A DNA stretch of 64,000 nt from the NCBI RefSeq assembly GCF_000003815.2, contig NW_023365936.1:1-64000 (forward strand), read 5' to 3'. The position numbers were made by a program, and so were the translations under genes. Each line of letters starts with the position of its first letter. Positions within the stretch are counted from its first letter, which is position 1. The DNA comes from Branchiostoma floridae. Lineage: Eukaryota; Chordata; Leptocardii; Amphioxiformes; Branchiostomatidae. Shown here piece by piece: positions 1-64,000 of the stretch. The notes below the pieces were generated by a model. That model was given only the letters and a program-made list of their open reading frames with translations. It did not search any database and was not told where the DNA came from.

Positions 1-1677
1 TGCGGCAAACACGACTGTGCCATTTTTAATGGGGTATATGGGGTGGTGGCGGTGGCGAGAAGCCAATACATGAACAAGTAACGCGCAGTATCTCTCCAAG
101 ACTTTAAAAAATCTCAAGACGTAGCTTACTCTGGGGATTCTAGTTAACTTAACAATCACCCTACGTGGGCGCACAGGTGGGCGCATGTATCCTTCGTTTG
201 ATAAATCAGAGATGGTCGGATAATAAATCATTTGAATATTAGATGGTACAACTTCTACAACAAACTGTTCCATAGTGTGACTACATAAAGGGACAATTGT
301 CATTGTTTTACCTAATTCCTTTCCTGTAAAAAGGGAGATAACTGTATTCTTGATGGACATGAGAGCATATGAAGATATCAATGTTCTGATATAATAACTA
401 AAGTGAAAAAGGGCGACACATGTAATAAGCAGGTGTCTCTGTATATAGTTTGGCTTTATGACTTTAAGAAACTAGCTATCGTGTATGTGTATAATTAGTA
501 AAGAATCCCACTCTATAGGACATTGGATGTGTAGATAACTTTTTGTTAGTATTATAATAAAGAAGGTAAAGCCATGAACTGATATCTTTGGATAAAATAG
601 TACTGTGCCGTCTTCGGACTACGTGGCAACTCAAAGAATACGTATGGTACATGTAAATGTACCGATTGACTAATTACTTGCTAATTGTTCACCATAAATG
701 ATAAATTGTTTACATATACAAGTTCTAGGATTCGTAACAACCCACCTTTAGTAGCTTCGTGGCGTTTTGGAAGTCTGTATGCCGTCCTCCCGAAAAAAAA
801 TCGAATTCATAAGTACACAATCGTAGACCTTAATGTCGTCCTCGATAATAGCGTCCTTCTTCCAAGTCTATTGCGTATTGAGTCACATGATTTATTTTGG
901 CGGGAAAATTCTGGCCAGTAGCCAACATGTACCAATGTACAGTCGAGTAGAAAATTGGGTAAATAACTGACGTACTTCATCGATCAGCACATGACTGATG
1001 TTGTTTTGTTCGTCTTTGGCCACATTTAGGATGCGGATAACACACATAGCGACAAATTTCAAAATGGCAAATTGTTGAAATTGAGGAAACTGTGTAAACT
1101 TTAATGTTTTATATAGTAGTTTGTGAAACTGTTGCCTGAAGAATGAGAAAGGCGAAGTAGGCGCATGTTAGGTAAACAAGCTGTAATGCTGAATCTTACA
1201 TGTACGTAATACCCTTTGTATATCTATATATAGGCTAGGTACAGGTACAGGGAGCACCTGCGGAGTACTCTGAGTCTGACGTTTCAAACCGTTTCGAATT
1301 CGGTTCACACTATATTGAGGGAATCACGCTAAAAAATCAAATCTATTAGTTGCGCTGAAATAACGGTAGGGCATTCTGAAGTGTGTACAACAACGTTAAC
1401 GTTTGTTTAATTTATGAAGACGTAAGTGTACTGTGTAACCAACGTTGCAGTTGTATTTCGCAATACACCGATCCTGACTGGCTTTCACAATTAGCAATTC
1501 AACCAATGGCGGCATAATGATTAACGGTTCAACCAATGAGAGGTTGGCTGCATGTCCGTGAGATATTTGCATGTTTATGTCCTTATACTTTATACTATAG
1601 TCCTACGTTTTGACGGAGATGGGAGGGGCAATGGAGTCGGTCTATTGTGACTTGCGCAACCGCGCGTGCAAACTGTA
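1..1677. other. no gene recognised
   Basis: AT-rich sequence with only short open frames (the longest is 78 codons at 685-921) that have neither convincing codon character nor splice context. I see no repeat family, RNA gene or promoter that I can support here. Confidence 0.5.
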
Positions 1678-1690
1678 AGGGGATTCCCCT
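1678..1690. promoter_or_regulatory. perfect palindromic NF-kappaB site
   Basis: The sequence AGGGGATTCCCCT is a perfect palindrome containing the 11-bp kappaB core GGGGATTCCCC (1679-1689). It matches the general Rel/NF-kappaB consensus GGGRNNYYCC. About 125 bp downstream, at 1814-1820, is a TATA-like string TATATAG. The site lies 3.5 kb upstream of the TRAF copy A start codon, which is preceded by a splice acceptor and so has an unseen upstream noncoding exon. A promoter for that exon near 1.8 kb is possible but is inference. Confidence 0.5.
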
Positions 1691-2929
1691 GACGGCATTT
1701 TAACTGCGCAGTTGCATTTGATATTCTCGAGGAAAATGGCAGGCAAGAGAAGCAGATATGATGCACATCCACCTGACTGAGGTCAGTGGACATGCTTCTT
1801 ACGATTCTGCACCTATATAGTTCCTTAAGTAGGAAATAGCACACAGCTCAGCTAACATGCATATGAAGTTATTTCACCAGATATCTAGCATACAAGATGG
1901 CATGTGTACATCTGAGCATAAAGCAATAGTTTGTGCATTAGTATAGTGTACTCTAGGATGTTTCACCTGTCCTATTTGCATAGAGAAGATAAGTGAGTCA
2001 TACATATGCTACTAGCTTAAAGCATGCACGTGCACGTTTTAAATAAAAGGTCTTCAGTCTACCTTTGTGACACGTCAAACATAGCAGGTGTCAGATAGCC
2101 CTTCTGGCTGACTCACGACCTGCGGTCGACTAACACAATACATATATCATCTGCTGGTAAATGAGGCAAATTATTCTTTTAGTATCATACATTAAGGTTG
2201 CAAAACAACAATATACACAGCCACTACGACGTAACTTTAAACCGCGAGTGTTATACATAACTACATATGGAACATCAAACATCAGGTACCAAATGTTTAA
2301 AACCAGTTTGGTCCTCATCTAATTTGTCAACATTGAAAATCTCAATATACAGTGAATGCACAAAGCTAACGTTACCTTCTTGCACATAAAGCTATATCAT
2401 CATCGTCACTGGGTATGTCACATTCTATACGTATACAACAACGTTTGACTACAAATACCTGTCAACATGTACAGGACATACACGTTATTTGTGTGACAAT
2501 ATCTATTGATCCGATTTTTCCCTTGTACACTTTGCATCACTCATGGTCCTGTAAAATCATTTAAAGAAAAGTGTTAGAAACAGAGCACAAGAGGGAATTT
2601 AAGTTCTGCAAAAATGCAGAACTAGGCCACCTACAATAACAGTTAACTTGAATTTCCAAAGGCCACAGGCCCACTGCACTATTCATAGGCGTTGGTCGTT
2701 AAATGTTTAAAACACTAAAGATCAAATGAGCCACCAAAGGAACACTGCATTGTGTAAGTTAGATGTCGGCAATGTTTACTTTAAACAGAAATGTATTAGT
2801 TTAACACAACGTAACATAAGTCAGTGCATTTATTCTTATACTCCAACTTGTTTTGCAATTGCAAGGTCCGATTGTTCACGTTAAAAGTGTCAAAGTCCAG
2901 ACCCCTGGTCTTGTGGTCATGTTTAGTCA
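1691..2929. other. no gene recognised
   Basis: Beyond the TATA-like string at 1814-1820 I see nothing I can name. Open frames are short and frequently interrupted. The region could contain the noncoding first exon of TRAF copy A, but no exon border can be supported. Confidence 0.4.
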
Positions 2930-3528
2930 GGGTAGAGAGTCAATTCAAACAAACAGGCTACGCTGTGCAACACGTCTCGGTTAACACTTTTGAGCTATGT
3001 GTAGGGCTGGGTATCGGTACAGAAACCGGTATTTCTTATTGGACCGGTCCAGAAAAACCGGACCTGAAAAAATTAGGTGGACCGGATGTTGGACCGATTA
3101 GAAAATTAACAGATTATTTTATCAGGCATTCACACGTTTTGGCGCTTGCAGATGGAAGGAAATGACAAGAGTGAAGTAGAGTAGAGTTTATAGTCATTTC
3201 TACCAAGTTTTACAGCCAATTGTACAGGTGCAGTTAGCGTTGTAGGATTTTAAAACGCCAGCGTAAGTCTAATACTCCACCAAACATATTTCTTTGTAGT
3301 TAAAATGGACCATTGGTATGAGTCATACTACATCAGGTCCAGGTTCAGGTCCGGACCTGGACCTGATCCTCTGGACCTGAACCGGACCTGGACCTGACGT
3401 TTCTGTACCGGTACCCAGCCCTAGCTATGTGTGAATGTTAGGGTAGAGAGTCAATATTCAAACAAACAGGCTACGCTGATTGCCGCACGTCGCGGTAAGC
3501 ACCTTTGAGCTTTGTGTGAATGTTGACA
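2930..3528. repeat. short tandem duplication split by a MITE
   Basis: A stretch of about 80 bp beginning GGGTAGAGAGTCAAT at 2930 recurs at 3441 with small differences, including the shared phrase AAACAAACAGGCTACGCTG. The first copy is interrupted at 3002 by the hAT-like MITE. Removing the MITE and one 8-bp target copy restores alignment with the second copy (ending about 3528). The duplication therefore pre-dates the insertion. Confidence 0.6.
3002..3423. mobile_element. hAT-like MITE with 8-bp target duplication
   Basis: The element begins TAGGGCTGGGTATCGGTACA and ends with the matching inverted sequence, giving terminal inverted repeats of about 23 bp with one mismatch (TATCGG versus TACCGG). 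It is flanked by an exact 8-bp duplication GCTATGTG at 2994-3001 and 3424-3431. An 8-bp target duplication is the hallmark of hAT transposition. The 422-bp interior is filled with degenerate ACCGGACCTG/CAGGTCCGG repeats and has no transposase frame, so it is non-autonomous. A partial relative lies near 35.17 kb. Confidence 0.8.
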
Positions 3529-4402
3529 TAGTGCCAGGGCAACATATCATGCTAACGCTCAATGTACAGTCCCGTTGTATGGGTATACCGTCATTATAAA
3601 CATAAGATATCAAATGTATGAAACCAATATGTCTCAAAGGTTCTTGATCGTATTTGTCAACAACATGGTTTTCATACCGATTCAATTACAGTGATGTAAT
3701 ATAGTCTCCACTATGTTGGTGAAAGAAATATCGTATCACCACATATTTCTTTACAGTTATTTGATCGATGCACAGATCTAGAAATACATGATCATCAAAG
3801 GGAGATGGGTGTGGTATTAGCTAGCAATGGTTCTTTCCATCATGCACGTAGAGTCTGTCACGTTCTTGTGAATCATAGATTATGACAACCCTTTAAAAGC
3901 TCATTCCGTGACAAAGACACTCATTTTCAACTATCAAGTCCACGTTGAAGAGCTCCAAACTGGCATCTTCGTTTTCTCGCAGGTAGGCATGACATTTGAA
4001 CTTACGTATATTAATAACATAGTTGTAACCTATGTATCTGTGCTCAAATCAGGAAGTGTAAACATCTGTTAACAAATTAGTTTTGTCCAACCTCACCTGC
4101 AAAAAATAAGATCCCTGTCTCCATGGAAATTATATCCCCGAAATTTCTGTTGAGTTTCTGTCAAACGCCGGCTTGTAGAAAGGTTTTTAATTTGGAGATA
4201 CGAATAACAATATGTATAGTTGGAATTGTCCGTGGAGAAGTTATCGGTAAAAAACACAGGAACGACTATTCTTCACGTCGATCTGAAAAGAAAAAAAATT
4301 TTGTACCTATGACAATGCTAATCCTATAAACTGAACTTGAAAAAGGTTGCTTGTTCCACCATGATGATCTGCGTGTTGACTGTTGTTGTTAAACACCGGC
4401 GA
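3529..4402. other. no gene recognised
   Basis: Intergenic sequence upstream of TRAF copy A. I see only short open frames and nothing repeat-like that I can support. Confidence 0.4.
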
Positions 4403-4413
4403 GGGGATTCCCC
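4403..4413. promoter_or_regulatory. perfect palindromic NF-kappaB site
   Basis: GGGGATTCCCC, the 11-bp symmetric kappaB core, lies 745 bp upstream of the TRAF copy A start codon. It is followed by CATGA, and the same CATGA follows the kappaB core upstream of TRAF copy B at 18465. This suggests a retained element of a duplicated 5' region. Rel-family control is inference from the motif and from the known NF-kappaB inducibility of some vertebrate TRAF genes. Confidence 0.55.
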
Positions 4414-5100
4414 ATGACTCATTCTCTCCACAGTATGTAAATTAGACCACATGACTACACCCGATACAATTAACAATGCATGAGCATACAACAGACGTAG
4501 TTTATCGAATACCAGTGCGGTTCAATAATTGAACGTACCGGTTAAGCTTGATACTTTTTTTTGTATTTTCAACATTAAATGAGTATTTGTGAAAGTTGTT
4601 GATATTTTTGCGGCCCTGTCGTTTTTTTCGCTGCCAAGGTTTAGCCATGACCTACGGTACCGACGTTGGCAAACTGCCAAACTATATGCTGTAGTTCTAT
4701 GCTTCTGTGGGGGTGGTCGAATTCGAAACTATATTTTGTTTATATTCATGATCATTCTCTGGTTGAAGATTCCTCAAAGTAAGTGTACAGAGCGTGGACA
4801 ATTAAAACTGAATAAATTGTACAGAATATGTCATCTATATTTATGAAAGTAAAAGTAACTAAAATGATCTCCAAGGAGTTTACATGCAGATCGACAACAG
4901 CCAATGGGCGCTGTGTGATTAGCGTCACTTGTACAGGCCTGTACAAAGAGTATACCTGTGAGTAAAATACAGACTTTTTGTCTCATGAATATTTGCTCTA
5001 AATCTAGATAGGTATCAGTTATATGGCAGAAATCTCGAACATATATGGTACGGTTTTTCTTTTAATTTTACAGTGAAAAGTCTTATGTTTTTATCTTTAG
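4414..5100 (+). other. 5' flank or noncoding intron before TRAF copy A
   Basis: No coding exon is seen. The region ends in a pyrimidine-rich acceptor (ATCTTTAG at 5093-5100) directly before the exon that carries the TRAF start codon, so at least its 3' part should be intron downstream of a noncoding first exon. The same acceptor and 5' leader (GCTGGTTGCTGT) precede copy B at 21688. Confidence 0.5.
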
Positions 5101-5158
5101 GCTGGTTGCTGTGCGAACAATAGGACGTCTTACCAAGGATTGTGGACCCTTCTGAACA

Positions 5159-8100
5159 ATGCCTGGCTACTCGGTGAAACTGAAGGGAGAGGGGACCGAC
5201 CCGAAGTACTGCTGTTCCTGTTGTACTCTGCTGCTGAATGAGCCACGACAGACATCCTGTGGACATCGGTACTGTAAATCATGCCTGGAAGACCTGAATC
5301 GGTGAGTAGAGTATGGTAGCGTCGAGTTTTCGCTCAATTTTTTTTTCAGAATTCCAGTCAGAACAAAGACATCCCGCACGTGGCATGGGGCATAAGCAGT
5401 ATACTTGCATATGATTGCAGTTTTATATTAGAAACAGTGAACATAAAGTTGTATTATCAGCAAACGTTGTAGTTAGTTAGCAATTTTGTATCTGTTTCTA
5501 CAGAGTGTACCCTGAGTATTTTCTAGTATTTTCTGAAATGAACAAATGATCTGTTCCGACGGTAAATGGCCCCGTACAAACAAGGAGGTTAAAACCTCTT
5601 TGGTACCAATGAACCGTTAGTGTCCACAGCGTACTTTGTTAGGTTAGAGGATAAGGTCGTGAACTTTAAATGTCCTTACGTTTGCATTGAACCAGGACAT
5701 CCAAAAAAGTTTCAAATGTGCACGTTGTCAAAGCTCTGCTACATACAAGCAGTTTTGCTCGCTATGGCAAGAATTTGATCACTAACGCGAGCAAAGCACG
5801 CTGCAAGCCAAGTTACAAGGGCTGTGAGCGAGGTTCGCCTTACCCTGGGAGCCAGACAGGACCGGGTAGCGAGCGAGGTTTGTTAGCAAGTTTTGTTCGG
5901 GGAGCCAAGGCAGTCAGCCCAACAATCTCACATTAGCACTTCGGGGGAGTTTAAGCCCGAAGGAGTTATATAAAGGGTAGGTCCTAGCTGCCCGATCCCG
6001 GATGGCCTCCAGGGTAGGTTCGCCTATGACTATGATCTATTTTTGTGAATGACGAACTTAGTCATAGTCATAGATGAATGTATTTTAAAACAGCTTATGG
6101 TGTAACCCCATGTACAATTGTATCTGATGACTCACAGGCAAACAAAGGTGGTAAGATATGGAACACCTGGCTTTGCTATGACGCTTGGCATACTGCCAAA
6201 GAACGATTTGTTTAGCGTCAATACCGGTTATCCGTAACCAATGACCTTTGCCCCTTCTGAGTAACAATGGTTTAAGGCCCCCTCTCACTTGACGTGCGGC
6301 ACGCTTGCGGCATTGCTGCGTTCGTTCACTGCGGCACTGTTGTGTTAATTTCGCCGATTTTGTCTTGCACTCACACTGACGTGCTGCCGCGTTGCGTTTC
6401 TAGACTAAATGAACATGTTATTGACAATTGCAGCGTTGTCAATTTATGAAAAATCACCGTAAAATGATGAGAATGCCCCAAAATGAGATTTATAATGAAA
6501 AGATTTCCCTTATGATAATGGATTATATGGTACATATGCTATAAATAACCTTGAAAGACTTTTACAGTAAAGGAAATGACCCAAATGAACGGACACGAAC
6601 TATATACCAGATTTCACTCGATGTGTACGTTTTGCACCATGTAACGTTATGTGTAATTATGTATGTTTATATGTTTATTCACCAATTTTGCAAATTTCTA
6701 AAATGAAAATGTTTGATATTTCATACTTTTTTTGTATAACGCTGAGTATTTCCATTGTCGGCGGATGGCTTGCCAGCCTATTGATGTCTAATTCTATCAT
6801 ATTTGTAAAAAGTGAGAAAAATATGGCCCATGGGTCTGAATGACTGCAATTTTGTATTTTATCGGTGGCAGGCTACCAGCAATGATTAGCTTGTAACGCA
6901 AACGCAAACTCGTTTTCATCCAACATAAATAATTTCTTTTTGAACGTTGTACGATAACCTTTATCTCTACATCCGTAGGTTAATCGATAAACCAGTTGCT
7001 TATTTTTTGTTTTCAAGTATAAAATACTGACCTACTTTCCATTAAATAAATCAAAAGATGTATTTTTAAGTTAACTCTGAATACGGATACAAGGTAAGTT
7101 TTCTGGAATTCGCAGTGTTTTAACTGGATCGACAACCGCTGTAAAATTATTAGAAATGCATCTAAAATAGTTTTTCGGTGATAAAATGATGTTTACTTTT
7201 GATTCTTGGTGTAAAATAGGCAAAATATATCCTTGATACTGTTTGGGGCATGGTGGCGGCACTGTTGGGGCATTGTTGGGGCACCGTTGCGGCACCGTTG
7301 CGGCACTGTTGCGGCACTGTTGCGGCATCTTGCCACTTGCGTTATTTTTAAACTTTTTAAAAAAGTGTGGCAATTAAAATTATTGCCATGGCGACGGTTT
7401 TATTGTTTATAAATATCAAGGATTGTTGTTATCAATGGGTTTTAATAGTCGTATTCCATTCGCCTGGCGATTAATGTTTAGAGAGGATTGCTGTCAAAAG
7501 GGGTTCTCTTGTGAGTGAAGGGTGAGCTAATAATGTGAATGCTTCTCATCAATTTTACAAATCAGACCTTCATTTACATAAATCATATCATCAGTTGATC
7601 ATCTTCTCTAGCTAAATAACAATATGCTAGAAATATCAAAGTCTTAGCAAAGAAAGCTATTGTAGTATTTTCTAATAATTTATGTAAATGAGACCCTAAT
7701 TTACTTGATGTATGTCTAATAACGTTCAAATATCGTAGTTGCCAAATGTTGCAAGAATGAAATTATCATCATCAACCACTTTGATATTATAACAATTTCT
7801 CAATGATTATGCAAATTAGATAACAATTTGTATCATTTTATGTCTATCTATATTTCTCTATTTTTAAATTGCATATGCTATATGTTTGACTGAGTGCCCT
7901 ATTACGCGGCTATGAATTGATAACTGATGTAGAGTCATACGCGCACTTACGCCTCTAGATACGGCCGTTTTTCATGGTCCGGATGCGGCGCACCACTTAC
8001 AAGTCACACATGTTGAACTAGAGTTCCACGACCCCATACCTTCGTCATTAATTATGCAAATAAGGCTCTCATTTGCATAAATTATATAACTTGATCATCT

Positions 8101-11100
8101 CCTTCACCAAACAGACGTGCGCAATATATGTTAAGAAAGGAGGATTTTGTAGCTTTTTCTGATAATTTATGCAAATAAGGACCTCATTTGCATAATCAAT
8201 ATACAACGATGTTCACCTGTACATAACTTCCAAATGCTACAAGTATGAAATTCCCGCCATTTACCACAATGACATGAAAGCATTTTCTCATTAATTATTC
8301 AAATTAGATCTTTATTTTGCACAATATATATCTATCAATATTCTCTTTTTAAGTTACAAAGGTCACATGTTGCAATGGTCCTATAATTGAACTGAGCATG
8401 TTTAGACGATTTTCCAATCAATTATGCAAATTAGCTTCCAATCTGCATAATTGATATAGAATTATATGAAGCATCACGTAACCTATCCACATACTAAAAA
8501 TCATAACAATCCGTCAACCCCTTCTTGAGTTATTCCCTTTCAAAGTCTGACACTACACCTGTCCTGCAGTTCCAAAACAAGCCGCTAGGGGGCCCAAACC
8601 TATACCACTTACTCACGGCATCAAAAGCTGTCTACAACTTAAAATTCATAGCCGCGACATGTCCAGAACTCGAGATATCAAACAAGGAAGTTCCGCTGCA
8701 GTACCGTAACAGGCCGCTAGGGGACCCAAAATCTAATCGTTTCCAGGTCTCAACAAGACCTACCCACATACCGAATATTAATACAATCCATCCAGGCGTT
8801 CTAGAGTTATGGTGGTCTTCTACAAACAGACACACATACAAACGCTACCCAAAATATAACGTTCTTTAATGGCGATGTTAACTATCACATCGCTATCTCA
8901 CAACCCCACATGTTATGCATCATTTAAGCTCAAACAATGCTTGTTTCACACATTAGTTTGCATTTTTGAAACAAAGATATCAAAGGTGAAGAAGGCCGCA
9001 CCAAACTTTCCAAACTCCAAACGAACGAACCCGGAAGTGATTTCCACGACTCACGGGTCATTTTCCGAGGAACATATTTCAACCATCCTTTATCCCCTGT
9101 TTCAAATGTTTACATTTCCATGACCACCATACTACATACTACAATTCTGGTACGTCTGAAGTACTAGGCTTTTCTCAATTTTGCACGGCGATCAATCGAA
9201 AATCGCCTCGCGAGAATACACTGCTGTGCACACGTATATGTGCCCTGGTACCTGGTACTGGAAAGCATACCCGTGGAGGTAATGGTTCAGTCCGGTATGA
9301 TGCGCGGCAAAACCCGGAAGTGATTTCCACGACTCACGGGTCATTTTCCGAGGAACATATTTCAACCATCCTTTATCCCCTGTTTCAAATGTTTACATTT
9401 CCATGACCACCATACTACATACTACAATTCTGGTACGTCTGAAGTCCTAGGCTTTTCTCAATTTTGCACGGCGATCAATCGAAAATCGCCTCGCGAGAAT
9501 ACACTGCTGTGCACACGTCTGGAAAGCATACCCGTGGAGGTAATGGTTCAGTCCGGCATGATGCGCGGCATGATGCGCGGAAAAAAAATTCCTGAGATGC
9601 CTGTACAGTTTTTAGAATTCTTTGCAAATGGTCGCTCACTATACTATTAGGCTCGCCAATCAGGCGTCGCCAAAAACGTCGCGCTTGCTTGCGGCACTTC
9701 TAGGTTTGCTTGCGGCACCTCTAGGTTTCGCGGCGGCACCTCTAGGTTCCGTGGCGGTACATCTGCGTTTTTGAACGCAGCAATGCCGCAAGCGTGCCGC
9801 ACGTCAAGTGAGAGGGGGCCTTTAGTCAGCTCTTGATGGAAACTTGCTTCAAAAGCAGAAATACTGTATGCACCTTATCATATCAAGGGGAATAGAAAAT
9901 CAGCAATCATGTAGCATAGCGGGAGCAGTACTAGTAGTAATAGTTTATATTGTGATATGCCTTAATATTTCAGGGTTTAGAAATACGTAACATATACATA
10001 TACAAGCACGTATTTACAACAGTTCGATTGTCGATAATACATGAAAAATACAGCATCCAAATCTACAAACATTTACTAAAAGCTTTTACAATCTTGGTTA
10101 TTCTGCGCGTTAACTATTTGACATTGGATTCCTCCCCTTATGTATTATAGTATAAGAAAGTGTTGATTTCTGAAACACAATTACTTTAAAACAATATACA
10201 CTTACCTAAAACAAGATATGATATTTTCCATGATCTTGAAAGTTCATCTGTGTTGGTAGAAGTCTTTCTTGAACAAGTTTAACTGTAATTTCCAACACAA
10301 AAATTGGACTCACCCAAATTTTCGACTGAACAGCACCAGTTTGTGTCAAGGAATGAACAATCCACTGCTGCTTATGCAGACAGAATACGTGACGCAGTGA
10401 GCAGTGCTGTCATGTGTCCATCTGCATACCGTGACGTCATGACAGCAGTGGATTGTTCATTCCTTGACAAAGACTCGTGCTGCATCCGTGAATAGTTTCA
10501 TCAGGTTGGTAGGTCACTGTGAGCAGCGACACCTGTCCTGCAGTACAATGTGAACCAGTCAGAACTGCCCTGAAGAAGGTGACAGACGGTCACCGAAACG
10601 TCGGTGAGAATAAAGCATTGGTTGTGTGAAAATAGTCTCTTTATTCAAAGACTGGTGCTGTTCAGTTGAAAATTCTGGTGAGTCCAATTTTTGTGTTAGA
10701 TAGTACAATCTAACTAGTTCAAGAATGTTTTCCATGGTATTTAAGAAATATTCATTTTCCTTCAGGGCCAACGAAGGGCCATTTACATGTAAGGTACGGT
10801 CTTGTGGCGAGAGCATCAATATCAGAGAGGTAAGTCGATTGCTACTCAGTATTTAACGTAGGATACCTTTATTAAATCAAGTTTATTGCAAATTCTTGTA
10901 CTTTGCAATTGTACTGTGCGGTTTGAAGGGAAACCAGTGCCGGAGGTCTAATCACACTTTCTTCTTAAACAATTTCTTGTCAATTTTTTTTCTACAAATC
11001 AAATCACATAAAATCAAATTTTTGTATACGCCTGTTTAATCGAACACACGGAAACATTTATTTAGAAGGTTATATTTTCAGTGTGTTTGTCAGTGTGTTT

Positions 11101-11284
11101 GTGTGTGTGTATGTCTTTGTGTGTGTGCGTGTGCTTGTCTGTGTGTGTGTGTGTGTGCTTGTTTGTGTGTGCTTGCGTGTGTGTGTGTGTGCGTGCGTGT
11201 GTACGCGTGCTTGCGTGTGTGTGTGTGCGTGCGTGCGCGTGAGTGCGTGTGTGTGTGTATGTGCGTGCGCGCGTGTGTGCGTGC

Positions 11285-11315
<31 letters not shown>

Positions 11316-12192
11316 TTCATTAGTCGTGCGTGCGTGCGTGTGCGCGCGCGTGTGTGTGTATGTGTGTGTATGTGTACTGTGTGTGTGTGTGTGCGTGCGT
11401 GCGTGCGTGTGTGCGTATGTGTGTATGTTCATTAGTCTTTTAGCTCCAAGGACAGACTGGGCCCTGTCGTTCCTGGTCGTGAACGTGATCCTGGAGAAGT
11501 TGATGGGTGGTGAATGTGGGGAGTCCAATGATACTATGACAAGAGGTACATGGTAATCAGATGACCTTTCATTTTGCTGCGGCGGAAGAACAACTTATTG
11601 TCTATGCTCATCATAGCTTACACACCATACATCATGACTTTCCCTAGATGACAACAATATCTATGTAACGTTAATGTACAAGTAGAATTAAGTCGTTTTG
11701 CTTGTCTTACTGCGCTTGGCTATATTATTCACCAATGTCTACATTATATTTTACTACAGGAGAGGACCTGAAGGAACTTCGGTGACTTCATGGATGTGAT
11801 TTGAAGAACGAAGATTTGTAAAGGTGTGATTAAATTGTATGGTTCTTAATTTATTATACTTTTTATCCCTTTAGGTTACACAGCAACGGAGATGGACAGC
11901 ATGAATGAACCAGCCCAGCAGTCTATACCTCTTACCTGGCTTCGAAGGGATACCAGGGTGGACTGCCTAGCATACATCTTCAAAGACTCCAGGAACTGTG
12001 CACCCGGTTTGACCAGCGACTTTTGCAAAGTTGGATCAACCTTAAACGGGAATGTCTTTAGGATCATTTTGATGAAACTCTCATGCTTGAAAAGGCATTT
12101 GTTCAAAGTTTTTTCTAAAACAAGTAACCATGCCTATGGGTTACTTGTTGACAACGACTCATTGATGGTTCCCATCCATGTGTATGTGTGTT

Positions 12193-12236
<44 letters not shown>

Positions 12237-15100
12237 TGTCTGTTTAAGTAAAGTATGTGTCTGTCTGTGTGTGTGTGTGTGCGTGTATGTGTCTAGCTGC
12301 GTGTGTGTGTGTATGTGTCTAGCTGTGTGTGTGTGTATGTGTCTAGCTGCGTGTGTGTCGGTATGTGTCTAGCTGCGTGTATCGTATGTGGGCGTGGGTG
12401 CGTCTGTGTGAAAGTGTGATTGCGTTTGCATGTCACGATGTGTTTGTGTGTTGGTTTCTGCACACGCACGCGTCTGTGTGTAAGTTTAATGTGAGTGCAA
12501 AACTACATTGCACGGATCACTACAGTAATTTTGTCTTGCAGCGACTAGTCTTGATCTACTATCCAGTGATTCAGTCATTCTGATCCAACAAAAGCACATG
12601 TCACTCAACAGGGCATGATCTCAATGAAAATAACATCACCTCTGCCATCCATCTGTCAACCACACGGTTTGGTCCACGGTGTGTGGATGCAGGGATAGGG
12701 ATGAGTTTCATATATACATATTGTACGTCGTACGCCACGACGCCATTATGATTAAAATTCAGTACAGATTTAACATGCAATGTTCTTGATAAACAGATAT
12801 TTCCAGATAGGGCAATTGAGAAGGAGATTCAAAAGTTTGAAGTGTTCTGTGACAACAACGATGATGGTTGCACATGGGAAGGACTCCTACATCAACTTCA
12901 GGTAAATGATTCTTTAATGTTGTAAATGTTTATATTATTCTTGAATGATAGAGATTGCCCTTTGATTCGAAGTTTTAATTCTTTCTGGGTGTTGAATGGT
13001 ATTAACGTCTCTAGCTGTTGTCGATGTGATGTCAACTGCTGGTGTTTTATAGTTACAATTTTGATTGTACAGGCTCACCGTGGTGAGTGTGAGTATGAGA
13101 AGATTGCCTGCATCCACAAAGACTGCGGGGAGAGAATCCCAAGAAAGGACCTTTCCAAACATCTTACAGACACCTGTGCCTTACGACCTAGTGCCTGTCA
13201 GTGGTGTAAGGAATCCCTCCCATTCAAGGACATTGCGGTAAGTCTTGACAAATGATATTTCTTTACAGAATAATTGAGCAGGGTGTTGAGTTAAACAAGC
13301 ATTACTAAAAATATTCCATATGTTTTATCTTCAAAAAGAGGTTTATCTTGTTTGACCAAAACAACTTTTGTGATGAAATATTTTTCATGATAATCAGAAA
13401 CACCAGGAGTCGTGCCCCATGGCCCCTGCCCGGTGTAAGTGGTGCGGTAAGAAGGGTCTGACTCGCTCACAGCTGCAGGACCATCAACATCCGCAGACTG
13501 GAGACTGTCCCAACATGAAACTGCCGTGTCACTTCGAACCAGTCGGATGTCAGGAGCAGGTAAGAGACTATTTCCCACACAAAAGCCACAATACTAAGAA
13601 CCCATCGATTTTGTCATCGTCATTGGCCCTGTGGTCATGCTTGACTTATATGACTTTTGCATTCTGTAGCTGGAGAGGAAGCAACATGGCGACCACCAAA
13701 AGAAAACCATCACAGCTCATCTCAACATGGTTCTGGCCATGCTCCTCCAACTGGCAACAAACGTGGAGGGGCTCCGAGATGAGGACGTGGAGGCACGCGA
13801 GAATATGCGAGCTGCCATTCCTCGACTGGACAAGACCCTCAAGGACCAAGTAAGCAAGATTACTCAGTTAGAGCAGAGGATTTCCGATTACCAGTCCGAA
13901 GGGGCAACGGCGTCAGGATCAAGCGGCTTGAAGGCACTGGAGAATCGAGTGGAACAGATTCGGGCAAAGGTTGAAGACGTGATTAAGAAACTTGCAGCAT
14001 GGGAACCCAGAGTCGGCACGTTTGAAGGGATCGTCGCCGTTCTCAATCGTGAGATCGAGAAGTGCAGCTCCCAGATGGAGGCATACGAACGACAACGTCG
14101 TCAGGACAGGGAGATCATCGAGACTCTGGAGAGGAAGGTTAGGTCTCTGGAAAGGATCATCGCCCTGAAGGACGTTGCCCTCGCGGAACAAGACCTCCGA
14201 ATCCAGACCCTCGAATTGACCAGCTACGATGGCATCCTGACATGGAAAATTGCAGACTTTACACGTAAGCGTCACGACGCCATCACGGGAAAGACGGCAA
14301 GTTTCTACTCGCCATGTTTCTTCACCAGCCGTACAGGGTACAAGATGTGCGCCCGGATCTACCTGAACGGAGACGGGATGGGGAAGGGCACTCATGTCAG
14401 CCTGTTTTTCGTCGTCATGAGGGGGCACTACGATGGACTTCTGCGCTGGCCTTTCAGGCAAAAGGTCAGTTGATATCAACTATCGTAATCATGTTCTTAA
14501 TCGGTCAACCTTCAGCGTTACACCCGATCTGTACAGCAGGCTATAAGATCATTATGCCTAGTGTAACAATGAACTTCCGTTTAAAGCTTATCAGTACCCA
14601 CATTCATACTGACCATTCGAAAAGCTTGCCAAATGGTCCTTTTGTTTGTGCTGCCATGAAAAACACGTTTATTGAGTTGTTATAACTATTATATTCAGAT
14701 TAAAGAAGAGAACACGAAGGAAAGAAAGATATGTAATGCCTGAGTAGCTTTATACTTTTTAATGCTACAGTTTTTCTTTATTCCTTTCGTTCTGAATCAA
14801 AGATTCATCTTAGATTTTATAGGCTGTTTCTCCTTTCTTCTTATTGATATCTCAGTAACAATTATTCTGCACCAGGTAACCTTCATGCTTTTGGACCAGA
14901 ACAACCGAGAACACGTGATCGACGCGTTCCGTCCTGACCCGACCAGCTCGTCCTTCCAGCGGCCCACCAGTGACATGAACATCGCCAGTGGATGTCCGCT
15001 CTTCGTGCCGCTCAGTCAACTAGACAGCAGCAGCCACGCCTATGTTAGGGACGACACAATGTTCCTAAGGGTCATAGTAGACACCGCTGATCTCAACTGA
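5159..15100 (+). CDS. TRAF: TRAF-family adaptor / RING protein, copy A (complete, 7 coding exons)
   Basis: Coding exons: 5159-5301, 10766-10829, 12797-12901, 13073-13237, 13398-13559, 13670-14464, 14876-15100. Joined they give 1659 nt, that is 552 aa plus stop, with GT/AG borders throughout. The RING finger is at about residues 19-61 (C19, C22, C34, H36, C39, C42, then C56/C61 from exon 2). TRAF-type zinc fingers occupy about 70-213, a long coiled coil about 250-396, and the MATH/TRAF-C domain 399-552. The receptor-peptide residues known in TRAF2 are present: ARIYLNGDG near 441-449 and the serine finger TSSSFQRP from 501. The role by family is a trimeric cytoplasmic adaptor and possible E3 linking TNF/IL-1/Toll-type receptors to NF-kappaB and JNK. 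The start ATG follows a noncoding leader with its own acceptor at 5100. The MATH domain most resembles TRAF1/TRAF2; exact orthology is not decided. Confidence 0.93.
7240..7330. repeat. array of about 10-bp GTTGCGGCAC units
   Basis: About seven tandem, slightly varying copies of a decamer of the type GTTGCGGCAC or GTTGGGGCAC occur here. The same heptamer GCGGCAC recurs near both ends of the enclosing TIR element (6295-6345, 9690-9810) and in the MITE at 37703. This looks like a transposase-binding or subterminal repeat array (inference). The 100-codon minus-strand frame over it is a by-product. Confidence 0.55.
7540..8460. repeat. tandem array of units containing ATTATGCAAAT / ATTTGCATAAT
   Basis: At least six units of roughly 120-130 bp each contain a near-palindromic core: an AATTATGCAAAT-type motif followed about 10 bp later by ATTTGCATAAT. 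Examples are near 7675, 7800, 8045, 8162, 8285 and 8416. The cores match the POU octamer ATGCAAAT. Such arrays also occur in the 3' parts of some retroelements, and which applies here is unknown. No coding frame is present. Confidence 0.6.
8560..8850. repeat. two to three units with a GCCGCTAGGGG core, retroelement-tail-like
   Basis: The phrase CCTGCAGTTCC..AAGCCGCTAGGGGGCCCAAA at about 8562 recurs as CTGCAGTACCG..GGCCGCTAGGGGACCCAAA at about 8696, a period near 134 bp. The unit ends with a TTCTAGAGTTATGGTGGTC-type phrase. A related arrangement is seen at 22.70-22.93 kb. The 114-codon open frame across it is not gene-like. This is probably the 3' tail of a non-LTR element (inference). Confidence 0.45.
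9028..9570. repeat. two-copy direct tandem duplication, about 280 bp
   Basis: Copy 1 (9028-9310) and copy 2 (9311-about 9570) both begin AACCCGGAAGTGATTTCC and are nearly identical. Copy 2 lacks about 21-24 bp around 9232-9258 (the TATATGTGCCCTGGTACCTG stretch). The duplication is very young by identity and lies inside the large TIR element. Confidence 0.85.
10294..10740. mobile_element. inverted-repeat structure resembling a Penelope-like element terminus
   Basis: The outer arms of about 48 bp (10294-10341 and 10650-10697) are near-perfect inverted repeats. Nested inside is a perfect 27-bp palindrome pair (10344-10370 and 10443-10469). Between the arms lies the string CTGAAGAAGG...CCGAAACGTCGG followed by AATAAAG, a layout I associate with Penelope-like element termini. 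No reverse transcriptase frame is present, so this is a remnant or non-autonomous copy within intron 1 of TRAF copy A, ending just before exon 2. Confidence 0.5.
10570..10602 (+). ncRNA. candidate hammerhead-ribozyme core
   Basis: CTGAAGA (10570-10576) is followed by a 6-bp stem GGTGAC/GTCACC (10578-10583 and 10589-10594) with loop AGACG, then GAAAC (10595-10599) and GTC. This is the conserved order CUGANGA, stem II, GAAA of hammerhead ribozymes, which are documented in Penelope-like elements. Stems I and III are not convincingly assigned by eye, so self-cleavage is unproven. Confidence 0.4.
11083..11436. repeat. (GT)n-rich microsatellite
   Basis: Long imperfect GT dinucleotide tract with GC and GTAT interruptions in intron 2 of TRAF copy A. 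It produces long low-complexity open frames on both strands (Val-Cys and Thr-His repeats), which are artefacts. Confidence 0.95.
12178..12375. repeat. (GT)n microsatellite with GTGTCTAGCTGC higher-order units
   Basis: A pure GT run is followed by about four copies of a roughly 30-bp unit, GTGTGTGTATGTGTCTAGCT(GC), between 12285 and 12375. It lies in intron 2 of TRAF copy A, with no gene. Confidence 0.9.
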
Positions 15101-15124
15101 AATTATTCATATTTGTTGAAGTGG

Positions 15125-15570
15125 TTGGCTTACAAATGAAGTGGGTTCTTGTGACGCAATCGACAGAATGTTCGATCCATAATCCATAGGTTCGAATCCG
15201 TTGTTGTGTCAACGATCTTGTGCCCAGGGGAAAGGCACTTTACACGACTTTCCTCACTTCACTCATGTGAAAATGAGTGCCTAGCTGTGGTTAGGGACGT
15301 CCCTCGGATAGGACGTTAAATGGAGGTCCCGTGTTGGTGGAGAGCCACACCTCGTGCACGTTAAAGAACCCACTACTGGCACTGCACTTATCGAAAAGAG
15401 TATAGGTCCTACCCGGTGTGAGTGGTTCAAAACCTACAGTCCTTTGGCCGCACATGGGACAATTACTGTCGTGTTGAGGTCAACTGAGTTAGCGCCGAAT
15501 GGCAGCTGCTCCAGACACTTGCGATTTAGCCCCTGGCTGCGAACAGAAAGTAATCGGACAAACCAATAAC
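15125..15570 (+). mobile_element. tRNA-derived SINE (diverged copy)
   Basis: A Pol III box-B match GGTTCGAATCC at 15189-15199 is followed by the same body seen in the SINE at 28.5-29.0 kb: TTGTGCCCAGGGGAAAGGCACTTTACACG, the AGGACGTTAAATGGAGGTCC phrase and the CACGTTAAAGAACCC phrase. It ends in a short AACAACAACAA-type tail. The box-A half is decayed. It sits immediately 3' of TRAF copy A and may be included in its 3' UTR. Confidence 0.75.
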
Positions 15571-17805
15571 AACAACAACACCAAATACTAGAATTATACT
15601 AAGGTCGACCAGTACCTCATTTAAGTAAAACCCAGCTAGTATGGCAAGTAAAATCACGTAGTAAGACAGATTGACTCTTTCTGTTGGTGTGCCACATGGA
15701 TTGTGGACATTCAGATCCTAAAAAAGTGACGTACTAGGCACTATTATTCATTTTATTATCCAGTATGATGTGAATAGATGATAATAATTTCTTTACAAGA
15801 TCTGTTAAGACAGGGGAATTGCTAGGACCCTTTATACGACTGTGGAGAAAAGAAACAAAAAAGTGGTGATAACTGAGGGAATTGTTAAATGTTAATGGTA
15901 TCTTTAATAAACAGCTAATAAGGAAACTTCTAACGATAGACATTTAATGAAAGAATCTAAGAGAATTTGATTTTTAACTTTTGCACCAAATATTGCCCAG
16001 TGAATCTAAACCGAATAAATGGAAAATGAAAGATCAAAAAGGTGTAGTATACAGCCCTATTTGAGGGGTATGTAAGGCAGAGGAGAACTATGTACACGTA
16101 CCGTAATGCATGTGCGTATATGAATAAGTGACTATATGGTAGTTAGAATGGTGCGTAAGTATAATAAGAATGTGTAGGTAAACAATGTACACCCGTCTTT
16201 CCAGTAAAAAAAATGTATACATGTGTATATATACCAATGATACAATGTACAAACAAGTATTCAAACGAGTATTAATTAAAAATAGAAATATTAAGAAACA
16301 GCTGTTGTTGTTGCTGATATAGTTTTAAGATTTGTGACCAAGCAGTAAAAAAACTGGGCTTGTATTTTCTACAATATAGTCATAAAGAACAACTATTTAT
16401 TCAATGAAATCATGTACATAACATAGACGTAGACAAAGCATCGTTTTTGCTTAAGATTCAGATGGTGAAAAATAAAGAACTGCTGCAGCTATAGCACTTA
16501 TCAACAGCACTTATGATTCTTTGACTGATTTTTTGTAAAAGCTGAACAACATGAAAATGACATTAATTCCCCTGATTCAGGCTCTGGCCTTGCAATTCAG
16601 CACATCATTCTTGTGGAATTCTTAACAACTTTTCGGTCGCTCGTCTATTTCCATATTCTATAAACTTTCTTGTCAAAAGTTAATGCAGCACCACATCAAA
16701 AGCAACTATCATCACAGATACAATATCAGCAACATCCCATTTTATGGGTTATTATTATTGCGTTCTAAATACATCATTAGATGTATCACTATATCCTTAT
16801 ATAAATCATAACCAACACATTATAACGTTATATCCTATGATGCATAACACTACTACTCTAAACTTACTCTGATGTACGATATACATGACATGGTATGCAT
16901 ATACAGGGTATGTCATTATTTGGTATGGTCTCGTCCTGGTCACGCCCACAGCTTGCAGTTTGTGGCGTGGTCTGTGGTCAGGTGCACGATTCCGAACGTA
17001 GCCATATGCATGGAAGCGTAATTACAAATCGATGGGAAATTATATAGCACCGACGTTATATAGCACCGACACACTAATGTATGCCATGTTTGAAAGACAA
17101 ATTTAAAAGTCGTGGCTGTGGTTCGGAGTCGCCCCAAGATCATTGCACTGTGCAGCTTTCCCATGTATTGAGGTAGCAGAACACAGTTTTCGGCATATGG
17201 GGATTTCTGTAGTTAAGGGCCTCAAGGTGACTGGCTTCGACGCGGAAAAATATAGTAGGGTGCACTTTTGGAATACCAAAAACGGATATGTTCGAGTTCA
17301 GGGTACAAGCCACAAAATATTGAAAAACAATAAAATCCCGTCGGTGCATCGCCCTCTCACGCCCACTTTGAAACGCCGCTCTGCGGAGGTCAAATTATTG
17401 CAGCCAACTCACACTAGAAGAGCAGTTGCATAATGGGGCGCATTTATACACGAAATAGAAAACTTTCACAATCCAAACCATACAGTCTCAGAGTCGACAC
17501 CTTCCGTGACCACGCAGCACAGGTTATATCTGGCTGCCTATTAAATAAGGCTTTTTACCTCTACTTCAACAAGTTTATCCGTACTACTTTATGTACCGCG
17601 TCATAGACCCCAGGGGTTCGCGGAGAAATACTGTGTTCTGCTACCTTGATTAGAGTGAGCTCATAGAACCCTCGCCATTTTGAGACGGTCTGTGGCGCAG
17701 TAAGAATTCACCTCATCCAAATCTAAAAGCAACAGACTGTGTCGACGTCTTGGTGTCCGTGATAAGGTGATCAACCTGAGGCAGGCGTGCACAACTAGGT
17801 CAGCA
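15571..17805. other. intergenic, 3' flank of TRAF copy A
   Basis: No gene is recognised. AATAAA at 16014-16019 is a possible polyadenylation signal for copy A. The segment 16619-16745 (CAGCACCACATCAAAAGCAA and surroundings) recurs at about 33060-33190 downstream of TRAF copy B, so the TRAF duplication included 3' flank. A 96-codon frame at 17143-17433 has no recognisable features. Confidence 0.5.
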
Positions 17806-17951
17806 TACTCTCAAAGCAGAGGTTGGTGGAGAAAATTGGGACCTTTTTCTCATCTTCCGTTTTCTCTCCGCCCTCCCCACCAACGGACTGAAAACGGGAG
17901 ATATGGGAAAAAAGGTCACAATCTTACCCTCCAAACTCTTCTTGGAGAGTA
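17806..17951. mobile_element. TA-flanked MITE, TACTCTCCAAGCAG family
   Basis: The left end TACTCTCAAAGCAGAGGTTG and the inverted right end (TACTCTCCAAG read on the other strand) delimit about 146 bp, with TA at each border. Similar termini mark elements at 37981-38077, 49276-49372 and 44736-44868. TA borders suggest a Tc1/mariner-type mobiliser (inference). No coding capacity. Confidence 0.6.
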
Positions 17952-18464
17952 AGGTTAGCATACAATATAACTCAAGTAACAATGCTGAATCAACATAAAC
18001 AATGTAGAGTGCTGGCAAAGGTGACTCTATTCATATTAGTTTGATCTGGAGCCTTAGGTTGATTCTTAGTAGTGAAATTTCAGTGAGATCCTTGTTTGCC
18101 ATATTCGACTACAAATGAGTCGATGTGTATTGATCCATCTGTTCTGATGCGGCAGTTCTACATTATGCTACCCTATGGTTAGTTGTGAAAAGGGCGTGGG
18201 ATTACGATGTTTCCAAATGATATTTTCCCAATAATCCCCAATAATTATAATAATTTATTTTCAACTGTTCAACTATCAAGATATCCACCAGCGTAGGCTA
18301 TTACTTCTGTAACGCATTTTCGATCTATGGCCATAACGTTTCGTATGTTTCCTTAGCCCTTAAAACCATTGTCACATTGTCTTGAACACTTTCTTCTTCG
18401 ACTGTTTGTTTTCAGTTGTAATGTGAGTCTAGTGACCGATATCAAAATAGGCTCCGCCCCCAAC

Positions 18465-18475
18465 GGGGAATCCCC
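18465..18475. promoter_or_regulatory. perfect palindromic NF-kappaB site
   Basis: GGGGAATCCCC, the other-strand form of the 11-bp kappaB core, is followed by CATGA like the site at 4403. A TATATATATA string lies about 106 bp downstream (18581-18590), a geometry similar to the 1679/1814 pair. It is 3.3 kb upstream of the TRAF copy B start codon. The intervening minus-strand gene at 20.0-20.7 kb ends towards this site. Confidence 0.5.
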
Positions 18476-18590
18476 ATGATGTCACACATTGTCATGGCGA
18501 CAAAATGGCCGACTCATTTGTTTTGTTGTCGCGAAAGGCTTTCATTTTGTTCGGTGTCAATGTCGTTTCAGCGTATTTTCTATATATATA

Positions 18591-20003
18591 GAAATGGACG
18601 TATCTATGGAAATGACACCATAGATTTGTTACTTTTTCTACTGTTTGCAGGAATGTATAGATGCTGCCAGTGCTGGCAAGAATACAGTACATCATGCGAA
18701 TGATCTGCCAAAAAATCACTTAAGCAACTTATCCGTTCAGTAACCTGAGTAACTTTTAAAAGAACGTGCAAACAGAGCACGTCAAACATGGTGGAAGACA
18801 AAACACATTTTATGTCAAACTGCTCTTTCTATGATCACGAAAGAAAAGAGCTGTTTGAAGAGGCCACCTAATTCCATCCAAACTTCTTAACATTCACCAA
18901 CTAAAAGAAAACAAGTCTTCTTCTAACTTCACAAAACCCACACATAATAGAGAAGATGGGATCTTTCGTTTTCCACTGTCTTCGAAAAAGGAGTCGAACC
19001 CAATAACCCAGGATCTAGCTTTTACTAGTTTTAGAAATAGAGTAGACACCTTTGATATTGTTTTTACACTGTACTTTGATCATGAATCTCTCATGTTACC
19101 TACAATTAGCCCACGGGCATTAATTTGCAATAAACTTTATTTAAAATTCTTATTGCCTGGATGCCCCATCTTCACATAACGCGTCATATCGCATTATAAC
19201 ATATTATGCTGTACATCGTAGTTTAGCATACAGGATATGATATTAGATCAAAGAGCAACGTCAAACTACAGTGTCGTCAAGGCTATGCCACACACAGTAA
19301 AATGAATTATAGTCGATATATATTTTATTGTTTAGCGTGACTTGTGAAGTGTACATCAACCATCAAAGAGATGAAAGTGTATTTCTAATGACTTATTGAC
19401 GAGGGTTGGTGGTCATCATGGTCACTTGAAAAAACTACGGGCATACGCCTCAGTTGCAATTGTCTTATTTGTAACAATATTTTTGCTGTCAATTATCAAA
19501 ATAGTATCTAAACTAGGGAGCCCAAATTTACACCACAAAATCCTTCTGTAAAAATCCCTTTTTGTCTGATGAACTCAAACATAAACAAGAGTTCGTAGAC
19601 CTCAGGCCTGCATGAAATGTATTGGGTTTCTGTAGACCTATTGTGTATTTTTGTCTTTTTGTCTGTGGTACGTGGTTGGAAAAATGAGCTTTTTACTGTG
19701 TTGGTTGTGCACCATGCAAAAGTCTGACTCTGAAATTCCATTTTCTGAATTTGTAAGTTTGGACAGGGATGAACATTACTTATTTTGGATTTCTTAAGTA
19801 TGTAACCAACCACAGTACTTTGAAGTTGTTGAGACGCTACCTTTTTTTGTCTCAGATGGCCCATGCACATGTAGTTACTCTGTCACATGATATACTAATA
19901 TCTTCCTATTTCAATGTACTGACCTAATGCAGCTGCTAAGTCTCCTTGGTTTGTGTTCTTCCAATGATATTCATTAAAGATTTATTTCTGGGGTGTTATT
20001 CAC
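18591..20003. other. intergenic; possible 3' exon of the neighbouring minus-strand gene
   Basis: A LINE-tail-like phrase TTTGCAATAAACTTTATTT occurs near 19128. Between 19508 and 19870 the minus strand is open for 120 codons and contains a plausible acceptor (ACAAATTCAG) at about 19751. This could be the next exon of the gene ending at 20004, but phase and homology are undecided. Nothing else is recognised. Confidence 0.3.
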
Positions 20004-20655
20004 TTGACATCGGAATGTTACTCGCATAATTTGACCAATGATACTTTTATCTGTAGTTCCATAGACATTAGACAACATGAATAGTGGTAGCCCCCATGCA
20101 GCAGCAACAGTTAGTCCCCAGGGTGGTATGATATTTTCATTCAATCCATCCAACCCAAACCTAAATCTCCTGTAGTATCTAAGCCAAATGTAACAGCATA
20201 ATTTACTATGAAAAATGTCCTTGTCAATCCCATTTATAGATGGCAAGCTGCTGGCAATGGAAGCTTTGAAAAGTTCAGAAGCTGTTGTAGTCAAAGCAAA
20301 CACCCAGCAAACATCCCCGCAAACCAATGAGCAGTTGCTTAGAAGGGGAATTTCATCATATATTTGCCGCGACAAAATGCAACAAACGATACTGAATTTA
20401 AAACAGAACAAAGCTAAGCCTCCACCACTTAACCCTGCCTGTACCATAGATTAAGCAGGCCCAAAAACCAAGCGAATATGACTAGCCCAAAACAACAAAT
20501 TACATGTATACAGTATGGAAATGGCATTACCAAAGAAACAAAAAGAAACACAGGACAAATCATACACATACCTTTCTCTTATGCCCACACTCTATACAGT
20601 TCTCCTCCACATTAGAAAATTGCATCTTCTTCTGTTTAAGTTCAAGTTCAACCAT
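20004..20655 (-). CDS. hypothetical small membrane protein, partial (2 exons seen)
   Basis: Read on the minus strand, a 28-codon exon (20655-20572, starting MVELELKQKK and ending CIECGHKRK) has a strong donor AAG|GTATGT. A 145-codon exon (20438-20004) begins after the acceptor GGTACAG, and both borders are phase 0 so the frame is continuous. The product has hydrophobic helices (around GLALFCFKFSIVCCILS, VCGDVCWVFALTTTA and WGLTVAAAWGLPLFML) separated by a basic stretch WLRYYRRFRFGL. That pattern suggests a multi-pass membrane protein. I do not recognise the family. The 3' exon(s) are not defined and the ATG choice is uncertain because the frame stays open upstream. It lies head-to-head with TRAF copy B, about 1.1 kb from its start codon. 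Confidence 0.45.
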
Positions 20656-20939
20656 GATTGCCAACAGGGTAAAGGAACTTGTACCGGAACTTAAAACTCA
20701 GTACTATACAGCTCTAGAAACACCACAAAGAGTAATAAGCAAACTCCAATTATACCTGACCAACAGATATATAATCTGGCACACTCCCGTCATCTGGCAA
20801 ACTGTCAGTGCCACTAAGTAACCTGATACATTGAAGGTAGCCCAGGCCAGATGATGGTTCTACACCCAACCATAATCTGTTTTTAAAACCAAGCAGATAT
20901 TGGGAGGATGCCCCAACCACACTAAAACAGGGTCAACCT

Positions 20940-21560
20940 ATACAGTATCAAGTTCAAGCACTAGGAGGCCCAAAATCAAACCTGACCACCAGGACACCAC
21001 AAACAACTCACGTACCAAATGGCAACACAATGGCACCTTGCGTTCCGGAGATACAGCGCACGCCCCGTGCCCGCACAAAAGGTAACCTAAAATGTCAAGT
21101 TCAAGCACCAAGGGCGCCAAAATCAAAATTGAGCATTATTCAGCCACCGCCGACACATGTGCCAAATATCATCGCGCCAGCACCAGCCGTTCAGAAGATA
21201 TAACTCCGGAAACACCCCTCCCGGACACAAAATTCGACCTGCCGGGTCAAGTTCAAACGCGACAAGGCCCAAAGTCAATCCTAGGCAACAGGCAACAACC
21301 CCCCACCCATGCACCAAAAATCGTTGCAATCGCGCGTATCGTTCCGGACACACAGCGCCAAAAGTGCCCCCAAAACACCAAAAATGCCACCTGCAATGTC
21401 AAGTTCAAACGCCAGGAGGCCCAAAATCAAACCTGAGTGTTAGGCTACCACCCCCAACCCACGTACCAAAAATCGTCGTGCTCGCACCATCCGTTCACGA
21501 GATACAGCGCCCTACATCCCCGGCTACCGAAAAGTTCCCACCAGCATCAAAACCATACCT
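20940..21560. repeat. four tandem units of about 150 bp
   Basis: The phrase TCAAGTTCAA(G/A)C recurs near 20947, 21097, 21245 and 21400, each followed by a (G)GCCCAAAATCAAA-type phrase, CACGTACCAAA(A)ATC and a CGTTC..GATACAGCGC phrase. The spacing is about 148-155 bp. Unit divergence is moderate. Open frames of 114-139 codons across it are repeats without domain content. The array ends about 120 bp before the 5' leader exon of TRAF copy B. Confidence 0.75.
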
Positions 21561-21742
21561 GCATACATGCAGGTAATAACATAATGAAACCATCAGTTAT
21601 GTGGCCTCCATCCCGAACCTTACAATTGCAGCTTGAATTTGTTGATGATGTACGTTGAAAAGTTTAATCGAATGTTTTTGTCTTTAGGCTGGTTGCTGTT
21701 CGAATAACAAGACGCCTTACCAAGGATTGAGGACACCGAACA

Positions 21743-24700
21743 ATGCCTGGCTACTCGGTGAAACTGAAGGGGGAGGGTACCGACCCGAAGTACTGCTGTT
21801 CCTGCTGTGCTCTACTGCTGAATGAGCCAAGACAAACATCCTGTGGACATCGGTACTGTAAATCATGTTTGGAAGACCTGAATGGGTGAGTAGTGTATGG
21901 GTAGGGTAGAGTGAGTCGTTCGGTCAGGTTGGGAGTGCAGAATTCAAGTAAGAACGAAGACGTATCAACGTTTTAACATGTATTGTTCTGTGTTTAACAT
22001 GTATGAATGTATTGTTGTGTGATGAATAGAGCATACTTGTAGCTATTCCCCTGAATAAGACATAGCAAATGCAGTAATCATGTAACATACAGCGTTATAT
22101 ACCACCTATGTCAAACATTATTGATCAAAAATACTTTCTACACACCTTAAAGCAGTGTTTTCCGTTAGCATCTTAAGTCTTCACTTTCCCACAGGGCCAG
22201 TGCAGGACATCTCACATGTAAGGTACCATCATGTGGTAACAGCATCAACATCGGAGAGGTAGGTCAATTGCCACTCAATTGCTAGGACTTATTGTCCTTG
22301 TAATTTGCATCGCATGTATAATGTATAATGCCTAATTATTGCAAGTGTGTGGTTTGAAGGGAAAACAAAGTCAGGTTCACTTAATTTTTTTCCTTCCAGA
22401 ACACTTTCAAGTCAATCATTATTTTTTTCTTAAAATCGAATTGTACCTGTCTGAAGCCAAAAATGACATGTTTATTCTTTTTTGGGGGGTGGTGGAGAAT
22501 ACTTGAATGAATAACGTCGACTTTGCAATATCCAATATGAATTTTGCTTTATAGAAATGTTAAAGTGCACCATATTAGATTGTTTGCAAATAACTTTGCA
22601 AACACATGGCGTGCACGCGCGCACATACACACACGCACACGCACACAGCCATGCACATACATACAAACACACACATGAATGAATGAATGCAGAAAATTTT
22701 ACTTCCAACTTTGAAGCTCCACTGGAACTCGCCGCTAAGAGGCCCATTGTCGCACTTGATCTTTCTTTTTGTAATCCCTACGCAAGCCCCAAATATCATG
22801 CAGAACCATCCATAACTTTTTACAGCCCGCTGCAGTACAAATGGAAAATGCTGAGGTGAACCACAACTACTACCCAAATACCAAATATCATGAAGATCCA
22901 TCAATAGCTTCTTGAGTTATGCTGTTGACCTACATACGTACAGACCCAAACCTCAGCCACTGCACCATGGCAGAACTGAAAACGTATCCTTCTTGGCGAA
23001 AGTAATAGGGCAAAGGAGGCTACGTTTTATTGGCCACTGCCGGAGAAAAAAGGTAGTACACAAACGTTTACTGCGGAACCCGAATGATTGAAACATGCCG
23101 TCGAAAACCGCACAAGACATGGTTATACATTTTGAAGCTTGAAGCTGACAGCGGTATGAACCTATACCAGCTACCTGCAGCGGTGGACAGCAGAGTGTTA
23201 TGGAGACAACGTACTAGTCATGGGAAGATTCCGAGCGAGCTTGACGAAGTGAGTGAGTTATGCAAATTAGGACTTAATCTGTGACCAAATTTAATTTCAT
23301 TACAAGTTCTAACTAATGAATTGTGAAGAAGGTGCATGCATCTCCCATCATCACACCCAGTGCATGCACATCACCACATGCACATGTACATACACATGTA
23401 CATACACATACTGTTGTTCGTCCGTCGAGTCGACGAGGACCGCTTTCGTCATCATCTTGTCCATTCAAGTAGTCAAATGAGTTCGCAGGTGGCTGTACAG
23501 CCCTATCTTCGCTCTGAAGTGTCTGTTGCAGTGCGGGCAGGGAAGTAAAGTGATGCTCGAGGGGGGGTTGGCTGCTCGTTCCTTCCTGGCCTGCCTCTTC
23601 TGCTGGGCAGTAGCTCTGCGTGTTCCCTCGTAGGTAACGGCACCCTTCTGGACTGCACGCCGCCACTGTGGCCGGTCACTGGCAAGATGCTCCCAGGAAT
23701 CAGTTTTTATATCAAAGGCTTTCAGGGATGCTTTAAGAGAGTCCTTGTAGCGTTTCTTCTGGCCACCGCGTAGCCGTGCACCTTCTTCAAGTTCACCATA
23801 GAACAGTTTTTTGGGCAGTCGGTGGTCTGGCATACGGACTAAATGTCCTGACCATCTGAGCTGGGACTGCATCAACATGGTGTAGATACTCGGCATACCT
23901 GCGCTGGTCAGTACCTCTGTGTCTGGAATTCTGTCTTGCCATTTGATGTTGAGAATCTTCCTAAGACGGGTGGTGTGGAAGTGATTGAGTCTTTTGGCAT
24001 GGCGTCGGTAGACTGTCCATGTTTCACATGCATACAAAAGTGTCGGAAGAACAATTGCTTTGTACACCTGCAGTTTTGTCTCCAGTCGAATTCCTCGCCT
24101 GTTCCAGACATTATCATGAAGTCTGCCAAAGGTAGCACTCGCTTTTGCAATCCTGGAATCCACTTCATCATCAATGTTAGCATTCTGGTTGAGGGTGCTG
24201 CCAAGGTAAGTGAATCTACTAACCACATTGAGTTTTTTGTTGTTTACTGTGATGGTTGGCTCCACATAGGGTTTTCCTGGAGCTGGTAGATGGAGCACTT
24301 CTGTTTTCTTTGTGCTAATTGTCAAGCCAAAGTTGTTACATCCGTTTGAGAAGTTGTCAACACTGTGCTGCATGCTGGGTTCTGAGCTGGCGTTTAGTGC
24401 ACAATCGTCGGCAAACAGAAAGTCCCTGACGATATCTGTCTGCACTTTGGTTTTGGCTTGTAATCTTCTAAGGTTGAACACTTTACCGTCTGTTCTGTAT
24501 CTGATGCCAATTCCCACATCTTCTCCACTGAATGCATCTGTTAACATCGCAGTAAACATGATACTGAACAAAGTGGGTGCTAGTACACAACCCTGCTTTA
24601 CACCATTTGTAACCGGGAATGGATCAGACAGTGCGTCACTGTCCCGCACATGAGCCTGCATGCCGTCATGGAACTGTCGCACAAGATTTATGAACTTCAT

Positions 24701-27561
24701 GGGGCATCCGTACTTGGCCAGTATCTTCCAGAGACCTTCCCTGCAGACTGAATCGAACGCTTTCGTCAGGTCTACATATGTGGAGAACAGGTCAGAGTTC
24801 TGCTCCTGGCATTTTTCTTGCAGCTGTCTTGCAGCGAAGATCATGTCAGTGGTTCCTCTGTCTTTCCGAAATCCACATTGACTCTCTGGAAGTAGTCCTT
24901 GATCAAGATGTATTATGAGGCGATTGAGGAGGATCCTAGCAAGTGTCTTCCCTGCGACAGAGAGTAGGGATATACCTCTGTGGTTGTCGCAGACCTGTCG
25001 GTTGCCTTTGCGTTTGTACAGGTGTATGATTGTTGCATCTTTAAAGTCCTGAGGAATTGACTCTCGTTCCCAAATGATGGTGAACAGTTGATGAAGCTTA
25101 TCAATCACAGCTGTGCCGCCTTCTTTGTAGATTTCAGCAGGGATAGAGTCCTGACCTGGAGCCTTCCCACTTGAGAGTTGGCCTACAGCCTTATGTGTTT
25201 CAGCCGGGCTTGGGGGTTCTGCAAGTGCCTCATTTATGGGTACTTGTGGAAGACGACTTATTGCTTCTTCATTTATTGATGATGGTCGATTTAGTACACT
25301 GTCAAAGTGTTCTGCCCATCGCTTCAGAATATCATCTTTGTCAGTGATTAACGTGTTACCATCAGCACTGAGCAGAGGAGATAGACCTGTTGATGATGGT
25401 CCAAAAATCTCTTTCAGGCCGTCATAGAATTTCTTCAGATTGTGTTTGTCCGCATAGCCTTGGATTTCTACGGCTTTATCCATTAGCCATGTGTCTCGCA
25501 TCTGTCTCAGCTTTTCCTGGACTGTATTTCGTATATTAGTATACGCATCTTTCTTTGACATGTCCTTGGTGTCACTGAGATGCGCTCTATGCAGTCTGTG
25601 CTTCTCATTTAGCAGTCGTTGGATCTCATTGCAGTTGTCATCAAACCAGTCCTTGTGGTTTCTGCATGTTGGTCCCAATGTTTCCAAAGCAGCACTATGG
25701 ATGACATCTCTGAGGTTTTTCCAGCCAGTTTCTATGTCCTGTTCATCCAGTGAGACAGCCTCCAGCTTGTCTCTCAGCTTTTCTACAAGCAATTGTTTTG
25801 TTTCGGCATCCTTTAGCTTACTGGCATTTAGTTTTCTCGGCGGTTTCTTCCCCTGTGGACGCCTCTTGGGTTTGATACGAATGTTCAGTTTGGTAAGTAT
25901 AAGACGGTGATCAGTCCAATATTCAGCACCACACATAGATTTGGTAATCCGAACATCTTGTCTGTCTCTCTTCCTAACAATGGCATAATCAATCAAATGC
26001 CAGTGCTTAGATCTCGGGTGCATCCATGAGGTTTTGTTTCTGGTCGGAAGTTGAAATATGGTATTTGTTATAGTCAGTCCATATTCAGCACATGTCTGGA
26101 GGAGTAAGAGACCGTTGCTATTGCACTGGCCTATTCCGTGTTTTCCAATGACTCCCTCCCATGAGCTGCTGTCAGCACCCACTCGAGCGTTAAAGTCGCC
26201 AAGTACGACGAGTTTCTCCGCTTTGGGGACAGCAGCAATTACAGAATGGAGTGTCTCGTAGAACTCATCTTTCACCTCATCTGGATTTGTCATGGTTGGA
26301 GCATACGCACTAACAATGGTGAGATACTTCCTTCCAGATAACAAGGGAAGTTTCAATGTCATTAGTCTGTCATTAACACCTTTTGGAAGCCCTGCCAGCT
26401 TTCCTACCAGTGACGTCTTCACAGCAAAACCAACTCCTGCTTCACGTCTCTCTTCACTCGCCCTTCCACTCCAGAAGAACGTGTAGCCACATCCCCTTTC
26501 ACATAGCTCTCCTTCACCTGCCAACCGAGTTTCACTGAGGGCTGCTATGTCAATACCATAGCGAGCAAGTTCATTTGCAATGAGGGCTGTTCTTCTTTGG
26601 GGTCGGGAGTTTTCATTGTCCTGTAGGGTACGCACATTCCATGCGCCAAGAATAAGCGGAGTAGTTCTAATTTTCTTCTTCATTGTGTGTCTACCGCTAG
26701 GAAGGGGTTCCCTCCAGCCACGGCCTGCTGGTCGGGTAGTATGGAGCAGGCAATTTTTAGGGCACCTTTTCTAGCCCCTTCCCCAGGCTACGGGGGTGAG
26801 CAGTGCTGTCCTTAAGAGGGCTGCTCAGTCGTCCAGACGACTGCCGAATTCCACATCTGCTCCTATTCTGTGAAAAGCGACCATATAGCCTGGACCGCCC
26901 GTGTGCAGGTTTGCTGCTGCGGCTTCCAGTGCACCCACACCTGCCGCTCCGAGCTCACCCATCGCCACGGGAACTTTAAGTACAATCAGTAGACAATAGA
27001 CAACATAGATGACAAAGCGACTTGCGCAAAAAGAATTTGGTTTATAGTGTGGAGGAGTTGCGCACGTCGTCGACCACACTCTCTCGTCCGAAAACCATCT
27101 TGGTCCAGTGGCAAGACAGTGTCAAGACGGCTGGAGACGGAGTCGGATGCAGTGGATGACCGTGATTTCCTCATGTGTCCCATCACGCCCTTAACACTCC
27201 ACAGTGAGTTGCTGGATCACGCCTTCCTGCCCGTTGAGCCTGACTTTTGACTTCGTCCGCGCCCTCTGCCGGGATCCAGACTTCACATGCTGAGACAGAC
27301 ATATCCCTAATTCACCTGGGGTGTCTGGGGTGTCTGGTAGGGTCAGTACCTCTGCAGGGGGGGCCTGCCATGCCCTTTTAGGGTAGCTTTTCCTGCTTTG
27401 GCTCCCACCTGACACTCAGCTCTCACCTGTGGCTCCTAGAAGCTGTAGCATGCGCAGCGGCCACACCCCGGGCAACCGCTTTGGCAGGCGGGCTAAACCA
27501 GGTTGAGGGTAGCCGGGTTGGTCGCAAACCTCCCGGTGAATTAGGGGACATACACATGTAC

Positions 27562-27640
<79 letters not shown>

Positions 27641-30620
27641 TACTCAAGAAATTGATAAGGGTTTGATTGTATGTTCCGTCATAGTGTATGTTGTAAATGA
27701 CGCTAAGAACACGATTTACCTACAATGTTCTTGATAACAGCTGTTTCCAGATAGGGCCATTGAGAAGGAGATTCAAAAGTTTGAAGTGTTCTGTGACAAC
27801 AACGATGATGGTTGCACATGGGAGGGACGCCTACGACAGCTTCAGGTAAATGAATAAATTTTGCATGTTAGGCTGGATGATCCCTTGTTTCAAAGTTGTT
27901 TTTTTTTTTATTCCCAGTTGTGAACGTTGTAAACATTGTGATTAATAAAACCCCTGCCTCATAATCTTGATTCTACAGACCCATCTTGGTGAGTGTGAGT
28001 ATGAGAAGATCGCCTGCATCCACAAGGACTGCGGGGAGAGAATCCCAAGGAGGGACCTTTCCAAACATCTTACAGACATCTGTGCGCTCCGGGCTACTAC
28101 CTGCCAGTGGTGTAAGGAGTCTCACTCATTCAAGGATATTGTGGTAAGATTGGACGAATGATATTTCAGGGTGTTGAGTTGAAGAAACAATACTATGTCA
28201 TATGTTTTTCAATACTCAACCGGAGGTCTATATGTCTAAACACTACAATTTCAACACAACTTTTCTTTTTTTCATGATGATTAGAAACACCAGGAGTCGT
28301 GCCCCATGGCCCCTGCCCGGTGTAAGTGGTGCGGTAAGAAGGGTCTGACCCGCTCACAGCTGCAGGACCATCAACATCCGCAGACTGGAGACTGTCCCAA
28401 CATGAAACTGCCGTGTCACTTCGAACCAGTAGGATGTCAGGAAAAGGTAAAAAAAAAATTTAATATCTATAATCATCATCATCGGTCGACGTGATCGAAC
28501 ATGTTCGCACATGTCTACACACGACGGGGTTATACCGCCCTTACGGGGTGACATACCCTTTCGCTGGCTAATTACAAGACAGGGATGTGCCAGGTCTCCC
28601 TTCCATGTGAATGGTGTAAATCACCATGTGGCTAATGCGAGACAGAGGTTTGCCAGGCCTCCAGATAGTGGAGTGGAGAGGGTGATTTGAAGTGAATCAC
28701 CAACTACCGACAGAAGGATTTTCACCAACACACACCGCACCATCGCACGTGTGGGGGTTCTTTAACGTGCATGGGGTGTGGCTCTCCCCATACACGGGAC
28801 CTCCATCTAACGTCCTATACAAGGGAAGGCCCTAGCCGAAGCTAGGTACTCATTTTCACCAGAGTAAAGTGAGGAAAGCCGTGTAAAGTGCCTTTCCCAA
28901 GGGCACAAGATCGGTAACACGGCAGCCGGATTCGAACCCGCAACCTCTCGGTTCCGAGGCGAACACACTACCACTGTGCTACGCGGTCCAATATCTATGA
29001 TATTATACTTATGATTACATGTACTACGATGGCAAAGTTAATATTTTAAACAAAGCAAATACTACTACGTTTATTCAATCCAATTATCATTTCAGCTGGA
29101 AAAAAAGCAACATGGCGACCACCAGAAGAAGACCATCGAAGCTCATCTCAACATGGTTCTCACCATGCTCCTCCAACTGGCAACAAACGTGGAGGGGTAC
29201 CGGGACCAGGACATTGAGGCTCAAGAGAACATGCGCGTTGTCATTCCTCGACTGGACAAGAACATCAAAGACCAAGACAGCAAGATTACTCAGTTGGTGC
29301 AGAAGCTATCCGATTACCAGTCTGAGGGGGGGACGGCGTCAGAATCAAGCGGCTTGAAGGCGGCACTGGAGAATCGAGTTGAACAGATGCGGGCTAAAGT
29401 TGAAATCATGACGAAGAAGCTCGCCGCCTGGGAACCAAGCGTCGGCACGTTTGAGGGGATCGTCGCCGTTCTCAATCGTGAAATCGAAAAATGTAGCTCC
29501 CAGATGGAGACGCACGAACGACAACGTCGTCAGGACATCGAGATTCTGGAGAGGAAGGTCAGATCTCTGGAAAGGATCATCGCTCTGAAGGACGCTAGCG
29601 CTGTCCATGCGGAACAATGCCTCCTAAACCAGACAATGACCAGCTATGACGGCATCCTGACATGGAAGATCACAGACTTCACCCGTAAGCGCCACGACGC
29701 CATCACGGGGAAGACAACCTTTATCTACTCGCCGTATTTCTTCACCAGCCGTACAGGGTACAAGATGTGCGCCCGGATCTACCTGAACGGAGACGGGATG
29801 GGGAAGGGCACTCATGTCAGCCTGTTCTTCGTCCTGATGAGGGGGCACTTTGACAGGTTGCTGCGCTGGCCTTTTAGACAAAAGGTAATCTTATATCAAC
29901 TATAACGCTAGCATATTCTAGAATCTGAATTGGTCAACCGGTATACCCACCATCCAGAGTAATACACGATCTGTAAAGCTGGCTATATGATAGTGTTACA
30001 ACAAACGTCACGCCTAAACCATTCATGTCTTACTCTGACTGCCGTTTAAATCTTGGGTATTGCTGGCAATTCATCTTGCCAAAGTTCACTCATTTTGACC
30101 ATTTCTAAAAGCTTGCCAAATGGGCAAATATTTCCTTCAGACAGTATCTTCGTTCGTGCTTGAAAACCATACTTTTTGATTTCTTATGACAGCGTGGTTT
30201 TTTCAGAGTAAAGACAAGAATACGAAAGGTAGGAATTGAAATACCTGAAGAGTCGATGTTCTTTTTTAAGATTTAAATCGTCATGGTTTTAATGATACTT
30301 TTCTTTCGTTCTAATAATCTCATAGATTCACCTTAGATTTTGATATGCCAAGTTTCTTTCTTATTGATATCTCTGTAACATTTATTCTGCATCAGGTGAC
30401 CTTCCTGCTTCTGGACCTAAATAACCGAGAACACGTGATCGACGCGTTCCGTCCTAACCCGACCAGCTCGTCCTTCCAGCGGCCCACCAGTGACATGAAC
30501 ATCGCCAGTGGATGTCCGCTCTTCGTGCCGCACAGTCAGCTGGACAGCAGTAGCCATGCCTATGTCGACGAGGACACCATGTTCATCAGGGTCATAGTAG
30601 ACACCGCTGATCTTCATTAA
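21743..30620 (+). CDS. TRAF: TRAF-family adaptor / RING protein, copy B (complete, 7 coding exons)
   Basis: Exons: 21743-21885, 22195-22258, 27741-27845, 27979-28143, 28285-28446, 29096-29884, 30396-30620. These join to 1653 nt, 550 aa plus stop, with the same seven-exon, phase-identical structure as copy A. The only length change is in exon 6: one extra codon (KAALEN) and three missing in the coiled coil. RING (CCSCC..CGHRYCKSC), zinc fingers, coiled coil and MATH (ARIYLNGDG, TSSSFQRP) are intact. The amino-acid changes are concentrated in RING part 2, the coiled-coil/MATH junction (about 365-385) and the C-terminal DDT/EDT loop. The leader exon starts at 21688 after TGTCTTTAG, as in copy A. 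Intron 2 (5.5 kb) holds a LINE and intron 5 a SINE, both on the minus strand. The function is as for copy A, a cytoplasmic receptor adaptor for NF-kappaB/JNK signalling. The two copies are recent tandem paralogs. Confidence 0.93.
22975..23283 (+). mobile_element. 5'-truncated non-LTR retrotransposon fragment (RT C-terminus)
   Basis: In the plus frames one reads GRRRLRFIGHCRRKK..HKRLLRNP followed, after a frameshift at about 23080, by KTWLYILKLEADSG..LYQLPAAVDSRVLWR. This is the C-terminal thumb/tail pattern common in LINE polymerases (GHC.R..HK.LL.NP...GRP..T....L..D.G...EELP.AM.DR..WR). The fragment is broken by frameshift and stop, so it is a dead copy. It lies in intron 2 of TRAF copy B, just beside the intact LINE. 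Confidence 0.6.
23411..27547 (-). mobile_element. near-complete non-LTR (LINE) retrotransposon inserted in a microsatellite
   Basis: A 4.1-kb minus-strand element with a 5' leader of about 0.86 kb (27547-26684), one long ORF and a short 3' end. A 23-bp string (23388-23410, starting ACATACACATGTACATACAC) is repeated exactly at 27548-27570. This looks like a target-site duplication within a CACATA microsatellite. Because the target is a microsatellite, a tail of the element itself could mimic part of it. The insertion lies in intron 2 of TRAF copy B in antisense orientation. Confidence 0.8.
23465..26683 (-). CDS. LINE ORF2: APE-type endonuclease, reverse transcriptase, C2H2 finger (1072 aa, intact)
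   Basis: Single uninterrupted frame. The N-terminal exonuclease/endonuclease/phosphatase domain (about 10-270) shows WNVRT at 15-19, SETR with the catalytic Glu at 51, GDFNARVG at 162-169 and the terminal TDHRL at 257-261. The reverse transcriptase (about 500-800) shows YVDLTKAFD at 636-644, NGVKQGCVLAP at 693-703 and the catalytic FADD at 757-760. The last 24 residues form a C2H2-like finger (CPHC..F..L..HLRTH, 1049-1069). The enzyme nicks target DNA and primes reverse transcription of its own RNA. All catalytic motifs and the frame are preserved, so the copy is young. A C-terminal CCHH finger occurs in several LINE clades, and I do not assign the clade. Many plus-strand frames across it are shadows. 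Confidence 0.93.
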   Translation of the reverse strand: MKKKIRTTPLILGAWNVRTLQDNENSRPQRRTALIANELARYGIDIAALSETRLAGEGELCERGCGYTFFWSGRASEERREAGVGFAVKTSLVGKLAGLPKGVNDRLMTLKLPLLSGRKYLTIVSAYAPTMTNPDEVKDEFYETLHSVIAAVPKAEKLVVLGDFNARVGADSSSWEGVIGKHGIGQCNSNGLLLLQTCAEYGLTITNTIFQLPTRNKTSWMHPRSKHWHLIDYAIVRKRDRQDVRITKSMCGAEYWTDHRLILTKLNIRIKPKRRPQGKKPPRKLNASKLKDAETKQLLVEKLRDKLEAVSLDEQDIETGWKNLRDVIHSAALETLGPTCRNHKDWFDDNCNEIQRLLNEKHRLHRAHLSDTKDMSKKDAYTNIRNTVQEKLRQMRDTWLMDKAVEIQGYADKHNLKKFYDGLKEIFGPSSTGLSPLLSADGNTLITDKDDILKRWAEHFDSVLNRPSSINEEAISRLPQVPINEALAEPPSPAETHKAVGQLSSGKAPGQDSIPAEIYKEGGTAVIDKLHQLFTIIWERESIPQDFKDATIIHLYKRKGNRQVCDNHRGISLLSVAGKTLARILLNRLIIHLDQGLLPESQCGFRKDRGTTDMIFAARQLQEKCQEQNSDLFSTYVDLTKAFDSVCREGLWKILAKYGCPMKFINLVRQFHDGMQAHVRDSDALSDPFPVTNGVKQGCVLAPTLFSIMFTAMLTDAFSGEDVGIGIRYRTDGKVFNLRRLQAKTKVQTDIVRDFLFADDCALNASSEPSMQHSVDNFSNGCNNFGLTISTKKTEVLHLPAPGKPYVEPTITVNNKKLNVVSRFTYLGSTLNQNANIDDEVDSRIAKASATFGRLHDNVWNRRGIRLETKLQVYKAIVLPTLLYACETWTVYRRHAKRLNHFHTTRLRKILNIKWQDRIPDTEVLTSAGMPSIYTMLMQSQLRWSGHLVRMPDHRLPKKLFYGELEEGARLRGGQKKRYKDSLKASLKAFDIKTDSWEHLASDRPQWRRAVQKGAVTYEGTRRATAQQKRQARKERAANPPSSITLLPCPHCNRHFRAKIGLYSHLRTHLTT
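27548..27646. repeat. (CACATA)n microsatellite
   Basis: About 15 CACATA hexamers follow the right-hand target duplication of the LINE. The open frames on both strands (His-Ile and Met-Cys repeats) are artefacts. Confidence 0.95.
28480..28990 (-). mobile_element. tRNA-derived SINE, full-length copy in TRAF-B intron 5
   Basis: Read on the minus strand, the head begins GACCGCGTAGCACAGTGGTA, with a Pol III box A (TAGCACAGTGG). It continues to a perfect box B GGTTCGAATCC (complement of 28928-28938), then the conserved body (TGTGCCCTTGGGAAAGGCAC, AGGACGTTAGATGGAGGTCC, CACGTTAAAGAACCCCCACA). It ends near the GCGGTATAACCCCGTCGTGT and ATGATGATG tail. It is transcribable by Pol III in principle and is not a functional tRNA, because the 3' acceptor half is replaced. 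Relatives are at 31240 and 15125. Confidence 0.85.
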
Positions 30621-31239
30621 AGCACAACCCGTACGTGCTTTTTGTCTGTACGTTATTGTTTTTTATGGGGGGGGGGGGGGGGGGGGGCACGTCCGCCACG
30701 TTTTTCTGGAAACGTGGGGAAGGAATGGCAAGAGCAGGGAGGTAGTACGTCAAAACTCACGGTTGCGCAAGATGTATGTCACTCACTCTCATTGAAATGT
30801 AAGAAATGACAATTTTTTATCGAAAAATAAGTCGGCTTATTTTTCAGTGAAACCAACCTGTTTGTTAAGGAAAATCCCTCTTTTAACCATAGCCAAAAAT
30901 GGCAATTTATTATTTTTGTACCCATTGGTAATGCATTACAGGGCAGGTAACAAACGTGTTTCAACAGTAAACTTTATCCTTTTTTCTTCGAAAATTATAT
31001 TGGCTACATCATTCAGATATAAGTGGACGTCCCTAGGGACATTTAAAAAGTAGGCAGCATTTTACACCTGGTCATATAGAAAGTTTAGAAAGCATCGAAC
31101 AATGGTAACGTTTGTTACAGTCATTTATGTACAACATTTTGTTAAGCAATGTCGGATACAATTGGCAGTCAATGACACTTTCTTTTATCTATTAGGATTC
31201 TCCATTTGGAGGGTATGGCGAAACAGGTGTTAAGGACAC
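30621..31239. other. 3' flank of TRAF copy B with poly-G tract
   Basis: A run of 21 G lies at 30667-30687. Otherwise there is no gene or repeat I can support, and no canonical AATAAA was seen close to the stop codon. Confidence 0.5.
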
Positions 31240-31526
31240 CTTTTCAAAGCCGCCATACACACATGTGCACATGTTCGCACATGTCTACACGCGGCGGGGT
31301 TATACCGCCCCTTACGGGGTGATATACCCTTTTGCTGGCTGATACGGTATGTAGGTTCGCCAGGCCTCCGGATCCAACCGGGTGATTTGAAGTGAGTATA
31401 TATAGTGAGGAAAGCCGTGTAAAGTGCCTTTCCCAAGGGCACAAGATCGGTACCACAGCAGCTGGATTCGAACCCGCAACCTCTCGGTCACGAGGCGAAG
31501 ACAGTACCACTGTGCTACGCGGTCCC
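31240..31526 (-). mobile_element. tRNA-derived SINE, internally deleted copy
   Basis: Same family as 28480-28990: minus-strand head GACCGCGTAGCACAGTGGTA, box B complementary to about 31464-31474 (GGATTCGAACC), the TTGGGAAAGGCACTTTACAC body and the GGCGGTATAACCCCG tail. The central 200 bp, including the AGGACGTTAGATGGAGGTCC section, is missing. Confidence 0.8.
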
Positions 31527-32559
31527 ACTAACTCTTGTTTCTTTAGAAAGCCAGAAAAAACTGTATGTAAAGCGTCACAAAAACGGCCATTTCTAGTCTT
31601 ATACGTGGATAATATAACCGTGGCAACCATTGTACTCGTGGTGGTAACATTTGTTACCGAATCTGGCGACAGGTAGCCTCACACAGGTTCCAAGAACAAT
31701 CATTCTGGGAACTGAATTGTTACATGTTTGGCTACTATTTGAAGTCTTTGTCTCTTCTCAGGCGACAGCCGTTTTTTAGGGGGTGAAAACCCACCCGTGG
31801 CTATAATAATCTTCCAAGCCATCAACTAATATGAATGTTGTGGTGCATCTTTTGTAAAACATTACAGGGGTTGTGGAAAAACAAAGGGACCGGTGATGTC
31901 AATTTTTGCTCCATATCAAGTCGTAAAGGCAGACGACAGCATTTTTTTACATTTAAATGAGAATGAGCCAAGTATGTGGTCTGCACGCCACGCCTGATCT
32001 CTTTGAGATTGCCACGTTGCCGTATGCAGGGCTTACTTACACGTGCTGCGTGCTCCCAAATCTGTACGATATCGCACGGAGGCGGTACTTATTACCACTT
32101 ACGGATCCCAAAGGATTGACCAGGTTTTGGCACGTAGACACCACCTTAGCGTTAAAAAAATAATTAAACTGATTCCTACTTGTTGAAGTGTGAACCTACG
32201 CAGATGAAAGAGATTGAGAAGTATACACATGAGCGTAGGCTTTTAGAAGTGACTTGTCTTCACCTACTTAATGGTCAATGTTTCCATATCAATGTTGCCA
32301 GTTTAAAAATTTGATATGAAATACAATTTCGAGTGCCTAATCTGCAGTTGTACCAGCCATGAGACTAGTAGCTAACTGCGACAGCTTTCACGTAAGGCTC
32401 GCAATAGGTCTTGTTGCAGAGAACTCACAGACGGCTCACAAAGTGGTTCGTAACTTTGGATCATATTTAGATCATCTCTCCAACTTAATTCTGAAAGCCA
32501 AATCAGAACATATAAACGCAAACACCTGCAAAGTTCGAATCTTACTTGTCAATGAATGA
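31527..32559. other. no gene recognised
   Basis: Short open frames only. The 68-codon frame at 31957-32163 has no domain I recognise and lacks splice or promoter support. Confidence 0.4.
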
Positions 32560-32579
32560 GTTTGGTTTTGCTATCTAAA

Positions 32580-32955
32580 ATTTCAGATGTTTTTGCTATC
32601 TAAAATGTCTTTTCGTTATATTTTTTTCTTTTCGTTATATTTTAATAGAAAATGAAATGCACTTTGTTCTAGAGTGTTCTCTGTACAAAGGTATGCGTAA
32701 CATCATTGTTAATGTTACTCATAAAACAGAAATATGCACATCTAACAAAGGAAGACTTGGTCAAATATCTAATGTCATCAACTGACGTAATGGAAGAACT
32801 ATGTAATTTCGTCTACACTTGTTTTAAAAAGAGGGATGAAGCATGTAGAATATTGGTATAAGATAGAGCAGAGATGTTTCTGCTTACTTACTGCAGCTGC
32901 ATTTAGTCTCATTGGGGCATTTATATGCAATAAAGTGCATTGTCATTGTCCTAAT
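32580..32955 (+). mobile_element. LINE 3'-end fragment (plus strand)
   Basis: The frame ENEMHFVLECSLYKGMRNII matches the conserved cysteine/histidine tail seen in the minus-strand fragment at 53.2-53.8 kb (IEDECHFIVYCALYNNERN). It is followed by a decayed KGRLGQIS..FCFKKREEA-like region and the 3' end phrase GCAATAAAGTGCATTGTCAT. Stops break the frame, so it is dead. A matching 3' end phrase stands alone at 40455-40480. Confidence 0.6.
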
Positions 32956-33932
32956 AGTAATTATGGTGTTTATTTTGTAGAGACTGTTACTTTAATAACA
33001 GCTTCGTAGCAGCTTCGTAGGACTTAAAATGTCTGAATCACACTGTAGCTGGTATATAGTAGTCGCATTCATTTTTTTTTACATATCCATATTCGAACTA
33101 TAAACTTGCCTATCAGTAGTTACCTCAGCACCACATCAAAAGCAACTATTATCACATATATGGTGTCAGCAACATACCCTGTTATAGTAACTTGCAGATT
33201 CTAACATAACTTCCACATGATTTAACACAAGAACACAACTCATTACCACTGCTGACGCCGGCCTAAGAGCTGAATCGACACTATTGGATGACGATGCTAT
33301 AACATGGTGAGTGTCGTCGTATTACTCATCATGTTACTCACGGCTAGCATAAACAGGGAAGAGACCAATCAATGTAAACCTACCATTGAACTTATAGTGA
33401 AACGGTAACATAAAACATTTCAAAACACACCTATATTTCAGACCTCGCGATTTTACCTCACTGCAAAGCAGGACCGTTGGCATGTTTGCTTTGATTAAAC
33501 AATTGAGAACAAAACACCTGCATTACAGCCAAACGATAAACACAAAATACACCTTGATTTCACCTTCTTTCATAATTGGTCAGTCCGGTCAATGATAAGA
33601 CTGGACCATCACCCTTTTGGGGTGAATCACAGGGCCAAACTCAATGGGGAAAATTTCATAACAACAACTTTACAACAAATTATTTGTCATGTCTCTGTAT
33701 GGCACGAGCACCAAAATTCGTTTTGTCATTCACTATTTGGTTGATCGAGACAGTCACAAAGGATCTCTGACATTACACATCTTGGCCAGATTTGAAACAT
33801 TTCGGCCCTTGTCAATCATCATTAGAGCTCTAATCTAAAAAAATTCGTCCCAGAATGTCTGACCAGGTCTGACAGTATTTTGCAATCTTGGGAATTCAAC
33901 CCTTTGCTGTCACCATTTTCAAATAGGCTTAA
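32956..33932. other. intergenic; duplicated 3' flank of TRAF copy B
   Basis: 33060-33190 (CAGCACCACATCAAAAGCAA context) repeats 16619-16745 from behind TRAF copy A. No gene is recognised in the rest. Confidence 0.5.
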
Positions 33933-34885
33933 CCCTATTCAGACCGGGGGGGGGGGGGGGGGCTTCTGAGGCCCGCGCTAACTTCGATGTCCTATAACGC
34001 CAGAACGGCTTACGCTAGAGCCACCAAATTTGATGAGTTTTCCTGAAATATTGTTGGCAACAATTTTAGGAAGTTTGACAAATTTTCCATTTTTTCTTGT
34101 TGCCATGGCAACCGTTTGTTGACAGGCAGTTTTGCCAAAAATCACTATTTTTGGTTCTAACACTGTATTTTTCACATTTATTTGCTATATTGCTGCGATT
34201 TTATTACATAAATAAAATCTTATATTATTTAGCATATCTTTCATAATTATATATGCATAAATTATGCTAATTTGATGACGTCATCAGCCCCAAATCCAAG
34301 ATGGCGGACCGAATGGCCAGATCAAGAATAACACGCTAATTATCCCTTAAAATTTGTAACTACCTGGTATTTTTTCATCAAAAACCATCTAAATGAATGA
34401 ATTTAGTCTATTTCCATTGCCCTTTGTGATTATTTGCTGCAAAAAAAGTATCTTTAAAAATTCAAGGTGGTGGATATAATATGGCGGAGCCCAACACGTA
34501 TCTTAGATGTGCATGACGTCATTTTTTGACGTCATATTGACGTCATTGATGTTGCTATTGGCAACGCAAGACGTAACAAACATTATTATTATGTTATCTG
34601 CACTTGTTGTTACACTTTTGTAGCATAACTTGAAGTTTTCTGAGAATACCCTTTTTCCATGGGTTTGGCCAATATAATCAAATTGATGACGTTATAATTA
34701 CGTCATCTTGCGTCAACGTAACGTCAAACGTCACTTATCTGTCAAATATCACGTCGACATTATGTCCTAAAAATTTGGTGGCCTTACGGTACGTCGTTCA
34801 AGAGTTATAGGACTTAGAAGTGGAGGGCCTCAAAAGCCCCCCCCCCCGGTCCAGGGATGACCAAAAAAGCCCGGTCTGAATAGGG
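33933..34885. mobile_element. piggyBac-like MITE (TTAA target duplication)
   Basis: TTAA at 33929-33932 and 34886-34889 flanks inverted termini beginning CCCTATTCAGACCGGG. Subterminal inverted G/C runs follow (17-18 G on the left, 12 C on the right), with GGCTTCTGAGGCC and GGCCTCAAAAGCC. TTAA plus a CCC-starting terminus is the piggyBac signature. The 953-bp interior is non-coding and rich in TGACGTCA-type motifs. Confidence 0.8.
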
Positions 34886-34889
34886 TTAA

Positions 34890-35415
34890 GCCAACAGGGA
34901 TTGGATAGTGAGGAGTACGACGTGCTACTCTCCAATGAGGAATTGGGATGAATTTCGTGACAATTTTTCAACAATTACTTGTCAAGTCGCAATATGGCAT
35001 GAAGGAGATAATTAATCAAATTCCTTTGTAACTCAATTTTCGTTGTTCTGGCTGTTCATAATACATGTAATTTGTGAATTTGGTATGAATGACGGATACT
35101 GTTTATTGTTTATTGTTAAAATGACACCCATTAGTGAATACACTGTCAACCGATAAAACTGATGGCTTTGTGTAGGGGTGGGTACCGGTACAGAAAATTC
35201 AGGTACGGGTCCGGTTCAGCTCCAAAGGATCAGATCCCGGCTCGGAACTGAACCTGGACCTAATTGTTTGTGAAAACTTATGCATATGAATGGATGATAC
35301 AAAACCTACTTGACTAGAAGCGCTTGGTGTCTTGGTATAAATGTAAGTTTGAGTGAGTTGCATCGTTTTGAAGTTGTACACAGAAGGTAACAACGTGGAG
35401 CCTCTGAGAATAAGT
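34890..35415. other. intergenic with a one-ended hAT-like MITE fragment
   Basis: At 35173 the phrase TAGGGGTGGGTACCGGTACA followed by CCGGTTCAG/CCTGGACCT motifs matches the terminus and interior of the hAT-like MITE at 3002. The opposite end is not seen. No gene is recognised. Confidence 0.45.
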
Positions 35416-35760
35416 AAAAGAACTTTATTGCGCAACAATTGTAACAGGTACAATGTATGGCAATCTGTGTATACATGGCAGTTTAACTATGTGCTATTGT
35501 GAGAATCTAACAACCAATCTAATCTAATCTTAATATCTAATGTAACAGCATAAACAATCTAGTTAATGTTATACAAGATGTAATTTAGCATTGACTGACA
35601 TATTATTAAGTGTGTATGTATACTATTAACGTATAACACGATGACCAAGTAAATCTGCAAGATTGCCGAAAAGTTCCGATTTCTAATAAATATATAATAG
35701 ACAACGATGCATGAAGTGTAAGACAGATTCACAACGACATTCGCTACTACAGGAAGCACA
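35416..35760 (-). mobile_element. LINE-tail-like repeat (minus strand)
   Basis: The minus strand reads TACAATTGTTGCGCAATAAAG next to CCATACATTGTACCTGTTAC. The same phrase lies on the plus strand at about 40975-41025. A shared 3' end with an AATAAAG-type terminus suggests two copies of one retroelement tail. The element body is unrecognised. Confidence 0.4.
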
Positions 35761-35773
35761 GATTACAGATTAG

Positions 35774-35995
35774 TTACAGATCTGAAGTGTCCACGATGAT
35801 CTTGAGAAACATTGTGTCGTCTCTGACGTAACCATGGCTGCTGCTGTCCAGCTGACTGAGCGGCACGAAGAGCGGACATCCACTGGCGATGTTCATGTCC
35901 CTGGTGGGCCGCTGGAAGGACGAGCTGGTCGGGTCAGGACGGAACGCGTCGATCACGTGCTCACGGTTGTTGTGATCCAGGAGCATGAAGGTCAC
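35774..35995 (-). CDS. TRAF: TRAF terminal exon, copy D (partial gene, cut by assembly gap)
   Basis: A minus-strand exon with acceptor CAACTCTAG and first codon GTG encodes 73 residues starting VTFMLLDHNNREH and containing TSSSFQRPTRDMNIASGCP. This is the C-terminal half of the TRAF-C/MATH domain, ending in TAA at 35776-35774. It equals exon 7 of copies A and B, with the same phase-0 intron position. The upstream intron (36001-36125) matches the intron after the lone MATH exon at 48267-48512. About 20 nt resembling the end of exon 6 survive near 36125-36150 in degraded form just before the N run. Whether a full gene existed is hidden by the gap. Confidence 0.75.
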   Translation of the reverse strand: MTFMLLDHNNREHVIDAFRPDPTSSSFQRPTRDMNIASGCPLFVPLSQLDSSSHGYVRDDTMFLKIIVDTSDL

Positions 35996-36156
35996 CTAGA
36001 GTTGCAACATGAAAAATGTTAACCCGAAAGGAAAGACACACATCTATTTGTACAAAGGCACTTTATTAAAGGCAAATCTAAAGTCTATGGCATAAGATGA
36101 TGATTGAACATATGCTGCACGGACCAGGCTAGTATCGGCCATCTTACCGGCGATTT

Positions 36157-36256
36157 NNNNNNNNNNNNNNNNNNNNNNNNNNNNNNNNNNNNNNNNNNNN
36201 NNNNNNNNNNNNNNNNNNNNNNNNNNNNNNNNNNNNNNNNNNNNNNNNNNNNNNNN
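36157..36256. other. assembly gap (100 N)
   Basis: Exactly 100 undetermined bases, the usual placeholder for a scaffold gap of unknown size. Order and orientation across it are not proven by this sequence. Confidence 0.99.
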
Positions 36257-37498
36257 GTATGTATGGTGTATGATGGAGTAGATCTATTCATGTGGAATTT
36301 CAGCCAACATTTGCATATACACGTGTACAAGCAATGCAAATTTGATGGTGAGATCTAATGTTAGTCAGAGGACTATAGATTATAATGTATGTTACCCGGT
36401 GCTGCTGACATTAATGCTAGTTCTCTGTACTGTATTTTATACTCTACTGGCTTATATAAAGTTGTTGAAAGCAGGGTCCTTTAAATATTTTTTTTTGCGT
36501 ATAAATAGTGTTTCTTTTTGCTCTTTCTTCGGCTCTTTTTGTCTTCCTTTTTGCTCAATGACATATTTATCTATATGATTTTTTTGCGGGAAACGCTGAC
36601 GCCGACTTATCTTGTTTGACATGTCAGTAAACAAGAGCTGCCGACGTTCCACTTTATATAAGACTGGTTGTATACATTGCTTGGTTTACCCTATCTGATG
36701 ACTATGCCACCCCAGTAATTTGCAAGCCCTGGGCTGCCAACTTAACTTAAAGCTCGCGCTTGGTCCACATGGATTCTCGCAATATTCTCCTGGACCCTTG
36801 AAAAATATCCTCAACATGATCCGTGGTGGTATGATTGTAATCACGTCATTGCTACATGTAAGTGATCATTCAGTATTTCGAGCTGCCCACTTCTGTGAAC
36901 GACATATACATCACTCACGCAATTAATTCAGGGGTTAAGTACATATTAACAGGAAGAATCAGCCTTGACCCCAAGAAAACGACGCGGGTGTCTTTGCGCT
37001 TGGATAACATACATTCAATTTTGATTATCACATATCCCGCTCCTGAACTTGCACAGAAGACTCCGCAACCAATACAGAGGTAATCTGGAGACAAACAATT
37101 GATCATCGTAATTAGATATATACATTGTACCACAGGTTTGATAACTAACTACAATTAAATGTATCAGGTGGGTCAAAATGACAAAGCACATAACAAATAT
37201 GTCATTGATACTCTTATCTTCAAGTAAACTTGTTAAATAGCAAATCAAATTTGTAAAGCCAATTGCTGACAAGCCTATGCCTACTAGGCGTGTCAGAGAT
37301 ACTTTACTTTGTCTTGGCATTGGTCCATTTACTAACGCACTTAACTTGGTAATAAGTGTTGTGGGTAAGCCTTGTGGGAAATGACAGCTAATGACATATC
37401 ATACCACTACAGACTAGACTGGCTGTAACCTTTATCCATTATCTTATCTTATCTACAGCTACCCTATTTGGAGGGGAGCTTCTTCTGCTCTGAAAAGA
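36257..37498. other. duplicated/rearranged sequence, no clear gene
   Basis: 36715-36850 is an inverted copy of 48077-48215 (shared phrase ATCCTCAACATGATCCGTGG). A hydrophobic minus-strand frame of 101 codons (37320-37015, starting MPRQSKVSLTRLVG) could be a membrane-protein exon, but the homologous segments elsewhere do not preserve it. I do not call a gene. Confidence 0.35.
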
Positions 37499-37702
37499 AA
37501 TCGTCAAAATCCACGACAGACAGGATGCATGGTTAGCTTGCCCCTGACACGTTAAAATTCAGCATTGGCCGGAAAAGTTCGTTCGCGAGGGGACTGTGTG
37601 ACATGCTCGTGGGAGAAAGTGCGCCTGGCCCCGAGGGCTGATCTCGCCCTATTGACTTGCGCGCGTACCGACACATCAATGGCGACTGTCCGCCACACTA
37701 AA

Positions 37703-37957
37703 GGTGGTATCTCACTGCACTTGGGGCACCGTTGCGGCACCGCGGGGTTCGAAAGATTACTTAACGAATTTCAGAGATTTAAAAAAAAACGAATTTTCTT
37801 ACGTTTTGTGTATTTTGTTGCCTTCGAAGTCATACTTTTACGTATTATGTGATATCTAAAGTATAAAAGATCGGCGAAAATAACGAAACAGTGCCGCGGT
37901 AAATGAACCCCACAGTGCCGCACCGGTACCCCAAGTGATACCCCAAGAGATACCACC
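37703..37957. mobile_element. 255-bp MITE with GGTGGTATCTCACTGCAC termini
   Basis: Inverted termini GGTGGTATCTC.. (37703) and ..GAGATACCACC (37957) are flanked by TAAA on both sides. GCACCG/GCGGCACCG heptamers lie just inside both ends, as in the large element in TRAF-A intron 1. Non-coding. A second copy is at 49004-49263 as part of the block duplication. Confidence 0.65.
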
Positions 37958-37980
37958 TAAACAGAACAGCCCATACTAGC

Positions 37981-38077
37981 TACTCTCCAAGCAGGGGTTG
38001 GTGGGAAAGATTGTGACTTTTTCCTCATATTTTCCGTGGACAGAAAAAGGGAGATATCCTACCCACCTTACAGAGTA
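37981..38077. mobile_element. TA-flanked MITE, TACTCTCCAAGCAG family
   Basis: The left terminus TACTCTCCAAGCAGGGGTTG and the inverted right terminus CCCACCTTACAGAGTA enclose 97 bp with a TTTTTCCTCATATTTTCC centre shared with the 17806 element. Duplicated at 49276-49372. Confidence 0.6.
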
Positions 38078-38793
38078 GTGCCATCGTCGACGTGACTGTG
38101 AGCAGGCATGGAGCCTCTTGGTTAGAAACACCTCGGTTATTACTTAATGATGACTTTGATCACACCAAGCTCAAGACATAATATCCTTGATCGCACTAAG
38201 CACATCAGAGTTGATTTGTAGCAAGCAAGTCAATCACCTTTCACAGTAGGCTCGACAAGGAACAGGGACTGATTTTACAGGAGGCACTCGTATTGAAGTA
38301 CCCTATCATTGATAGAATAGCAAGATAATCTTACCGAAAATTCCTGCTAATATCTATAGGAGATCCGTCCGATGTCCACCTCGCGTCCCAGGTTGTAGGA
38401 ACCGACTGGTCCCGTCCGACGAGAGGCAGAGAGAATGGGAACTAAACCGCGGCAGCGCACGCTTTCTCGGGTGTCCTTGGGTACACACCACCGTTCACTA
38501 GTGAATGCCCCGGGGTCATGTTATAGGCGGAGCGTATGTCATGTGACACAAGGTTAACAGCCACCAGTTGTCGACGTTAAACCTGTAGTTGAGGGGAGCC
38601 GACCACCGCTTCCGAAGGATTAGCTACATATCTGTGACATAAAGCCATCGTTAACCGTTTAGAAAGGACTTAAGGGTGTGAAAGTGTGCCTGTGTCTTCG
38701 TGTAACCAAACATCAAGAGGTACAAAGGTGTGCCTCGCGACGTGGATCAGTGGAATTGTACTGTGCAGTGAAGCTACAAATACTTAGCACAAA

Positions 38794-38862
38794 ATGGCTC
38801 CCCCAGGACTGTACACGTACGTACGCGGGAAGTACTGCTTGGCTCTCACAACCTGCGACTGA
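38794..38862 (+). CDS. conserved 22-aa small ORF in duplicated first-exon-like segment
   Basis: ATG-to-TGA frame beginning MAPPG and ending LALTTCD. The duplicate at 43093-43158 keeps the start, stop and reading frame (MATPG..LALTTCD) despite a 3-nt length difference and several substitutions. It lies about 240 bp after a conserved promoter-like core (GGCGGAGC.TATGTCATGTGAC) and about 55 bp before a GTGAGTGAT splice donor. It could be a micropeptide, an upstream ORF, or chance conservation. Confidence 0.25.
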   Translation: MAPPGLYTYVRGKYCLALTTCD

Positions 38863-39671
38863 GTGGGTCGGTTCGAAATCCAAGCCAGCAGGCTGTCTTT
38901 TCTGTCACTCAGCCAAGTGAGTGATAATAAAGGTATGATTTACTGAACCATATAAGAGCGTGTTATGGTATTTGTTAGCACTTCTGTATGGACATTTAAG
39001 CACGACTTTCTCCACGTTACTACTGATGTGTCGCTGAATAATCCAGGTGGACTAGGCTACCCTAATGGTTTCGGGTCTTCCTACTTTCTACTTTCTATAT
39101 TTGTTGGACTGATTAACCGCAAAAGCATCAGCATTGGGTAGAGAAATATTCAGGGGGTAAAATAGTTTCTTTAGTCTATGGTTTATTCCATACATCACAG
39201 TAAAAGTGGCTGTCAGCTTTGCGTGACTTCACCTTTTGCAGTCAAAATGGCGTCAAATCATAACCTACAACCACCAGCGGAAAATAATGTGTAAAATGTT
39301 GCAATCTGGCTCCGTGAAATACGTTGCCAAATGATTTACAAGTTATGGTGTATTGCCACAAGGATATTGCTACTTATCAAACAATACAAACTGCTACTGA
39401 TTTCAATATCGAAAGCATTTCTACGTGTTGGTAAAGCATTTCTATGTGTTGGAAGTCCGCAAAGCAAATCGGGAAACGACACATGGTATGAACACCATTT
39501 TAAACGCTACTCACAACATGAAGCTATTATACTTCGGCACTCGTGTCGATTGCGTGCAGTTCTTGTGTCTGTAACCAAGGAGCTTTATCCTTGGTGTAAC
39601 TGTTAACGCTAAGGGATCTTTAAACACACCCTGATAAATTATAATTTGATTACAGTTTATTGCCCTGGTAA

Positions 39672-39841
39672 GGCTAAGATCACATTTCATCGGGGCCCGG
39701 GCGGGATGTTAAAAGAAACCAAAAATCAAAATGTATACTTACGAGTGTTGACATTTTGTGTATTCTGATGTCTTTTATATCATCATTTTCCATCCAAAAA
39801 GCTGCCCGGCCGGGCCCCTTTGTGGAAATGTGACCTGAGCC
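39672..39841. mobile_element. 170-bp Harbinger-like MITE (TAA target duplication)
   Basis: The termini GGCTAAGATCACATTTC and (inverted) GGCTCAGGTCACATTTC each lead into GGGGCCCGG motifs. TAA lies immediately outside both ends (39669-39671, 39842-39844). The 3-bp TAA duplication points to the PIF/Harbinger group. Non-coding. Confidence 0.7.
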
Positions 39842-40721
39842 TAAAGGAATCATGCTGTCAGTCAATTCAAGAAATTATGCAGCATGCAAGGAGTTGCTTG
39901 TAGCCTACCATATAAAGTGTAATTTTAAGAAAATTACTAACCGTCTGAGACCAAAGTTTCCTTAGACTCTAGACGTCCTTCCAACGTTTATGTTGCTTTT
40001 TGCTTGATGTCCGAATACTCTTATCTGTTGGTTCAGTGTCGGGAAAAGCCCACAACCACTTGAGATACGTGTTGTTGACTGCCAAGTTGAATAAATCCGT
40101 GACCGACATTCCCCGTATGACACCTCGTGTTATCACATATCTTTGAAACAAAATGTTTTCAATCAGTCCGTGGGTGGTGGGTAGCGTTACTGATGCTGCT
40201 AATGCTCACTGGCTTAGAGCCAGCGAAAAGCGAGATAGGGCAGACCGGGAAAAACTTGGTTGAACGTTCAAACCTGTCATACCCACCTGGTAATTATGGT
40301 GGTCTCACTCTTAAAGTGAACAAAGGGAGAAGAGCACATCGCGACTGACAATTACTAAAATGGGCTGGGATAATCACAGGTCATTTCTTTTGTATATATG
40401 TACCTATACTTAAGCTATCTAACTCAATGTATTTAGCCCATGTTGGGCAGGAGTATGCAATAAAGATCATTGTCATTGTATTATTGAATAACGCGGAATA
40501 ACGAGTTGAAGTGTATTTACAGATTTTGTATGCACGCCAGGAAATTGTTAGGAAATTGTTGGATGCTGAAGAAACCTAAACACTCTGAGTGATAGAAAAG
40601 CCCTATTTTTTAGTATTTCCTGAAGCCAACATACCCGACTACCTTGCCCGCCGAGCTGACAACGACAGGGCGGTAACTTGAGTTCGCGATACCTAGCCTG
40701 ACTTTAATCGCCCACGCTTCT

Positions 40722-40767
40722 AGCAAGGAGGTTTAAAAATAAAATCCTTTTTTTAAACCTCCTTGCT
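40722..40767. repeat. 17-bp perfect inverted repeat (hairpin)
   Basis: AGCAAGGAGGTTTAAAA and its exact complement TTTTAAACCTCCTTGCT are separated by 12 bp. CTTCTAGC lies on both outer sides (40717 and 40764), consistent with a tiny foldback insertion and its target copy. Confidence 0.6.
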
Positions 40768-40904
40768 TCTAGCTATTCTCCAATTAGAGCTGTTTCGGTC
40801 AAGGGGAAAGTAGGGGCCGGGATTTCTTATAGTTGCCTTCCGATGCCTGATAAGATTTATAACATGTTTTTCCCATCAAGCAATATTTGCCCAACGTCCA
40901 GACA

Positions 40905-41040
40905 AGTGAAAAGATTGTTTATACTGTTATATTATATTACATTAGTTGTTAGTTATTTGTATTAGTATATAGTTGTTCACATTGCCATACATTGTAACTG
41001 TTACAATTGTTGCGCAATAAAGTTATTCTATACCTATATT
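40905..41040 (+). mobile_element. LINE-tail-like repeat (plus strand)
   Basis: TACAATTGTTGCGCAATAAAG with the preceding CCATACATTGTAACTGTTAC equals the minus-strand tail at 35416. It marks the 3' end of a retroelement whose body is not seen. A different LINE tail (GCAATAAAGATCATTGTCAT) lies at about 40455-40480. Confidence 0.4.
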
Positions 41041-42399
41041 ACCGAACAGACACTGCAAGCTAGTCGGGCGGAGTGAGACAAGCCTCCGGGAACACTTCTC
41101 GCCATGCTACCTTCCGCCTGGGAGATTCATGATCAACTACGGGATGTGTGGTGGTAGTGTCGTGGAAAGGTGCACCGGCTTGACCTAAAATCATGCCAGA
41201 AAGTTGTCCAGTTTTTATACCGCAGTATTAAATCAGTCGAGGATAAGGGCAATTTCTCCTGGCGGAGAATTGTGCTGCGAGCCAGAGTACATCGGCAAGC
41301 CGGGCAAGCCGGAATAGCGCGCCCGCCCGCTGGATGAGTATCGCATTTTGTCAGGATTGGCGCTGCATTTGTTGTGTTAATGGCAATCTAAGTTTGGCCA
41401 CCAGGAAATTATTTGGGTGGAACATGGACTAGGATTGCAAATTGGGTGGCGTTTTAGTGTATCGATCGGGCTCTGCCAAAAGCACGCGTCGTGGTAACAA
41501 AAGGTGAACAAGCACCGGTGCCCGGCCCAGCTCCCCCGGTTTTCGCCGAGCCCGCGCACCGTTTCGCCCCGAGTCCGGCTGTGTGCAAAGCTGGGGAGTC
41601 TGAAAAAACCGTGAGGTGTTGACACGTTCACAAACTACCTAGTACAAGGCATTAGGTGGAGTCTTATTCAGTGTATATACCATTGTGTGTGGTTTGCATA
41701 GCAAACGCTATATTTATCCAGCGGGTGCGCGCGTGGCGCGCGCTAGCTGTTCCCGCGACAGGAAGTGTTATAATCTCGGGCTCGATAACTTGTGAACTTG
41801 TACTTATCCTCAGCAAATTTCTACTCAGTATGAATACCAGGAATATTACTGACGACAGTACCGCGATCTCTTTCGAATCCACCGCTCAAGTTATCACGAA
41901 ACTAAAACTTCAAAATCAGAAATCGACTTCCTAATGAAGTAGAGAGGTACTACTGATTGTGTAGGCTGTAGCGTAGGGTGGAACTAAACCAGTAGCCCGC
42001 GGTCTCGCACCACAACGCTCTGCGGGAGAAACTGTCCTTGGCCCCGCCGATATAATCTTGCACTCTACGGTACTGCTTAAAGTACTTTTGTTAAGTTTTA
42101 GCGGCTCGTAAGGACGCGGTGAGGGAAAGTTTGCGAGTGGTCGCACTACAAAATGTCTGTTTACATTGCAGAGAAAGGTAGGATAGCCTTTGATATGCCG
42201 ACTTCTTTCTTCGCAGATTCTCTGATTTGACTCACTTTTTCATGACACAAGTCGATCAAAGCCAAGGGACCCGATCACCGCCCAATGTTATTGTCAGGAC
42301 CCGATCCCACGATACTCGGGGTTTTGCCCATCGGGGTTTTGCGTGCTGCCGTCTCTCCATAATTTCTCAACAGCCTTCCGGGGACACCTCGGGCCCCCT
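41041..42399. other. GC-rich intergenic segment, no gene recognised
   Basis: 41270-41600 is notably GC- and CpG-rich (GCGCGCCCGCCCGC and CCGCGCACCGTTTCGCC). It could be a promoter island, but no flanking exon is identifiable. Open frames of about 70-90 codons at 41377-42146 on both strands lack features. Confidence 0.35.
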
Positions 42400-43092
42400 C
42401 GCAGGCTGCGTCGTGCCAACAGACATGGAGCTTCTTCATAGGAAATAATACCTCAATTACTTGATGATAATTCCGATCACACTAAAGTATGCCAGACCTT
42501 ATTTGTAGCAAGTGGTACAATACGTGCCTTTTAACAACCACCCTTCGCGGTCAATCAACACATAGGACTGACCTTAAAGGAAGCACTCCAATCATTGATT
42601 GAGCGGCAAAACAATCTTACCGAAAATTCCGGCGAAAATCTGTATGAGCACGTGCACCTCGCTTCCCACACTTGTAGGAACTGACAGAGACAGTAGTCAC
42701 CGTGGAGGTGTGGCGTGTATCAGCAATCAGGTATCCGCCGTAAATGATTGCTGATACCAAGGATATAACGTCCTTGCTGATACTGAATGGCCCGGGGTCA
42801 TTCTTTTTTGGGCGGAGCTTACATGTACATGTCATGTGACACCAGCTTCAGACAAACAATTGCCAATTGTAGATACCTGTAGTTGTGGGTCGTCGACCAC
42901 CTTTATCGAAGGATTAGCGATTTTTGTGTGACTTAAAGTCGTTGATAGTCGTTTAGAAAGGACTTAGGAGTTTGTAAGTATGCCTGTGACTCCGTGTAAC
43001 CGAACATCATGAAGTACAAAGGTGTACTTCGCGACGTGGAGCAGTAGACCTGTTGTACTGTAGAATGAAGCTACAAAATGTCTAGCACAAAA

Positions 43093-43158
43093 ATGGCTAC
43101 CCCAGGGACTGTGTGCGTACGCGGGGAGTACCGTTTGGCTCTCACAACCTGTGACTGA
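43093..43158 (+). CDS. conserved 21-aa small ORF, second copy
   Basis: Counterpart of 38794-38862: ATG, VRGEYRLALTTCD C-terminus and TGA retained. A clean splice donor CAG|GTGAGTGAT lies at 43206-43217. Same interpretation and doubts as the first copy. Confidence 0.25.
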   Translation: MATPGTVCVRGEYRLALTTCD

Positions 43159-44735
43159 GTGGGTCGGTTTGAAATCCAAGCCAGCAGTCTTTTCAGTCAC
43201 TCAGGCAGGTGAGTGATAATAAAGGTATGATTTTACTGAACCATATAAGGGCGTGTTGTGATATTTGTTGGCACTTTTGTAGGAACAATGTAAGACCACT
43301 TTCTCCTCGTTGCTATTGATCTGTCACTGACGAATCCAGGTGGACAAGGCTACCCTTATGGCTTCTGGTCTTGTCGGACTTTCTACTTTCTAATCTCACC
43401 CGTTTGTTGGAGTGACTTACCACAAAAGCATCAACAGTAGTGTATAGAGTAATTTAGAGGGAATAGAACATTTATTTTTCTGTATACGCTGTATTCCATA
43501 AATCGTCAATTGTTAAAATGGCTTTGCGTGACCTCAATACAGTCAAAACGGCATCAAATCATAACCTACAACCACTAGTCAATGTCATTGTCTATCAAAA
43601 CAGACTTAATGTGAACGTCGTGGGAAAGGCGTTGACAAATAATCCACTAGTTGTGGTGGAATGAAATACGGACATTGGTACTCACCAAAGTGTTTATGAA
43701 ATATTCTAAACAATAAAATTGATAAAATGTGTTTGTATGCGTTGGTAAACGGAAGTCCACAAAACAAAGGGCAATGGGGCATGGTATGGCATGATTATCT
43801 TTTCTAGGCTACTAGTATTTAATGAAATTATGTAACGCTTAAATCCTCGGTATGCCACAAGTTCTCGCGTAACTAATAAAGTTAATGCTAAGGAAATCTT
43901 TAAACCTACCCTTGTAAATTGAGATTTATTGCTCAGGTGAAGTATCACACAGTCCGGTTTTTAAAAAAAATGCTGTGAAAGTATACGATCATAATGACAA
44001 TTGCAATAATGCAGGGTATGGGGTGAGAATACATATACATTGCAAGATGCCCTAGTATGTTAGTTTCAGTTTGGGGCATGTAAACAATTGCATGCTCATT
44101 TTTACCGTTACCCAGCCATTCAGGAGGCAAACTATTGGGTTTGGTAAATTTTCTGTTTGGAAATGATCCTGTGTGAGGATGAGACGCTAATTCCTCCTCA
44201 CTCCACCCTTTCCTTTCCCGGCAACATATAGATGCCCAGGCCCACACAAGTTCATCAAGTACGTACAAAGATTTTCGTGACTTCATCACCCTAAGGTATA
44301 ACTTGTCCTTTGTGGGAAGTTTAAAGTGGGGCTAGAGTTTCCCGCCTCTAGAACTACGTACATGTACTCTGGGACATAATGGTCGCCCCTTTTGAATACA
44401 GGAAAAGAAGCTTGCAACCAGCTTACTACAAAAAATAGAAAAATCTATTTTAAAAATCTAATGCCAGAAACACGATAAACTACAATACAGGAAAATACAA
44501 CCATGCCTTGTTGCAGTCTCTTTCAGCCTAGGGAACATGAAACGTGGCTCTGTTGGCCAAGTCCTAAAACCTGTGCGCCGGCAGTTCAGGAATAACGTGT
44601 TTTTGATTGACTCAAGTGACAATCCCGGGCCAGCGTTGTGTGTACCAAACAAGACATTTCGTACCACGGACATACGCAGACAGGACACACCTATAACTGG
44701 AGCAGGGCAATTAAACCTAGCCCAGGAGAGGCAGA

Positions 44736-44868
44736 TAGTCTCCAAGCAGACCCTACGGTTCAAGGAGTATAGCCGGCCAAGGGAGTCAAACGGGAACCGG
44801 TGCCGGCCATACTCATTTGCCAGCTTTGATACTATCTCTAAGGCACCGTAGGGTCTGCTTGGAGACTA
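44736..44868. mobile_element. 133-bp foldback MITE, TAGTCTCCAAGCAGACC termini
   Basis: The left end TAGTCTCCAAGCAGACCCTA and its inverse at 44845-44868 are perfect for about 24 bp, with TA at each border. Internally CCGGCCA/TGCCGGCCAT repeats form further inverted segments. It resembles the TACTCTCCAAGCAG family. Confidence 0.75.
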
Positions 44869-45560
44869 GAGACAGTGGCTAAGGGACGGTCATTGTATCG
44901 GCTAAACTCCATTCATCTCGAAGCTAGCAGATTAATAATTTTGCACTGTTTGGTTGGTCTTTTTATATTTTGTTTCCTTTTCTGTGTCTCTATACAGCCA
45001 GTTGCCAAAGGTTCGCCACATGTCAGTCTGAGAACAGCTCTGTCTTTGTGTCTTTTTTTTTACACAAAAGCACCAAATGCCTGTTGTTTAGATATAAGGT
45101 CAGAAGATGGGCGTAGCTTCTGAATGGGAAAATATTGTTGTGCCACCCACAAGCCGCTAAGGGTAATCATTTACTCTTGTGGCGAAGCCAGACAACAGTG
45201 CCAATGTGGCCCGCGGGTAGAGGGTGTTTTCAATGGGTAAATATTGGCTCTAAGCCAGCGAAAGGCAAGACGGGACAGGTTGAAATGCTTGGCCGAGCGC
45301 TCAAAAATGTCCTATCCGCCTGGTAATTATGGTGGCCCCACTCTTCAAGTGAACAAAAGGAGGGGACACCCTGGGTTGGACACACAGGTGTGGGTTGGAC
45401 AATTACTTAAATGGGCTGGAATAATCAGGTAATTTCTTTTGTATTATTGAATAGCCCAGCGTAAGTTATGTGGTCTACACGAGATTCTTTTTCAGCCGGC
45501 CTTGAACGAAACAGCTTTCACTCGCAATGAAAGGATTATTGATGATTTTCAACGGGGGAG

Positions 45561-46607
45561 GGCATGGGAGGGGTCTTTTTTGTTGTTGTAAGGGTGATTG
45601 GGTTCAGTTAACAGTTTGGAATGTTTAACGTGTAAACAACTGTATCTTGTTGTTAAACATATACATAAGATAAAGATATGATGACATGGTCGAACTAATC
45701 TGTCACCAATGCCGACTGGTGATTCCAGAACGGAGTAAACGGAAAAAAGGGTGTGACATCATGTTATATAAATAGATTTACCTCTGTTTTTCATATTATA
45801 AAACTCACGGAAATTATCGACGTGACCTTAGCTTTCACTAATCTGTTGAATACGACACTTGCAATTGTCTACCAGTGTACAATTACATTCAGACGTCAAG
45901 CATGGAATACCCTAGCCGATACTTGCGTTTCAAAGAATTCGAAAGAACAAACAAATCTACGGACGATTCAAAATTGGGGATGGTAGCTTACTCTTGAGAT
46001 GAGAAGCATTGCGTGAGTTGAGGCACTCACTCAAGCATATTGTCACCCACCCGAACCAGGAACCATGACAGACCCTAGCTATTGCCAATGTTTTGGCTTT
46101 TGGCTATTGTCCCTTATCCACACAGGCCAAAGTCAATGTGTTGAAAACGGAAGCCATTACAACACAATGGCGTCTATGGCAATCAGAAAATTAGCACGCA
46201 AAGAGCCAGCTACGGAAGCTATAGTACTCTGGTATCCCCTGAGACAAGATACATCCACGTTCGGCCTGTCGATGGATAAGGATATAATTTTATCATTCGT
46301 TTAGTCCATTAGTATATATAACAATCAGAGGCACGGAACTACGTATACACAGCTTTGCCCTAGACACCCACAACCCACAAACAGTGTGTACAGCCGGCCA
46401 CACCCGGTACCCTAAGAGTAAGACAAGTACAAAATGGCGCTAACGCAACACTGGACAACAAACATGTTTGACATACGCACAACTGTCTGGTATCTCTGGA
46501 CGGTGATGTTTAGTGGTTTACGTGTAACAATGAGATGGTAGCTATAGTTGATATGACACTTACCTACAAGGTAATCATTCCATAGTCTGAATCATATCTG
46601 TACTTAC
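45561..46607. other. no gene recognised
   Basis: Open frames of 77-79 codons on the plus strand (45753-45986, 46065-46304) have no recognisable domain or splice support. A short phrase GCTACGGAAGCTATAG at 46210 recurs at 51475, linking this region to the 51.4-52 kb duplicate. Confidence 0.35.
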
Positions 46608-46688
46608 CTGTGTATCGTTGATGTCGGCGTTGAGGAAGAAACACGTACAGCCCAGTACACATGGGAATATGACAGTGAATACCGGCAT
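46608..46688 (-). CDS. possible first coding exon with signal peptide
   Basis: Minus-strand ATG at 46688 opens 27 codons, MPVFTVIFPCVLGCTCFFLN then ADINDTQ, ending exactly at a consensus donor CAG|GTAAGTA. The N-terminus is hydrophobic like a signal peptide. No following exon could be identified, so this could be a chance match. It overlaps a longer frame in another phase that looks less gene-like. Confidence 0.25.
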
Positions 46689-47390
46689 TGTTAAACTGGG
46701 GGTGTAGCGGAGGTGTGTTCAAAATATTGCTCTCTGATTGGTCATTGTGTGGGTGTGCCATCATAGTGGATCTCTGATTGGTCACCATTGTGCTCATCAC
46801 AAGTATATTGATTTTGCCTATTACCATTGCAGATGGCTATGAATTGCAGCCACCCTTAGTTTTTGTAAGAATGTTCTGGGAAGCCTAAAGCTGATTTATC
46901 TTTATACTTAAGATAAGAATAAGTTTGGTAAAATTGGAAACTTTTACCCAATCAACGCTTGATTACTTTTTCATTGATGCTGTAAAATCGAGAGCTTCTG
47001 GTATTGTACACGGTTACCTTTCGCAATGATAGAGCAATAATGAACGTGTTTTCCCTGGGTCAATTAACGTCCCCCAACGTTGACCTTTTTATTTTCGGTC
47101 TGGATGTATGATACAGTTAACTAATCCAGGCGTAATGCAACAATCCTAGGTTGAGAAATGATACATAAGCAAAATTTTCTTAAAACATCTGTTCACTTAA
47201 AACACTTTTTTTTAATTCTCTTACAACACTGTTGCACTGTTTACTGACTCTTTGGAGTATAGTGATCAAATAGTCCAAGGCCAACAAATTTCCGTACACT
47301 AGCTTCATCTATATTGACATCATGTTGAAAATGGACATGAAATACAACGATCATTCAATTGGCTGTTACCAGCAAAGGAAGTCACCTTTC
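46689..47390. other. no gene recognised
   Basis: A short tandem phrase TCTCTGATTGGTCA occurs at about 46731 and 46771. No other structure is seen. Confidence 0.4.
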
Positions 47391-48010
47391 CTAAGCGTAA
47401 AAGACAAGGTGTTTACTTGATGGAAATAGATTTCGTGTTGACAACTTCATGATTTCTTCCCAGTATTTGGAGGCGACGTCATCATCTAAAAATAGACTAC
47501 CAGAACAAAGGAGCCATAAGTTAGATGTGAAAAACAAGAGTGTCACAGTTGAAATGAAATAAACAATCATCATAACTTTATACGTACCCATGGAATTATT
47601 CGTACCCTTGTCAAGCAATGACCATTACAAGGGGTATGAATGATTTTGTTGTTAGTTGTCGGTCTTACAATATATGTATACCTGTTGGTGGTTAAAAAGT
47701 GCATTTGAGCTAAATCACCACATCCGACTAGCTTGGACGGAAAAACAACGTGTCAAGTTACGAATGAATAGCAAATTGCGCATCAGCAATGTGAGGGAGC
47801 TCAAAGATGAGCTGGGCGAAACACACCCGACAAATGGCAGACACACCTGAGTAAATCCAACATAAGTCCAACCGAGGGGATGTATATATATTTAGAAAAA
47901 TCACACGTCACATAACCACACGTATATCACAACGCTTCTGCTTGCCCAACAGACACTTAGCTGTAGAACATGGTTATGGCCACTACGACTATCTTCAAGA
48001 AAATCTGGCG
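47391..48010. repeat. duplicated segment, copy 1
   Basis: GTTTACTTGATGGAAATAGA through the AAAAACAAGAGTGTCACAG phrase, and again the ACAGACACTTAGCTGTAGA..CTATCTTCAAGAAAA phrase near 47950-48005, match 51545-52020 in the same order. The 75-codon minus-strand frame here (47618-47391) is broken by indels in the other copy, so coding function is doubtful. Confidence 0.65.
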
Positions 48011-48076
48011 ATGCACTGTTATACGTATACTGAATTGAAATACGTAAATGATCACATACATGTAGCTATAGCTTGA

Positions 48077-48215
48077 TTAATATTTTACAATCATACCACC
48101 ACGGATCATGTTGAGGATATTTTTTTCAACAGGCCAGGACAAATATTGCGATAAGCCCTCGGGATCAAGCGCGAGCATAAGTTGGTAGGCCAGGGCAAAC
48201 AAATTACTGGGCCGG
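48077..48215 (-). repeat. inverted copy of 36715-36850
   Basis: On the minus strand this matches the plus strand at 36715-36850, including ATCCTCAACATGATCCGTGG and GCTCGCGCTTG. With the shared intron sequence next to TRAF copies D and E, it shows that the 36-kb and 48-kb loci are copies of one ancestral segment in opposite orientation. Confidence 0.65.
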
Positions 48216-48266
48216 CATATAAATTTAGTTCCCAAATGGGATAGACCAAGCAATGTATACAACCAG

Positions 48267-48512
48267 GCCAGGTACGAAGGTGTCCTGATTTGGCACATAC
48301 ACGATGTGCAGCAAATGCTCTCGAATGCCAAGTCCGGAAAAGCAACCAGCCTGGACTCCCCTCCTTTCTACACCAGCCGTACAGGGTACAAGATGTGCGC
48401 CCGGATCTACCTGAACGGAGACGGGATGGGGAAGGGCACTCATGTCAGCCTGTTCTTCGTCGTCATGAGGGGGCACTACGATGGGCTACTGCGCTGGTCT
48501 TTCAGGCAAAAG
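48267..48512 (+). pseudogene. TRAF: lone TRAF MATH exon, copy E (mosaic fragment)
   Basis: An 82-codon phase-0 frame from acceptor ATACAACCAG to donor AAG|GTGAGC. The first 31 residues or so (ARYEGVLIWHIHDVQQMLSN, then AKSGKATSLDSPP) are a diverged MATH start. The remainder (from FYTSRTGYKMCARIYLNGDG to LLRWSFRQK) is almost identical in DNA to exon 6 of copies A and B. There is no RING, zinc finger or coiled-coil exon upstream and no exon 7 downstream in the plus direction. It is therefore a fragment, or part of a gene split by misassembly. The intron after it matches the one next to copy D. Confidence 0.7.
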
Positions 48513-49003
48513 GTGAGCCTATGTTCAAATCATCATCTTATGCCATAGACTTTCAATTTGCCGTTAATTACAGTGGAAAAATACGGTGTTTTTCCCATCT
48601 AGATACAGTTGCTAGAAAACATGCGTCATGTGATGTAAGCGTATCGTTATCACGAACTGAAACGCACACCGGTATCACTTTGTTTCTTCGTTATATGATA
48701 TCTTGCACGTTTTTCCACGAGGATTTGCCCGCGTATTTTATTTACAAAGTAAGAAGGATCTGTGTGTCCACAAGAAACAAGTACACATACATAAAGAAAT
48801 TGACAAATCCACGATAGACAGGATGCATGGTTAGCTTTCCCTGACATGGGATGTTAAAATTCAGCTTGGCCGGAAAAGTTGGTTCGCGAGGGGACCGCCT
48901 CACATGCTCGTGGGAGAAAGTGCGCCTGGCCCCGAGGGCTGATCTCGTCATATTGACTGGCGCGCGTACCGACAAATCCATGGCGACTGTCCGCCACAAT
49001 AAA

Positions 49004-49263
49004 GGTGGTATCTCACTGCACTTTGGGCACCGGTGCGGCACCGCGGGGTTCGAAAGTTTACTTAACGAATTTCAGAGATTAAAAAAAAAAAGAATTTTCT
49101 TACGTGTATTTTGCTGTCTTCTAAGTCATACTTTTACGTATTAGTATATTACATGATATCTAAATTATAAAAGATCGGCGAAAATAACACAACAGTGCCG
49201 AAGTGAACTACTAGTAACCCCACAGTGCTGCACCGATGCCCCAAAGTGTAGTGAGATACCACA
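49004..49263. mobile_element. MITE, copy of the 37703 element
   Basis: Same GGTGGTATCTCACTGCAC left terminus preceded by TAAA. The right terminus (GTAGTGAGATACCA) has lost its last bases. Carried along by the block duplication. Confidence 0.6.
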
Positions 49264-49275
49264 GCCCATACTAGC

Positions 49276-49372
49276 TACTCTCCAAGCAGCGGGGAAGATT
49301 GTGACTTTTTCCTCATGTTTTCCGTGTACAGCAAAAGGGAGATACGAGAAATCCTCCCCACCTTGGAGAGTA
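49276..49372. mobile_element. TA-flanked MITE, copy of the 37981 element
   Basis: TACTCTCCAAGCAG on the left and CCTTGGAGAGTA on the right; 97 bp. The right terminus is better preserved here than in the 37981 copy. Confidence 0.6.
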
Positions 49373-51123
49373 GTGCCAGCGTGAACGTGGCTGTGAGCAA
49401 GCATGGGGCCTCTTGCTTAGAAACGCCTCAATTATTACTTGATGATGACTCCGATCACACCAAGCTAAAAACATAATGTCCTTGATCACACTTCAGAGTT
49501 AATTTGTAGCAAGCAAGACAGCATGTTTTTGTCAACCTCTTTTCACAGTAGGCTTGACCAGGTACAGGGACTAATTTTACAGGCGGCAATCGTATTGAAG
49601 TACCCAATCATTGATAGAATAGCAAGATAATCTTACCGTAAATTCAGGCTAAAATCTATATGAGGAACGTACGGCGTACGTGCACCTCGCGTCCTAGGTT
49701 GTAGGAACTGACTGGTCCCGTCCGACGATCCCGAGAGGCAGAGATAATGGGAACTAAACCGCGGCAGCGCAGTTGCAACACTGTCTCTGATACGTACCGT
49801 CACTCAGAGGCGTCCGTCTACTTTTAATAGTACGCACCCACTTGGTACGCACCGTGCACTGAATGCCCCGGCATGTTATTGGCGGAGCTTATGTCATGTG
49901 ACACAACTGTAAACATCCACCAGTTGTCGACGTTGAACCTGTAGTTGAGTGGAGCCGACCACCACTTCCTAAGGATTAGCTACATATCTAAAATGTTTCA
50001 GTCTTGTATGATTTACACTAATAACGTGGCATGATGAAGCAATTTATGGTGAACAAGCTACAAAACAGATTTAAGAAAAAAAACAGCAAACAGCAAGACA
50101 AGCTTGTATATAAACTGAGACTCAGGCTAAGTGACTGAACTGTGACCAGAATTGGAGTTGTTTACAGCCTTGATTTTATGCTCTGAATATTGCGACTTTA
50201 AGCTGTTTCTCCTACCCCCAGAACATAAACCATCCAATCACAGCTTGGCGCTTTCCAGATTGTTCCTATGGGCGTTTTGTCGTCGAAGATTTGTCCATTG
50301 ATTTCTTACAACGTATTTACCTCCATTCCAACCACAATTACAAATTGCACACTGAAAGAATATATTATAGATAATTTGACGGGAAGACTAGAATATTTGG
50401 TGATACACAGAGCAAGGCAGGTGAGAGAACAGCTCTGTCTAGGTGTCTGTTTTCAAAGTTACCATAAAGCGTCCAATGTCTATCCGGATATGCCCCATGC
50501 ATGTGTTATCAAATATCTTTTAGACAAAATAGTGTCAATGTGGCCCGTGTTCGCGAATTCACCCGTGTTCGTGGCGGCGGGCGCTGGCCCTAAGCCAGCG
50601 AAAAGCAAGCATGATGTTGGGACAGGTGAATAGGCTTGGCCGAACATACAAACCTGTCCTACATGCTTGGTCTCATGTGCACTCTTCAAGTGAACAAAGA
50701 GAGCAGAACACCTTGTCACAGACAATTACTTATCAATGGGCTGCAATAATCCGGGATTTTCTTTCGTATTATTGAATAACACTGGATAACATGTAGCTTA
50801 CACTCAGAGATTCCTTTTTCAGTCCGCGATCCGCTTTGAATGAAACAATTGTTGACACGCAATAAAAGGATTATTGACACTATTCAGTCAATCGCGTGGT
50901 CACAAACAGTGAATGTTATTGTTTGCCTGAGGTTGGGTTACGGAAGACTTAGCAGGCCTGACGGCTTTTTCCGTGGCGTGTCAACAATCAATAGATCGTT
51001 ACACCGCCAATCACTTTATCGCAAGTAGTAGGGAGCACGCCTCCAAGCATGGCTTCCCCAATCAAGCCACGATCGACGGCCGCGCACCCTCCCTGCAGTC
51101 ACAGGGACCCGGGTACCCTTTAA

Positions 51124-51306
51124 GCCCCCTTTACAAATCAAGAATTTAGCTCGGCCGAGTTGTCAGCGAGCTCTACCAGGAGGCATAACCCTGATGCCTA
51201 CGAACAAATGGCAGATTTTCTTCGTCGGCATCAGGGTCATGCCTCCTCGTAATTTAGAGCTCGCTGACAACTCGGCCGAGCTAAATTGTTGATTTGTAAA
51301 GGGGGC
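51124..51306. mobile_element. foldback MITE with TTAA target duplication
   Basis: The 183-bp element is almost entirely two long inverted arms beginning GCCCCCTTTACAAATCAA and meeting near 51210-51230 (GCATCAGGGTCATGCCTCC versus its complement). TTAA flanks both ends (51120-51123, 51307-51310). TTAA suggests mobilisation by a piggyBac- or Kolobok-type transposase. High arm identity implies recent origin. Confidence 0.8.
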
Positions 51307-51544
51307 TTAATGACCCTTGTGGTTTGGCGGCTCGCTACGAAACCAGGAGGCGCATTGTTGTGGCGCTATTTACCCCTCAGGATATATAGATATATTTGTG
51401 TCGCGGATATTTCTGGCCGGAGCACTAGTAACAGAAAATCTACAACTTTGTAAGATTAGAGGCGTTGCGAAAGCTACGGAAGCTATAGACCATCATCAAG
51501 GGACGTCAAAAACATGATTTATTTGACGGTCACGAAGTGAACAA

Positions 51545-52020
51545 GCTAGGAGGTCACATTCCCTATGAAGTGTTAAAAACAAGGTGTGTTTACTTGACAG
51601 AAATAGATTTGGTGTGATCGACTTGAAAGTTTCTTTTCAGTCTTTGGAGGCAACGTCAAATCTAAAAATAGACTACCAGAGCAAAAGAATCACTAGTTAG
51701 ATGTGAAAAACAAGAGTGTCACGGTACGCGGTTGAAATGGAATAAAGAATAATCACAGATTTATCATAACAACTGAATTTTGCATACCTCGACAAAGCAA
51801 TGACAATTATAAGGGGTATTGATGATTTTAGGAAAAAATATAAGTCACATGATAAGACATACATCACAACGCACACAAGCGTTAGAGAGAACAACAGTTT
51901 TTGTCTAGCTTCAGTAGTAAAATCCATTAGCAAAACGTTAACAGACACCCAGCTGTAGACAATGGTTACGGCCACTATTATAATTATCTTCAAGAAAAGC
52001 TGCCCGTGCACGCTTGGCTT
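51545..52020. repeat. duplicated segment, copy 2
   Basis: Counterpart of 47391-48010 with several indels. The hydrophobic 104-codon minus-strand frame (52011-51697) is not preserved in the other copy, so I do not call it a gene. Confidence 0.6.
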
Positions 52021-52330
52021 TGAAAATTTGATAATTCATACACTCCCAGCAAAGGTTCTACTCCGGCTGTTTCTGACGTATTTTGGCGTAAGTTTTTATC
52101 GGGTGTAATCGTTTTTATCGGACTGTCTATTTTGTACCGCTCTCTTTACGTCTCGCGGCCACGAAACATCGAGAAAACGGTACAAAATAGAAACAGAACT
52201 GCAATCAAACACCTATCATCGGCAGGGAGGCCTACATTGCCTCACTGGAGGCATAGTCACCTCATTTTAATACTGACGGATTCATACTAAGATTAAATCA
52301 CTCAGGTCTGGGGGAACGTAAAATGTAGTA

Positions 52331-53185
52331 AAGTGGAAGCCGCTTAATTGCACACCCAATTTGCCAGCGAATTTTGTGCAATTATCCGGCGTGTGCGATA
52401 ATGCGGAGTTGGTCATTTGGACCGCACCACCAAGGGCGGAGGGGCCGAGAGGTGGTATATACTCGTATAGGAGGTCGTACAACGCACAGTTTATTTACGT
52501 GGTACAGTAGTGCTGTACCTGTTGTGCTCCGGACGTCATATACGTGTCTTCACGAAACATCGTACTGCAATGTACTTGAAATCGAAACTAAAAGTAAGTT
52601 ACTGTATACATTATGTAGCTTCCTGATCACAAAACTAAAGCACTGCACCGCCGAAGGCGAGTGTTATGTCCTTCTGTAGGCCCCGAGTCGCTGTGTTGTT
52701 TCCGACTGGCTGCCAAGAACATAAAACCACTGCATAAGTATTTCCCCTCGACCCTAATTACGTTATTAGACAATGGACAGATAGAGAACATTTGTTATTG
52801 AGTATGTCCTAGCAAGTTGTCTGCCAAATCGTAATGCGGCTTTGACAACCTCTAGTGGGCGGGCGTCTCTTCATGGTGCCGACCCCACAAAATCGCTTTC
52901 TTTTGATCCCAATAACAATTTCATACATGTTGTCAGTATAGCGACTTCACAAAGGCCGTTATCGGCTTATTTGTACCGTGTCTGACGATTTTTAACACGC
53001 ATTTTCAGTCAATTTGCCGACGATGTTTGACAAATTTTCGTGCAATTATCCGGCGTTGGTGATTTTTTGTCGTGCAGATAAGCGAAGTCACTAACAATGG
53101 AGTGAATGGGAGACGGTTTGGGATTTGGGGATTCCGTGCAATTAAGTGTGCGTTTATCCGAGGTGCAATTAACTGGCTTCCACTG
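52331..53185. mobile_element. pogo/mariner-like non-autonomous element (TA target)
   Basis: The ends AAGTGGAAGCC (left) and GGCTTCCACTG (right) are inverted, each followed inward by AATTGCAC and further TGCAATTATCCGGCG repeats. TA dinucleotides flank both sides (52329-52330, 53186-53187). A CAGTGGAAGCC-type terminus with TA target fits Tc1/mariner-pogo elements. No transposase frame is found in the 855 bp. Confidence 0.7.
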
Positions 53186-53199
53186 TACAAGAGATTACA

Positions 53200-53830
53200 T
53201 ATGGAATGAATGAAGACCTTTATTGTACGTTTTTGCTTTCTAACAAGCTAAGTACAGGTCAAGGTGAGTAGTATACATCTCCTATATAGCTAGTGAAGTA
53301 CAATCTGTGTAGGGTGTGATACATGACTGAGACTACAAAGTCTAAAGTATACTAGTATGCACAGGTTCAACTTCTTCTCGCTTCTTAAAACAGTTGGAAA
53401 TGTAGCTGCAGGTGGAGTTTAGACTGTTTAGTATACATGGTTTCTCTAATTGTATGAGGAATGTAAATTTTTCAGTGTTATTTAAATATAGAAAGCATGG
53501 AAACTTATCTTGTACATAATTGAAGAACATATTTCTCTCATTGTTGTATAACGCACAGTAAACAATAAAATGGCACTCGTCTTCTATCTTGTTTAAACTA
53601 CAATATTGGCAAATCATTTGCTGGAGAGGAATGCGGTTGTTTGTACCTTTTTCAACATGCAGTTTGTGTGAACTAACACGGAGGTTTGTGATGGCCGTTC
53701 TATGTCTTTTGAGTAATCCATATGTGCGTAATTTGTTGTTATTACGCATTTCTGTTGTGAAAGATTGGAAGTACATGTCTTGAAGAGTAGCTCTTGTCCC
53801 AGATCAAAGAAATGTCCTTTATCTTTAATT
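53200..53830 (-). mobile_element. LINE 3' fragment (minus strand)
   Basis: The minus-strand frame 53776-53342 (144 codons) reads NKLRTYGLLK..ITNLRVSSHKLHVEKG..PLQQMICQYC..IEDECHFIVYC. This is the C-terminal cysteine/histidine region common to one group of non-LTR polymerases, followed by FKKREE and, about 120 bp later, an AATAAAGGTC 3' end near 53225. It is severely 5'-truncated with no RT core. The 53342-53776 frame is open but is not an independent gene. Confidence 0.75.
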
Positions 53831-54794
53831 TTCGTCCACTTTGAAGAACTAGGTTGGTCTAACTACACTCAGTCTGGCTCTTGTTCTTCTCACTGAATGC
53901 ACCATGCACTGTGTTGATCTCTCATGATTTTAATTTGTGTAATAGCTGCATGGTTGGTAACCTGTTGGCGGGGTCTCTGGCATGACAGTGAGGTTAGTGC
54001 GCATTCACACTTGGGCCAAAACAAGTCCATTCCGTGGAACGCGTTTCACAATAGCAAGACTTTTCCTCACCTCACTGCCCACGGTGTCAGGTTAACATAG
54101 TTCTCTTGTACTATCAACGCGAAACCTAGCCGTGCATGGTTAGCCAGTACTAGTTTAAACAGTACATAACAATCCTTTGTTCATACCAAATCTGACGATG
54201 AAGGTGTTTCAAGTGAAAGAAACGCGGGTAAACATGTCATTGTGTTGTTGGTCTAACCCGCCCACGCATTCTGGGTGTCTGGGTCATGGCGTGTTGTGCA
54301 ACCTAAATTTAGACGTTTCTCGCCTTCGTTACTCTTGTTACGTTCTCTGCTCTGTTTACTGATTAACGCCATCCTTCGTAAATGGGAAAATGGCCTTTTC
54401 ACGTAGGCAGCGAGCCACAATTTTTTAAGACTATGTCTTTTAGTCTTACCTGTACATGATAGTGATATGCCAAGCTACGCTCCTTTTTACTGCTATTGTT
54501 AGATGCCTTCGCAAGTCTTTCAGAATATGGCCTTGCTTTAATAGAAACACACTAAAAACACCTATCGGAAATACAAGTAACGTAGATACCGTCGCATTCT
54601 ACGTTGAAGTATTATAATATAATGGTATTGTAACACTGTGGTGAGAGGAATGCAAGTAACCGACGACGACTGTTTTAGCTGACAGGGTCTGCATTCGGCA
54701 TTGAGAGTCCGTCCAGTGACCTTACAAGTTAAGCTTGCCTAGCCCAGTAAACAGGTCAGAACAACAATTGCATTGTTTGACCGGATGGATTGTA
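53831..54794. other. no gene recognised
   Basis: Short open frames only. No repeat or regulatory structure that I can support. Confidence 0.4.
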
Positions 54795-55218
54795 ACAGAA
54801 CAGTGACTTACCGCTTATGGAGCACAAGCTTAGATTTGTCGAGGAGTAGCTGAGGATGAACATGCAAACAGAGTTATATTATTTCTATCCCCACACACAT
54901 TGGATGGCGTGTATAGGAATGGTCCCTAACTGGATGAACGAGGGGAAATATGTTTCACTGGCAGCTTGATGGCACACATATCCGAGGGCCAACTAGTCTA
55001 AATGTGAAAAGAACAGTGACTTACCGCTTATGCAGCACAATCTTAGATTTGTCGAAGAGTAGCTCACTCAGAGTTGTGGCCCCCACACGTTGGCATGTAA
55101 CGTTATATGAGTAAGGACAGGAGTGGTCCCAAACTGGATGAACGAGGTGAAGTCTGTTTCACTGGCAGCTTGATTGCACACACACCCGCGGCCAATCACC
55201 ACACCTGGTCTAAATGTG
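54795..55218 (+). repeat. two-copy direct tandem duplication, about 210 bp
   Basis: 54797-55008 and 55010-55218 share GAACAGTGACTTACCGCTTATG, CTTAGATTTGTCGA, AACTGGATGAACGAGG, TTTCACTGGCAGCTTGAT and GTCTAAATGTGA in order, with 10-20 percent differences. They stand directly upstream of the tyrosine-recombinase gene and may be its promoter or an element end. A 15-mer from copy 2 (CCAATCACCACACCT, 55193) recurs at 58703 just after the gene. Confidence 0.75.
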
Positions 55219-55375
55219 AGCATTCAGTTTTGACTAATAGGGTTCTGTGGTTCCTGTTTGGACCTTTGGAACGTTATACTATCCCGAGATGCTTTGCAGG
55301 GGGAAGGGTCTAGGTATAGAACACACCATGACATGTGTCCTCACTCGGGTTTCGACGCCCGACCAGAACGGAGTG

Positions 55376-58300
55376 ATGTCTTCCCCTCCCGTTCTGCGCG
55401 CGGACGCCACCCTGGTGAACCGTAGCATCCTCCCGCTTTTGCGGGAGTTGCGAAAGCCCGACGGTCCGCCTGAGGAGGACCAACTAGCACGGTTTGAGGC
55501 CGAGACACCTCTCTCGGCATACAATGCTGGGGAGATTGCGGCACGGATTGGGGCACTGACTGGGGAGCCCCCGGAGGATCTGATGGAGATGGCCGGCATG
55601 GACCCCAAGGCCGAGGCCTCCATGAGGAAGCTGGCACACTGCGCCATCCTGGCCGCCAATAACATCACGGCGGCCCAACCCATCAAGCAGGACAAGGCCA
55701 GCAGGGACGCCGCTCAGGCCGCCGTCGGTCTGGTCGAGGATGACCCGTCGACCTCCGAGGATGGCCCGTCGACCTCCGGCCTTGGTAGGAAAGACGGGAA
55801 GAGGCCAGCGACAGCCCCGCCGAAAGCCGCCCCTGGACGACAGGGGAAGAAGTCAAAGAGGGACCCGGCCAGCAGCTCTGAGTCGGACTCTGACGACGAT
55901 GACATGGAGGTTGGTTCTGATACTTGTCCTACACATTGTGCATGGTCGTTTGTTTGGAGGGATTCCCCCAATGGCGTAGGCCTAGGCGATCCTCCTATTT
56001 TCTTCAGGAGGGGTGGTAGTCCGCAGACCTCACGATATTTGATCACGATTCTGACGGAGTTTGACGGTACAATTGTGTGTTAAAATATTGTGTGACGACC
56101 CGGCCGAGGCCTGGATTTTGTGTGATATGCATATGGACATCCATGGTGATGGCTCTGTGTATGGGGCTTGAGACGGGAGGAAAATCTGTTCCCCCGCAAG
56201 CCGAGAATGAGTTATCCTTACGAGTGCGTGAGGCTAGGGCCTGCCATCGCGTAATACATGAGTTACGGAGCTTGAGACGGGAGGAAAATCTGTTCCCCCG
56301 CAAGCCGAGAATGAGTTATATTTGCGAGTTGCGTGAGGCTTGGGCCTGCACTCGTGTAATGCATGAGTTTACGGAGCTTGAGACGGGAGGCAAGTTGGTT
56401 CCCCCGCAAGCCGAGAATGAGTTATATTTGCGAGTTGCGTGAGGCTAGGGCCTGCACTCGTGTAATGCATGAGTTTACGGAGCTTGAGACGGGAGGGAAG
56501 TTTGGTCCCCCCGCAAGCCGAGAATGAGTTATATTTGCGAGTTGCGTGAGGCTAGGGCCTGCACTCGTGTAATGTTTGAGTTTTACGAAGCTTGAGAAGG
56601 GAGGGAAGTTTGTTCCCCCGCAAGCGGATATGTTGTATGCCCTACGAATCTTTTGTGTGGTGACACGCGACGAGAGTTCTTACCAAAGGGTGCCGCAGTA
56701 CACCAAGTTTAGCTGCAGGTAGAAGTTTCGATTGTGCTGTGGGTCGAGGTGGGCTCCCGACCGAACGAGTCGGGACCCTCCCACCCATGATGACGTCTCC
56801 GTTTTTCCATACCCCTAGTTTCCCCTCGCCTCTCGCTGATTATGCCGCTTTCTGAGTATGGTCAGTGATGGGCACTGAGCTTGTCTTGGACCCGACTTTG
56901 AGTGGGTCTTGCATGCTATCCCCAATGTCAGTAAATACGAGTTTGGCGGTACTTTGGAGAAGACGAAAAGTAATAATGCGTACCAGACGCTAGCACTCTC
57001 CCCGCACGATTGATGACTGTAGGAACGGTGTGACAGCAGCTCGCTATGGTAGAGAAGAGATAAAATCTAGTCGATCAGCCATTTGAGTGGGAACAGGCCC
57101 CAGGCTCAGTAGATAACAATGGAGGACAGTATGTTCCCCACGAAGTCGCCGGATGACACTTAATTGACACCATGTGACCACCGACCACACAGTGGTGGAG
57201 AGGTTAATGCGTGTAACGTGAGTGGCTAAACCTCTAAGATTGGACGTGTTTTGGGTTTTTGTAGGATGATGAGGTGGAGTGCCAGTTGCGGCGGGTGAAG
57301 CGGGTCTGTCAGGACCCGTTTATACATCTATATCCGGCCAGACTACAGAATGCCGTGAGGAGGCTGGTGAGGGCGGCCAAGGAGGCTGGCCACAAGAGGC
57401 TGAGTCGGTTTAAGGTGGTGCAGGGTTTCCTTGCGGGCACAGCCGCCAGCCCGACAATAGGAAAACACGTCGGGAAAATGCTCATGACGAAGGAGGAGCT
57501 CCGTTTCTCGGCGTCACAGGTGTATTTGTCTCTTTGTACAGCCACTACCAGCGGTGCCTCGTTTGTGGAAGCCCGCTGTTGCCTGCCCGGAGTGCCATCA
57601 CCCTAACGACCAGGATTTCAGGCATTGTCAAATGTGTAACTACGTACGTCGGCCGTGCCCGCCCCCTCGGAAGTGCGTTGAAATAGACAAGGCAGCGATA
57701 GATAATCGACTGGATGAGATTAACAGGATGGCGAAAAGCACGGATTACGGGAAGAAAAAGACTGCCTTGGAGAACGAGCTCGTGGATTTCTTAGGCAACT
57801 CGGCACCGCCGAAAGATCTAGTGACGGCGTCTCCAAAAGATGTCTGCGCTTTCCTGGTGTGGAAAGATAAGGGGGGAAAGACCGTCGTACACAAGGTGAA
57901 CTGTAAATATTTTGGGGAAAAACGAAAAACTGGGTGCGGCTGCCCAAAACGGCTGGCAGCAGGGACGGTTGACTCCATTATTGGTCAATTGAGAGCAATC
58001 TTTACCATATCTGGGCGGGGAAGAGACTGGACTGAGGCGGTTTGTGCAGGGAACCCCGCAGCGGCCCCCGTCGTGCGCCAATACCTAAAAGTGACGAAGG
58101 TGGAGCAGGCTAATGCCATGATACAACCAAAACAGGCGCAGCCCGTCTTTTTCGATAAACTCACGGCGGTCTGCACTCACATCACAAAAAAGATGAAAGA
58201 AAAAGAGGTGAGGCACACAACATTATTTGCTTTGGCCCGAGACCAGCTGCAGGCCTTCCTGAAGATCATGTTTTTCGCCGCAGATAGGGCGTCAGATTTA

Positions 58301-58678
58301 GCGCGTTGCAAATCAGAAGAGTTGGCGTGGTTGCCAAATGAGGAGGGCATTCTGTTCAACCACACGTTTGGAAAAACACTTAGAGATGGGACAGTAAACG
58401 CATTTCCGATCCTGGCAGGGAAAAACAAGTCAATGTGTCCGATACAAGGCCTCCGATTGTACATACGGGTAGCGCAGTCACTGAAGATTTGCCTCGATAA
58501 GGGGTATCTGTTTAGAGCGATCAACAAAGCACAGGAGGTAACCAACGATCCATTCACTTACGATGCGGCGCAGTACCGGTTCAAATCAGTTATTTTGCCA
58601 CTGTTCGGGCCTTTGGCCTTGGCCTCGATATATTGCCCATACCTCAACCCGAACAGAGGCAAAGTAACTTGGGATTGA
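55376..58678 (+). CDS. ALOG-domain tyrosine-recombinase-like protein (transposon-derived or domesticated)
   Basis: Proposed exons: 55376-55909 (178 codons), 57265-57519 (85 codons) and 57542-58678 (378 codons plus stop), all phase 0. Exon 1 is Pro/Glu-rich and ends in a basic then Ser/Asp-rich tail (SSSESDSDDDDME). Exon 3 carries, numbering from 57554, a zinc ribbon (CPEC 11-14, CQMC 25-28) and an ALOG-type DNA-binding domain at about 92-182 (H113, C117, C128, CP at 130-131, then GTVDSIIGQLRAIF). Next is a phage-integrase-like core with the box-I arginine (FFAADRASDL, R245) and the FGKTLRDG hairpin lysine. The protein stops before any recognisable box II HxxR or catalytic tyrosine. ALOG domains are known from integrases of DIRS1-type retroposons. 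No reverse transcriptase or methylase is seen nearby. Start alternatives: the frame is open from 55247. Confidence 0.7.
56160..56640 (+). repeat. five-copy minisatellite, about 105-bp unit, inside the recombinase-gene intron
   Basis: GGAGCTTGAGACGGGAGG starts units near 56164, 56268, 56373, 56479 and 56587. Each continues with GTTCCCCCGCAAGCCGAGAA, TGAGTTATATTTGCGAG and GGGCCTGCACTCGTGTAATG. Spacing grows from 103 to 108 bp. The repeat keeps one frame open over 120 codons (56077-56442), but this is not a gene. Confidence 0.9.
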
Positions 58679-58834
58679 GTACTGATGTAGATAACGTGGC
58701 CCAATCACCACACCTAATGGACACGAGGCACGCGCTATGGAGCCGAGACCCAACAATAATTCGTGCCCGTAGCCGGGCTCTATGCTAAATGCTGATTTCA
58801 ACAGCCTGTTTTATCTTAGCACTCGGTATACCGA

Positions 58835-58840
58835 TAATAA
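58835..58840 (+). terminator. poly(A) signal of the recombinase gene
   Basis: AATAAA, 157 bp after the stop codon at 58678, within a compact 3' UTR. It supports a Pol II transcript ending near 58860. Confidence 0.45.
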
Positions 58841-59139
58841 AAGTTACTTCAACACCCTCCACCATTGAATCATTACTATTTAGATAAGAGAAGACATGGT
58901 CTATATAGTTTCTCTAAAGCAGTCTACACAAGACATTGAGGAGACCAAACTAGCTAAATGTGTGCAAGTATTCTCTATCCTAATGATAACAATTGCCTTC
59001 CGTACAATGATAAGTAATACTTGCGATTTTCTACCAAACATTTATGATAAAACTGTTGGCGTTGAATATTGCTAGTTTTTCATTCATAACCAGGAAATAT
59101 AACAAACAAATAAACAATATTTCAGCAAGAACAGCAGCG

Positions 59140-59145
59140 TTTATT
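59140..59145 (-). terminator. poly(A) signal of TRAF copy C
   Basis: TTTATT on the plus strand gives AATAAA on the minus strand, about 0.9 kb after the TRAF copy C stop codon. 59146-60039 would then be its 3' UTR, where no other gene is seen. Other AATAAA-like strings nearby make the exact site uncertain. Confidence 0.4.
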
Positions 59146-60039
59146 GTGAAGTGACAACAAGACATTAAATAATAATAAAAGGAACCTATAGACTAGAAAA
59201 AGGCCCACCAAAATGTGCAAAGAACCGTGAAGCATACAAAACAATAACAGTTTGGGGTTAAAAGTTAGCTTTAGCGTTCAACGTGAAAACAGAAATCATT
59301 CTGAATCGTTGGACTGACAAAAACTGGAAATTTGTGTTGGAAACTACAGCTCATCATAGGTTCAGTCAGAGCAACTTTGGTAGTACATTTAGCTGTTAGC
59401 AGGACATGGTAAGTTGGTAACCCTTAACATTGCCCACCCCAAAATATGAAAAACGCACTTCTAAGATAGTTGCATTATATATGAGAGTGCTATCTACACA
59501 CACTACAGGGATATTCGTTTCTTGCGAGCATCTACTGTACAAGTTATAGATTTTACTACAGAATATACAGAACAACACACGTCGGGTACGTCGAGACTTA
59601 AATCGTTATCCGTGCCAGGTCGTAAAGTAATGCACCTTTCATATTCTCACCTCTGTAGACTACTCTTGACAGGTTGAGCTAATTTTCCTCTTTGGAGTAT
59701 CTGCATGATTTTGCTTCATCCATTTGGTTTAAGAAAAAATGAATAATTTTAGAATTTCAGAATTTTAATATGACAATTTTACAGTTTCCAGTGAAATTGT
59801 AGATATCTTCCGTCTGATCCTTGTAATTAGTTGCGATCAGAACTAGGTCTATGTATTAAACCCATGTATATGTAAGTGGTACATGATTCTGGACATGGAG
59901 ATGTTTGTAATACTGAGGTGAAAACATTAAGATTTCAGGCCATTTCTATATAGATAAAAATACACGGTCAATATAAGCTACTGACATACATATAGATTGG
60001 CCCAGAATCTTCAGGTGCTATTTGGTGCTTTGATTCAGT

Positions 60040-63000
60040 TTAATTTAGGTCAGACGTGTCCACGATGATTTTTAAGAAAATCTCATCATCGCGTACGTAG
60101 GCATGGCGTGTACTCTCCAACTGACTGAGTGGCATGAACAGCGGACATCCACTGGCGATGTTCATATCACTTGTGGGGCGTTTGAAGGAAGAAGATGTTG
60201 GGTCGGGCCGGAACGCGTCGATCACGTGCTCACGGTTGTTCTGGTCAAGCAACATGAAGGTCACCCTCTGGCGGAATGGCCAGCGCAGCAGCCCGTCAAA
60301 GTGCCCCCTCATCAGGACGAAGAACAGAGAGATGTGGCTCCCCTTCCCCATGCCATCACCGTTCAGGTAGATCCGGGCGCACATCTTGTATCCTGTACGG
60401 CTGGTGTAGAAGCAGGGGGAGTAGATGGAGGTTGTCTTACCAGTGATGGCGTCGTGACGTTTTCTTGTGAAGTCTTGGATCTTCCACAGCAAGGTGGCAT
60501 CGTAGGATGTCATCTCCAGGGATGTGATACGGAGATCCTGCTCGGCAAGGGCCACGTCTTTGAGGGCGATGATTCGCTCTTGAGACTTCATCTTACGCTC
60601 AATGGACTCGATGATCTCTCGGTCCTGGCGTCGCTGTCGCTCGTATGCCTCGATGGTGGCCGAACACTTCTCAATCTCACGATTGAGGACAGCAACTATA
60701 TCCTCAAAAGTGGCGACCCTAGCCTCCATGGCTTCATGCTTATGCTCAATTTCTTCCATCATACTAGCAATCTGCTCCATTCTGTTCTCAAGCATCTTTA
60801 CAAGCTCTGAATCAGGCTCTGCCCCACCCCTCAGCTTCGATACTGCGGCTACCACGACGTTAAACATATCAGTCAAACTTTTAATGTGCACATCTTGCTG
60901 TTGCCCACCCTGCAGCCTACCGCCTGGTGTCTTCATCAGCGCTGATGGCTGTGATGAAGCTCCCTGTTGAAGTGGCCCCATGACTTGACCACTGACAGTC
61001 GTAGGAAAGTCCACCACGCCGCAGTTGGCACCACCCTGAAATAGATAACCGCACTCAATCCAGTTAAGGTGTATTGCCTGTTGATCTCGTATGGTGCGCG
61101 AATTCATATTCACTTTCATGTGAACAATAGTGTGAATAGCTCATGATCAGACACAGATTCAGTTTTTATCAATAGCTAGTCACGTGCACAGCTGCCAATT
61201 TTTATGTGTTATCTAGTAGCAAGCCGCAATAATCCCAAACTCACAGGTCTCCTGATGTGCCTTAATTGTCATTAAGATGTATTCAAAAAACATTCATTGG
61301 AAAGCTTTATTTATATACTGTTGTGCTTAGCCCTAGGCATAGGGCATGGGAACTTTTCACATTGATAGGATATGCGAAAGTCAAGTAACCTGAAATTTGG
61401 TATGTTGTCCATAGGGCACACATGTATCATGTATCACGGGACCTCCTCACATTTTTATGCACACCTATTTTGGGATTTTGGGATTGGCTATTCCAAAGCC
61501 TACAATGTGGGTTCCTGCGTCATTATTCGTCATGTCAAGTTCCTTTTCTCGTTAACATCCCGTTTTTCCTGTTTCGAAAATAATATTTTGATTTTAGTGT
61601 CTTTATATTTACTTACATCATACTGATGTACTTGGCCTTGTATGAGACTGATGAGGGTGTGATACTTGTCCAGCACAAGGCTCAGGTGATCCGCCTGGTG
61701 CTTGGCGATGTGGTCATTCAGTTTCTCACGTTCCAGCTGTGATGATGATGAATACATTTGGTAATCAGCAAAGTATGCAACCAAAACCCACACTGACAGA
61801 ATGGAAACAAAAAGCTACCATACCATGAGGAAAGTTTGTGATGTTATAGCTCATATCTGTGGCAGTTATAATATCTAACGAGCATTTTCGTACCCAATTG
61901 TGTTTTGACAACACATTCTGTACTTCAATACATTATGCATCGTAGTGACTTCAAGGCTTAATTTTCCAACATACCTTTGCAGGACATCCGACGATAGCAA
62001 ATGGGCAGGCTACTTTCAGCCTTCTGCAATCTCCAATGTTTTCATCCTGATGTTGCTGCAACTGTACAAAGGGACATTTATTGAATGTACATGTTCAAAT
62101 AACAAAGGAATAATCAATTACATGTAGTTAAGCTTGGGACTGTTTACAAATTGTGCAAACGCAAAAGGAGCAAGCAGGAGAGAGCTGGAACATAATTGCT
62201 GAATACCATTTCTGACTATGAGTATGAAGATGTATGTATGTATGTATGCATGCATATATGTATGTATGTATTTCTGACTTCTGAAAAAGAGCTTTCGAAT
62301 GCTCAGAAATACACATGTAGAGTTGAATCAGTACACTGACTTGACAAAAGGGAGTGTTGCTCATGGCATACTAACGTTTAATAGCTCAAAACTGATACAG
62401 AACTAATGGCTAAATGCCTAATATCTCACTGTAGCCTTTCTGTCAGGCAATTTTCAATCGTCATCATTGAAGTTTTGCTGGAGAAGTATAGCCAGAAGTT
62501 ATTTGGCAGATAGACAGCATTTCGTAGATGTTACTAAAACTGGATTGACCTAACCCACATACCTGAGCCCTTGGTATCTTCTTCTTCCCACAGAAGTCAC
62601 AGTTCACGGGGACTTGAGGGCAGATGAAAAGATGGTCCTGGGTAAGGTACAAAACAAGGTATTTCCTTGTATACCAAAGTATACCAAGAAAATTATGTAT
62701 CTTTTGCCATTCGTTAGAATATCTAACGTTCAAACTCAAAGGAAATTTCATCTAACATCAGAAGTAACAAAGCAAGTGGTAAAATATTACCTTTTCATCC
62801 TTCAGCAGTATTTCCTGTGCACAGTACTTGCACTTGACTTGTCTGACGGCACACTCCTTCTCCAGATGTGCAGCAAGATCCATTCTCATCACCTGTTTGC
62901 CACATCCCTGCTTCGGACATAAAATCAGGCCAAACTCACAGTTCTCCTGATGTTCCTGAATATATAGAATTATTCTTTATGAGACATATATGTTGCTGTC

Positions 63001-63928
63001 TTAATGGTATGATATAATAACATTGTATTTCAACCCTCTCCTTAAGTATAGGTTGCTAACTACAAAGTGGAATCTGTGTCATCACTGGCAGGTACCAAAA
63101 TTTAAAGAGAGGAAAATGTACGAAGAGCAAGGCATCAACATCTGCTTAGCCATTTCTGAGATCTGGACATGTTTGATGAGGCCTGCACAAAAATTATGTA
63201 CTGTATGTCAGATTTTCAATTTGTCAGAAATACTTTCGTTGTTACTTTGATGAACAGTCTTGGCTTTCCACAGCGTGCCTTTCACTCTTCAGCACATCTT
63301 CTATGCAGTGTTATCTGCTGTTATGCTGTTCGCTGTATCTTTCTGATATTCTCTGCATCTTCTCTGCTATTCTGTTGTTACCCAAAACAATTTACTTACA
63401 TCATACTGGTGTGCTTTCCCCTTCCATTCACAGGCGTCTGCATTCCCACACTTGACAGGGAGTTCACCAATGTCCCGTTTGATAGCTCTGTCTGGAAAAG
63501 CCTAGATGCACACACACATGCAAATGTAAGGATATAAAATAGATCACAAAAATATACAGTCATTGTGCACATAGATAATCAAGCTTCCGCAAACGGTACA
63601 AAAACTATGTTGCAAGTTGGATAGCCACATGTCGATTTGGTCTACTCTCCGACTCATATAATGGCACACTTAAAGTTAATGGAAATTGCACTTCCTGTGT
63701 GAAATAAGTATCATATCAAGGCGAATATCTTTTTGACCTTGACCTCAAACACACAAAATGATCACAGGAAGTATCACAGTATAGTGTCACCAGTCCCACA
63801 AAAGCTGCACGAAATGCCTTTAAGTACGTAGGAATAAAGATTGTCTCCCTACCTGATCACGCTTGAGCAGAGAGTCCTCTGACTGTGTATCCTGTGGGCA
63901 CTGCTTACACATCTGGATACCTGGCAGC
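60040..63928 (-). CDS. TRAF: TRAF-family adaptor / RING protein, copy C (5' exon beyond window)
   Basis: Minus-strand exons in order: 63928-63853, 63501-63400, 62955-62791, 62637-62563, 62061-61975, 61736-61617, 61035-60040. They give 539 residues plus stop in one frame. The first RING half lies beyond 64000, so the protein would be near 590 aa. Seen: RING second half (CKQCPQD), AFPDRAIKRD, TRAF zinc fingers (for example CEFGLILCPKQGCGKQ, VNCDFCGKKKIP), a Gly/Gln/Pro linker absent from A and B, a coiled coil, then MATH with ARIYLNGDG and TSSSFKRP and C-terminus VDTSDLN. The A/B exon of 162 nt corresponds to two exons here (75 + 87), and the A/B 795-nt exon corresponds to 120 nt plus the long last exon. 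The intron inside MATH in A and B is absent here. Role as for the other copies. An antisense 235-codon frame is a shadow. Confidence 0.92.
62231..62272. repeat. (ATGT)n microsatellite
   Basis: Short ATGT/ATGC tetranucleotide run in an intron of TRAF copy C. Confidence 0.85.
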
Positions 63929-64000
63929 CTAAAGAAAAGATTGAGACACCATACATGTACTATATATGCCCTTGGCATTACGTGTACTACATAGTCTGTA

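Follow-up and report, generated by a model that had tools for sequence, protein, structure and literature searches.

The element and its surroundings

In the window, a 64,000-nucleotide stretch of Branchiostoma floridae DNA on contig C378 of the genome that was searched (513 Mb, 431 contigs), we find an open frame of 396 codons (57488-58678) that belongs to the element laid out in Table 1. In a profile search this frame scores 98 bits against the Pfam ALOG_dom profile (PF04852; cut-off 26.6, E 5.9e-28), and its residues from 57554 on match the solved structure of the plant protein LSH3 (8p5q; E 3.8e-12). The ALOG domain and the relation to tyrosine recombinases (YR) that an earlier note had read from the DNA, the latter from the arginine box ADRASDL, are thus both upheld, the recombinase relation also by a Phage_integrase match in a sister copy that falls slightly below the cut-off. 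The N-terminal zinc ribbon, likewise claimed, is present but weak in the window copy (Pfam DZR, E 0.15), and is stronger in a relative (Zn_Ribbon_1, E 2.7e-5, 24.2 bits, slightly below the cut-off of 25).

The recombinase itself is incomplete. Its catalytic core is truncated beyond the arginine box, at about 58586, the catalytic H-x-x-R, H and Y are missing, and the last 30 or so residues of the frame are the 3' terminal sequence of the element, read through by accident. The unit 55277-58683 contains no reverse transcriptase (RT), as the earlier note had observed. What the note called an acidic extension corresponds to a Gag leader exon, which has an acidic tail, and the AATAAA that it took for the gene's own poly(A) signal (58836-58841) lies beyond the end of the element at 58683.

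Table 1. Features of the window copy (positions in the window).
Feature	Position	Strand	Basis or remark
Internally deleted ALOG-type YR retrotransposon, ends TACTATCCCG... / ...GATTGAGTACT	55277..58683	+	Both ends common to C7, flanks unrelated
Left terminal repeat A1	55277..55355	+	C7: A1 at left end, identical A2 inside right end
Leader exon (178 codons) for the N-terminal part of Gag, from ATG to acidic tail	55376..55909	+	Phase-0 donor GAG/GTTGGT at end
Predicted leader intron, GT..AG	55910..57264	+	Donor and acceptor at matching place and phase in relatives
Minisatellite, 106 bp x 4.3, within leader intron	56166..56625	+	Several other copies have different minisatellites in their leader introns
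Start of gag exon 2, zinc-knuckle part deleted	57265..57511	+	100% identical to C7 over 82 aa; stops at deletion junction
Junction of 3.1-kb deletion, few filler bases; gag end and all of RT-RNase H gone	57512..57517	+	Base-level reading against C7
AG of predicted 3' splice site of ALOG-recombinase exon, phase 0	57540-57541	+	Pyrimidine tract; AG aligned in 14/26 loci
Surviving part of zinc ribbon-ALOG-tyrosine recombinase exon	57542..58586	+	98% aa identity to C7, query aa 1-349
ALOG domain	57734..58090	+	PF04852, E 5.9e-28
Arginine box ADRASDL	58280-58300	+	Sequence; taken as region of the recombinase's first catalytic Arg
Junction of 1.09-kb deletion; H-x-x-R, H, Y part of recombinase gone	58585..58588	+	Base-level reading against C7
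Right terminal repeat B2	58621..58683	+	C7 has B1 and B2

Comparison with a sister copy

A protein search of the same genome with the window frame gave at least 61 matches. The best non-self match, C7:8992413-8993453, lies in a frame of 465 codons and shows 98% identity across query residues 1-349. When the DNA of the C7 locus (L039) was compared with the window, four blocks matched, 55276-55514 (97.9% identical), 55506-57511 (98.1%), 57516-58587 (98.5%) and 58587-58683 (100%), and between them C7 carries an additional 1.02, 3.13 and 1.09 kb. The 3.13-kb segment contains the end of gag and a frame of 762 amino acids for RT and RNase H (RVT_1, E 5.3e-7; RT_RNaseH, E 1.9e-6; both above their Pfam cut-offs). 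The 1.09-kb segment is the catalytic end of the recombinase, where the frame runs on through HGLR, HVGW and AERY, which we take to belong to the catalytic tetrad; the whole C7 recombinase frame matches ALOG with E 2.3e-28 and Phage_integrase with E 5e-6 (26.8 bits, slightly below the cut-off of 27.1).

The 1.02-kb surplus, in the leader, was considered as a deletion from the window copy and rejected; it is a hAT-like insertion in C7, a label that comes from two features alone, an 8-bp duplication (ACCTCTCT) and similar inverted ends. The gaps in the window copy were also considered as spliced-out introns, as in a retrocopy of spliced RNA, and this too was rejected, since neither junction has the form GT..AG and filler bases are present in one. 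The window unit lacks RT because the 3.1-kb deletion removed it, and the two deletions, of RT and of the recombinase active site, would have arisen during or after insertion. The absence of RT reported earlier is therefore real for this unit, but has its explanation in a deletion and not in the nature of the element.

Both the window and the C7 insertion have TACT at their two ends, unrelated flanks and no target duplication. A second allele or empty site was not found, the 1.8- and 1.5-kb flanks giving only partial, repeat-like matches in the assembly. In C7 the terminal repeats are split and direct (A1 993-1066, B1 9233-9298, A2 9292-9365 and B2 9562-9627 of L039), and the order A1-B1-A2-B2 is found in three of the four full-length copies (C7, C16a and C16b), no split direct repeats being seen in the fourth, C8a. 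A two-strand self-comparison of C7 revealed no inverted terminal repeats of the element, inverted matches occurring only inside the hAT-like insertion. On these comparisons we regard 55277-58683 as an internally deleted, recently copied YR retrotransposon of the ALOG type, with split direct repeats.

Relatives and classification

Further copies were compared, namely C16a (L043), C8a (L044), C16b (L045), C2 (L056), C7b (L057), C8b (L058), C6 (L059), C3a, C3b, C19 and C17 (L060-L063), and C4 (L064), which was identified through its leader only. The recombinases of C16a, C8a, C2, C7b, C3a, C3b and C17 are 65-70% identical to that of the window, and those of C16b, C6, C8b and C19 are 43-46% identical. 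Complete relatives measure about 8-9 kb. In three of the more distant copies RT again lies upstream of the ALOG-recombinase, with frames 68% (C16a), 40% (C16b) and 67% (C8a) identical to that of C7; RVT_1 matches in C16a (E 1.3e-5) and C16b (E 6.1e-5) are below the cut-off. The zinc knuckle of Gag, C-x2-C-x4-H-x4-C, can be read at the end of gag exon 2 in C7, C16a, C8a, C2 and C7b and is deleted from the window copy; the zf-CCHC match in C7 (E 0.033) is below the cut-off.

Metazoan ALOG domains, including those of B. floridae, were placed in DIRS1-type retroposons by Iyer and Aravind (2012; PMC3537659), who describe, in the sections used here, the order RT-RNase H and then zinc ribbon-ALOG-tyrosine recombinase, as well as copies with fragmented recombinases. 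The amphioxus element has the features of this group, in that ALOG is N-terminal to the YR core, RT-RNase H lies upstream and, in relatives, Gag has a CCHC motif. From its repeats it is not, however, a classical DIRS1-like element, since those of C7, C16a and C16b are split and direct, not inverted and terminal, and with RT in its sister and relatives it is not a Crypton. It resembles the PAT-like and Ngaro elements, as these are outlined in the cited sections of PMC4157794 and PMC3266345, in its A1-B1-A2-B2 repeats, in a YR that follows RT in the same orientation and in the lack of target duplication, and differs from them in its ALOG-type N-terminal domain. A methyltransferase domain separates PAT from Ngaro, and an inactive adenine-methylase-like domain is a further trait of the ALOG-DIRS group; in a search with Pfam profiles, the RT frames gave no match in their C-terminal part. 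Near the amphioxus VCBP2/5 genes, too, a Ngaro-like element has been reported whose direct repeats are split (PMC2632668, in part).

Whereas PMC3537659, in the part cited, infers that all metazoan ALOG copies are inactive, here we find split direct repeats, recurring phase-0 splice-site sequences and individual copies whose RT and YR frames are long and open.

Predicted splice sites of the leader and the three exons

Phase-0 leader donors of the form GAG/GT occur in eight loci (window, C7, C16a, C8a, C2, C7b, C6 and C4), and the leaders of three other copies are homologous to that of the window at 37-42% identity. Judged by eye, the C16b leader is apparently in two parts with phase-0 junctions; C8b gave no leader match. 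On a simple matrix the leader donors are mediocre, and in C16a stronger GT sites lie close by, which counts against the splicing proposed below. The AlphaFold model of the leader is weak (pLDDT 64), and a structural search with it returned 44 matches at E<=10 and none at E<=0.001, so that no function could be taken from its fold.

The conserved parts of gag exon 2, of the RT frame and of the ALOG-YR frame each open at a phase-0 3' splice-site sequence. For gag exon 2 such acceptors are in phase 0 in all eight lineages inspected (window/C7, C16a, C8a, C2, C7b, C6, C16b and C8b). For RT this is true of ten of the eleven copies with a match (C7, C16a, C8a, C16b, C2, C7b, C8b, C3a, C3b and C19), the exception being C6, with no clean phase-0 RT acceptor; the C17 piece has no RT match. 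The RT and gag-2 acceptors were chosen by eye beside the point where homology begins, a choice that favours clean tracts, and the YR position alone is fixed by a protein alignment. At that position 30 rows, less two repeats (L029 = L017, L038 = L016) and two loci without coverage, leave 26 loci, of which 14 have AG, one has AA (L017) and 11 have neither. The AG is found in 8 of 9 loci at >=63% identity and in 6 of 17 at <=47%, and the 11 loci with neither are all <=47% identical to the window protein; when these 11 were scanned by laxer criteria, three (L025, L030 and L031) had a phase-0 site resembling an acceptor within +18 bases.

The signature of a 3' splice site is a pyrimidine tract with a stretch free of AG behind it. 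Counted from -18 to -3 against -60 to -19, AG occurs 0/176 versus 26/462 times at the YR acceptor (11 copies, picked for having the AG, with the near-duplicates L015, L020 and L027 left out and both window and C7 included), 0/144 versus 23/378 at the RT acceptor (nine copies; C3a, near-identical to C7b, omitted) and 0/96 versus 18/252 at the gag-2 acceptor (six copies), and C16b gag-2 counted alone gives 0/16 versus 3/42. Pooled over the three acceptors the counts are 0/416 versus 67/1,092 (Fisher p 4e-10, to be read with the reservation that the copies share ancestry and are not independent). The sequence upstream of the YR acceptor is otherwise unrelated among the 11 copies, with a median pairwise identity of 0.28 over -60..-21 and 0/55 pairs above 0.7.

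Proposed alternative splicing of one leader to three exons

The gag-2 frames (five copies) and the RT frames (four) end in stops, with no shared donor evident by eye before them. This makes one constitutive mRNA for all three proteins improbable and alternative splicing the simplest reading. We propose, with a probability of roughly three in four, that the window holds a dead member of a PAT-like ALOG-YR family whose relatives splice one leader alternatively to three exons. We hold it likely, though with somewhat less assurance, that three proteins are made from one promoter, a phase-0 Gag leader being cis-spliced alternatively to Gag-2, RT-RNase H and ALOG-recombinase, and that only the unspliced RNA is replicated.

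In the proposed mechanism the leader donor of a single transcript would be joined to any one of the three acceptors, and the products, Gag, leader-RT and leader-ALOG-YR, would have a common N-terminus that could gather them in one particle. Their predicted lengths are about 346-371 amino acids for Gag, 630 for leader-YR and 925 for leader-RT. Reverse transcription would use the unspliced RNA, the resulting cDNA would close into a circle at the B-A junction, and the recombinase would insert this circle at a TACT-like site without target duplication.

Copying of spliced RNA would erase the introns, so that introns which are kept fit an unspliced template. Among 43 leader matches no spliced retrocopy was recognised, judged by the length of the open frames, the longest being 368 amino acids (C8:12223323, a weak partial match, E 0.004) and the next 309. 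The exact leader-gag-2 junction of the window/C7 subfamily gave two hits with three mismatches (C6:4494241 and C19:5149340), neither of them at a leader match, and of two new leader matches that were inspected, C4 has a donor and an intron with repeats and C10 is a truncated leader. The absence of recognised spliced retrocopies, for the leader-gag-2 junction in the window/C7 subfamily, is consistent with copying of unspliced RNA, as described for BARE in part of PMC3735527.

Arrays of RNA hairpins formed by the intron minisatellites were considered as a packaging signal, and folding z-scores in seven copies did not establish this as a general feature. The units of the window and of C8a fold into local hairpins, and mean z is lower inside the array than outside in five of the seven copies (window, C7, C8a, C6 and C16b; array means -0.90 to -0.22), C16a and C7b being the exceptions; none of the seven arrays is clearly enriched in windows with z below -2.

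According to the cited section of PMC3735527, copia and BARE1 also use splicing to make a subgenomic RNA for translation, with unspliced RNA replicated, as shown for BARE. However, theirs is a Gag-only RNA, whereas here one leader and three same-phase alternative exons are predicted, and theirs is a DDE integrase, whereas the amphioxus element has a YR. The strings intron, splic and exon have no occurrences in the main text of PMC3537659, nor do intron and splic in the sections used of Piednoel 2011 (PMC3266345). By titles and abstract openings, no earlier report of the leader splice plan was found among the literature matches listed. Some YR retrotransposons have been said to contain introns, and the novelty of the splice plan is for this reason provisional.

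Alternative explanations

It could be that expression of the RT and YR frames needs no splicing and proceeds from internal promoters, by reinitiation or from an internal ribosome entry site, and that the AG and pyrimidine pattern is a by-product of intergenic composition. An ATG does precede the acceptor in the C7 RT frame, an in-frame ATG lies 12-14 codons upstream of the YR acceptor in the near relatives L013, L015 and L016, some distant copies also have one upstream, and the YR acceptor is missing from many distant copies. We nevertheless consider this unlikely, since a phase-0 AG recurs at an aligned position behind an AG-free stretch although the sequence upstream is unrelated. In addition, the acceptor AG is part of an in-frame stop codon for gag-2 in C7, C16a and C7b and for RT in C2, C7b, C3a and C3b, and because of this these exons cannot begin at an upstream ATG. 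In near relatives the YR frame reaches its first downstream ATG at codon 31, within the zinc ribbon.

Two further readings, both raised by the earlier note, concern the window copy itself. That it is a solitary, Crypton-like YR DNA transposon in which RT was never present would agree with the lack of RT in the unit, but has next to no probability given a 98% identical sister with the same ends, leader, intron and YR that carries RT, RNase H and the catalytic end of the recombinase, with its 3.1-kb RT segment exactly at the scarred junction of the window copy. Near-identical copies with RT in one unit, to which the note had looked as a sign of an ordinary DIRS element, came to one, C7, and not many. 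That it is instead a domesticated solo ALOG regulator, in which the leader is spliced to the zinc ribbon and ALOG domain, the catalytic part has been lost and a host DNA-binding protein results, we judge very improbable. The window copy keeps its leader, donor, gag-2 acceptor and YR acceptor, with the leader donor and YR acceptor in phase, and against C7 the intron differs at 2.0% and the YR frame at 0.9% of aligned bases, the pooled dN/dS being 0.17 (p 0.0013; 9 synonymous and 5 non-synonymous changes). However, selection acting on the mobile ancestors before insertion would leave the same low dN/dS, a check that the note had suggested, just as well, and the 98% identity to another element copy indicates that the insertion is young. 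The catalytic residues are lost, the frame closes with some 30 residues that are the terminal sequence of the element read by accident, and the poly(A) signal belongs to the flanking DNA. The splicing that the note envisaged thus keeps a plausible GT..AG intron and acceptor, but not for a gene that stands alone.

With the window copy read as a dead member of the family, a leader-zinc ribbon-ALOG product ending in about 30 terminal-element residues is conceivable from its sequence, and this DNA-binding fragment is the most that it could still yield. The plant ALOG factors (LSH/G1), to which its ALOG domain is related by sequence, are, by the cited part of PMC3537659, host genes without a recombinase, whereas the frame in the window belongs to a broken mobile element.

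Implications

The apparent solo ALOG gene of a chordate is a deletion derivative, and this serves as a warning against calling such copies domesticated. If the proposed splicing is true, an element that depends on RT can keep introns, its unspliced RNA being the one that is copied, and conserved frames without start codons would be explained. Every enzyme would have the same Gag handle, all proteins of the element could reach one particle, and a packaging like that of Gag-Pol would be achieved by splicing and not by frameshifting. It would also provide a route to a host gene, as the loss of RT leaves a leader-ALOG product that could be expressed through splice sites already in place, and a loss of this sort is plausible as an initial step on the way by which the ALOG regulators of plants may have arisen.

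Predicted leader introns and recombinase splice site

Minisatellites recur in the leader introns of these ALOG-type tyrosine recombinase (YR) elements, that is, in the predicted intron of the window copy (minisatellite at 56166-56625) and in those of the related copies C8a (L044), C7b (L057), C16b (L045) and C6 (L059), with a repeat unit that varies between them (106, 65, 61, 105/30 and 17 bp, respectively). Repeats were also seen by eye in the leader intron of C4 (L064), and self-BLAST, rather than TRF, gave only scattered repeats in that of C16a. The leader intron of C2 has no repeats apart from a poly-A run. Hairpin arrays were tested as a general feature of the minisatellites and were not established as such. 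Eleven further ALOG-YR loci (L022, L024, L025, L028, L030, L031 and L033-L037) lack an AG at the aligned YR start and show at most 47% identity to the window protein; in three of them (L025, L030 and L031) a sequence resembling an acceptor lies close to that position.

Genomic surroundings

In the solitary 3' end on C12 the B-A repeat junction is present in two tandem copies, an arrangement that circle or junction recombination may have left behind. The hAT-like insertion in the C7 copy (L039), the sister of the window copy, carries many 31-bp palindromic repeats (TTCAGCACTGGAAA..GTGCTGA). As related tandem repeats lie on both of its flanks, the C7 copy probably sits within a satellite. The TRAF/MATH frames of the window apparently form an array of TRAF-like genes.

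Features of the window and of related loci
Feature	Location	Strand	Remarks
Solitary 3' end of ALOG-YR element	G000 (genome assembly):C12:22917294-22917745 (L041/L042)		
hAT-like insertion, 1.02-kb	L039:1226-2244		Leader exon of C7 copy; 8-bp duplication
Tandem repeats, ~105 and ~101 bp, mutually related	L039:2-997 and 9621-9996		Flanks of C7 copy
TRAF/MATH-domain frame	window 60040-61140	-	Pfam TRAF-mep_MATH 2.9e-47
TRAF/MATH-like frames	window 13670-14473 and 29042-29905	+	Similar by eye to 60040-61140 frame
1101-codon open frame	window 23465-26770	-	Endonuclease-RT LINE-like by eye
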